The notes below the pieces were generated by a model, which had not been told where the DNA came from, searched no databases, and was given only the letters and a program-made list of their open reading frames with translations. Made by a program: the position numbers and the translations under genes. Positions 1 to 64,000 of a stretch of 64,000 nt of DNA are shown piece by piece; the stretch's first letter is position 1, and each line of letters opens with the position of its first letter. Source of the DNA: Eunapius fragilis (lineage: Eukaryota > Porifera > Demospongiae > Spongillida > Spongillidae); the NCBI GenBank assembly GCA_963681505.1, contig OY811993.1:3830489-3894488 (forward strand), written 5' to 3'.

Positions 1-529
1 TTTTAGTGCAGATTTCCTACGAAACAATGCATGACTGTCAACCTTGAAGTAAAATCTACATACACACCTGACTTGCATGGTTCATTATTGATTAATCTGC
101 TTAATCCAGAAGTCAAGTTCTGAAAAAACAGCATCCAAAACAAATGTTTCCCAAATAAAAGGACCAATAGAGTGCAGTGGTGCCACTGCCATGAAATTGC
201 AGGCTTCACTGTTACTTTACTTCACACGTATACCACTATCAGGCTCCATACATGTCTACCTGTCCAACTGATAGCTGAATTGTGGACAGTTGGGCTAACA
301 CCTAAAAGGTGTAACCCTTCCAGGTACACATGCATGCATGAGTAAATGGGGAAAAAAGCATCCACCCTTTTCCTGGTTTGCATTGTTCAGAATACTGCAT
401 GATAGTAAGCACTCATAGGATTAACTTGAACTGTATAAATATGTCAAATAGAAACATCAATGGCTTATGGTCAGAGTAAGTTGTGAAGTGTCATTAAAGT
501 ATTGACATTAGATAGTGCTCAAGAAACCT

Positions 530-647
530 TCCAGCAGACATCCCAGTCACCATTTGGGACAATGGCATTCCAGCTGCCTTCATGGTCACTGTTACATCTC
601 CACTCAATTCTAGTGCTACTGTGGAAGTGGGCATGAGCAGCTGAGTT
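530..647 (+). mobile_element. LINE-like retroelement ORF fragment
   Basis: The plus strand reads PADIPVTIWDNGIPAAFMV followed by TVTSPLNSSATVEVG and a stop. It aligns by eye with the minus-strand fragments near 1.5 kb and 62.3 kb, which carry GKPAAFD and TSPL at the same places. I recognise this block as the C-terminal part of the reverse-transcriptase polyprotein of non-LTR elements common in sponges and cnidarians. About 35 codons survive, so it is a dead scrap. Nothing else recognisable was seen between 1 and 1,300. Confidence 0.5.
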
Positions 648-1309
648 TAGAAAACACTGTGGTGAATTGAGTTGGAAATCTATTCCACTGGAGTTGGAGG
701 GTTATGGTGCATGGGGAGCAATAAACATCTCATTGTGGTTATGTATGAATACACAACCGAGTATAACCATTGTCATTTCTTGCTGTGTTGGATCATAATC
801 AATTATAATATACAGTTCATTTGAACTGAGCAATGCATCGAGTATTTGGGTTGCATTACTGCCTATCTTGTAGATATAAGAGCTGGAAGAATATTGGCCA
901 ATTTATTAGATTTGAAAACAAAAAAGTTTAGCAATTGTATTTGGAATAAGAAAGGTCTTTAATTATTTTTATTTTTCTAAATTCTGCAATTAGTACAATA
1001 TGCTGTGAAATGCACTATTGTAAAACAATAACTATTGATTAGTTAATGATCTTGGAATACTGCATTACCCTGACATTTGCCATATAAGGGTCAAATTCAG
1101 CCTCCCATATAGAGCTGCAAGGCATTTTAAATCAATACAGTTTTTTTTTTTTAATGTGCATACAGAATTATTATTATTAGCAGTACAAGTATAAGCACAC
1201 ATATACAACACGTGAACATGCAATAAGCAAAGTTAACCTCCACCCTCAGACCAGCTAAAGCCTGAACGTGATAGCAAAAGCTCTGGCATTTGCTCTGATT
1301 AATGGCAGA

Positions 1310-2400
1310 CTAAAACGCTGGTAGATTGTAGTGATGGCCTTGGATGCTGCACTGGCCAGACGGGATGCTAGTTGGGAAATGATGCACTGGGCTTCTGTGC
1401 CTCAGCAACCATACGTTCAACTGCCAGGGTATAGAAACCCAGCCAAGTTCTGAACACTTAGGATCGTTAGCCAAATGCTTCTGAACTTCAGCTGCCATAG
1501 CTGCTGACCCACTTGTAGCTCCCGCTTCAGTTAAAATAGTGGAATTAAGTGGCGAGGTTACCATTAGGTCAAAAGCTGCTGGTTTGCCGATTATCCAGTT
1601 CTGCACAAAAATATCAGCTGGACGACTGTGTCTTTTATCTGCCCCAAAACCACATGCAACCTACTTCAAGCTGTCTCCCCAGATGCGCTCAATGGTAGAA
1701 CTGCAAAAATACATCCCTCAAACTGTTGTGGTGCAGCACGACATCCCCTCCACGTTTACATGTCACTGCATGGTGTCCCAGTGGACCTAGCTGGTGATCA
1801 GGGCAGTCAGTAGGGACAGCAGGAACCTGAAGACCGTGTTAATTCCAAGCCACCACTTTAAAGCAATCTGAAACTCATCAGGTTCAAGGTGAAGGTTAAG
1901 ACCCACCGAAGGAATGACTGCCAACCAAGATGAAGCATGGCGTGATGACACAGACAATAAATGTGCACGGTAGGGGAAGACTGTAATGGTAGCTGTTCAG
2001 CCCGGATTTGTTTTATTCTCTAAACTAGCAGAAAGGTCCCTTTGGCTTAAGTTGGAATTAAGTATAAGATCTTCAGAAAGTGCATGTGCTGACTTTTAAA
2101 CATATTGAGATACTCCGAGGCTTCTTCATCTGATGAAGTTAGGAGCCCAGCCTTACTCAGTGATGCCAAATAAGCAGCTGGAGAATGGAGAGCAAGACTG
2201 CGAAGGCCAAGACCCCCACCAAGACTCAGCTGAGCTTGCATCCAGTCAGTGTCAACTGCATCAACTCCAGTAAAATCTGAAAAGCAACGTCGAACACTGC
2301 ATCAAGCAATGCCAACCCATCAGAGATAATGGAGGGTGGAGTTGAAGGGGTAAGATGAACGGCAGGCACAGTGACAGATTGTATGGTCTAATGTGGCAAA
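1310..2400 (-). mobile_element. LINE-like retroelement 3' fragment, degraded
   Basis: Reading from high to low coordinates, pieces in different frames give AQLSLGGGLGLRSLALHSPA (about 2,230-2,170), a stretch resembling GHHAVTCKRGGDVVLHHN (about 1,790-1,730), then QNWIIGKPAAFDLMVTSPL and a continuation ending near ELGWVSIP. The order is that of the region downstream of reverse transcriptase in sponge non-LTR polyproteins. Several frame changes and stops separate the pieces, so it is not functional. The family name is uncertain because the polymerase core is absent. Confidence 0.6.
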
Positions 2401-2808
2401 CACTACATACTGCTGTTGGCTATCCTCGGGATTGCTGAGATGCAGTGTTTTCCCATAGGACATTGCGCTCCAAATCCACAACACGACCATTTTACACCAG
2501 AAAGTCTGACACCAGCAGACATTTATGGGTTAGTGTTTTTACAATTCAAACAGGTTGGTGTCTCAAAAGGCCACCTATTTCAATCTGTATCATCACTGTT
2601 TTGATGGGTGTCTCAACGTTTTCTTCATGTGATGGCTGCATACAGACCTTCCAGATGTCTTGCCTCAGAAGAGTAACCGATAACCGCAAACCCTGTATCA
2701 ACTAACCTTTTTAAACATCATACCCAGCAATACTTCCCTTTACAATTAACTGTGGCTGTGTAGAAAAGATTTTGTTTACTAGGCTTCATACGGTGATATG
2801 GTATACAC

Positions 2809-2870
<62 letters not shown>

Positions 2871-2914
2871 CACACGCACACGCACACACACACACACACA
2901 CACATGCACACACA
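2809..2914. repeat. (CA)n microsatellite
   Basis: Almost pure CA dinucleotide with a few GCA and ACG interruptions toward its right end. Cysteine-valine open frames across it are artefacts. Confidence 0.95.
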
Positions 2915-2982
2915 CCACTACCCATTTAGCAATTCATCAACTTAATACCATTCACATGTTTCTATACTCATTATCAACTTAC

Positions 2983-3029
2983 CACAAATGTGCAGCAACC
3001 TCTGGTCCTTAGACCTGGCATAAGTGGGC
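2983..3029 (-). pseudogene. Decayed TRAF zinc-finger exon fragment
   Basis: The minus strand shows CAGCTTGAG, then a TRAF exon-5-like start, an internal loss of about 35 bases, and a CATTTGTG|GTAAGTT end matching the donor of exon 5 of the intact TRAF gene (5,670-5,750). It reads roughly LRPTYARSKDQRLLHICG. It appears to be the relic of another TRAF copy downstream of the functional gene. The rest of 2,915-3,961 holds a short TG/TA repeat (3,664-3,698) and no gene I can support. Confidence 0.4.
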
Positions 3030-3663
3030 CTCAAGCTGAGGGCAGTAAGAGCAAATGCTGGTATCATCCCAATTAATGCCTGCTTAATTAAGCCACTGTC
3101 ATTTGTTTTGACAGAGCAGCCACATGGGCATACACTCTCTGAGTGTGGACTTGCACAGGGACATAAGGGGAGTTGCTTAATGTACGTACACACATGTGCA
3201 GGACAAAGTGGTACAAAGAAATATATATATGAGTCCAAATTATTGAAAGCCTAAATTTTAAGATGCATGAAAGGAAACAAAGATATTACCTGGGGTCAAT
3301 GCCAGTTCTCATCTGTCTCTTGGCAGCCAGCTTGGGTGTATGACAATCTTCCCATGACCTTCAGTACTGTTCAAATCCCTGTGTGTACAAAATGCAATAC
3401 TTGGTAAGGTAAGGTAAGGCGACTGCATCATTAGTTCACATCTTCATAATTATGTGCAGTTGTGGAAGCAGTCATAAGCAGAGGCTACTGTGCACATGTA
3501 GGTTGAGATATAACTTCTGTATTGCACCAGTTGGAGGAGCTCTTAACTCCTTTGACATGTTACCTCAGCATGCAGGTTATAGGAGGAACCACATGCTGGT
3601 ACCATGTTTAATGCAGCCAATAGTACAATGAATACTACTGGACCTTACATGTACACGTTGAGA

Positions 3664-3695
<32 letters not shown>

Positions 3696-3961
3696 AATGT
3701 GTGTTTGTGTGTTTATCTTCATACTGTTATCTTTGCAAATTGGACCATTTTAATGTATGTACATGCCATTTGTTATGTGTTTATTGTGCATTTTTTTTTT
3801 CTTTTTTAATATTAGTCATAATGACACAAGAGATTTTTTTATTAGTTCTGAATTCATAAGCCCAATGTCTCCAGTACTTAAGCAACTCAACTCAGCATGT
3901 GGTGGAGACTCCCTTCATAGGAGGAGGTGCTTCATTGTCTGCAGGATGGGTCATAGCTATG

Positions 3962-6761
3962 TTAGGCATGAGGGACATCAACATTAGTATCCACAACAAC
4001 CCTCAGAAAGATGCAGTCATCTTTCACAAATCCTCCATTCAATAGGTGTTCCTGACGAATGAACATTGGACATCCTGATGCTACATTCATCTCCTTCACT
4101 GATGGTCTCTGAAATGAGCTGGATTGTGGGTCAGGACGAAAGGTGTCTGTGACATGCTTCTTGCCAGCCTGGTTTATGATGGTCAGAGTCACCTTCTGTT
4201 TGAAGGGCCATGGCAACAGAGCATCAAAAGGACCCTTCATCACCACAAAGAAGAAGCTGAGGTGAGTACCCTTTCCCATCCCATCTCCATTCAGGTACAC
4301 CCTTGCACACATCTTGTAGCCATGTCTGCTGGTGTAGAAAGGGATGGAGTAGAGAGACATGGTCACTCCATTCATTGCCTCTTTCCTCCGTCTCTCAAAG
4401 TCATCAATCTTCCACAGGAGGACTCCATCATAGGTTACCCTCTCAAGAAGCTGTACTCTGAGCTCTTGGTCCAGACAGCTACTAAGACATCGATCTAATC
4501 CATGATCTAGTTCAGCCACTTTGGTATGAAGGGTATCTAGCTGCTGTACACCTGGTTGTAGTACTGGTAATGAATGATATCCAGACGTAACAAGTGTTGT
4601 TTCAGTTCTGATGTTACTTTCCATAAGCTTAGTTTCAATTCCCTTAACCACAGAAGTTATTTGAGACAATTGTTCTTGCATAGACAGCGGTGTCAATGAT
4701 CCCCTATGTGTTTGTGTGAGTGATCCTGTTTGGGTGTTATCCATTACCTCCAGTCGCTGCTTCAGGGCACCTTGGAGGTCTTCTACTGAAGTCATACAAG
4801 TCTCCACAGCTGACACACGATCATTAAGTTGCTCCAATGCAGTAGTGTTCTTGTTGGCCTGTTCCTGCAGCTCTCTCCAACAGTCTGCTTGGAGATGGAT
4901 GTGGTGGAGCTTGTTCTCATCAAGATGGGTGGACATGTGCTGCCTCTGAGACTGTCAAAATGTTTATTGTTAATGCAATTACATGCACTTCCACTTTTCA
5001 GAAAGGTGAAATTGTAAGCACTACTCTGTCGGAATCATGACAGGATATAAATAATTACCCTGTGATTAGACGAGTGCCATCTGTCCATTCCCTTGACATG
5101 GTTTCTATGAAGGCAAAAATCTATGACTAGCTAACAGTTAGCTAGTTGGTTGGTGTTACCAAGGCTTAGTGTATGCTTATCTCTGGGTTTATAATAAGCA
5201 CACAAAACTAAGGAGGATCATATGAATGTCAGACATGGATGTAAAAACATTGCTCCTTTGCGCATTGACTCCATCAGTGGTAGATCCCTTAATTATTAGG
5301 ACATAGTCATTGTGCATACATTACTTGTGTTGGTTTATGGTTATACACTTGGGTTTTTTTTGTGGTACGTAATTTAGATGAAGAAAAATTAAGTCACAAT
5401 CCTTGCTGAGACTTTCAACCACAGTAACGTTAATACTAACATCCATTACTATTTATACATGCCTGTTGTTACAATTTTATTTTATAAACTCATGAAGAGA
5501 GATTGGTATGTACTAATCCCCCCATACTAATGGCAAAAACATTTCACTCAGATATTGATACCTGTTGTATAATTTGCTACATGCTGCACACAGCTTAGCT
5601 AGTTTACACACAGCCCATAATACCATCAGTCCACATGTTGTAATGATCATTCTATTTATATTAACTTACCACAAACGTGCAGCCATATGGTTTGCAGGGA
5701 CATGGGACCTCAGCCAATGGACAGTCCCCAGACCTAGGGTGTAGGTGGACCTCAAGCTGAAGATGAGGAGGATATATGTGAACACAACACATACACATGC
5801 ACCATGGTTATACTCACCTGGTGTAGTTTGTATTGGGATGTGTGGTTGCAGGCATTAGGACATGACCTCATGTACTCTGGACAAACACTTTCAATGTGTG
5901 CCTGAATGGAAGAGGTGACATTTCCTGTTATAGCAGGATATGTAGGAGCACCAATGCACATCATTGCACAACTAAATTGATCGAGCAGGGTTACGTTAGT
6001 GCAATGTTACAGGGATTAATTAATTTTGCCAGGTGGCTGGCTAGTTAGCTAGTGCATTGCTCATGGAAGGAGTTTAATTACCTCAGTCTGCCCGGCTGGA
6101 ACCATCTTTCCACAGAATTGGCACTTCACTAGTCTCATGGGACACTCCACAGCCTGATGGCTAGAGAGTGCTTTGCTCCTTATGTTCAGTCCACACTGTC
6201 TACACATAGTGTTACTGTATTCACAGCTCTGGGTATGGCCCTGTGCACGTTTATGTAATAATTTTGTCCATTAGGTATAGAAATACATAAAACTACTAGA
6301 AGATACCAGCTAGGAGTTTAAGAAGTACTCACCCCTAACTCCTTCAATGTCCCACTCCAAGGGCAGCCATTGCTGGCGTTATCACAGTACACATCCAGAC
6401 ATAAGATCTCTCTTTTACAAGCATTGTCAGGAAATACCTGGATGTATTATAATTTAAGACTATAATGCATGCAATAAAGCGACACAAATTCTCATCAGAC
6501 GTTAATATAGTTTATAGTTAACCCATACACAATTAACATTACCTCATTCCGAGATATACTTATTTTGTCAATAGGACAAACAGGGTTAGGACCTTCCAGT
6601 ACGGGCTCCAGGCATCCCTTACAGAAGAGGTGTCCACATTCGGTCTGCACAGGGTCCCTCATGGCGTGGAGACATACTGGACATTCATGCCTCTTCAACA
6701 GTGGGGTTATGAACTCTGCTGAATAACCCGACATTGATGGCAGGGAACGAGTCACCGCCAT
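3962..6761 (-). CDS. TRAF-family adaptor (RING, TRAF zinc fingers, coiled coil, MATH)
   Basis: Six exons with consistent GT..AG junctions and phases: 6543-6761, 6333-6437, 6082-6240, 5818-5901, 5670-5750, 3962-4945, giving 543 aa. Residues 27-65 form a C3HC3D RING (C27, C30, C42, H44, C47, C50, C62, D65), the TRAF6-like variant. Residues 74-216 carry Cys/His zinc-finger motifs, 220-385 are a predicted coiled coil, and 388-536 are a MATH (TRAF-C) domain containing ASGCP, KDD and a VVVDT end, closest in my reading to TRAF2/3/5. Such proteins are cytoplasmic ubiquitin-ligase adaptors for TNF- and Toll-type receptors. The start is the ATG opening MAVTRSLPS. The MATH and coiled-coil region is one large exon. 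Exons 1-5 and upstream DNA are duplicated at 10.5-15.0 kb. Confidence 0.93.
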
Positions 6762-8689
6762 TTCTCTATGGCAATAAATAAACCGTTGTGCGCAAGCTAA
6801 AAGAAAAAAAGAAGATATTAAAAAATGTATGGCCGAATAACACCCCTCCATTTTATATAAGGCCTTTGATGAACTTTTGGAATCTGATTATGTGTAGACT
6901 TTAGGAATTGAATTCAAGTAGCTGCATCACTTGTTCTTTTACCACCTTTACATGTATACAAAGAAATGTAACGGTCCTTTCCCCTCCGCCCCCCCCCCCC
7001 GGCATAGTTTATATGATTATCAGGGTAGACCCCCCACAACGCCATACTCGGCGTTAATCACAAAAATCCCCACTTGTTGTTGTAGCCATGCAATACCCTT
7101 TATGAATACGCAACGTCGATACAATATTTTATATATTCTAGCCATCGATCGGCCATGCATAAAATTAAACCGGGTATATGCTGTCCTGTGATAACAGTGT
7201 GTTGCAGAGCTTCTGGGAGTCACTGCAGTGTAATAGTTAACAATTGTTGTGTTGAATAATCATTGAGTACATATGTTCTCCGATCCCGCTATCGCCCCCC
7301 GCGCCTTCCTATTCCAAAACTTGAGCACACATATGAACGCACGGAACACTGATTTTTGATCAGTACCGGGTAAGGGCATCACTAAATTCTATATGGCTAC
7401 AAATACTTACCGCAACTTGATTTGCAGTTAACTGTTGCTGTAGTTTTAGAACTGTGGCAACTGTGTGTTTATATATAACGTTATGACGTAATTAAAATGT
7501 CGGAATGCCCCCTTTTATGTTTTCATCTCGGCCGGGCGGACCTCTCCCTTGCGGCAGAGTCACTGAAACGATACTGCCGGATACGATTTCCCGACATCAC
7601 ACTGTTAAGTAAAGCGGGTGTATGATCGATTATCTCCGATTTCATATTAATATTTATTGCTATGTCATAACCAGCATACGAATATAACCAAATATGGTGA
7701 TGCATGTAGTGAGACGGAGGAGTTTTAACATAAGTAAATTCATAACATTGCGGATGCTTAGCACAAATGACCATATTGGTACACAAGTAAACGATCGATT
7801 TATATTGCCAAACAAGGATCAGATCGCAGTGCTGCGCGAATAGGTTTATAAAATATATAGGTTAGCATTTTGCACGGTCACTCATTTCCTGGCTAGCCTA
7901 GCTAGCGCTGGGTATGCAGGCTACGTAAATGCCTATGCTATATGCATTACTCCGCGGGCTAGCACGCGTATGCATGCACGGGGGGTAATTGCTTGTTGCT
8001 GTTAATAATGTATAATTATACTAGCAATGTTACTGTAGCCTAGATCAATACATATATTTTTACATGTGTATAGCATAGCATAATCACGTACCTATACACG
8101 TGTTCTTGCAAGATCACGTGTACTAAGCCCATGTAGCTAGCTTTGTCTTGTTTCGAGGTAGCGGTCACTGTCGAGAACGGCTCTCTTTGGCAAATTATTT
8201 ATTAAACTGACAATCCATCGGCTACTGAAACACGGCAACTTGCGTTTCATCACTCAGTCTTTAAATGGTACCTGGCAAACTGTATACTACTAAACCTATA
8301 ATTAAACCGTGTCGTCAGTATATATAGTCCTTCGACGATGCAGTGACGTAATAATTCGACAAATGGGAGGGGTGGTCATCATGGGAGGGTGATCATCATT
8401 AATATTTAGGGTGGTCGTAGGTGGGGTTCTAAACTAGTCACTTGTTGTACATGATCATGAAACGCTCTTACTGTTTAATTCGTTAGCATGCGGCGTGGTC
8501 GGTGAATTACCTTGCTTTGTGCTTGTACGGAGTTTACTTTATAACGTTTCCCATTTTGACTATAATAAGTATCTTACATGTGTAATGAATGCCACATGAC
8601 GAGCCAAGGGGCTATTTCCGGTATGAGTGTACTGTTCACTTCCATATTTGGTAATATAATTTATATCTACTACTAAAATTTCCAACGTA

Positions 8690-9045
8690 CGTACGTACGT
8701 ACGTCCGCGTAACTTATTTCATACACTCGGCCTAGCGCCTATTGGTTGCTAGGTACGCGTACCTAGCAACCAATAGGAATGACCACCTCACACAAAAGTA
8801 CATAGCAACGACCATGCTTCCCACAAAACCTACATGCCTGTACAGGAGGTAATAATGTCATCATCACATGCAGTAACAATTATAGCAACGCTATTGTGGT
8901 TCACTCTCATGCAAGTCTCATCGTACAGGCCGAGAACATGTAGTTACTATCTAATTCTATTATTTCCAACGTACGTACGTCTGTACGTACGTCTGTACGT
9001 ACGTCTGTATGTACGTCCGGACGTACGTCCGTCCGTACGTACGTC
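8690..9045. repeat. ACGT-rich tetranucleotide tracts
   Basis: (ACGT)n at 8,690-8,706 and an ACGTACGTCTGT-type tract at 8,970-9,045. Equivalent tracts lie at 10,015-10,042, 14,261-14,280 and 14,547-14,622. They sit immediately before the palindromic element in each repeat unit. Confidence 0.85.
8738..8777. repeat. Perfect 40-bp palindrome with CCAAT and AGCAAC half-sites
   Basis: The left half is CCTATTGGTTGCTAGGTACG and the right half is its exact reverse complement. Each arm holds CCAAT (ATTGG) next to AGCAAC (GTTGCT), which resemble an NF-Y box and an RFX half-site. It could instead be a transposon end or a recombination scar. Confidence 0.85.
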
Positions 9046-10072
9046 CGCGTAACTCATTTATATACTCGGCCTAGCGCCTATTGGTTGCTAGGTATGTATT
9101 ACTATGCCAGTATTGATATAACCAAATATGGTGACGTAGTGAGGATTTTTAACATAAGTAAATTCATAACATTGCGGATGCATAGCAGCATAAATGGCCA
9201 TATTGGTACACAAGTAAACGATCGATTTATATTGCCAAACAAGGTTTATATATTATATAGGTTACCATTTTGTACGGTCATTCATTCCCTGGCTAGCCTA
9301 GCTAGCGCTGGGCATGCAGGCTACGTACATGCCTATGCTATATACGTTACTCCGCGGGCTAGCACGCACGTGGGGTATTTGCTTGCTGCTGTTAATAATA
9401 TATAATTATACTAGCAATGTTACTGTAGCCTAGATCAATACATGTTTTTACATGTGTATAGCATAGCGTAATCACGTACCTATACACATGTTCTTGCAAG
9501 ATCACGTGTACTAAGCCCATGTAGCTAGCTTTGTCTTGTTTCGAGGTAGCGGTCACTGTCGAGAACGGCTCTCTTTGGCAAATTATTTATTAAACTGACA
9601 ATCCATCGGCTATTGAAACACGGCAACTTGCGTTCCATCACTCAGTTTTTAAATGGTAACTGACAAACTAAACCTATATTAAAACCGTGTCGTCAGTATA
9701 TATAGTCCTTCGACGATGCGGTGACGTAATAATTTGACAAATGGGAGGGGTGGTCATCATGGGAGGGTGATCATCATTAATATTTAGGATGGTCGTAGGT
9801 GGGGTTCTAAACTAGTCACTTGTTGTACATGATCATGAAACGCTCTTACTGTTTAATTCGTCAGCATGCGGCGTGGTCGGTGAATTACCTTGCTTTGTGC
9901 TTGTGCGGAGTTTACTTTATAACATTCCCATTTTGACTATAATAAGTATCTTACATGTGTAATGAATGCCACATGACGAGTATTTCCGGTATGAGTGTAA
10001 TACTATTATTTATGACGTACGTATACGTCCTTACGTACGTCCGCGTAACTCATTCATATACTCGGCCTAGCG

Positions 10073-10116
10073 CCTATTGGTTGCTAGGTATGTACGCGTA
10101 CCTAGCAACCAATAGG
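10073..10116. repeat. Near-perfect copy of the CCTATTGG palindrome
   Basis: Same 18-bp arms as at 8,738 separated by TGTACGCG. Lone half-copies occur at about 9,077-9,093 and 14,653-14,669. Confidence 0.8.
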
Positions 10117-10276
10117 AACAACCACCTCCCACACAAAAGTACATAGCAACGCGTACTTAGCGACCATGCTTGCCACAAAACCTACATGCCTGTACAGGCC
10201 ATCACAATTAAAGCAACGCTATTGTGGTGGTTCACTCTCAAGTCTCATAGTACAGGCCGAAAACATGTAGTTACTA

Positions 10277-10455
10277 ATAATTCCATGAAGTATTTGTATT
10301 GCGCGGGCATGTTATAGAGGTTGCGTAGTAACCGTATGCTAGAACATGTGGTAATATTAAAAATAATCAGCCCGTGATTTTTCACGGTGCAAGCTAGTCT
10401 GACAATATTAAATAATTCCATGAAGTATTTGTATTGCGCGGGCATGTTATAGAAG
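10277..10455. repeat. Direct repeat pair of about 44 bp
   Basis: AATTCCATGAAGTATTTGTA followed by TTGCGCGGGCATGTTATAGA occurs at about 10,280-10,319 and again at about 10,413-10,453, separated by about 90 bp of unrelated sequence. Confidence 0.75.
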
Positions 10456-10977
10456 TTACAGGTGGTAGATTACATATATAGCTGAACAGTTAGCCAGTTG
10501 GTTAGTGTTACCAAGGCTTAAGTGTATGCTTATCTCTGTGTTTATAATAAGCACACAAAACTAAGGAGTATCATATGAATGGCAGACATGGGTGTAAGAA
10601 CATTTCTTCTTTGCGCATTAGTGTAGGTCCCTTAATTATTAAGACATAGTCGTTGTGCATACATTACTTGTGTTGGTTTATGGGGCCTACTCTTGGCTTT
10701 TTTGGTACATAATTTAGATGAAGAAAAATTATGTCACAATCTTTCAACCACAATAACGTTAATTCTAACATCCATTACTATTTATACATACCTGTTGTTA
10801 CAATTTTATTTTATAAACTCATGAAGAGAGATTGGTATGTTCTAATCTCACCATTGTAATGGCAAAAACATTTCACTCATATTGATACCTGCTGTACATG
10901 CTGCACACAGCTTAGCTAGTTTACACACAGCACATTATATAAATGTTGTAAGGATCATTCTATTTATATTAACTTAC

Positions 10978-12062
10978 CACAAAGATGCATCCATTTGGTT
11001 TGTATGGACATGGGACCTCAGCTAATGGACAGTCCCCAGACCTAGAGTACGTATATCCTCCTCAACCTGAAGATGAGGAGGATATATGTGAACACAACAC
11101 ATACACATGCACCATGGTCATACGCACCTGGTGTAGTTTGTATTGGGATGTGTGGTTGCAGGCATTAGGACATGACCTCATGTACTCTGGACAAACACTT
11201 TCAATGTGTGCCTGAATGGAAGAGGTGACATGTCCTGACATGTAGGAGCACCAATGCGCATCATTGCGCAACTAAATTGATCGAGCAGGGTTACGTTAGT
11301 GCAATGTTACAGGGGCAATTTTAATTAATTGTGCCAGGTGACTGGCTAGTTAGCTAGTGCATTGCTCATGAAAGGAGTTTAATTACCTCAATCTGTCCTG
11401 CTGGAACCATCTTTCCACACAACTGGCACTTCACTAGTCTCATGGGACACTCCACAGCCTGATGGCTAGAGAGAGCTTTGCTCCTTATGTTCAGTCCACA
11501 CTGTCTACACACAGTGTTACTGTATTTACAGCTCTCGGTATGGCCCTGTGCACATTTATGTATTATCAAATTTTGTCCATTAGGTATAGAAATACATAAA
11601 ACTACTAGAAGATACCAGCTAGGAATTTAAAAAGTACTCACCCCTAGTTCCTTCAATGTCCCACTCCAAGGGCAGCCATTGCTGGCGTTATTGCAGTACA
11701 CATCCAGACATAAGATCTCTCTTTTACAAGCATTGTCAGGAAATATCTGGATGTATAATAATTTTGTTTAAGACTATAATGCATGCCATAAAGCGACACA
11801 AATTCTCATAAGACGTTAATATTTTACACATACACAATTAACATTACCTCATTCCTAGATATACTTATTTTGTCAATAGGACAAGCAGGGTTAGGACCTT
11901 CCAGTACGGGCTCCAGACACCCCTTACAGATGAGGTGTCCACATTCGGTCTGCACAGGGTCCCTCATGGCATGGAGACATACTGGACATTCATTCATGCC
12001 TCTTCAACAGTGGAGTTATAAACTCTGCTGATAACCCGACATTGGAACGAGTCACCGCCATT
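10978..12062 (-). pseudogene. Truncated TRAF duplicate (RING and zinc-finger exons only)
   Basis: Exon relics match the intact gene: exon 5 ending at 10,978, exon 4 at 11128-11211, exon 3 at 11387-11545, exon 2 at 11642-11746 and exon 1 at about 11,850-12,062. Exons 2-4 keep their lengths and remain open (for example GHTESCKYSNTVCRQCGLN). Exon 1 has a 4-bp insertion and two small deletions within the first 35 codons plus a changed RING residue (HLFCKG to HLICKG). Exon 5 is 2 bp out of frame. The MATH exon is absent because the duplication breakpoint lies in intron 5. A short RING-less transcript cannot be excluded. Confidence 0.85.
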
Positions 12063-12404
12063 TCTCTATGGCAATAAATAAACCGTTGTGCGCAAGCTAT
12101 AAGAAAAAAGAAGATATTAATCATGTATGGCCAAATAACACCCCTCCATTTTAGAAAGCCTTTGATGAACCTTTGGAATCTGATTTATGTGTAGTTAGGA
12201 ATTGAATTCAAGTAGCTGCATCACTTGTTCTTTTACTACCTTTACATGTATACAAAGAAACGTGTAATGTTTGCAATGTAACAGTCCGCCCCACCCGGCA
12301 TCGTTTATATGATTATCGGGGGGGAACTTGCCATAATCGATTTAAAAAAAATGATACGTAACTATTACTCTCTTATTGATCCAAAAATAAAAAAAATAGA
12401 GGAA

Positions 12405-12687
12405 ACAAGTAAAGAAAAACATTCTCTGACGAGAAAGTTGGAGGTAGGAATTGGAGGCAAAGGTGGTGTAAAAAGGAGGGAACAAGGTTTTGAGAAAAGG
12501 GTAATGAGACAAAAATCCTATATTTAGCACGTGTAAATGTAACAGAACCAAAAGAAGTGCTAAATATAGGATTTTTGTCTCATTTTCCATTTCTCAAAAC
12601 CTTGTTCCCCTCCTTTTTACACCACCTTTGCCTCCAATTCCTATATCCCTCCAACTTTCTCGACAGAGAATGATTCTCTTTACTTGT
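12405..12687. mobile_element. Foldback MITE, family 1 (ACAAGTAAAGAAAAA ends)
   Basis: About 283 bp forming one long hairpin: arms of about 130 bp from ACAAGTAAAGAAAAACATTC inward to CCTATATTTAGCAC, with a loop of about 25 bp. The same family is seen at 17.9, 36.6, 43.0, 52.4, 55.2, 57.2 and 59.8 kb. Short open frames on either strand are by-products of the symmetry. Confidence 0.9.
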
Positions 12688-14313
12688 ATTTATATATTCT
12701 AGCCATCGGTCGGCCATGCATAAAATTAAACCGGGTATATGCTGTCCTGTGATAACAGTAAGTTGCAGAGCTTCTGGGAGTCACTGCAGTGTAATAGTTA
12801 ACAATTGTTGAGGGGTATAATCGTTGAGTGGTTCTCCGATCCCGCTATCGCCCCCCCCCCCCCCCGCCTTCCGGTTCCAAAACTTGAGCACACATATGAA
12901 CGCACGGAACACTGATTTTTGATGAGTACCGGGTAAGGGCATCACTAAATTCTATATGGCTACAAATACTTACCGCAACTCGATTTGCAGTTAACTGTTG
13001 CTGTAGTTTTAGAACTGTGGCAACTGTGTGTTTATATATTACGTTGTGACGTAAGTAAAATGTCGGAATGCCCCCTTTTTTGTTTCATCTCGGCCGGGCG
13101 GACCTCTCCCTTGCGGCAGAGTCACTGAAACGATACTTCCAGATAAGATTTCCCGATCTCGCACTGTTAAGTAAGCGGGTCTATGATCGATTATCTCTGA
13201 TTTCATATTAATATTTATTACTATGTCATACTTTGTCTACTACAACCAGCATACAAATATAACCAAATATGGTGATGTAGTGAGACCGAGGAGTTTTAAC
13301 ATAAGTAAATTCATAACATTGCGGATGCTTAGCATAAATGACCATATTAGTACACAAGTAAACGATCGATTTATATTGCCAAACAAGGATCAGATCGCAG
13401 TGCTGCGCGAATAGGTTTATATAATATATAGGTTAGCATTTTGCACGGTCATTCATTTCCTCGCTAGCATACGCGTGCTAGCGCTGGGTATGCAGGCTAC
13501 GTAAATGCCTATGCTATATGCATTACTCCGCGGGCTAGCACGCGTATGCATGCACGTGGGGTATTTGCTTGTTGCTGTTAATAATGTATAATTATACTAG
13601 CAATGTTACTGTAGCCTAGATCAATACATATATTTTTACATGTGTATAGCATAGCGTAATCACGTACCTATACACATGTTCTTGCAAGATCACGTATACT
13701 GAGCCCATGTAGCTAGCTTTGTCTTGTTTCAAGGTAGCGGTCGCTGTCGAGAACGGCTCTCTTTGGCAAATTATTTATTAAACTGACAATCCATCGGCTA
13801 CTGAAACACGGCAACTTGCGTTTCATCACTCAGTTTTTTAATGGTACCTGACAAACTGTATACTACTAAACCTATATTTAAACCGTGTCGTCAGTATATA
13901 TAGTCCTTCGACGATGCAGTGACGTAATAATTCGACAAATGGGAGGGGTGGTCATCATGGGAGGGTGATCATCATTAATATTTAGGGTGGTCGTAGGTGG
14001 GGTTCTAAACTAGTCACTTGTTGTACATGATCATGAAACGCTCTTACTGTTTAATTCGTTAGCATGCGGCGTGGTCGGTGAATTACCTTGCTTTGTGCTT
14101 GTACGGAGTTTACTTTATAACGTTTCTCATTTTGACTATAATAAGTATCTTACATGTGTAATGAATGCCACATGACGAGCCAAGGGGCTATTTCCGGTAT
14201 GAGTGTACTGTTCACTTCCATATTTGGTAATATAATTTATATCTACTACTAAAATTTCCAACGTACGTACGTACGTACGTCCGCGTAACTTATTTTATAT
14301 ACTCGGCCTAGCG

Positions 14314-14353
14314 CCTATTGGTTGCTAGGTACGCGTACCTAGCAACCAATAGG
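14314..14353. repeat. Perfect 40-bp palindrome, second copy
   Basis: Identical to the palindrome at 8,738-8,777, at the homologous place in duplication copy 2. Confidence 0.85.
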
Positions 14354-15045
14354 AATGACCACCTCACACAAAAGTACATAGCAACGACCATGCTTCCCAC
14401 AAAACCTACATGCCTGTACAGGAGGTAATAATGTCATCATCACATGCAGTAACAATTATAGCAACGCTATTGTGGTTCACTCTCATGCAAGTCTCATCGT
14501 ACAGGCCGAGAACATGTAGTTACTATCTAATTCTATTATTTCCAACGTACGTACGTCTGTACGTACGTCTGTACGTACGTCTGTATGTACGTCCGGACGT
14601 ACGTCCGTCCGTACGTACGTCCGCGTAACTCATTTATATACTCGGCCTAGCGCCTATTGGTTGCTAGGTATGTATTACTATGCCAGTATTGATATAACCA
14701 AATATGGTGACGTAGTGAGGATTTTTAACATAAGTAAATTCATAACATTGCGGATGCATAGCAGCATAAATGGCCATATTGGTACACAAGTAAACGATCG
14801 ATTTATATTGCCAAACAAGGATCAGATCGCAATGCTGCGCGAATAGGTTTATTATATTATATAGGTTACCATTTTGTACGGTCATTCATTCCCTGGCTAG
14901 CCTAGCTAGCGCTGGCATGCAGGCTACGTACATGCCTATGCTATATACGTTACTCCGCGGGGCTAGCACGCACGTGGGGTATTTGCTTGCTGCTGTTAAT
15001 AATATATAATTATACTAGCAATGTTACTGTAGCCTAGATCAATAC

Positions 15046-15245
15046 NNNNNNNNNNNNNNNNNNNNNNNNNNNNNNNNNNNNNNNNNNNNNNNNNNNNNNN
15101 NNNNNNNNNNNNNNNNNNNNNNNNNNNNNNNNNNNNNNNNNNNNNNNNNNNNNNNNNNNNNNNNNNNNNNNNNNNNNNNNNNNNNNNNNNNNNNNNNNNN
15201 NNNNNNNNNNNNNNNNNNNNNNNNNNNNNNNNNNNNNNNNNNNNN
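15046..15245. other. Assembly gap (200 N)
   Basis: Exactly 200 Ns, the usual placeholder for a gap of unknown size. It interrupts the repeat array at the end of duplication copy 2. Confidence 1.
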
Positions 15246-16048
15246 TATCCCCTCCACCCCCTCTCTTAACCATCCACATATCATACCGATATGTGGCGAA
15301 CAAAAGATCGTAATATTGACATGTTCAAATCAAGTGTTCAAGAACAATTTAAATGAATTTCACAGTCATTTCTGTCAGTTGATTTGAATGACATCTGTGT
15401 ATTACTTGGCTGCATTTTAATGTCTCTTAACCCACAAAAAACGAGAAAACCTGAATGCATTTTGTCCCTGCATGAATTGTAACATGTACATTGTAGCGTA
15501 CTATATGCACCTGCTGTTTCCATTGGGGCCTGGGGATGAGATAATGTAACAGAGGTGAACAAGCGACTGTTAATATTGTTGTCCAATGTCCATTTGCATG
15601 TACATGTACATGTATTAAAAAGTATTATAAAGGCATTAAAAAGGTCATATTTTGACCACATGCATATGTGTGCAAACTCTGATTCAACAGTGAGTGTGAG
15701 GTTATCTTTATTGGCCTTTAATTTACTTGCACGCACAATTTAAAAATAATGTGTCCTTGGCATTCACATGTTGCTTCAGAGGAATGATGGAAGCTCAATG
15801 TTCCTATTAAACATGTGCTGCCCATTACACATTGACCCAATGAATGATGAATAATTTGGCCTTAATATTTTTATGATGGCATATGGGGGGGGGGGGGGGG
15901 GGTGGGGGGGGGGGATGTAAATGAAGGGTAAGGTTTTAATACCTATTTTTATTATTGTGGGGAATGTGTGAGGGAACAATAAACACTAATCTGTACAGAT
16001 ACATTTTAAGAAATGCTATGCTTACACCCTGAACTAATAATGACATAA
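15246..16048. other. Intergenic region and RTK-1 3' flank
   Basis: No gene is supported. The stretch 15,830-16,048 matches 46,915-47,323 (shared AATGAATAATTTGGCCTTAA and AAATGCTATGCTTAC blocks), so the duplicated unit of the kinase genes includes the 3' flank. It contains a poly-G tract near 15,887-15,914. Confidence 0.7.
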
Positions 16049-18772
16049 TTAATGAATATATGTCTTCTGGAGGTCTATGTACATGTTCTCTCCTGCCTCC
16101 AGTGGTGCACCAAGGGTCCCTGCTTGGGGGTGGGTGAGGCGGGCTTCATCTGGAATCTTAAGCACAAGCTCAGTGGACTGGCTCAGAGACAGGCAAAGCT
16201 CCCGAAAAGTTGACCGGGAATGTGTTTCAGGGTTCCTGTGTGACCACCAAACATGTGAATGAATTTTTAATGTTGCTCAGCCAGCATTTAATTAACTAAC
16301 AAACTTGAATGAGTGGTTTGACTGTGGCATGCACATAATAAGCATTTACTAATGCAATGATGCGTACAGCATATAGTATGCAGAGTTATGCAGACTCTGC
16401 ATATGAAGAATATGCATATGGATATCATTGAAGTGCCCATATACAGACTTCTGCATATGGACGGATATGCGTCTGTATATTCTTCATATGCAGAGTCTGC
16501 ATGACACTGTATACTACATTCTGTTGCACAGTGACGCATGCATGAATCCATCCCACATACCAGCATTGGATCATCAACTGGTAGATCAGAAGTGGACATC
16601 CAGGGGAAGGAGGGAGTCTGTACCCTGAATCAATCTTTTTAACCACCTTATATGGAACAAGCACTTCTAGATATTGATGAATCAATGGATCTTTTATTTT
16701 TTACCTCTGAGTTGCCCATTCCCTCATAAGGCTTGGTCCCCATGCTCCATATTTCATACAGCAGACATCCATAGCTCCACACATCACTGGCAGTGGAGTA
16801 CTTCTTGAAATGGATAGCCTCAGGGGCTGTCCACTTGACTGGAATCATTCCTCCATGGGAAACATAGTATGTGTCATCAGCCAGGTCACGTGACAGTCCA
16901 AAGTCAGCAATCTATGGGTTAATATTTACAACCATCCATTTATATTATGCAGGATACCTTGCATATGCAGTTCTGTGTAACAAGTATGTTCCTTGCAGCA
17001 AGGTCACGATGGACAAAGGACTTATTAGAGAGATACTTCATCCCAGCAGCTGTCTGCTTGGAGTATGTCAGCAGGCTCAAGTACAGGTCTTGGTGGACCA
17101 GCTGACCGGGGCTGAACATTGAATAGTTAATTGATTCATGATGATGCTGTATGTGGCAAACATACTCTGGCTTCAAAGTATTCAGATGTGTCCTCAGGTC
17201 TTTTTTCTGTGCCAATTCAATTACCAGCATGACCTGTGGATTATGATAATGTACCAGTATGTTCACATAATAAGATCACCTACTGGTTCCCCATCAGTGA
17301 CAATACCATAGAGCTGAATAACATTAGGATGTCTGAACTGGGCCATGATGGCTGCCTCCTGTAGAAACTTGACCTTTGCATCTGGCTGGGTTACTGTTGG
17401 GTTGAGTGTCTTGACAGCAACCTCACACCTTCCTTTGGATCCATTCCATATTCCTATTTGGACCCCACCAAACTGACCACTCCCAAGCATTTGGGTTGTG
17501 CTATTGATAAATGTAAATAATGAATTGCTATGGATGTGAGGGTATAAATACGTTTCCATACGTGATGCAATTTCGTGGAATCTTCTTTATTCTTTGGTTC
17601 TCAAGTTGAACATATAATTCGTCCTCAAGTGATGCAGGCATGTAGTATGGGTTCTCATCTTTTGTCATAGATTCTCGAGTATGTTCAAATACCTAGATAG
17701 CATTGGCAACACAAATTAATACATGCAGATGATAAGCATGCAATACATGTAGCTATCATCTGTGATGCTCTTTTTCTAACATCAACATTCTCGTTTTGGC
17801 ACCTACACGATTGCCATGGCAATAACTTAATGTTAGGGCACCTCCATGATTGCCATGACAATGCCTTAGGTAAATTTAAAAAAAAACCTTTGAAGGATCT
17901 AATGGAAATAGTGGTGTATTAGTGATGTAAAACGTTGGGGCTCAAGGATTGAATGATAAGGAAAAATGAAATAGGCCTATATTTAGCACATGAACAATGA
18001 AATATCCTACAATTGTGCTAAATTTCGTTTTACACCATTATTGCCTTCAAATCCTACCACCAACTTTCTCATAGAGAATATTTTAATGTACTTGTTATGT
18101 TCAAAGATAGTGCTTATGAGCGTTCGCTCCCTGGCCCTAAACGTATATCGTGAATTAATATCCTGAATTATACATGGATTGTTAAAAATCAGTATTACAA
18201 CACTAGTGCCCAGACCATACCATTAACGCCAAATTGGAAAGTTCTATATTATTCTTTTCGCGAGTTCTGTCAGTCAGTGTCAGATAGTTAATTAAAAAAA
18301 CTCCGACATATACGATGTAGGTTCAAGATTACGTGACCACTGAAGCGAGAATATGTTGGTCAAAAGTGTTTCAATACCGAATTATGCGTTGTCAATGAGG
18401 AATATCATGAGACGAAGTATGAGTTCGGGCTCTTTATCAAAAACAAAAGTGTACATATGGATCGTACAACGATACCTGTACATTGTCTTGAGTGACAAAA
18501 CCGGATATGTTAATCGATATAACGATAGCACGGTAAGTGAAACTATCGATATCGGGTACGATCTTGTACGACCTTGTGTGATTTTTTTTTGTGCTGGGGC
18601 ATGGTATTGTGACGTCATGCAACCACTAAACTGCTCAATGACAGTTAAACGATCCGGATACTAATAGCAGGCAGGTGCGTTTAAAAAGACATTCCCAATC
18701 GGGATCATCAATATGAGAACATATCGATAGAATAACTTATGAGTTTGATCACTACGTTCTAACCTCAACGCG

Positions 18773-18803
<31 letters not shown>

Positions 18804-20825
18804 AGCACATAATGACATAGAATAATCATTTTCAAATACCACACGTTTATGGAAGATCGTATCACAAACTTACTAACCTGCTCATCAACAGTAGCGTATA
18901 CGTTTTCACCATTTCTTGGTATCTCATATGAGATTGGCTATGAAAAGTGCGCAATCATATTACTGCACACTCCAATCATTGATCTAAGTTCAGCATCCAA
19001 TGATAGTGGTCATGTATCATCTATTAAAATTCTCACCTCATGCTGTGTATGAATACTTTGTGCACCAGACCTTTCTGGAATCTCATATGCAGCCTGGGCC
19101 TTACGTGGAGTGTGGGTGGATTCATCATCTCTTACAGGCTCATAAGTGGCAGAGGTACCAACATTGTTAGTTGCAATGTAAATATTAGCGGTGGTGGTGG
19201 TAGAGAACATCACATTGTCTGAAAAATTCAAAGAGAGCATTTTTTGGGGGGGGGAATAGGGTATGGTTTCATTTACCTGTAGTTGATTCTTGGCCTGTGG
19301 ATATTCTTATCTTTCTTGCATATCTTCTTCGCCATAGCACAATGAAGATAGTTGTAACTGTGAGCGATACTATGGCTATGATGACAATACTTGCAGCAAT
19401 TACTTGAGCTGAGCCTGTGCAGCAAGATGTCAATTAATTATAAGTGTAATACACCAGTAACCATTAATGATATATAACAATCAAGTTGTGTATAAATATG
19501 TTTGGGATGTTTGATTGAGGCTCAGCGGTCTTTTATTTTCAAAGGTTGTTATAAAATGACTACAACTTTAAGCATTGAGGAAAGAGTAATACTGTTTGGG
19601 GGTGAATGTCTCACATGACAAACCCACTGTCATATTGCAGGTTATTAATATAAAATAATGCTTGCCTGCAAAAGCGCCATGCATTGCAACATTGCAACAC
19701 ATGAACATACCAGGACCTATTACACCATTTGAGGAAATAGAAGTAGTGGAGAGAGCAGGAACATTAGTTGCAGTAACAGTATGCATATGACCAGAGGTGG
19801 AGAGAGCAGGAGCACGCGTGCAGGTGGGTCTTTCAGTTAATGGATCCTTCTCGCACCGAGATGATGAATTTGATATTACATCTGGAGGCAAGCAGTATGG
19901 CATCAGGTGGTAGCCATGACAATATGATTCAAAGCTTGAACCTTGCTATGAAATTCTTAATCTCATATGAGAAGGACCTATTTATTCAACACTAACTTAA
20001 TGTAAATTATGCATACTTACTGCTGCTGTTTGTCATTGTATTGATGCACATCTGGTCACACCTTTTGCACATCTGGTCACACATCTGGTCACACCTCATG
20101 CACATCAGGTCACACCTTATGCACACCTGATCACAACTTCCATTATTGACCACACACTCAAATTCAGTCAAAACTATATATAATGATGGTACATTTAATT
20201 TACTTGAAAGGAAAAGTGATTGCATACCAAAACTGATGGGAAGAGTGAGAATTGGATCACACATTTTGCAATACATGTACTTGCATGAGTTGGTCACATT
20301 TGTAAGAGTGCATCCACAACTCGTTATGCTTCTACAACTAGCAGTATTGCTGTACTGTACTTGCACTGCTACACAATGTTCCTGCTTGCAATCACTTGGA
20401 GTGCAATTTCTGTACACTACAAGAGTGACATCTTTGAGTATGCACATTTGACAAAGTTCACCACATTGCAGGGGAATTTTGCAGATGCATGCACCATCTT
20501 GGGAGAAACACGGGCCAGCACAGGGTGCACCACATGGTGAAATAGAGAAACCTGAAATTGAAGACATAATAGAAGAGAACATACACCAAAATCTGAACAC
20601 AGAAGTGTTCTGTGGAACAATTTTATTCAGTTGTTTGAACAAGTACATGTGAGAGCATGAAGGATTTTATCAAAGCACATACATGTAGTTTATTATTTTT
20701 GTTGTCTGTTACATTTGATTTCTATTCAATACGGTATGATGTTAGAATGATGAATTCATCCCACCTGTAATTAGCAACTGCAGAAGGATCTGAAATTTAA
20801 GCTGGATATGGCTGGATGCTTTCAT
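16049..20825 (-). CDS. Receptor tyrosine kinase with Cys-rich ectodomain (RTK-1), complete
   Basis: Fourteen exons whose phases all agree: 20765-20825, 20228-20551, 20021-20173, 19711-19881, 19277-19414, 19037-19218, 18878-18937, 17562-17692, 17284-17500, 17166-17233, 16958-17111, 16705-16911, 16561-16646, 16049-16235; 712 aa. Signal peptide 1-20 ([20 protein letters not shown]); Cys-rich region 21-128; EGF-like start then RCDQMC repeats 129-179; Thr/Ser stalk 180-236; membrane helix about 241-264; juxtamembrane 283-406 with Y308 (YEPV), Y327 and Y347 (YEIP), Y357, Y379 and Y390. Kinase: GSGQFGGV 413-420, K437, E455, HRDLAARN with D538, DFG 556-558, APE near 584, activation-loop YY 568-569. 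Tail NMYIDL with Y703. All catalytic residues are present, so it is predicted active at the plasma membrane. The ligand is unknown. The Cys-rich domain matches no family I recognise. The first four extracellular junctions are phase 1. Confidence 0.92.
16393..16497. mobile_element. 105-bp foldback insertion with TGCA target duplication
   Basis: It begins GACTCTGCATATGAAGAATA and ends with the reverse complement; counting the flanking bases, the paired arms are 26 nt. TGCA flanks it at 16,389-16,392 and 16,498-16,501. The homologous intron of the paralogue, near 47,640, reads GTTATGCATG without the insert. It lies in the last intron of RTK-1. Confidence 0.85.
17880..18096. mobile_element. Family 1 MITE remnant in RTK-1 intron
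   Basis: Degraded hairpin containing CCTATATTTAGCAC and its complement GTGCTAAAT, then CACCAACTTTCTCATAGAGA and TGTACTTGT at the right end. The left arm is largely eroded. Confidence 0.7.
18771..18802. repeat. Poly-C tract
   Basis: About 32 consecutive C in an intron of RTK-1. Its exact length is likely unreliable in the assembly. Confidence 0.9.
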
Positions 20826-20859
20826 CCTGAAGAAAGGTAAAAATCACAGAACATTATAT

Positions 20860-21064
20860 GGGACAGTGTCAGGTTTTCAAGTTTTCAAAATACTTTTCTG
20901 TGAACTCCAAAGAGCCTCTATCAAATAATGTCATGTATCCAGAATTGGTTTATCCCTCATAACATCATAAGGCACTGAATTTATAATTCGCTGTACATTT
21001 CAATGTGAGTGTTAATTTTCTTTTGATTGCCCTTGACAAGTGTGGTTATGCTGGACACTGTCCC
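20860..21064. mobile_element. MITE, family 2 (GGGACAGTGTC ends)
   Basis: GGGACAGTGTC at the left and GGACACTGTCCC at the right, 205 bp. It sits about 35 bp upstream of the RTK-1 start codon, within the presumed promoter or 5' UTR. Related copies are at 26,172-26,403 and 58,609-58,672. Confidence 0.75.
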
Positions 21065-22767
21065 AATATGCAGATAAACATTTTTTGCTTCTTGTCAGAT
21101 GGCACACGTCTAAGGTTTGATGGTAAATTAATTGTCAAAATTACTCCCTCTCCTCTCCACCAATTCAAAAAGTTTGATCACATAACGTCTTGTGACATCA
21201 AAGATTGCAAGTAAATATTAAAGATGCCCAGTCGGTTGGACTAACACCAGTCCTACAATCTATTACATCATCATATGCATGCAAACGTGAGCAACTATAC
21301 ATGATTTCTGTGTATGACAACAATTAAGCATCAATACAGCTACAAGGAAAATAAATAAATGTTACTAGTGAAATGCTATATAATCTCACAAAAAGTAGAT
21401 TTATGAACAGGAAGAGCAGTGTAAATGGGGCTGCCATGAGGATATGAAAGCAAAGGGCATCTCTATCATTTGTGAAAATTTGTCGTGTACTCAGAGAGCC
21501 AGGTGGAGGCACCTACTAGCAACATCCATTGACCATTTGCAAAGAGGGTGGAAAGATTGCACATAGATATTCAAGCTGTACGTGCTGAGGAATTGTGAGG
21601 AATTCTTTTCCAGCGGAACATGCTTTGGCCTTGTATCCATATTTATTCAGGCTTTGCACAAAACTCTGCTTTTTGGTTATTTGTAGTTCATAGGTCATTA
21701 AAAAATTTCTCATAGGATTGTTGTCAGGGTTGGCTTGATTTTGAGCATTTTTTCCTATACTGGTACAAGGTCAAGGTAGCAACACTGAATGAATGGATAG
21801 CAGTGTATGCATTACATAATCACGCCACCATATTCTCAAGGCTTCAATAGGCCTAATCCAGGCAGTGCTAGACGTTCTATTTAGTGGGACTTGCCCCCAA
21901 CCCCCAGAGCAAAACTTTTAGGATGAAACGTTGCTTTGGTGTGTAGACTAACCTTGAAGGCTAGAACAATAGATGCAAAAGAAAAGTTTTTAAACATGCT
22001 CTGGGTTGTTACGATCAGGAAGTCATTGTTGTTATTGAAGACTCGTAAACATGTTTTGAGAGATAGTGATGCATGCGGAAGAATACAGCTTTTTCTTAAT
22101 AAGCACTCTTCCTACAAGAAACAGGACGCCTGCAGGGTTTGCATGCAGCTTTAAATATTGAGGTCACACGATATTATCAAGCGCGGTGATGTATACGTAC
22201 CATGGGTGTATTCTCTTTGATAGTTGTGATGTCATCTGCACATGCACACATCGATAGGCCGAATAAAATAGAGGTACAATGACTAGGCCCGCGGACCGTT
22301 CGATCGTGGACAACCTTCGACGGTATAGACAGTTCCCCGTAGATGGTGTGCGGGAGGAACCGATCTTTGTGCATGTGGCTGTTACTACGCCGCCTAGCTG
22401 TTAAGGGCTATTTTCGTGGTCGTCCTCCTCGTAAGGCCGGGCTGTGGGCGCTTATCATTTTTATATACTGATGATCCGGACATGTTCATATCTCGGTGTC
22501 AGTGCAGTGGGGGATACTGCCGGCCGCCTTAGGTTTTCTCCGACCCTTCGAATGCTGAGGCTCATTTCATGCCTCACAAAGCGCGATGTCCGCGGAGATA
22601 CAAACTATAGGGCCTACATCATCAGTAATAAATTTCTGCAGCATGCAGTATTTCAGATTAGTGGCTATCAAACACCACTATGCAATGCAGTTAAAAGTAA
22701 TTTGCAGTTGACCTTACCTCACAATACTCAATTTGTCGATGAACTGACGAGAAGCTTTTACTAGTTA
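21065..22767. other. Intergenic region, no gene recognised
   Basis: Short open frames only, with no domain, splice-consistent series or repeat that I can name. The last 600 bp are richer in CpG than the surroundings. Confidence 0.5.
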
Positions 22768-22927
22768 ACTAAACCGATAGAGGGTTCTCACCGTGACGTC
22801 ACAGTCGCCATCTTGACAGAGCATACAATATATAAAACGGTAGCCATCTTGAAAGAGAACTACGGCAATGCGCGGGTTACCATGATCACGTACCATTTCT
22901 GAGAACCCTCTATTGTATCGGTTTAGT
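22768..22927. mobile_element. Small TIR element (ACTAAACCGATAGAGGG ends)
   Basis: The left end ACTAAACCGATAGAGGG..TTCTCA is matched at the right by TGAGAACCCTCTATTG followed by TATCGGTTTAGT. The arms differ by a short indel. Length about 160 bp, no coding capacity. Confidence 0.8.
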
Positions 22928-22995
22928 CTCGTGCCCAGACAAGGCGGGTGGTTTTATCTGAGAATATATTATCTCTGGTTTAATGAGAAGGGCGG

Positions 22996-23603
22996 GCCCT
23001 ACCACCGCGTTTGGTCGGGGTGGTAGGGCGTCAAGCCTATACCAAGATTTGTGCAGAACAGTTATGTAATATATGCTGTGAAATCATTATATTATATATA
23101 CACACTTACGTGATAATTATGTGGTTTACCACCACCGTACCAAAATGGCCACAAGCCGTACATGTAGCTAGGGCTACGTAATGCTTTGGCTGCGGTAATG
23201 AGGTTATACAACTATAGAATAGCCCTGATCTTGCTCTAACATCTAGTCGAATGACGCTGGTAAGCAAGCATAGCACAAACTCTTCCCGAAACCAGCAGGC
23301 AGTATGGCTAAAACATCTCTTCCTTCAACAAACGCTATTGCTACATCTAGCTGTTCCATCTTCATAGTTGGGTAGCCCAACTCTTCAGCTGCCTTGGTAA
23401 CACAATTGCCAATAAAACGTCTTCGCTCCATCAAACCGCTTACGTACTTACCGGGTTAAAAATATGATTATCTCACATCAACCGCTAATTGGGTGACAAT
23501 GAACCCACTTGAACGCTGCAATTCGATTGGAGCTGCAATGCCCATTGCAAGCAGCACAAATCTTGGTATAGGCTTGACGCCCTACCACCCGCGGTGGTAG
23601 GGC
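22996..23603. mobile_element. 608-bp TIR element carrying a helicase gene fragment
   Basis: Terminal inverted repeats of about 55-60 bp: GCCCTACCACC, a short spacer, GGTGGTAGGGCGTCAAGCC and TATACCAAGATTTGTGC, mirrored at 23,552-23,603. Each end is itself a small hairpin (CCCTACCACC pairing with GGTGGTAGGG). Between the ends lies a RecQ-like coding fragment, so this looks like a Pack-type non-autonomous element. Confidence 0.8.
23243..23434 (-). pseudogene. Captured RecQ-like DNA helicase N-terminal fragment
   Basis: The open frame of 63 codons contains KMEQLDVAIAFVEGRDVLAI and the Walker A stretch LPAGFGKSLCYACLP, which is motif I of RecQ-type helicases (usually PTGFGKS or PTGGGKS). Only this motif is present; DEXH and later motifs are missing. 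The fragment lies wholly between the TIRs of the 608-bp element, so capture and not a resident gene is the simplest reading. Confidence 0.7.
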
Positions 23604-23721
23604 TCGCGCTTCTAATTAGTGGTAGCATAGATGGATAGTCGGACCATCACAAGAAATTAAGCATTATATCTTAAAATCGATAGCAGATCGAAAATAAAAA
23701 TGTTCGACCTCTCCCTCTCTT

Positions 23722-23975
23722 TCCATATCCCTCCTCCCTCCCTCCCTCCCACCCTCCCTCCCTCCTCCCTCCCTCCCTCTCTCCCTCCCTCCCTCCCACC
23801 CTCCCTCCCTCCTCCCTCCCTCCCTCCCTCCCTCCCTCCCTCCCTCCCTCCCTCCCTCCCTCCCTCCCTCCCTCCCTCCCTCCCTCCCTCCCTTCCTCCC
23901 TCCCTCCCTCCCTCCCTCCCTCCCCCCTCCCTCCCTCCCTCCCTCCCTCCCTCACTCCTTCCTCCCTCCCTCCCC
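23722..23975. repeat. (CCCT)n microsatellite
   Basis: A TCCC tetranucleotide array with scattered TCC interruptions and a few CA changes. Pro/Ser and Gly/Arg/Glu open frames over it are artefacts. Confidence 0.95.
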
Positions 23976-24385
23976 AGTGGTTTAGATGTAGGAGTGATAA
24001 TTTCATATTATATATGTATTACAATTTCCATTAAATAGGCCAATATCATTTATGTGCTACTAATTAATTATGATAATAGATGGAGATCTCTCAATATTTG
24101 ATATTAGTTAATTAATTTTACTGTCATTGGTGCTACTTTCTTTCGATTCCTTTTGAAATGGGGACATCAATGCTAGAGTTATCCTCGCATGAGCTGAGTT
24201 ATTGTAATGGAAATATCATGTACCAATGTTTTCACCCCTTCACTCCGGCCTTCCAGCACACGAGAGTTATCTGAACCAAAATAACTGGATCCTCTCCAGA
24301 TGTACCAGCTTATGTAGCCCACTTTCCTCTACATTGCAGCTGTGGTGGCAGGTTCACAATTTTGAAACGACTGCTAGGAAAGCAA

Positions 24386-25690
24386 TCATACAAGCTGCAC
24401 GCACAGCGAAACCGCTATCCGGAGACGGGTTGCAACGGTACTCCGTCTCTATCGAACATGACGGACTTCTACGGAAATGTCACGGAAACGTTTTGTGACG
24501 GTGCCCGTGTATGTGCAATGGTAATCGACGAACGCCACAGCACGGTACCGTCCACATAGTTATTGACGTCATGGTCACGTGATATAAGTCACCTTTCAAA
24601 ATGAGCGGCAAGCGACGTTACTGTCACCACTGTGGGGAATACGAGCGTAGATCTACATATCCTGAGTGCTTCAAAATCAGCAGATGTAATACACATACTG
24701 GTCTCCTGGGAGGTGTGGACCTTCATGGGCGTAGCTTCATCAGGTAAATGTGTCGGTAGGCGCCATTTTTGTTGTGTCGAACCCCTTTCTTTCGTCTACA
24801 GGAATAGGTTGTAACGCGAAAGTACGTGCTTTTCGTTATGTAAGTTGATGTCTGATACCTCTGCTTACCCTTTCCACGTCGTACTCTGGAGCGCCATGAG
24901 GTATGTCAATGTGTCCGTCACAAGTATGTAATTTTTTTGTAACAGATGAACGTTTGCTGGCAAGAGAGTTATGCCTTTCGCATTACGGTATACTCTTTCC
25001 AATCTGTAAGTTGTTGTATTATTGTTGGGCTTATGATTTTTGTTTCCTCGCTTACAGTGCCTTTCCGCGAAGTTACTTTGTTTGTCTTTGGAGCGCAATG
25101 AGGTATGTGCAAAATAATCTCTTTTTCTGATGATGATGACGAGAGAGTTGTGTACTGTCGTACAGGTTTCACGCCCGTGTCATCAATACCGCAATTGTGT
25201 TTAAGCAAGTACTTCGTGTGGTTCTCATCCGATAATCATATCTTTCAACAGGACAGAATCCTACCAGTACAGTTGTTTTGTACATCAATACGTACAGAGA
25301 CCAAGCAAAATACTTGCGTTTCCCTTTCGTACATCCTATGTATTTGTATTTTCAAAACTGCTTCAGAATCTGAGAAAGTTGCATGTGATGGTGTGGTGCT
25401 GCATGGATAGAAGCGGCGCGGTTGCCTAAAACCCAACCTTACGTACCGACGGTACGACACGGTAAAAAGCGAACCTCTTTAACCGTCGATTTACCGAAGT
25501 GACGGATTAAAACGTATAAATGACGTGAAAGAGTGACGGGGAAAGAGACGTTACCGTCCACTCTCAGTCCACAGACGGCCCGTTGAAATTGATTTCAACG
25601 GTATCCGCCTACATCAAAGAGACGGGTAAGGTCACGTGATGAGACGTTACCGTGTCCATGTAACGGTTTCGCTGTGACGTGCACTTCTTC
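24386..25690. other. ACGGT/ACCGT-rich block, possible degraded DNA transposon
   Basis: The flanks are unusually rich in ACGGT, ACCGT and GACGT (24,400-24,560 and 25,440-25,680). They share inverted GCAC..ACAGCGAAACCG (about 24,395) and CGGTTTCGCTGT (about 25,660). On the plus strand, MSGKRRYCHHCGEY begins at 24,601 and is followed by exon-like pieces with plausible splice sites at 24,945-25,005 and 25,060-25,101. The CHHC start recalls small zinc-binding proteins of some cut-and-paste transposons. I cannot assemble a convincing gene. Confidence 0.35.
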
Positions 25691-25874
25691 GATACTTTCT
25701 TCATCTTGGCGTAACGAAAAAAAGCGTCTACAAGCTGCTTTTCAACGGCTTCCATACCTTCTTTAGGTTGAAAATGTCTTGCAGCATCCGCATTATGTAC
25801 TTCCATATATACTTGTTGTAAGCTTCGATTCCACGGTCGTGGTCTTCGCTGTCGCAGCCATGGTGCGTGCGCGT

Positions 25875-26686
25875 CAGTATTAAAAGGCTTGAAACCTCGG
25901 TTGCCGGAGCTCCGGTTAACCGATCGCGAGAATTAAATAACCGCCTCAACCGGTTCTATTTCAGCTAAATAACCGCTTAACCGGTTGTTAAACTATTAAG
26001 CAACCACAACCGACCGGTTGATATTTTATTGAGGAGTTGCAAGTGGCGTCCGTCTTACATCTACCAATAATGCTGGGCGCGAGAAAACAATAAGCGGACG
26101 AAAGCGAACAACGGAGAGATTTATCTCTTAGTTATATGCATAGTGATACTTACAGTACCTCTATTATATTTGGAACAGTGTCCAGCAAAATCACCCCTAT
26201 GATACTATCAAATTTTACAGGACAAGCAAACGAAAATATATGGCTAATTATAAATTCCGGCAGTACCCAATAACTTTATGATGGATAGCCCAATTTTGGA
26301 TGCGTAAGTCCATTTGATAGAAACTCTTTGGAGTTCACGGAGAATCCAAAATTTGAAAACTTGAAAAACTATCCAGAAGGGTGATTTTGCTGGACACTGT
26401 CCCATATGGCAAAGGGGATCACGACATTCTTAGGGGTACGCCGCGGACCATCTTTTTTACCATGTGGCAAAGCCCGAGGTTGTGCTGGGGTTTAACTTTT
26501 GGTTCCATTGATTATGCGTAAATAATCCATAATTAATTGTTAAACCGGCAATAACCGGTAGTTTAAAAACGAACAACCTCAACCGACCGGTTATTTTTTT
26601 ACCTTAACCGACCGGTTTTTTAAATTTAATTTTAATAACCTCTTACACCCGTTTTTTTTTTCTAAACTAACGCGTTTCAAGCCTAA
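25875..26686. mobile_element. hAT-like non-autonomous element with AACCGACCGGTT repeats
   Basis: The left end is CAGTATTAAAAGGCTTGAAA and the right end carries the inverted GTTTCAAGCCTAA. GCGCGT flanks both sides (25,869-25,874 and 26,687-26,692). Subterminal regions on both sides contain at least three AACCGACCGGTT blocks and several AACCGGTT or CCGGTTA variants. A family 2 MITE is nested inside. Confidence 0.65.
26172..26403. mobile_element. MITE, family 2, nested
   Basis: Left end GGAACAGTGTCCAGCAAAAT, right end ATTTTGCTGGACACTGTCCC; 232 bp. It lies inside the hAT-like element. Confidence 0.85.
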
Positions 26687-27610
26687 GCGCGTATATATAT
26701 GGGACAGGGTCTGAGAAAATGTCGTATCGCTATATATATTTTAAGTTATAAAAATGATTCACTTTGAAATCGCTACATCTCCCGAACCGTAAACGCTATT
26801 GACTTCCTATTTTCAACACTTCATACTACATCATTTCTCTCTGGTAAAATCGATTATGGGCTCTTGCATTAGCTTCGTCCCAGTGTTACAACGTCCGATA
26901 CCCCTTGGGGTTCAAATCCGCCATATCTTTCAGCAGGAAAATTCAATTCACTCCTAGTTTGGTTTGTACGTAGAGGGATCCTGTACCTATTGAATTTTTC
27001 TGTTCGTTAATTTTTTCTTTATCCGTTACGGGGATACAACTGTGCAAAGTAATTGCATATTTCCCGGTCGTTTCGCGCCATTTATCTATCGAGGACATGA
27101 ATATGCAATTACTTCCTGTTCAATAACTATGTCTCCGCCCATCTATACAATATACAACAAGTATGCGGCGTTTTCGCTTCTTGCAAACGTCTGGTTCTGT
27201 TTCCCTTCTTGGCTTCTTCAACATAGTGAGCAGAAGCTAAAGATTCGTAATACGTGGATTCAGCTGCCATCAGCCTGTGCAACACGGTACGTACTCTGTA
27301 GCGCATGCACGTAGAAATCGAGCGTGTTGGCTCGGTCAAACTGCTTCATTTATGCGTGCACAACGCTGCAGAGCATGAAATTGTACGGTGTGTAGGGCTA
27401 ACTTAATCTGAAACGCACCGTTCCTTTTTGACTTCTGCACACGCACAGATATATATATCAAACATGTACCCCCTTGTAGCTACATGTATTTACCAACATG
27501 TAGTACTCTCATTAGCCTATACTAAAACCACTTTCTTGTTTATTTATCTTCATTGGTGAACCAATTATATTTGGTTCTACAAAATAATATCCATACAAAA
27601 TAAAATCCAT

Positions 27611-27767
<157 letters not shown>

Positions 27768-29048
27768 CACACCCTGGCCTCACATTCATACACAACCTCA
27801 GATCAGAGCAATTGTGTCATTTAATTCTGTCAGAATGCTCCCTCATGCTTAGTTTCCAATTCGTGGTGTGCTTGGCATAGTTGATTGTTTGCCCAAAAGG
27901 GTCAGGCGACAGTGGGTGTGCTGTCCCCCTACCCTGAATGTGACTGGAACCAAGGTTACCATTTGGTCAGCCCACACCTTGATGCTGGTCAGGGTAAGGT
28001 GGTTAGGCCAGGGTAGAAGCCAAAAGGGTGCTACCTGCCATGGATGTATAAACAATAACACCTGTAGCAAATACATTTATAAGTACTGCCATGGTAAGCA
28101 ACGCAGCTGGCATTTAGCTGGAGTGATTGCAACCCACCTCTACCATCCTTTATATATACATGTGTGACCTGCAACCATACCAGGTGTCAATATTTTGGGG
28201 ACAGTGTGGGTATGATCGAAAGTGAGGGAATGAGTTAAATGGAGGCAAGGCTTTTCCAGACATTTAGGCTCAGGGCAGAATGAAAGTGAGGTTTTCCCAG
28301 AAGATACTCCAGGCTAGAATTTATATTTAGCTGGGAATTTAGTGTGCAATGGGCACTTATACACACACATGCACACTCACACACACACACACACACACAC
28401 ATGTACACACACCATGGGCAGTCAGTCATTCACGCATCAACATCAATGCTTTGCTATTTATTTCCTAATTGTCGACCCACATACAAACATTGTTTTTAGC
28501 TGTCATCCTATTCATCACATGTTTCTCTTTTGTATTTCTATTGGAGCCGTACCTTTGTCTAAATTGTCTTGTGTATCAATGTGCACGTTTATGCATGCAC
28601 ACACATACACACCACACACAAGCACTAGCATACACTTGCAACTGTGTTCACATGTTTATTGTTTGTGTAAATTTGTGTTTCCTTGCTCTGGCAATTACCA
28701 ACAGGTCTTCTTATTGCCTTTTGCACTGTTAAACATATGCATGCACATGCACACCTACACACACATGGACACAAACCCACATGCACATGCACGCACATTC
28801 ATGTATACACACAGGAGTCATGCTTCAATCACAAACATGTGCATATGTACACATAAAAATGGCTTTGGCAGTCATCCATCACACACACATACACACGCAC
28901 GCACACACACACATACACAGAACTGGCCTCTGCTTTGTATAAATTCCCTGTTGTCTCTTGTTGCTATGAGCACACTTACTAGATGTGAGCCTGCACTACA
29001 AGAATGCACACTTATGCACACAGGCATGCATGCACAAACACACACACT

Positions 29049-29094
29049 CAAACAAACAAACAAACAAACAAACAAACAAACAAACAAACAAACA
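29049..29094. repeat. (AAAC)n microsatellite, left arm
   Basis: AAAC units, mirrored as TTTG at about 34,004-34,050 in the right arm. Confidence 0.9.
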
Positions 29095-31229
29095 CTCACA
29101 CAAACAAGCACACACACACATACACAAGTGCAAACCACCCACTCTCCATCCTGCTTGGTACACTCACACTTGTACCTCCACCATTAGAACCTGTTGTCCT
29201 TAATTCACCTCATATGCAATTTTGATTTTCTTCTTCTGCTCCTGTTTGGCTTCCACTGATGTACCCATGGCCTCCACTAGATGCTCATGTCTCATCACCT
29301 ACACTAGATGCTCATGTCCCATGATTCTAAGTACTAACTTGTCAGGTTGATTAGCGCCAGCAGTACACAACCATGCCCATAGCCGTTGAGGTTTTCAATA
29401 TACAAGACATGTATCCAGGCTAAGAAGAATCTCCGATGCTATGGAGAGATAGTTTCTGAGCTGGCTTTCTGTGATTCCATTAATTGCCCTTCACCTTGAC
29501 CCATCCATGTCTGTGTGGACTCACCTCATGCCATAGGGGTTGACTACCCCCACCATTATGATAAGCCTGCTAACCACATTTAGGCTCAGTGATTTCCATC
29601 ACTGAAGCTCACCAGCTCAGTGTATTGTTAGAACCTTTGGTAAGGCTCATGGCTCTAGACCTGTCCACCACCTATCCAAACCCCTAACACTATACACAGC
29701 ATGGGCCACAAAGATCATAATTTTGCCTGTTTTATGACACCAATTATTATGATCTGGGGTGAGTGTTTCCATTTGTTGCTGAGTTCTATGGACAGAGGCA
29801 TCAGCTATAGACTGGCCTCTGCTTCACCTCCTTACACCTAGCTAATGGAATTTCCAGATGTCATTTAGAGATTGATGCTTGTGTTGTGTGTGTGTGTGTG
29901 CCTATGTGTGTTTTGTATGTGTTGTGTGTGTGTGTGTGAGCCTGTGTGATGTGATTGATACGTGTACTCTGGAAAAGGGCTTACAACATGTAGGGGTTGG
30001 AAGCCTTGCATGTCTGGCAGTGAATATCATTGCTACCCTATCACTACTGATAGTGGCTGGACTGGGCCTCTGTAAAGTTTGGATTGGATTGAGTGATAAT
30101 AGTATTCACACCATTACCATGAGTTTTACCAATACACACACATACCCACACAACACGTACAAAGCACATACATACATACATAAATGGAATTTAGATTTCT
30201 GAGGCAGCTTACAACTGATGCCTCTGTACCTTAGCAACATCCCCTGGGAAAACTTCACCTCCATTCAAATTCTACTAGCCCAGGAGCCACCCTCCAGTTC
30301 ATCCAGGGAGGAAGCACACAACGGAGCCACTCTCAAGGGAGCCACTCTTATAGGAACCACTCTCAAGGGAGCCACTCTTCTCCGGAGCAGACAGAGAAGC
30401 ATTACACTCAACAGCCCAGAGAGTACCCCCATGATCTCCAATAGGATATACCACTGACAACACCTTGGCTTGGCCAGCCCCTTGCCATTGGTGGGCCAGG
30501 CAATGCCTTGGGTTGGCCAGCCCATGCAATGGGATGGGCCGATAACATTAATGTTTCCAACCCAGAAACTTTGTATTGTACATGTGTGCCACGTGATTTA
30601 TATATGCTATTATAATGAATCAGTGTTCGATGAAGTACCACCTGAATTAATGATGTTATTCTATTCAGAACGAGGTTAAAAGAGACTGGACTGGAACATG
30701 GTATGGGGCAGTATTGGATTCCTTATGTTTTTAAGCAAGCTGACAGAATAAACATATTTTTGCAGGGACTTGGACATACATGTAACAATACCGCTGGCAT
30801 TGAATGTTGTTGGGAGGAATATCTGCTGTACACACAACACTAACACAGCTGCAGCTAGCAAAAGACGATTCCGCAAATGGGGAATGATAAGTACCCCAAT
30901 ACCACCTCCCTCACTTCTCAAACAACACTATAAACTTCCTATCAGCTGATTATGAAATTGAAAATACAATCTAACATTGCGCATTTCAGCATGAAGTTTT
31001 AAGCCCTTTGACAGATGGTGATCATAAATGATGCAGACATCAAACTTGAAAACAATACCTGCATCACACACACATGCACACACACACACTCACACACACA
31101 ATGAGAAGTGCAGAGTAAATGCCAAGGCGTACAGAAATGAGGTTTGAGTCATTGGTGTTGTCAGTGGTATATCCGACTGGAGATCATGGGGTACTCTCTG
31201 GGCTCTTGAGTGTGATGCCTAGAGCTCTG

Positions 31230-31685
31230 TCTGCTCCAGAGGAGAGTGGCTTCCTTGAGAGTGGCTCCCTTGAGAGTGGCCCCCTTGAGTGTGGCTCCCT
31301 TGAGACTGGCTCCCCTTAGATAGGCTCCCTTGAGTGTGGCTCCCTTGAGTGTGGCTCCCTTGAGAGTGGCTCCCTTGAGTGTGGCTCCCTTGAGTGTGGC
31401 TCCCTTGAGTGTGGCTCCCTTGAGACTGGCTCCCCTTAGATAGGCTCCCTTGATAGTGGCTCCCTTGAGAGTGGCTCCCTTGAGTGTGGCTCCCTTGAGA
31501 GTGGCTCCATTGAGTGTGGCTCCCTTGAGAGTGGCTCCCTTGAGTGTGGCTACATTGAGAGTGGCTCTGTGGCTCCCTTGAGTGTGGCTCCCTTGAGAGT
31601 GGCTCCCTTGAGATTGGCTCCCTTGAGAGTGGCTCCCTTGAGATTGGCTCCCTTGAGTGTCGATACATTGAGAGTGGCTCCCTCA
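31230..31685. repeat. GTGGCTCCCTTGAGA minisatellite
   Basis: About 30 units of a 15-bp repeat with variants ending TGAGT, TGAGA or TTAGATA. A short inverted version with a few units lies at 30,330-30,380 in the left arm, so the array expanded after the arms separated. Confidence 0.9.
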
Positions 31686-31762
31686 GAAATCTAAATTCCA
31701 TTTATGTATGTATGTATGTGCTTTGTACGTGTTGTGTGGGTATGTGTGTGTATTGGTAAAAC

Positions 31763-32966
31763 CATAGATTGAAGAATACCTGGATACGAAACGCGTCACG
31801 TGATCCATTGAATTGTCAATAGTAGGCGGCGGACCCTTTCAAGTGAACTGTGTTTCGGTTAACCCTTTTGTAGATTACGCTTTCCCCCCTACTTTCACTG
31901 CTGTTTAAGAGAAAAATCGAGATCTTAGGCATTCTTCGTACTCCCACTGATCTTGCTTTCCAGGTTAGTAACTATTGTTCATGCAAATCACTGAGCACAC
32001 TCTACGTAGGTACCGTATCTGTCATTTCCGCCTCTTCGGAACATATATCTCAGCTTAGAGATGCTTCCAACTATTCATTTCTAAAAGCAAAGCATTATGC
32101 TATTCCCTCTGTGGAACGAACGTATAGCCGTTGTAAGGGGCTTTAGCATGTGTGTACAACTGCCTGGTGAACAGGTCGCGGACCCACCGTGTTTCGGAAC
32201 ATAGTGTGTGAGTCAGACACACGCAACAAAGTCCAAATTTGTTTTTCAATGTTCAGAAAGAGTTGTTCTGTGGAACGCATACAACCAAAGGTGGACCAAC
32301 GTTATGCAAATGTCTTATAGAAGTTATAGTTGTGCGGGTTATTTTCATTAAATCGTCCCTGGACCGATATATGTTTCGGTACATCTCTTGCACGGTCAGT
32401 GCAAGCTACACTGTATATAGCACTTAGACACATCTACGCAGTTACTATGATCACTTGTAGGGAATGCACTTATAGTACTTAAAGTTGTGTAGTAGCTGAT
32501 TGAACAAATGCCTTGTAAGCACGATTGATGAATCGACTGCAGACCAATGACACAGAAAAAGCGTTTCCAAATAGGCGGCAATTCCATCAAACGTGCCTGT
32601 TTGAAACATCTGTAAGCTCTCTCTCTCTAGCTGAATGTGCTTTTATTCTTGGGTGATGTAGACAAGCTAGAATAGCCGAACGTAACCCGGCCACAGCAAA
32701 ATGTATTGAAAACAACGGACCAACGGTATCGGAAGTTGTAAGCAACTCGTTAAGAGGATCTGTTTTGGCCTGTGTTTCAGGTATCTTACTGTCTGTAATC
32801 GTTACCTGTATCGCTCGTATTATGCTCGTATTATGGCAAGTCAGTTTCGGCCCTTGGTAGGCTATCTCTTTATAAGTTTAATTTTACACCAAATGTGTCA
32901 CGTGCCGAAACGCGGATCATTTCTAATTATCTCCGCGTTTCGTATCCAGGTATTCTTCAATCTATG
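31763..32966. mobile_element. 1.2-kb TIR element inserted in right arm
   Basis: The ends begin CATAGATTGAAGAATACC and stay perfectly inverted for 33 bp. GTAAAAC is duplicated on both sides (31,756-31,762 and 32,967-32,973). The uninterrupted left arm gives the empty site, GTGTATTGGTAAAACTCATG when read on the minus strand. The 7-8 bp duplication suggests a hAT-like mechanism. No transposase is seen. The interior has several GTTTCGGAAC-like motifs. Confidence 0.88.
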
Positions 32967-35332
32967 GTAAAACTCATGGTAATGGTGTGAATACTATTAT
33001 CACTCAATCCAATCCAAACTTTACAGAGGCCCAGTCCAGCCACTATCAGTAGTGATAGGGTAGCAATGATATTCACTGCCAGACATGCAAGGCTTCCAAC
33101 CCCTACATGTTGTAAGCCCTTTTCCAGAGTACACGTATCAATCACATCACACAGGCTCACACACACACACACAACACATACAAAACACACATAGGCACAC
33201 ACACACACACAACACAAGCATCAATCTCTAAATGACATCTGGAAATTCCATTAGCTAGGTGTAAGGAGGTGAAGCAGAGGCCAGTCTATAGCTGATGCCT
33301 CTGTCCATAGAACTCAGCAACAAATGGAAACACTCACCCCAGATCATAATAATTGGTGTCATAAAACAGGCAAAATTATGATCTTTGTGGCCCATGCTGT
33401 GTATAGTGTTAGGGGTTTGGATAGGTGGTGGACAGGTCTAGAGCCATGAGCCTTACCAAAGGTTCTAACAATACACTGAGCTGGTGAGCTTCAGTGATGG
33501 AAATCACTGAGCCTAAATGTGGTTAGCAGGCTTATCATAATGGTGGGGGTAGTCAACCCCTATGGCATGAGGTGAGTCCACACAGACATGGATGGGTCAA
33601 GGTGAAGGGCAATTAATGGAATCACAGAAAGCCAGCTCAGAAACTATCTCTCCATAGCATCGGAGATTCTTCTTAGCCTGGATACATGTCTTGTATATTG
33701 AAAACCTCAACGGCTATGGGCATGGTTGTGTACTGCTGGCGCTAATCAACCTGACAAGTTAGTACTTAGAATCATGGGACATGAGCATCTAGTGTAGGTG
33801 ATGAGACATGAGCATCTAGTGGAGGCCATGGGTACATCAGTGGAAGCCAAACAGGAGCAGAAGAAGAAAATCAAAATTGCATATGAGGTGAATTAAGGAC
33901 AACAGGTTCTAATGGTGGAGGTACAAGTGTGAGTGTACCAAGCAGGATGGAGAGTGGGTGGTTTGCACTTGTGTATGTGTGTGTGTGCTTGTTTGTGTGA
34001 GTGTTTGTTTGTTTGTTTGTTTGTTTGTTTGTTTGTTTGTTTGTTTGTTTGAGTGTGTGTGTTTGTGCATGCATGCCTGTGTGCATAAGTGTGCATTCTT
34101 GTAGTGCAGGCTCACATCTAGTAAGTGTGCTCATAGCAACAAGAGACAACAGGGAATTTATACAAAGCAGAGGCCAGTTCTGTGTATGTGTGTGTGTGCG
34201 TGCGTGTGTATGTGTGTGTGATGGATGACTGCCAAAGCCATTTTTATGTGTACATATGCACATGTTTGTGATTGAAGCATGACTCCTGTGTGTATACATG
34301 AATGTGCGTGCATGTGCATGTGGGTTTGTGTCCATGTGTGTGTAGGTGTGCATGTGCATGCATATGTTTAACAGTGCAAAAGGCAATAAGAAGACCTGTT
34401 GGTAATTGCCAGAGCAAGGAAACACAAATTTACACAAACAATAAACATGTGAACACAGTTGCAAGTGTATGCTAGTGCTTGTGTGTGGTGTGTATGTGTG
34501 TGCATGCATAAACGTGCACATTGATACACAAGACAATTTAGACAAAGGTACGGCTCCAATAGAAATACAAAAGAGAAACATGTGATGAATAGGATGACAG
34601 CTAAAAACAATGTTTGTATGTGGGTCGACAATTAGGAAATAAATAGCAAAGCATTGATGTTGATGCGTGAATGACTGACTGCCCATGGTGTGTGTACATG
34701 TGTGTGTGTGTGTGTGTGTGTGAGTGTGCATGTGTGTGTATAAGTGCCCATTGCACACTAAATTCCCAGCTAAATATAAATTCTAGCCTGGAGTATCTTC
34801 TGGGAAAACCTCACTTTCATTCTGCCCTGAGCCTAAATGTCTGGAAAAGCCTTGCCTCCATTTAACTCATTCCCTCACTTTCGATCATACCCACACTGTC
34901 CCCAAAATATTGACACCTGGTATGGTTGCAGGTCACACATGTATATATAAAGGATGGTAGAGGTGGGTTGCAATCACTCCAGCTAAATGCCAGCTGCGTT
35001 GCTTACCATGGCAGTACTTATAAATGTATTTGCTACAGGTGTTATTGTTTATACATCCATGGCAGGTAGCACCCTTTTGGCTTCTACCCTGGCCTAACCA
35101 CCTTACCCTGACCAGCATCAAGGTGTGGGCTGACCAAATGGTAACCTTGGTTCCAGTCACATTCAGGGTAGGGGGACAGCACACCCACTGTCGCCTGACC
35201 CTTTTGGGCAAACAATCAACTATGCCAAGCACACCACGAATTGGAAACTAAGCATGAGGGAGCATTCTGACAGAATTAAATGACACAATTGCTCTGATCT
35301 GAGGTTGTGTATGAATGTGAGGCCAGGGTGTG

Positions 35333-35473
<141 letters not shown>

Positions 35474-36605
35474 CGTATGGATTTTATTTTGTATGGATAT
35501 TATTTTGTAGAACCAAATATAATTGGTTCACCAATGAAGATAAATAAACAAGAAAGTGGTTTTAGTATAGGCTAATGAGAGTACTACATGTTGGTAAATA
35601 CATGTAGCTACAAGGGGGTACATGTTTGATATATATATCTGTGCGTGTGCAGAAGTCAAAAAGGAACGGTGCGTTTCAGATTAAGTTAGCCCTACACACC
35701 GTACAATTTCATGCTCTGCAGCGTTGTGCACGCATAAATGAAGCAGTTTGACCGAGCCAACACGCTCGATTTCTACGTGCATGCGCTACAGAGTACGTAC
35801 CGTGTTGCACAGGCTGATGGCAGCTGAATCCACGTATTACGAATCTTTAGCTTCTGCTCACTATGTTGAAGAAGCCAAGAAGGGAAACAGAACCAGACGT
35901 TTGCAAGAAGCGAAAACGCCGCATACTTGTTGTATATTGTATAGATGGGCGGAGACATAGTTATTGAACAGGAAGTAATTGCATATTCATGTCCTCGATA
36001 GATAAATGGCGCGAAACGACCGGGAAATATGCAATTACTTTGCACAGTTGTATCCCCGTAACGGATAAAGAAAAAATTAACGAACAGAAAAATTCAATAG
36101 GTACAGGATCCCTCTACGTACAAACCAAACTAGGAGTGAATTGAATTTTCCTGCTGAAAGATATGGCGGATTTGAACCCCAAGGGGTATCGGACGTTGTA
36201 ACACTGGGACGAAGCTAATGCAAGAGCCCATAATCGATTTTACCAGAGAGAAATGATGTAGTATGAAGTGTTGAAAATAGGAAGTCAATAGCGTTTACGG
36301 TTCGGGAGATGTAGCGATTTCAAAGTGAATCATTTTTATAACTTAAAATATATATAGCGATACGACATTTTCTCAGACCCTGTCCCATATAATTATATAT
36401 ATACAATTAATAATATTATAGTGCATGCATTATTGTGGGTCCCCCCCCCCCCCCTCGCCTCCCCTCTCCCCTTATATCCACTACTGGTCTCATGACTGGC
36501 CCGGACTTCAGTGTGCGACGTAGGTAGTATGCATATCAAAAATGGGGAAGAGGCTAGTGTGGAACACAATCAGAAACTTGAAATTGTCTCCAAAACTTAC
36601 AAGTT

Positions 36606-36875
36606 ACAAGTAAAGAAAAAATTCTTTAACGAGAAAGTTGGTGGGATATAGGAAAAGTGGTGTAAAAAGGGAACAAGGTTTTGGGAAAAGAAAAATGTCA
36701 TAGTCCTATATTTAGCACACGAACATAGTATATGCTACAAACGGACTAAATATATGGGACAATGACATTTTCCCTTACTATTACAGACCCTTGTTTCCTT
36801 GCTTTTTACACCAACACTGCCTTCAAATCCTATATCCCACCAACTTTCTCATAGAGAAGGTTTTTATTTACTTGT
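36606..36875. mobile_element. Family 1 foldback MITE
   Basis: ACAAGTAAAGAAAAAATTC at the left, ATTTACTTGT at the right, with the internal CCTATATTTAGCAC arm. Length about 270 bp. Confidence 0.85.
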
Positions 36876-37973
36876 GATCATGGAGCAATTGCTTTATCCC
36901 ATAACCCGTTGTATTTATGTACCCGTTTTTTCGAGGCCATTATGAGTTTTGTGATAGCTTGTCAGGGTACACGCTCATTATTTAACCACCTGCATGTACT
37001 ATAATAACTTGCAATTGTTTACGAGGGCTTGATCACATCACCTGGGTGTATAGCCACATCATGCATCATGCATTCATCCAGTTTAAGACTGAATATATTC
37101 GCTCAGCTTGAGCATATAAAAAGATTCGGTTTATGTACCTTCATGAACGATGCCCTTAGTTACAACGTAGGATGAACAACGAGATGCATGTTGTTCAGAC
37201 ACCATAAGTATATGTAAACAGAAATAAGAAGCCGCTATACATTTTCCAGACTTCACACAGTCACTAATGATATTCTTTAGTCCGCCGTTAATTAGCAAAT
37301 CCTCTAAGTTGGGACCAGCGATAAAAGGCTCTAGATTACAATGCATTATGTGAGATGGCATGCCGAGCTAGCTAACCTAGCTGTCATTTTTTCAGCTCCC
37401 AAACGCTTCCGCGCCGTCCGCGCTCAACCACCCAACTCACAGTACAAGTCTATGCCATTGCGAAGCCGCGTGCTATTACTTTACATAATATATATGTATT
37501 AGTCACATAACCAAACTCTTGCGAGGCAATAGTTTTATCGTGCGCCCGTACTATTTTGGTACCGATGCCGAGGGGGGTGGAGGGGGGGGGGGGGGCTCGT
37601 GCCCGTAATTGCCCGGTGCCGGGAAGGACGGGAGGAGGGGTTGCCTCCATCGACGTGTGTAGCTATGCTGCGGCCACACAAGCAGTTTAAAGTTGTGTAA
37701 AAAAAAATTGAAGGAATGTATATAAACAAACTGAAATGCAGTTTAAATAATACCTTGTTCAGTTTTTTTGCTAACTGGTGGAAGTCTTGTACAAGCATTT
37801 TAATAAACTCACTCACTCCTAGCTGTTGGACATAGGTAAATGCACATCTTCCTGGGTACGAGAAAGTTTGGATAAAAAAAACCTTTCTAAGAAGGATATT
37901 TTTTTTTGTTCCAAAACGTTTATGTAAGTTTTTTTATATACTGAGATGTTGTTTTAAAATGAATATGTGTCTT
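36876..37973. other. Intergenic region, no gene recognised
   Basis: Contains a G-rich tract near 37,569-37,595 and short open frames without domains. The 5' end of the CCP gene was looked for here and not found. Confidence 0.5.
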
Positions 37974-38142
37974 CTAGAGGTCTATGTACATGTTCTCTCC
38001 TGCCTCCAGAGGTGCACCAAGGATCCCTGCTTGGGGGTGGGTGAGACAGGCTTCATCTGGAATATGAAGGACAAACTCAAATGCCTGACACAGCTGCTCG
38101 TAAAGCTCTTGAAATGCTGGTCTTGAATGTGTTATAGTGTTC
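37974..38142 (-). pseudogene. Orphan RTK last exon
   Basis: An acceptor (CTCAG|GAACACTATAAC) is followed by 56 codons ending in a stop. They read like the last exons of RTK-1 and RTK-2: THSRPAFQELYEQLCQAFEF, then [14 protein letters not shown] and a stop five residues earlier than in the paralogues. The exon length and phase are intact, but no other kinase exon lies nearby on either side. It appears to be the remnant of a fourth family member, split off by rearrangement. It is clearly more diverged than RTK-1 and RTK-2 are from each other. Confidence 0.8.
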
Positions 38143-38514
38143 CTGAGTACATGGTGAAAGGATACATAATGGATAAATATGAATATGGCATAGGGCTAAA
38201 GATTATAAACATCACTGATTTAATCTCTGCATAACTGCAGTATTTATTAACATTAGCATTCTGCTGTAAGAGGATTATTGAACCATGACATAATGTATTG
38301 CTCTCTCAAGGCAATGATACAATCATGTCTGCTGAATTGATTAACGATAAATATGAAATCGAAAGGAGCTATGAGATCTATTACATAAAATTTGTTCACC
38401 TGTTCCCATATGTGCCTTGTCCTCAGTCCTATAGTTTGTATCAGCCTTAACATTGTTAGCATCCCATAATTCCTCTCTCTCCCCCTCCCCTCCCCCCTTC
38501 CTCCTCTCTCCCAG

Positions 38515-38612
38515 TGCTGTGTCCAGAGGTCACCCCTCTATCAGGAGGCTCTGCAGACAGGAGCAGTGATGCCAACACACTGGGTTATTCTCCTGTGGTC
38601 AAGGCTACACAC
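38515..38612 (+). pseudogene. Broken CCP exon, V-type
   Basis: After a CAG acceptor it reads [20 protein letters not shown], then loses about 10 bases relative to the intact exons at 39,923 and 41,214 and runs into a stop. It is a dead duplicate at the 5' edge of the CCP array. Confidence 0.8.
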
Positions 38613-39183
38613 TAACAGGGCCTTCCCTCTTCTATCTTCTACCCTCTCATCTTTGATCCCTCTGATGTAATGGCTTACATAAATTCTGGCTAATGTCATA
38701 CTTCTCTTATACGAGGTTAACTGAAAGCTTAAACTACTGTAGTGATGGGAGTGAAACTGTAAAAGAATTCAAAATGCATACAGCCCAAGTATATGATATG
38801 TACACCTACCATTCTACAGGATGGGTGAGGGGGTAACTAGGGTCCCCCTAGAAATGGTTTCCTAGCGACATGTAGCAGGCTGGTTCCTCTCTCCTTGTGC
38901 TGCTCCATGTTTGCTCCACGTTTAGAGCCATTTCCAGTCTGCTACTATTACAACGGGGGGGTGGTCTGGGCATTAAGGAATGACTACCTTGTAGTACAGT
39001 GAACCCGTAAGGGCACCTCATATAAGGTCTGGGGACTGTGTAGTTTTGCATTAAAGGTATGAGGCATGACCCCCTCCCAGCCAACCCACACTACCCCTAC
39101 CCTGCCCCCCGTTTTGGAAAACAAAATATTAGTTTCTCAATTTTGATGCTGTTTTTTAATTTCTATCCCTCTCTGCCTTCCAG

Positions 39184-39361
39184 CCAACTGCTCTTCCAGC
39201 TCAGGTGACATCCATGATCCACCTTCGTATGGAGGGGTCAGGGGCTGTTAACACCTCTGTGACCTTCAGCTGTGACCTTGGATATAAGCTCAGTGGTAGT
39301 TCATCTCTCTCCTGTAACCGTGATGTCACCTGGAGTGATGCCCTTCCTAGCTGCATTCAAG
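39184..39361 (+). pseudogene. Frame-broken CCP exon, A-type
   Basis: Very similar to the intact exon 40673-40843 but with a 7-bp insertion near its start (GACATCCATGATCCACC against GATATCCACC). Its length of 178 is therefore not compatible with the phase 1-1 pattern of its neighbours. The later two thirds remain open and intact. Confidence 0.8.
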
Positions 39362-39922
39362 GTGGGGGGGCTGTTGCAAAAATATATTATATGGTGATGG
39401 CCAACTTTAGGATAAAAATGACTAGTGACATTAAAGGAAGAAGACCTCATGATTACTGATGTAGGACCAGTAGCAGTGTGGCTGGGGGGAGGGGGGAGGG
39501 GGGGGGGGGGAACCAGTATTTCTCCACATACTATAATCACCAGTAAACTTAAAAAAATACTGACAAATATACAAACATACGCAAGTTTGACATCACCACT
39601 GCGTAGAACCAATGATCGCATAGCACCAACCAAATCCAGTTGTTAAAGCCAGTTTGCAATATGACATTAACCCAACGTTACATCAATGTTGGGTTGGATT
39701 AGAAGTCTAGTCTACTCCAACGTACTGTAATGTCAAAGTCACCTTGGAGACGTTATCACGATAATACCCTGACATTAATGTTACACTGTGTGTTGTTACG
39801 TTGACATAACGCTGGGCTAATGCTACATTATAAACCTACCTCAACAACAAAATGGTACCAATCCTAACACATACATGGGGCACTAATTAAAATTACACAC
39901 CCTCACCCTCCCTCTCTTCCAG

Positions 39923-46451
<6,529 letters not shown>

Positions 46452-47285
46452 TGTGGACCCGTCACACGCACATGAAGGCCTCCCCCACCCCACCCCCCAA
46501 CCCTGCATTTTATATAGTGTTCTGAACAGTTTTTTGTTCCCTAAGATTAGTAGTACATGTATGTATAGACCTTGTGGACTGTGGGTGCTGTCTCTGTTTC
46601 TGCTATACTTATATTAATGTAATACATACGTATACATATATACTGGAACACTGGGAAAACATTTTAACATCCAGGATGGGTCGTCAGCTTTAGTTTTCTT
46701 TTTTTTTTTTGAACCCATGCCAGCCATTTTTTTGTTACAAGGAGAACCCTAAAATGAATCCCAATCTTCACTTTGATAATAACATCCTGGATGGCTGAGC
46801 TGGGTGTTGAAAGCAATACTTTTCATGATGAAGTGTACGATTCATCCTGGGATTGACCATTGGAACTAAAAAAAAAACCAAGACCAGAGGATGGGACTGG
46901 ATGTTAAAATACACATTGAACCAATGAATAATGAATAATTTGGCCTTAATATTTTTATTATGGCAAGAATGTCCATATGGAGGTGGAAGGGATGTAAATG
47001 AAGGGTACAGGTTTTAATACCTATTTTAATATCAACTTTTTTTTCTTTTACTGTCTTCGAGATGTTATGTAGATGCACTGCTTTATGCGCAGTCTAGGTA
47101 TTGGTGTATATGGGGAGGAGGGAGGGAGGGGAGGGGTGGTCACTTTGTGTGGGAATGTAAGAATTAAATGAGGGAAATATAAACACTAATCTGTACAAAT
47201 TCATTTTATGAAATGCTATGCTTACGTCCTGAACTATTAATGCAAATCAAAATTTAAAAAGCCAAAAGATCAACTGTTCTTTAGT

Positions 47286-47321
<36 letters not shown>

Positions 47322-47323
47322 AA
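46452..47323. other. Convergent intergenic region between CCP gene and RTK-2 kinase
   Basis: Contains the CCP gene 3' flank, a segment (46,915-47,235) homologous to the RTK-1 3' flank, and a CA tract at 47,289-47,319. No gene is seen. Confidence 0.7.
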
Positions 47324-48827
47324 TTAATGAATATATGTCTTCTGGAGGTCTATGTACATGTTCTCTCCTGCCTCCAGAGGTGCACCAAGGGTCCCTGCTT
47401 GGGGGTGGGTGAGGCGGGCTTCATCTTTAATCTTAAGCACAAGCTCAGTGGACTGGCTCAGAGACAGGCAAAGCTCCCGAAAAGTTGACCGGGAATGTGT
47501 TTCAGGGTTCCTGTGTGACCACCACACATTTGCCCAGCCAGCATTTAATTAACTAGCAAATTTGAATGAGTGGTTTAACTGTACATGTAGTGTGCAGCAT
47601 GTACTAATGCAATGATGTGTACAGCATACAGTTATGCAGAGTTATGCATGTGACACTGAATACTACATTCTGTCATGCAGTGGCATGCATGAACCCATCC
47701 CACATACCAGCATTGGATCATCAACTGGTAGACCAGAAGTGGACATCCTGGGGGAGGAGGGAGTCTGTACCCTGAATCAATCTTTTTAACCACCTTATAT
47801 GGAACAAGCACTTTTAGATATTGATGAATCAAATGGATCGATTTATTTACCTCTGAGTTACCAAGTCCTTCAAAAGGCTTGGTCCCCATACTCCATATCT
47901 CGTACAGCAGACATCCATAGCTCCACACATCACTGGCAGTGGAGTACTTCTTGAAGTGGATAGCCTCAGGGGCTGTCCACTTGACTGGAATCATTCCTCC
48001 ATGGGAAACATAGTATGTGTCATCAGCCAGGTCACGTGAAAGTCCAAAGTCAGCAATCTATGGGTTAAAATTTACAATCAACCATTTCTACTATGAAGGA
48101 TACCTTGCATATGCAGTCCTGTGTAACAAGTATGTTCCTTGCAGCAAGGTCACGATGGACAAAGGACTTATTAGAGAAATACTTCATCCCAGCAGCTGTC
48201 TGCTTGGAGTATGTTAGCAAGCTTGAGTACAGGTCTTGGTGGACCAGCTGACCAGGGCTGAACATTCAATAGTTAATTAATTCATAATGATGCTTGTATG
48301 TGGCAAACATACTCTGGCTTCAAAGTATTCAGATGTGTCCTCAGGTCATTTTTATGTGCCAGTTCAATTACCAGCATGACCTGTGGATTATGATAATGTA
48401 CTAGTATGTTCACATAATAAGATCACCTACTGGTTCCCCATCAGTGACAATACCATAGAGCTGAATAACATTAGGATGTCTGAACTGGGCCATGATGGCT
48501 GCCTCCTGTAGAAACTTGACCTTTGCATCTGGCTGGGTTACTGTTGAGTTGAGTGTCTTGACAGCAACCTCACACCTTCCTTTGGATCCATTCCATATTC
48601 CTATTTGGACCCCACCAAACTGACCACTTCCAAGCATCTTGGTTGTGCTATCCATGAATGGGTGATACATGTAAATAATGATTTGCTATGGATGTGAGGG
48701 TCTATAATACGTTTCCATACATGATGCAATGTCGTGGAATCTTCTTTATTCTTTGGTTCTCCAGTTGAATATACAGATCTTCCTCATGTGATGCAGGCAT
48801 GTAGTATGGGTTCTCATCTTCTGTCAT
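47324..48827 (-). CDS. RTK-2 kinase half, intact catalytic domain without receptor link
   Basis: Seven exons match RTK-1 in length and phase: 48721-48827 (from ATG), 48431-48647, 48313-48380, 48104-48257, 47851-48057, 47708-47793, 47324-47510. Together they encode 341 aa from [13 protein letters not shown] to the tail [34 protein letters not shown] and APE are all present. In RTK-1 the first of these exons starts eight codons earlier; here that part and its acceptor are replaced by unrelated sequence with an in-frame TGA just before the ATG. The exon therefore cannot be joined in frame to the juxtamembrane exon at 53,104. It may be translated from its own ATG as a soluble kinase, or be decaying; the lack of stops argues that any break is recent. 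Confidence 0.75.
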
Positions 48828-49103
48828 CGATCAGGATTAACCTAAAACCAGGGTTGGGCATGCAATATGTTTGCATGAGCTATACTTATTCAGACGATGT
48901 GTATTATCCAGGGTGTGCAAAGGTGCTTTGTAGCAGTACAAGTAAGACATATACCGGTATTTTAACACCGGTTCCGTGAGAATCGAATGTTTTTTTGGGC
49001 TATTTTGTCGAACTCTAGTTCTAGGAAATTACCGGTAGTCGGACGACGTTTTTTAGTCACAAAAGCATAAGGACCTAGTAGTGAAACTCTCTGCATGAGG
49101 GTT

Positions 49104-50385
49104 CAGGCCCGTAGGCTGGGGGGGTTCCCTGGGTTCCCGGGAACCCCCCCGCCTGTCATGGATTAGTTCCGGCCACCCCATGCACTCCAAGATTAATTTT
49201 TATCATCCACTTTAACTAATTTAACGCCTAGGGGTATTGAGAAATATATTTGTTGTTCTTATAATTTTATTTGCATATCGTCTGTTGAACGGTTTCACCA
49301 AAATATACACAGGGGAAAAAATCACGTTCCGGACCTTGAGTTTTACCCTATCCACCTTGGGATCTGTTCCATCAAATGTATTTAAAATGCCTAAGTCAAC
49401 AGTGAATACATTTGATGGACAAGGTTGATAGGATAAAACCCAAGGTCCGGAACACGATTTTTTTCCCCCTGTGATATATGCGCATTTGCCTCTATTGCTA
49501 CGTTGGCTTAACTAGCACTGCTCATGCACTGCTGCTTACTCCGTTGTTTTTGATATAAAACGGCCGGAACAGAGGGAAAGAGAATGCAATTGATCTGCTA
49601 AATTGTGCAAATAAAGTCTTTTGACAGCTTTTTCAAGAAACGGAAAATGGCTGAAAACTGTACCAAAAGTGCAGCGACTTTCACTTTGCCAGAAGGCGAA
49701 GCTACATACTCCAATAGTAGTTTGCAACTGCCCGATGACTATCAAATGTCACTCAAACTCCAAGTGAAGTCAGTAGTAGATGTAGATGTAGATAGTGAAT
49801 GCCTTCAAAATAGATAATTATGTCCAAGCGGAGTCACACTTCCTTCAAAGCACTGCAAATGACATTGGAAAGCTCGTAAATGACCATTTATCTCCCAGTG
49901 AAGTTACACAAGCTATAGGGCGACTATATATCAGGAGAGAATGGTCTTATGCGTCACTTTTTGGTCCTATATCTACGTCCAGCGATTTGGAGCCAGAAAA
50001 CGATTGTCTGAAGCAAGCTGAATGGGAGATCAAAGCATTGCATGTCGAGCTCTGCCCAGATAAGACCCATGCATACTAAAGAAAAGTACATATATTATTT
50101 ATGACTGAATTGCAAACTTCATATTGCATGTGCCTATAAGCTAGATCGTGATTCTTCATACATGGGTCTTCCGGCTATAGAGATACAATAATTGCACATA
50201 ATCTCTTCCTTCGTATCAGTATCGGCTGCGTAAACAAAGTGCATCCACCGCTGGTGTGTCCTGTGTGAGAGTGGGGGGAGGGGTTGTCTGTGGGATTCAG
50301 TGATTCAGGTGGTAATATGTATAATAATAGTTCCAGGTTTAATGATTAAGGAACCCCCCCAGTTTAAAACCAGCCTACGGGCCTG
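49104..50385. mobile_element. hAT-like element, 1.28 kb, nested
   Basis: Ends CAGGCCCGTAGGCTGG and CCAGCCTACGGGCCTG; GGGTT on both sides. Inside, an open frame at 49,605-49,817 begins with KSFDSFFKKRKM, which resembles the N-terminus of TTF-type hAT transposases. A second frame at 49,795-50,079 follows. The catalytic region is missing, so it is non-autonomous or truncated. Confidence 0.7.
49308..49473. mobile_element. 166-bp foldback MITE nested in hAT element
   Basis: CACAGGGGAAAAAATCACG at the left and its near-complement at the right, with arms continuing through TTCCGGACCTTG and ATCAAATGTATT. ATATA occurs on both flanks. Confidence 0.8.
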
Positions 50386-50463
50386 GGGTTTGCGCTATTT
50401 CTAGCGTCGTATATACTTCCTGTCGTAACCAGCATCGTTTTTAGTCAAACGGTTGGAAGCTTA

Positions 50464-50703
50464 GGGGGCGTCTCCAAACTATTTAACGTCATTGTGACGT
50501 TTCATTATTACCCCCCCCACCCCCCCCCCCCCCCCCCTGATAACGTCATTGATATCGTAGGGAGTCCGGACGCCATTTTTTTGGCCAGCACATCGGAAAA
50601 CGTCACGAGCCTGAACCCCCCCCCCTCCCCCCCCCTCCCCCCCCCCCCCCCCCCCAACGTCAAAATGGCGTTAACTTTTCCAAAATAGTTTGGAGACGCC
50701 CCC
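50464..50703. mobile_element. PIF/Harbinger-type MITE
   Basis: GGGGGCGTCTCCAAACTATT at the left and its inverse at the right; TTA duplicated at 50,461-50,463 and 50,704-50,706. A TWA target duplication with G-rich termini is typical of PIF/Harbinger. The interior is C-rich homopolymer. Confidence 0.8.
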
Positions 50704-51344
50704 TTAATTCACAGATTAAACAGAGATAATATATAATTATCTCTGGATTAAAGTACACTTTTTTTCTGAAGCCTTTTCTAACATAGAAAGCGGTCCCAAT
50801 ATGCTTACCTTTGTAAGATGTGTCGGTTTTGTACATATTTAGACCGTCTAACTGTATACGAGCGCTGAAACCAGCACTTCTTATTATGTCGATCTTTGTG
50901 GCCGAGTTCCCAGACCGATGTACTATTCCGCGGGTGTCGAATATAAGTCTTATGCGTGCGCTATTTTCCATTTGTATACAGTCATATATAGTAGAGTTCA
51001 TAGTACACATCAGAACATATATATATCATCACTGCTGCTAAACAGAAGCTGCTTGCCATGTGCTCTGTCTGTTACTCGCTCTGGCTTATTTCCCGTCTTT
51101 TCGATGTAGTGGTGGCTGCAGAGATATACCTCCAGTTCCACTTGGAGAGATCTTTTTCCATATCCAAATGCTCAAAGCTTATCCTTGCCTTCCAGTGCTC
51201 CCTTCAACACTTGATGCTATACCCTCATGCAGATTTCCTATACACACTGCTGGCAGTGGAACATTACTCAAATCTGATTATGGCTTGCTGTCATATGACT
51301 TTGAATATTATTGGCAGGACAGCAAGTCATGGCCATGTGCTTGG

Positions 51345-51720
51345 CCATGTGTAGCCATATGACAGCAAGCCACAGCCATGTGCAGTCACCTGACAGCAAG
51401 CTACAGCCATGTGCAGTCACATGACGGCCATGTGCAGTCATATAGCTACAGCCATGTGCAGTCATATGACAGCAAGCTACAGCCATTGGCAGTAATATGA
51501 CAGCAAGCCACAGGCATGTGCAGTCATATGACAGCAAGCCACAGCCATTGGCAGTAATATGACAGCAAGCCACAGGCATGTGCAGTCATATGACAGCAAG
51601 CTTCAGTCATGTGCAGTCATATAACAGCAAGCTACAGCCACTTGCAGCCATATGACAGCAAACCACGTGCATGTGCACTGCAGCAGTCATATGAAAGCAA
51701 GCCACAGCCATGTCTGACCT
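51345..51720. repeat. CATATGACAGCAAGCCACAG minisatellite
   Basis: Irregular units of about 30-36 bp built from CCATGTGCAGTCATATGACA and GCAAGC(C/T)ACAG. Cys/His-rich open frames across it are periodic artefacts. Confidence 0.88.
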
Positions 51721-52412
51721 TCAAAATGTGTGCCTGAGATTCCAACTTCATGTCTATCTGGGTTATGCCCGATCTACACATTCGGGATTTTACCGATCTG
51801 GTGATGGTTCAGAATTAGACAAAGCTATTGCCTTGCTTGGCTGACCACGCTTACTTGGATGCCACATGCAGCACTTTACTTGCTACACGCTGGCTTCTGA
51901 GTTTATTTTGCGCATGCGCAAAATAATCAATGTAAGTCTGGGTACGAGTTTTTGTACCAAACAGAGCGTAAACTATCGGAAGTCTCGCTAGAGAGACTTC
52001 CATATAGGTTTTGACCCCGACTATGAATTTAATTAAAATCCCGCGACCCTACCGTAGCTTCGCTCCCGACGATCGGATCGTCTAACTTGTTGCGGCAATA
52101 GATCTAGAAGTCAAAACTGAGTAGTTTCGTTTTTGTTTCACGTCGTAGAACCGCGTGGTTGTCGAGAACGAAAAATGCTGCTATCCTCGTTCCCCTTCCA
52201 AAAATAATGGGCGGGTCGTCTTCTTCTTCTTGAGAACTCATAACTCGGGACAGGAACCCTTTTAAGCAATGAAAATTGCACCAATAGCTTTAGAATTTGC
52301 TGGAGGACTCGCTTTTAGGCTTTGATACACAAAAGCCTAAATGCCTATATACGGTCTTATCAAGTCTAATTTAGCAAAAGCACCTATTTGGGTGTTAAAA
52401 AAAAGTAAGGAA

Positions 52413-52707
52413 ACAAGTAAATAAAAACTTTCTCTCTGAAAACGTTGGTGGGATATAGGTTTTTGCAGGCAAGTAATATACTGGTGTAAAAAGCAAGGAA
52501 ACAAGTTTTATCCGTAGGGAGAATGTAATAGTCCTATATTTAGCACAGAAACAGCAAATGCCTTAGTCGAAGTGAGCTAAATATAGGACTATTACATTTT
52601 CCCTTCGGATAAATCTTGTTTCCTTGCTTTCTACACCAGTATATTATTTGCCTGCAAAAACCTATATCCCACCAACTTTCTCAGAGAGAATGTTTTTATT
52701 TACTTGT
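52413..52707. mobile_element. Family 1 foldback MITE
   Basis: ACAAGTAAATAAAAACTTTC at the left and TTTTTATTTACTTGT at the right, with arms meeting around CCTATATTTAGCAC. The arms are well matched, so this is among the younger copies. Confidence 0.9.
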
Positions 52708-53103
52708 GGCAAATATGCTAGCTATGAACATGCTATTCACTTGGCCTTTATTTGGTATCTAGAAGAATCTAAAAATACCATCAGATTTTGTTGAAATGCG
52801 ATAGGGAAAAAAGTGTACCGATCAGCTTTCGAACATCAAAAAACGGGAGTTTCACCCGATACAAGTATGTTGGTGTATATGCCACAAAGCTAAAATTTAT
52901 ACCAAATGGCTCATCGAGATTTGGCCTATCAGAAAATATGCTTTCTAAAGCAAAAAAAAGCTTTTCCGACTAATTTTCCAAAAGGTCGGTCGATAAAAAA
53001 TATTCGATTCTCACGAAAGCGGTGTTAAGCACTTGGTATAGGGATATCAGTTGTAACACTTATTGTCTTGTGTTTATGCATATTGTATATTTAACATATT
53101 CAC

Positions 53104-56021
53104 CTGTACATGAGAAGTAGTGTACATGTTATCCCCATTGCTTGGGACCTCATATGTAATGGGCTGTGAAGAGATTCAGACTTTGTAAAGTTCTTTGCAC
53201 TATTGCTGTGAAATCTAAAATTAATGTAAAGTCTTTAGTTGAGAATGTGTATGAAGTTGCATAATTCTCACCTGCTGTGCACCAACACTATGTGCACCAG
53301 ACCTTTCTGGAATCTCATATGCAGCCTGAGCCTCACGTGAAGTGTGGGTGAATTCATTATCTCTTACAGGTTCATAAATGGCAGAGGTACCAACATTGTT
53401 ACTTCCAATGGTAACATTGGTAGTGGTGGGGGAGTACATCACATTGTCTGCACAAAGAGAAAAAATGTTTTTATTATCTTTATTTATCATACTGTAAAGT
53501 AGTGTTAATTATTTTGAGGTACTTATGTTCTTTGATGTACCTATAGCTGAGTCTTGGCCTGTGGATATTCTTAGTTTACTTGCATATCTCCTTCTCCATA
53601 GCACAATGCCAATAGTTGTAGCTGTGGTCACTGCTATGGCCATGATGACAACAATGATGACACTAGCAACAGTTGCTGGAGATGATTGTTCTTGTGCTAA
53701 GAGGTTTGACATGATGCAACCTATCATACCAGTGATTCTGAAAAATACACACATACGTAATACAGAGGACACAACTGATTGTTGGACTGCTGGAACATTG
53801 TTTGTCACTAAACGCCATTCTGTCTGACATTGTAAAATAATATATCATAATGAAGGTATGAGATGTTCTTGCAAATATACCTGTATGGTTAATGACCAAG
53901 AAAATATTTTTGGAAAGTTTTTATACACTAATTGCATTCCAAATATATAATTGATTGCACTGAATTAAAGATGTAGAGGGGGGAGAAGCGGGGACATTTT
54001 GGGATACGAAGAACGTATTAATGCAAACATATCAGAACCAACAATTGTGCTATTAAACAAGCTTTATCTAACGTGGCATAGGAACTATTCATAATACATG
54101 TGGACATGTGCATCTCATGAAGTAAAGGTGTTCTGAGGGGTATTGCCTCATGTAAGCTATATTGTGGGTGTGGCATATAGTGGCATTGTGAAGATGTGCA
54201 CCACATCGTACCCATAGCAATATTGGAGAAGTTGGCTCCAGCAACAGTAACACTATTAGAGGTGGAGATATCTGGATCAGGTGTGGTAGTAGCTGCAAAA
54301 GAACAAGAGATGGCATTGGGAAAATGTGTACAATAACTTACCCATTACAATATTGGATGAGGTAGCTCCACCAACAGTAGACAGAGGACCAGAGGTGGAG
54401 ATATCTGGAGCAGGTGTTGTAGTAGCTGCAAAAGTACAAGAGATGGCATTGAGGAAATATGTACAATAACGTACCCATTACAATATTAGATGAGGTGGCT
54501 TTAGCAACAGTAGACAGAGGACCAGAGGTGGAGATATCTGGAGCAGGTGTTGTAGTAGCTGCATAAGTACAAGAGATGGCATTGGGGAAATGTGCACAAA
54601 AACTTACCCATTGGAGAGCACCAACAGCAGGCAGAGGACCAGAGGTGGACATACCTGGAGCAGGTGTGATAGTAGCTGCCAAAGTACAAGAGATGGTATT
54701 GGGGAAATGTGCACAATAACAATAATAATATTGCTCCATCATCACACCAAAGTAATAAAATTATAGCATACCAACAGTTTTACTTACTGAATTAAGAGAT
54801 TAAAATCTCAATGAATGGCTTCCATTTTAGCAGCAATTTATATAATCTGTTTTAATAACAAATATCCTTTCAAGTTAAACGAACTCTAATAATAAATCTA
54901 ACATGAACCAAGTGGTGGCTAGGTCTAGACACTTCCTCTGACTCTCCCTGTGCTGGGGATGATGCCTTGCCACCAGACATAAGGAACCCAAGGCCAAGGT
55001 GGTTGCTGGACTATATAGTCACTTCAACATGACTCTGGTTTGGTGCATAGCCACATGAGGCTTTCTCTTGATGCTGCATAACTATTTGTGATTTCAATTA
55101 TTACCTAATGAAAGTTATATATGTGTATCAATCCATTGTATCTAAAAAACATGAAGAAACCAGTGTTGTACATGTATGTGGTAGAATAGGTAATAAGTAT
55201 TTTGGGACAAGTGATAAAAACTGTCTCTACGACAAAGTTGGTGGTATATAGGAATGAAAGGCTATAAAAAGAGGTTAACTGACTGGGAAGCTAGGAAAGC
55301 TATATTAGCATGTGCACGTCATTTATTTACATCGTGTGCTAATATGGTTCATTTCATTTTTCCTTCCCAGTCAGTAAATCTTGTTCCTTACACCATTACA
55401 ACCTTTCATTCCTATATACCATCAACTTTCTCATACAATTTAGATACTGTTTTCATCAATTGTTTCATTTTTTTTTTGGAATTCTTATGTTTCAGTTTAT
55501 TTTAAATTACACTAAATTTTTGTACCATGAAATCATAAAAGAAATGGTATATCAGGAAAGTAATTTTTTTATCAATGTGATAAGAATGTCATCATGCCAC
55601 ACTAGTTGGGTATAACCATACAGTTGTGAGTGAGGACAGGTGGTCATTACATCAACATAGTGCTAATGTGGGAATAATCGAAGAGACTTACTAATGCAAT
55701 TTAACCCATCTGATTGCCACTTTGAGAGTAAAAACTTTGGTCAGCCATAGTGGGTGGATTGGTTACATTCAAGTTATATCCAAATGTACCACATGACGCA
55801 CTCCAGTGACCTGCAATTGGAGAGATAGCATTTAAAAAGAGCACGATGTAATGAAACCAAGACCTGCACAAGGGATCAGTGCATCAAGGAGATGTAGGGT
55901 CAGCATGGTCATGTGGTTGTATTAATAAATGGGTGCTCGCAATGCACAAATTGTCTCCACCTTTAACAAATGTACATAGAAGAACCAGAACTCCAAGTTG
56001 AACATGGCTGGATGCATTCAT
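53104..56021 (-). CDS. RTK-2 receptor half (signal peptide, short ectodomain, stalk, TM, juxtamembrane)
   Basis: Exons in phase with the paralogues: 55961-56021 (MNASSHVQLGVLVLLCTFVK), 55706-55810, 54475-54558, 54342-54425, 54212-54292, 53541-53696, 53272-53447, 53104-53163; 269 codons without a stop. The ectodomain exon keeps only 34 codons (HWSASCGTFGYNL..) and ends at a weak GTTAAA donor; the rest of it and the EGF exon were lost in a deletion of about 560 bp relative to RTK-3. A stalk exon at 54608-54675 has a 16-bp deletion that breaks phase and would have to be skipped. Membrane helix ASVIIVVIMAIAVTTATTIG. The juxtamembrane part holds YEPV, YEIP and YEVP. Read-through past the last exon would stop after nine codons, leaving a kinase-less receptor. 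Confidence 0.7.
55207..55449. mobile_element. Family 1 MITE in RTK-2, shared with RTK-3
   Basis: ACAAGTGATAAAAACTGTC at the left, arms through GTTGGTGGTATATAGGAATG and its inverse. A homologous copy lies in the corresponding intron of RTK-3 (59,819-60,050), so it inserted before those genes duplicated. Confidence 0.8.
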
Positions 56022-57600
56022 CCTAAAGTAAGAACATCATTGAACATTACATATTTTATTTTGGTACTAAGTACTAATTTAGACCAAAGGATTACACAAT
56101 ATTGGTAAACATATATTCTCTGTGGACTATGATGAATATGGACATATTAAACCTATATGTAGACAGTGGTATGAAATTTTGTATTATTGTCATAATTACT
56201 TATAATGATGCTTAACATGTCTTGATATAGGTGGGTGTTGCTTTTCTAATTCCTATGTTAATTGCTTAGGTTATTTTAGAACAATCGACTTGAACACTTG
56301 CACACTACACAATAATTGCAATGATATGGGCCATGACCGAAAGAGATTATCATGCTTACTGAATACACTTACAGTTCAAAATAAAACTCATTAATTCTTG
56401 GTACCAACAATAAATTAAAATGGTCGATAAGTTTATTGCCACATTCAAGCTATAGCTGAGGTTTATTATTATTACCTAAGCTAAGCCAAATCTGCCTGCC
56501 ATTTGTGTCCACAAGCATGTGAAATGTTGCTGTCACACATTTACAGCTTATACAAAGTAGACTCCCACGACATTATATCAAACGTATATGGCTGTGTATC
56601 AGCCATACCAAGAAACGATATGGCGTACATGTACATTTTTACATGCAGGTGGCCCTATGTTGGTCCTCATAAACAGAACGCATGACGTGTGGCATGGGCT
56701 CAAGTAGACTATTGCATTTGTCGGCGTGGAAATTGAGGTCAATACTAAGAGTGTGATATAGCCTGTGGCTTGTCGGTTCCGCCATAGCTAGACCCAAATG
56801 AGGATGCGGACAGTGCTCCCTCGTAATGACCCTTACCACTCGCCCGAAATCCTTGATCCCCCCGCTGTTAGATATTAACCGACTAAATTAACTTTGTACA
56901 ATTCAAAACGTATGGGTTTATAAATTACCTGCTCACTGCTCGTCGGTCAAATCACGGCCCAATCCCAGCGTTGCCACATGTAATATTAAAGTAAACGGTT
57001 TTGATTAATCGATGAATATTTATTTGTTTTGTTCTTTGAGACTAGTGTTGTGTATGTATTTCACTATTTTATTATTTTAACTATCTCTTGCAGTTGGTTT
57101 TAGCCTATAGGCACAAATATAAATTAACTAAAGCCCCAACCTAGCGAGCGCCTTGGTTGTTTTTGACTGATTGCCACAACAGGGGGCCAGGCAGGAGTAT
57201 CCCATGGGTGAATAGGGGAGCACCTTGTTCCCTTCCTTTTTACACCACCATTGCCTCCAGTTCCTATATCCCACCAACTTTCTCGTTAGAGAATGTTTTC
57301 TTTACTTGTAAACATTAATATTTCATTTCATTACCATTTATGAAGTATAATAAATTTCTTCATCTAGACAAGTTGGCAATGGTCTGAGGTGTTAGCCTTA
57401 ACATATACTGCCACTCTGATGCACCAGTATGCTAGTGCCCTGCTAGACAACATAGAGATACGTGAAGACAAATGTAGGGAAAATGAGCACACTGTATTAT
57501 TATTGTTACAATATGATTGAGAATTAAATTTGAGTTTAAATGCACACCATTTTTTTCATTTGGAGGTACACATGAATCTCGTACATGTGTTCCATGGGCT
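56022..57600. other. Intergenic region between RTK-2 and RTK-3
   Basis: No gene is seen. The right half of a family 1 MITE lies at 57,221-57,318 (CCTATATCCCACCAACTTTC, then TTTACTTGT). Just downstream of the RTK-3 stop, 57,545-57,600 continues the 45-bp tail repeat in another frame. Confidence 0.6.
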
Positions 57601-60600
57601 TTATTTGGAGTTTGAAGATACACTTGGATCTCGCACATGTGTTCCATAGGCTTCATTTGCAGATACGCGTGGATCTTGTACATGTGTTCCATAGGCTTCA
57701 TTTGGAGATATTTTTGGATCTCGTTCATGTGTTCCATAGGTTTCATATGGAGATACACTTGAATCTCGTACATGTATTAAATAGGCTTCATTTGGAGATA
57801 CACTTGGATCTTGTACATGTGTCCCATAGGCTTCATTTGGAGAAATAAAAGTGTGCGCTCCATTTTGTTGCATCATGGTTTCCTTTGAACTTGTAATGGT
57901 AACAGTAGCAGTGGCAGCCGAGCACCTTACATTGTCTGAAATAAATAAACGAAAGGTGAGATCCAGATTAATTTTTGCTCTAATACCTTTAGTAATGCAT
58001 TGTTCTGCCCTCATTTTAACACATTTCTGTCGCCTTAGCACAATGATCGTAGCTGCAACTGTGGTCACAACAACAGCGATGATGAAGACAATGGTGATGG
58101 TACTAACAAAAATCCCTAGAGATGATTGTTGTTGTGCTGAAATTTGAACGAAACATTTTATCATAGCAGTTACATATGAACTACAGAATGAAATACAAAT
58201 TCCTATGTAGAAATTATATTATTTGTCAATGAACTACTTTGATATGTAGTCAAGCTGATTGCAACTATCACAAGCAGTGACGAGTGCTAATTGGGGGAGG
58301 TATATTTAGTTTGGAGAGGGGGGGGGAGGTAGGTTTAGTGGTTTAATTTTCTCTCCCCTTGGGTATGCAATGGCATTAATGAATATACTTATATAACTGA
58401 CAAAAGGGTAAGGTTAACAATAATAGTTACACATGCAGTGTGATTGACAGAAAGGAAATATTTTTGTAGCATGCTAGTTCTCCTGAGAAGAGATCAGGTG
58501 AAAGCAGCAATGAACTCCCTCAAGGGGACAAGACAGGAAAGTAGTATTGGTCAAATACAAAACTTGATGGCATAGATATGAGTTGAAGCATCAAACATAT
58601 AAATATATGGAACAATGTCAAGCAAAATCACCCTGGAAAATTTGATACGGGGATTTTGCTGGACACTGTTCCATTACTGTAGTAATCACATTCTGAATAA
58701 TAAACATTGATGTATATCAAAATTAAAATTAGTTTGGTTTAGGATTTGAACAAAATTGGGGGTGGATAGTGGAGTGAGGAAAATATTTATTTGACGTCAA
58801 ATACGCTTTCGAATAAGCTATGTAATGCATTTGTCCAATGAGGAAATAGTCCTAATGCATGTGGAAATGTAATGCAGGTTCAATCAAGATCAATGGTAAA
58901 AATGTATAGTGGTTACATGCGAAATTATAAAATGGTACTTTCAGGAAAGGCACACAAGAGCTTACTTGAAGCAATAGCAGGTGTGGTAGTAGCTGCAAAT
59001 TACAAGGAATGGCATTGGGGAAATGTGTACAATAACTAACCCATTGCAATATTGGATGAGGTAGCTCTAGCAACAGTAGACAGAGGACCAGAGGTGGAGA
59101 TACCTGGAGCAGATGTGGTAGTAGCTGTAAAAGAATAAGAGATGGCATTGGTGATATAACTTACCCATTGCAATATTGGAGGAGGAAGCTCTAGCAACAG
59201 TAGACAGAGGACCAGAGGTGGAGATATCTGGAGCAGGTGTGGTAGCTGCAAAAGCACAAGAGATGGCACTGGGGAAATGTAAACAATAGCTTAACCATTA
59301 CAATATTAAAATATGCATACATATAATATTGCTCCATTATCATATATTTCATCTAAATAATATATAGCATACCAATAATTGTTTTACTTACTGAATTAAG
59401 AGACTAAAATCTCATTAATGGCTTACCTTTTAGCAGCAATTTATATAACCTGTTTTAATAACAAATATTCTTTCAAGTTAAGTGGACTCTAAAAATGAAC
59501 CAAATAGCCATCAGGTGGTGGCTAGGTCTAGACACTTCCTCTGACTCTCCTTGTGCTGGGGATGATGCCTTGCCACCAGACATAATGAACCCAAGGCCAA
59601 GGTGGTTGCTGGACTATATAGTCACTTCAACATGACTCTGGTTTGGTGCAAAGCCACATGAGGCTTCTTTTTGATGCTGCATAACTATTTGTGATTTCAA
59701 TTATTACCTAATTACAGTTATGTATTAAACTGTATCAATGTATCTAAAAAACATGATGTAACCAGTGTTGTACATGTATGTGGTAGATAAGGTAATAAGT
59801 ATTTTGGGACAAGTGATAAAAACTGTCTCTACGACAAAGTTGGTGGTATAAAGGAATGAAAGGCTATAAAAAGAGGTTAACTGACTGGGAAGCTAGGAAA
59901 GCTATATTAGCATGTGCACATCATATATTTACTTTGTTCGCTAATATGGTTCATTTCATTTTTCCTTCCCAGTCAGTAAATCTTGTTCCTTACACCATTA
60001 CAACCTTTCATTCCTATATACCACCAACATTCTCAAAGAGACAGTTTTTTATTATTTTATTTCTGATGTTTCAGTTTGTTTAAAATTACATTTAATTATT
60101 GTACCATCAAATCGTAAAAGGTATCGTATATTAGGAAAGTAATTGTTTTTTGCTCAATGTGATCAGAATGTCATCATGTCACACTAGTTGGGTCGTAGCC
60201 AGACAGTCGTGAGTGAGGAGCAGGTGATCATTGTTCTGATCCATATCCTTTCTATGTGCATTATTGAGCTATATTTAGCATATTATGTTATTTCATCAAC
60301 ATAGTACTAGTGGATGAAGAATTAAAAATTCTTACGGACACAGTTGTATCCTGATGATGTGTCATTGCATATCTGACCACACCCTCCATTGTTGACTGCA
60401 CATTCATTCACATCTATAATGGTGGCACCAGGTACATGTCTATGTAATAGGGAAAGTGCTTGTTAACATACCAAGACTGATGAGAAGAGTGAGACCTTGC
60501 TGAACACTGTATTGATCTGTCTTTATTTGTGATGAACAGTCCAGATTACCATTGTTGTATTTCACTGATGATCCAGACACATTTGCTGCAATACGCAAAC

Positions 60601-61277
60601 CATTTTGTGGTATGCATCCTACAAGAATGTCATTCTTCATGACCTTAAATTGAGTTGATGAAGTGTTTATGCAAACATAGCCAGGTGGTGTTGTAGGTAT
60701 GTTCTGATAACTAGCTGAGATTGTAATTGTTGACACTCTGTCATATTTTCCATTACTACAACTACGACCACCAGTGCATTGTCTGTACACAGCAAGAGTG
60801 GCAGATGTTGAACCAATGGTAGGAGAGTAGCACACATTCCATCTTGTGGCAGTTCCATCACACTGCAGTGGACTTCCCACACCAAAGAATATACCACTTT
60901 GGGAGTAATAACTTTGGGCAGCCATAGTGGGTGGATAGGTTACATTCAAGTTATATCCAAATGTACCACATGATGCACTCCAGTGATCTGCAATTGGAAA
61001 GATAACATTAACATGACTTATTCTTATTTAAGCCAATACCTCAGTGGGTTGCTGTGTATATGTATATTGTATGCAAACATTCTACTTATGGCCTCGCGAA
61101 CAGATTATCTCAAAACAAAAAAAAATGTATGAAAAAAACAACTGCAACATATCACAATATTTGATGGCACGTGAAATTAGAATATGAAATCACACTGGAG
61201 ATTGATATAACTCCACCTTGTATAGTTATGCACAGAAGAACCAGAACTCCAAGCTGAACATGGCTGGATGCATTCAT
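57601..61277 (-). CDS. Kinase-less RTK paralogue with five tyrosine repeats in its tail (RTK-3)
   Basis: Eight exons, all phases consistent: 61217-61277, 60472-60987, 60336-60413, 59165-59245, 59041-59124, 58966-58992, 57987-58136, 57601-57935; 443 aa. Signal peptide MNASSHVQLGVLVLLCITIQ; ectodomain 21-192 with scattered Cys (no family recognised); a partial calcium-binding-type EGF 193-218 (VNECAVNNGGCGQIC); stalk exons built on PAPDISTSGPLSTVA; membrane helix about 291-316; tail 333-443. The tail exon starts DNV like the juxtamembrane exons of RTK-1 and RTK-2, then repeats SPNEAYGTHVQDPSV five times, placing Tyr at 369, 384, 399, 414 and 429. No kinase exon follows before the next gene. A decoy receptor or phosphotyrosine scaffold is inference. 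A second ATG immediately upstream at 61,280 is possible. Confidence 0.88.
57605..57850 (-). repeat. 45-bp coding tandem repeat in RTK-3 tail
   Basis: Five in-frame units of 45 bp, then a sixth unit disturbed by a 7-bp insertion (TCTTCAAACTCC in place of TCTCC) that brings in the stop. Faint units continue to about 57,545 out of frame. Confidence 0.9.
58609..58672. mobile_element. 64-bp family 2 MITE derivative
   Basis: GGAACAATGTCAAGCAAAAT then GGATTTTGCTGGACACTGTT, with only about 20 bp between. It sits in an RTK-3 intron. Confidence 0.75.
59819..60050. mobile_element. Family 1 MITE in RTK-3 intron
   Basis: Orthologous in position and sequence to the copy at 55,207-55,449 in RTK-2. Confidence 0.8.
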
Positions 61278-61359
61278 CATAAAGTGTGAAGTGTAAATCA
61301 TTAGCAACATTGTTGAATAACATCTATATTCAATTAACAGTGGGCATCCTAATAACAAT

Positions 61360-62140
61360 ACATGTATTTAATAATAATAATAATTATAATTATATTATTT
61401 TATAGAGATATACTTTTATTATGCAAGCGCAGATCGCTTTCCATAGTGCTCTTGGAATTAAGTGTGCCAACTTCGTATTTGAGATGCAACCTGCCTTGAT
61501 AAAATTGCCATACAGCAGGCTAGCCCAGTTCTGAATGGGCAAATGGCAAGAAGCTACAGACAGCTGGGGTTTTGAATACTATTTTTGTTAAGGACGTGGG
61601 CCATCGTGGCCAGTAGCTAAGACTGAGGTAGGCCTGCCAGCAATAGACATCACAGTAACTGTTCCACTAACACTAATCATTTTGTGGGAGTCATTCCAAG
61701 TGGATGGTGTGCAGAACTGTCTGGTAACTGAAAACCAAAAGCCACAGTCCAATATCAAGAGTTAGGGCGGGCTTGAAAACCCCTTGACAGCAGTGACATG
61801 TTGCAACTTAGGTGGGGATGGCTTAGGATACATTATCTAGGCTTGCATCCCACTTTGCCATCAGCCAGTCCAGTCCAAAGGGCTGCAATGGTGGCAGAAA
61901 TATGAGCTCAATTTGGTTATGTCAATCAGGACCCTGCTGGAAAAATAACTCCACCCATCATAAAATTAATATGCAGCGCAATGTAGGGATAGTAGCAGCT
62001 TTCATGTAGTATAATTATGGTTAGGTATAACACACACCAGCTGCAGGATAAATGACGTAATTTTTACACGTGAAGATCCTAAATGTTGTAAGTTAATCAA
62101 GGCAAAGAGATCTTGAATTAGCTAGTATGTGCACAGGACT
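61360..62140. other. Intergenic region, no gene recognised
   Basis: TAA-rich short repeat near 61,370-61,400, then unique sequence without supported features; part may be further LINE relic. Confidence 0.4.
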
Positions 62141-62149
62141 ATCAGTATT

Positions 62150-63350
62150 ATCCCACCACACTATATACTCTACCATCTATGGCCCTCGCAAACTCTGTGC
62201 ACGTTGTGGTGTGTTTCCTATTTATAGCTGGTGAGCCACTTGTTTTCTTCTTGTAAACTGAGTTAGCAGTGATGTCAAAAGCTGCAGGTTTTCCAAGAAG
62301 CCAATTAGTAACAAGTACATCTGCTGCCCATGTATGCTGTGCATACATATCACAGACCACTTCCAACTTCAATTTTACCATCAATACCATCTTGTATACA
62401 AAACTGACAAAGTGCATTTTGAAGCCAGTGTTATGGCGAGAGATCATGTTTATAACATTCCAAGTGAATGTTTTGCCTCTATTTGGAACTCCACAGTATC
62501 CAAATGTAGGTTCAGACCACGAGAAGGCGCAACTAAGAGCAACAAAGCAACAAGAGGGAGATTAGAATTGTAATAAATAATAGCCAGGGCTATTTGGCTG
62601 CGATATGGATTTAAAAAGTGTACAAATCTTTCAATCCTAAGGGACAGCTCCTTAATGATGGTTTGTGTCTGATTAAAGAAGCTGCATATGCATGATGACG
62701 AATTTGAGTCCCAGACCACCTCTGTTCATTAGCATATGGGTAAATGGATAGACCCTCAGTTTAACACTCGCAACATATGGGATCTCCAACTGGGGCCTAA
62801 AGATCACACATATTTTTACCTAATACTAAGAATTTTTGATGTGACTAGAGCCCATATGACTGCTCTGGTATACGATATTGTTGTAGATATGCGGCTTGAT
62901 GCGTGAACAGGATAAGGGCTTCTAAAAATTAAAATTTCAACCGCAAGTGGTACACAAGACCGTGATAACTAAGCACATCCTACGGGATCATAAGTGGCAT
63001 GTTTACATGCCTCAGCAGCCTGATTCACTACACCACCTCCATAAAAATATTTGCATCAAGCGGGTGAGGCGACTGTCAGGTTGAGAGCAGCTAATCCTTC
63101 AAATTTTTACCCATTCCAGGGCTCCTCAACTTGAATATGAATGTGAGGGGAATGAAAAACCAGTATGTCCCTTATGGTTTACAATGCATCAGAACAGAGT
63201 CACTACCATGTTTGCAGGTTGCAGTATGATAGCAGAGGGCATCAAAGGCGCTGTCTGTATGGCCAGTGAGCAAAGGTGGAACCCTGAGAGGTGTCTATAC
63301 CAAACCACCACTTCAGGGTAGGTTCAAGTGTAACCCCAAGCTGGCTGAAG
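62150..63350 (-). mobile_element. LINE-like retroelement 3' fragment, degraded
   Basis: From high to low coordinates the pieces give a stretch like ATCKHGSDSVL (about 63,210), then WAADVLVTNWLLGKPAAFDI (about 62,330-62,270). The order is the same as at 1.3-2.4 kb. Frames are broken and the polymerase core is not seen. Confidence 0.55.
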
Positions 63351-63510
63351 GGATAACTTAAAGCCAAGATTCAGCATGGGATGCTGATAAAAGATTGGGT
63401 TTATCAGCTTGCAAGAACTGGCCCAGGAAAAGGAAGTGGTCTGATTTTATGGACTGTCTTCATGTATAGATCCAACTACACATGTGACTGCAGTCACATC
63501 ACCAACCTAA

Positions 63511-63793
63511 CAGGGGCGGATCCAGGATTTCAGAAAAGGGGGGAGGGGGGGGGGTTGTTAATTAATATTCATGAAAATGGGGGAGGGGGTCTGGGCAACG
63601 CTTTTTATTATATCCTCTACATAACGTACTGCCTTGCCGTTTGTTTGCTCGCAGTGCTGCAGTTGTATTATGAATTTCAGACATCTTTGCTTCGCAATAA
63701 TTCTTAACAGTTAATAATAATAATTATTCATTGCAAGTTTGAAAGGAGGGGGGGTTGCAACCCCCCCCCCCCCCCCCCCCGGATCCGCTACTG
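63511..63793. mobile_element. hAT-type MITE (CAGGGGCGGATCC ends)
   Basis: CAGGGGCGGATCC at the left and GGATCCGCTACTG at the right, a very common hAT MITE terminus in animals. The flanks AACCTAA and AACCTCC look like a worn target duplication. Interior G and C homopolymers. Confidence 0.8.
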
Positions 63794-64000
63794 AACCTCC
63801 CAATTTCAGTCGGGCTCTAAATTGAGAATTTTGATGTAAGCCCAGAGGAATTACAAAGTGGCAAAGAAGGAACAAAAGTAATCATGAATGAGAGTGAAGG
63901 CCAAAGACTGCATCTTGAAATGCTTGATGCCATGATGTATCAAAGTGTAATTTGCCATGGATGCTGAGAAGCACTGCTTAACATCATTGTCAAACTGATG

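What the first reader, a model, noticed from the sequence alone, without database searches (positions are those of the whole stretch)
57601..61277. Intact receptor that traded its kinase for five tandem tyrosine motifs
RTK-3 keeps the signal peptide, ectodomain, stalk, membrane and juxtamembrane exon order of the kinase paralogues, and every splice phase closes on a 443-aa frame. The juxtamembrane exon has been expanded by a 45-bp tandem repeat giving Tyr exactly every 15 residues (369 to 429). No kinase exon follows. This is what a phosphotyrosine scaffold or an inhibitory/activating co-receptor, phosphorylated by a paired kinase paralogue, would look like. The exon homology and periodicity are seen; the signalling role is inferred.
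Basis: partly seen in the sequence, partly recalled or inferred. Interest (0 to 1): 0.82.

Follow-up and report, generated by a model that had tools for sequence, protein, structure and literature searches.

The report
Kinase-less sponge receptor with tyrosine array
A sponge gene cluster holds cell-surface receptors in two versions with much the same outside part, one ending in an enzyme and the other in a string of repeated tyrosine motifs, which looks like an early animal counterpart of the paired receptors of our immune system.

Summary
Four tail-type genes were found, all open, with 5, 2, 4 and 9 tyrosine units. Ephydatia muelleri has a like tail (units such as SPNEAYGIHTRD, 18-residue period) on the same ectodomain family. 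Tail-type ectodomains are not one clade: copy D pairs with kinase gene I (96.3%) and the Ephydatia tail protein with an Ephydatia kinase receptor (85.4%), against 31% across species; the match ends after the EGF. Copy D is a kinase/tail recombinant. I read this as a paired-receptor system: kinase receptor plus kinase-less phosphotyrosine docking partner. Expression, phosphorylation and binding partner are inferred; codon-level selection on the array is not seen, and for this gene the pairing itself is weak (81.8%).

The parts
61217..61277 (-). exon 1, signal peptide (MNASSHVQLGVLVLLCITIQ)
   Evidence: same exon in B, C and several kinase genes
60472..60987 (-). exon 2, 172-residue Cys-containing ectodomain, no Pfam match
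   Evidence: 71-82% identical to kinase-bearing F and H and to tail-type B and C
60336..60413 (-). exon 3, truncated EGF (4 of 6 cysteines)
   Evidence: FXa_inhibition 20.8 bits, below its cut-off of 33.4
59165..59245 (-). exon 4, Ser/Thr-rich stalk unit
   Evidence: stalk units also in kinase genes
59041..59124 (-). exon 5, second stalk unit
58966..58992 (-). exon 6, short stalk exon
57987..58136 (-). exon 7, transmembrane segment and basic stretch, tail-type
57601..57935 (-). exon 8, juxtamembrane start, tyrosine array and stop codon
57625..57849 (-). five 45-bp units of the SVSPNEAYGTHVRDP type; Tyr codons at 57828-57826, 57783-57781, 57738-57736, 57693-57691, 57648-57646
   Evidence: coordinates by arithmetic
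47330..53697 (-). context: neighbour RTK-2, kinase-type membrane exon, juxtamembrane exon and kinase exons; possible partner or alternative 3' end
55704..55808 (-). context: RTK-2's ectodomain remnant, joined by a deletion to sequence like the end of the EGF exon

Best explanation
The gene encodes a type I membrane co-receptor of a sponge paired-receptor system. SHOWN: the cluster carries receptors with one ectodomain family and two alternative 3' halves, one with a tyrosine kinase, the other with an array of NEAYG-type motifs; in copy D the halves were joined by recombination in the intron before the membrane exon; in D/I and in Ephydatia a tail-type and a kinase-type receptor share a nearly matching ectodomain; the tail motif recurs in Ephydatia. 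INFERRED: both forms bind the same ligand or each other, ligand brings them together, the kinase form (or a Src-like kinase) phosphorylates the array in trans, and each phosphorylated NxxY(G) unit docks a PTB- or SH2-domain adaptor, so that 2 to 9 units set the gain of the kinase receptor's signal (or, with a phosphatase-bearing adaptor, its brake).
For: Four tail-type genes, each one open frame to the array's end. Gaps between A and C in the coding part before the array: 7 of 9 are multiples of three, the other two (11 and 28 nt) lying where the exon sets differ; in three introns and one flank 4 of 15 (hypergeometric 0.0019 without those two, 0.021 with them as failures). Ephydatia P0001 has the same ectodomain-EGF-TM-tail order, and its TM-tail as query finds only the four tail loci below E 0.01 in 219 Mb. 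Copy D: 97.4-98.5% identical to kinase gene I through ectodomain and EGF, then similar to copy C. Ectodomain tree of ten rows: D with I and Em1 with Em2, both 100/100; at least three label changes forced, 0% of 200 bootstrap trees with one origin; one clade of tails rejected, p-AU 1.8e-50 (5 rows) and 4.9e-44 (4 rows). Gene I shows Gly loop, VAVK, HRDLAARN, DFG and APE. Scored without the Tyr column, 21 in-frame units: Tyr in 20, His in 1; Asn at -3 in 20; Gly at +1 in 20.
Against: No transcript or protein evidence. Within 20 Tyr-bearing units 24 distinct changes are nonsynonymous and 7 synonymous (22.6% against 29% expected), so no purifying selection is seen; membrane plus juxtamembrane part has dN/dS 0.62-1.01 over 6 pairs. 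Ectodomain A has dN above dS against B, C, F, H (1.4-2.1; synonymous deficit P 0.008-0.24 by pair and kappa), which fits diversifying or relaxed selection; kinase pair F-H also has 1.42. This gene's ectodomain is no nearer to kinase F (81.8%) than to tails B and C (81.9% each), so the close pairing is seen for D and Ephydatia, less for A. Gap control: the A-B flank has 3 of 5 in multiples of three, A-B coding 6 of 8, B-C coding 4 of 4. All four C-termini differ from the end seen past the stops: a shared frame change in A and C, a one-base loss in B, an inserted element in D. Two EGF cysteines lost in A. P0001 is a fused gene model and the only tail-type protein found outside this genome.
Confidence: 0.55

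Rival explanations
1. Decoy or dominant-negative receptor: losing the kinase is the point (ligand sink or dead dimer partner) and the array is a passenger minisatellite.
For: Neutral-like changes in the units; unit number 2 to 9; minisatellites open in several frames occur elsewhere in this genome, six of six fetched stretches.
Against: A like core motif with another unit length in Ephydatia; Tyr in 20 of 21 in-frame units, while units past the stop codons of A and C, read in the unit's own frame, have His or Asn there.
Confidence: 0.2
2. Alternative 3' ends: the A ectodomain exons are spliced either to their own membrane-tail exons or to the downstream RTK-2 membrane-kinase exons, so one locus makes both forms.
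For: All introns of A are phase 1; RTK-2 has signal exon, stalk, TM, JM and kinase exons, but its ectodomain exon is deleted into its EGF exon; the kinase gene after copy B has a 4-bp loss in its ectodomain.
Against: RTK-2 keeps its own signal exon; copy D is followed by kinase gene I with a complete ectodomain exon; no RNA data either way.
Confidence: 0.15
3. Decaying duplicate: a truncated receptor on its way to pseudogene, kept open by chance.
For: Kinase neighbours are often broken; a simulation that puts all pair differences on the A ectodomain leaves no stop in 2-12% of runs; altered C-termini; EGF truncation; a diverged kinase fragment 6 kb downstream of D.
Against: Four of four tail genes open; in-frame gaps; recurrence in Ephydatia.
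Confidence: 0.1

Closest known systems
Vertebrate paired receptors (Siglec-11/16, PMC5701461; Xenopus CEACAMs, PMC5112662; abstracts and outlines seen)
   Same: Near-identical ectodomains on different cytoplasmic tails, likeness kept by recombination, Tyr motifs in a tail (CEACAM), change-prone ectodomain.
   Different: Partner here is a tyrosine kinase receptor; motif is NxxY(G) in tandem, not ITIM/ITAM; no Pfam ectodomain match; opposing signals and co-expression unknown.
Sponge kinase receptors of the same ectodomain family (Ephydatia P0002, EMCRGX_G016406; genes F, H, I, E here)
   Same: Ectodomain, EGF, membrane and juxtamembrane order; signal peptide in P0002, F and H.
   Different: They go on to prekinase and kinase exons; kinase-type and tail-type membrane segments are 37-47% identical in the cluster's tail genes.
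Multi-Tyr docking proteins such as p130Cas, LAT, CDCP1 (recalled, from no call)
   Same: Row of Tyr motifs as kinase substrate and adaptor dock.
   Different: No sequence relation tested; I know of no kinase twin with the same ectodomain for them.

Membership tests
Receptor tyrosine kinase | cytoplasmic tyrosine kinase domain | tested here: not met
   for A, B, C no same-strand kinase hit before the next receptor gene; for D none in L029, but a diverged fragment of two kinase exons (61 and 72% identity) 6 kb downstream in L035
Receptor tyrosine kinase | homologous ectodomain, membrane and juxtamembrane exons | tested here: met
Paired receptors | near-identical ectodomains on different cytoplasmic tails | tested here: met
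   D-I 155 of 161, Em1-Em2 140 of 164; weaker for B-F 153 of 172, C-F 151 of 172, A-F 135 of 165
Paired receptors | recombination or gene conversion keeps partners alike | tested here: met
   (D/I junction; tails not one clade); repeated conversion over time not tested
Paired receptors | shared ligand, same cells, opposed or coupled signals | not testable with these tools
   no expression or binding data
ITIM/ITAM receptors | [SIVL]xYxx[IVL] or YxxL/I (recalled) | tested here: not met
   0 in A, B, C, D and the Ephydatia tail
PTB-docking tails | NxxY | tested here: met
   4, 2, 4, 9 and 6 sites in A, B, C, D, Ephydatia; any PTB binding is inferred
PTB-docking tails | strict NPxY (recalled) | tested here: not met
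   0 in all five tails

The most novel reading that the evidence does not exclude
Sponges carry a paired-receptor system, at least as old as the split between this sponge and Ephydatia, in which a kinase receptor and a kinase-less tyrosine-array co-receptor share an ectodomain that is kept matched within each genome by recombination; the change-prone ectodomain and array copy number would suit self/non-self or microbe recognition.
Probability: 0.45. Interest if true: 0.88.

Novelty: new variant of a known kind. Interest (0 to 1): 0.77.

Why it matters
Paired receptors are known to me mainly from vertebrate immunity. The same layout in sponges, built from a receptor kinase and a Tyr-array twin, would place tail swapping on recognition receptors near the base of animals and gives a concrete candidate locus for sponge recognition. 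It is testable at once: RNA, co-expression, and a kinase assay on the array. None of the nine paper searches listed a report of it; most were broad, the library lacks most subscription journals, and apart from two outlines and one set of passages I saw only listings and abstract starts.

Tried and rejected
Whole-genome matches of the unit elsewhere (93 at E 1 or better) looked like more arrays. I read six stretches, on C3 (two), C20, C21, C4 and C6; all are unrelated minisatellites open in several frames, a warning that an open repeat proves little. The other non-C23 matches were not read. The C23:4165 gene looked kinase-less in the printed list but has kinase exons. I first noted ten Tyr units in D (and before); it is nine plus one with His. 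The scan asked for Tyr in every unit, so its 20 of 20 is by construction; one search recounts without that column. The codon test inside the array gave no purifying signal. AlphaFold of the ectodomain was weak (mean pLDDT 59) and Foldseek had no match at E 0.001 or better, so no fold is claimed. PDB profile hits fit the EGF and kinase parts of the aligned proteins. A signal exon for D was not among the exons found. Tail search with P0001 gave only the query itself among 195 candidates. B and C stalk exons were chosen by me; weaker stalk remnants were left out.

Full report
What is there. The window is C23:3830489-3894488 of a 219-Mb, 24-contig genome. The named database relatives are Ephydatia muelleri proteins, so I take it for a sponge. 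The finding's model is right to the base: eight exons, seven phase-1 introns, 443 aa, Tyr every 15 residues from 369 to 429. The EGF exon is 45 nt shorter than in B and C and lacks the last two cysteines.

A family of four. The membrane-tail part occurs at four places on C23: A (this gene), B (4054.7-4047.0 kb), C (4064.4-4061.1 kb), D (4126.5-4124.0 kb). Each gives one open frame with phase-1 introns: 443, 371, 424 and 432 aa; D lacks a located signal exon, so its first phase is assumed. Scored without the Tyr column there are 21 in-frame units (5, 2, 4, 10): Tyr in 20, His in D's last; Asn at -3 in 20, Gly at +1 in 20, the whole core NEAYGxHx[RQ]D in 14. Units past the stop codons of A and C, read in the unit's own frame, have His or Asn at that place.

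Kinase sisters. In the 260-kb stretch read I count ten sets of kinase exons by the DFG exon. Five of them carry a trace of this ectodomain: F without a break seen; H with a complete ectodomain exon but a 2-bp gain in the kinase; G with a 4-bp loss in the ectodomain; RTK-2 with most of it deleted; one at 3980.9 kb with a C-terminal piece. Outside the stretch genes I and E have ectodomain and kinase exons. So kinase genes here are often broken and tail genes four of four open; assembly errors are not excluded. Downstream of D, before gene I, a diverged fragment of two kinase exons lies on the same strand, perhaps a relic of D's former 3' half.

Module exchange. D is 97.4-98.5% identical to kinase gene I from upstream through ectodomain and EGF exon; a last 83% block ends near C23:4125550, and similarity to C begins near 4125505 (positions by arithmetic). 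A matches F, G and H through the stalk exons but not beyond, save part of the membrane exon at 71-75% and one stray 75-bp match to H; B against F, G, H and C against G behave alike. The tail exon starts like gene I's juxtamembrane exon, so the tail looks like a juxtamembrane exon that gained an array and a stop.

A second sponge. P0001 of Ephydatia (Em0008g877a) is a fused model: a kinase fragment, then a receptor with signal peptide, ectodomain, EGF, membrane segment and six tail units, five with Tyr and one with Cys; the full core NEAYGxHxRD is in two of the six. It aligns with D over 409 columns at 35%. Its TM-tail as query finds only the four tail loci below E 0.01 in this genome. P0002 is an Ephydatia kinase receptor sharing 140 of 164 ectodomain residues with P0001; the similarity fades right after the EGF, as in D/I. 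The ectodomain tree (ten rows; G, P0003 and P0004 left out: a frame break, the ORF of gene E itself, a partial ORF) pairs D with I and Em1 with Em2 at 100/100, forces at least three label changes and rejects one tail clade. Five of its seven inner branches are open, and A, B, C, F, H are unresolved.

Selection. Before the array, A-C coding gaps are in frame in 7 of 9 cases against 4 of 15 outside exons. Pairwise dN/dS of the ectodomain is 1.4-2.1 for A against B, C, F, H, 1.42 for kinase pair F-H, 0.65 for B-C, 0.44 for D-I (ten changes), 0.3-0.6 for deep pairs. The synonymous deficit for A is modest (P 0.008-0.24). Membrane plus juxtamembrane part 0.62-1.01. Inside the array no purifying signal appears. 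The case for function therefore rests on recurrence and on the motif shared with Ephydatia, not on codon statistics.

Mechanism. Best reading (0.55): kinase-less partner of a paired system, its array phosphorylated in trans and read by PTB or SH2 adaptors. Motif definitions are recalled. NxxY is met; NPxY, ITIM, YxxL/I and YxN are not; B's shifted end adds one YxxM. Rivals: decoy, alternative 3' end with RTK-2, decay.

Literature. PMC5701461 and PMC5112662 (abstracts and outlines) describe paired receptors whose ectodomains are kept alike by gene conversion. PMC8662651 (passages) names a sponge-specific kinase family and nothing like this in the passages seen.

Noticed in passing
window 26696-30131 and 32965-36391: A 3.4-kb inverted repeat at 99.5% identity around a 2.8-kb spacer.
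   Followed up: no
window 5128-9244 and 10479-14820: Direct segmental duplication in pieces, 89-96% identical.
   Followed up: no
L029 about 5260-5580 and L026 about 170-520: A like inserted element with long C/G runs sits behind the same kind of unit in the arrays of D and C, as if inherited or copied with the tail module.
   Followed up: partly
C23:3904.2-3910.5 kb and 4034.3-4039.2 kb: Kinase gene H has a 2-bp gain in the HRD exon and kinase gene G a 4-bp loss in its ectodomain exon.
   Followed up: yes
L035 6717-7001 (C23:4117717-4118001): A diverged fragment of two kinase exons between copy D and gene I.
   Followed up: partly
G000 C10 4.3-5.3 Mb, C15 6.0-6.1 Mb, C1 2.11 Mb: Distant copies of the ectodomain; kinase exons are listed nearby on C10 and C15.
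   Followed up: no
L030, C23:4160915-4161199: Gene E has its prekinase Tyr stretch repeated about three times.
   Followed up: no
P0003: An ENA contig ORF has the letters of gene E's ectodomain exon ORF, so this sponge's DNA seems to sit in another public assembly.
   Followed up: no
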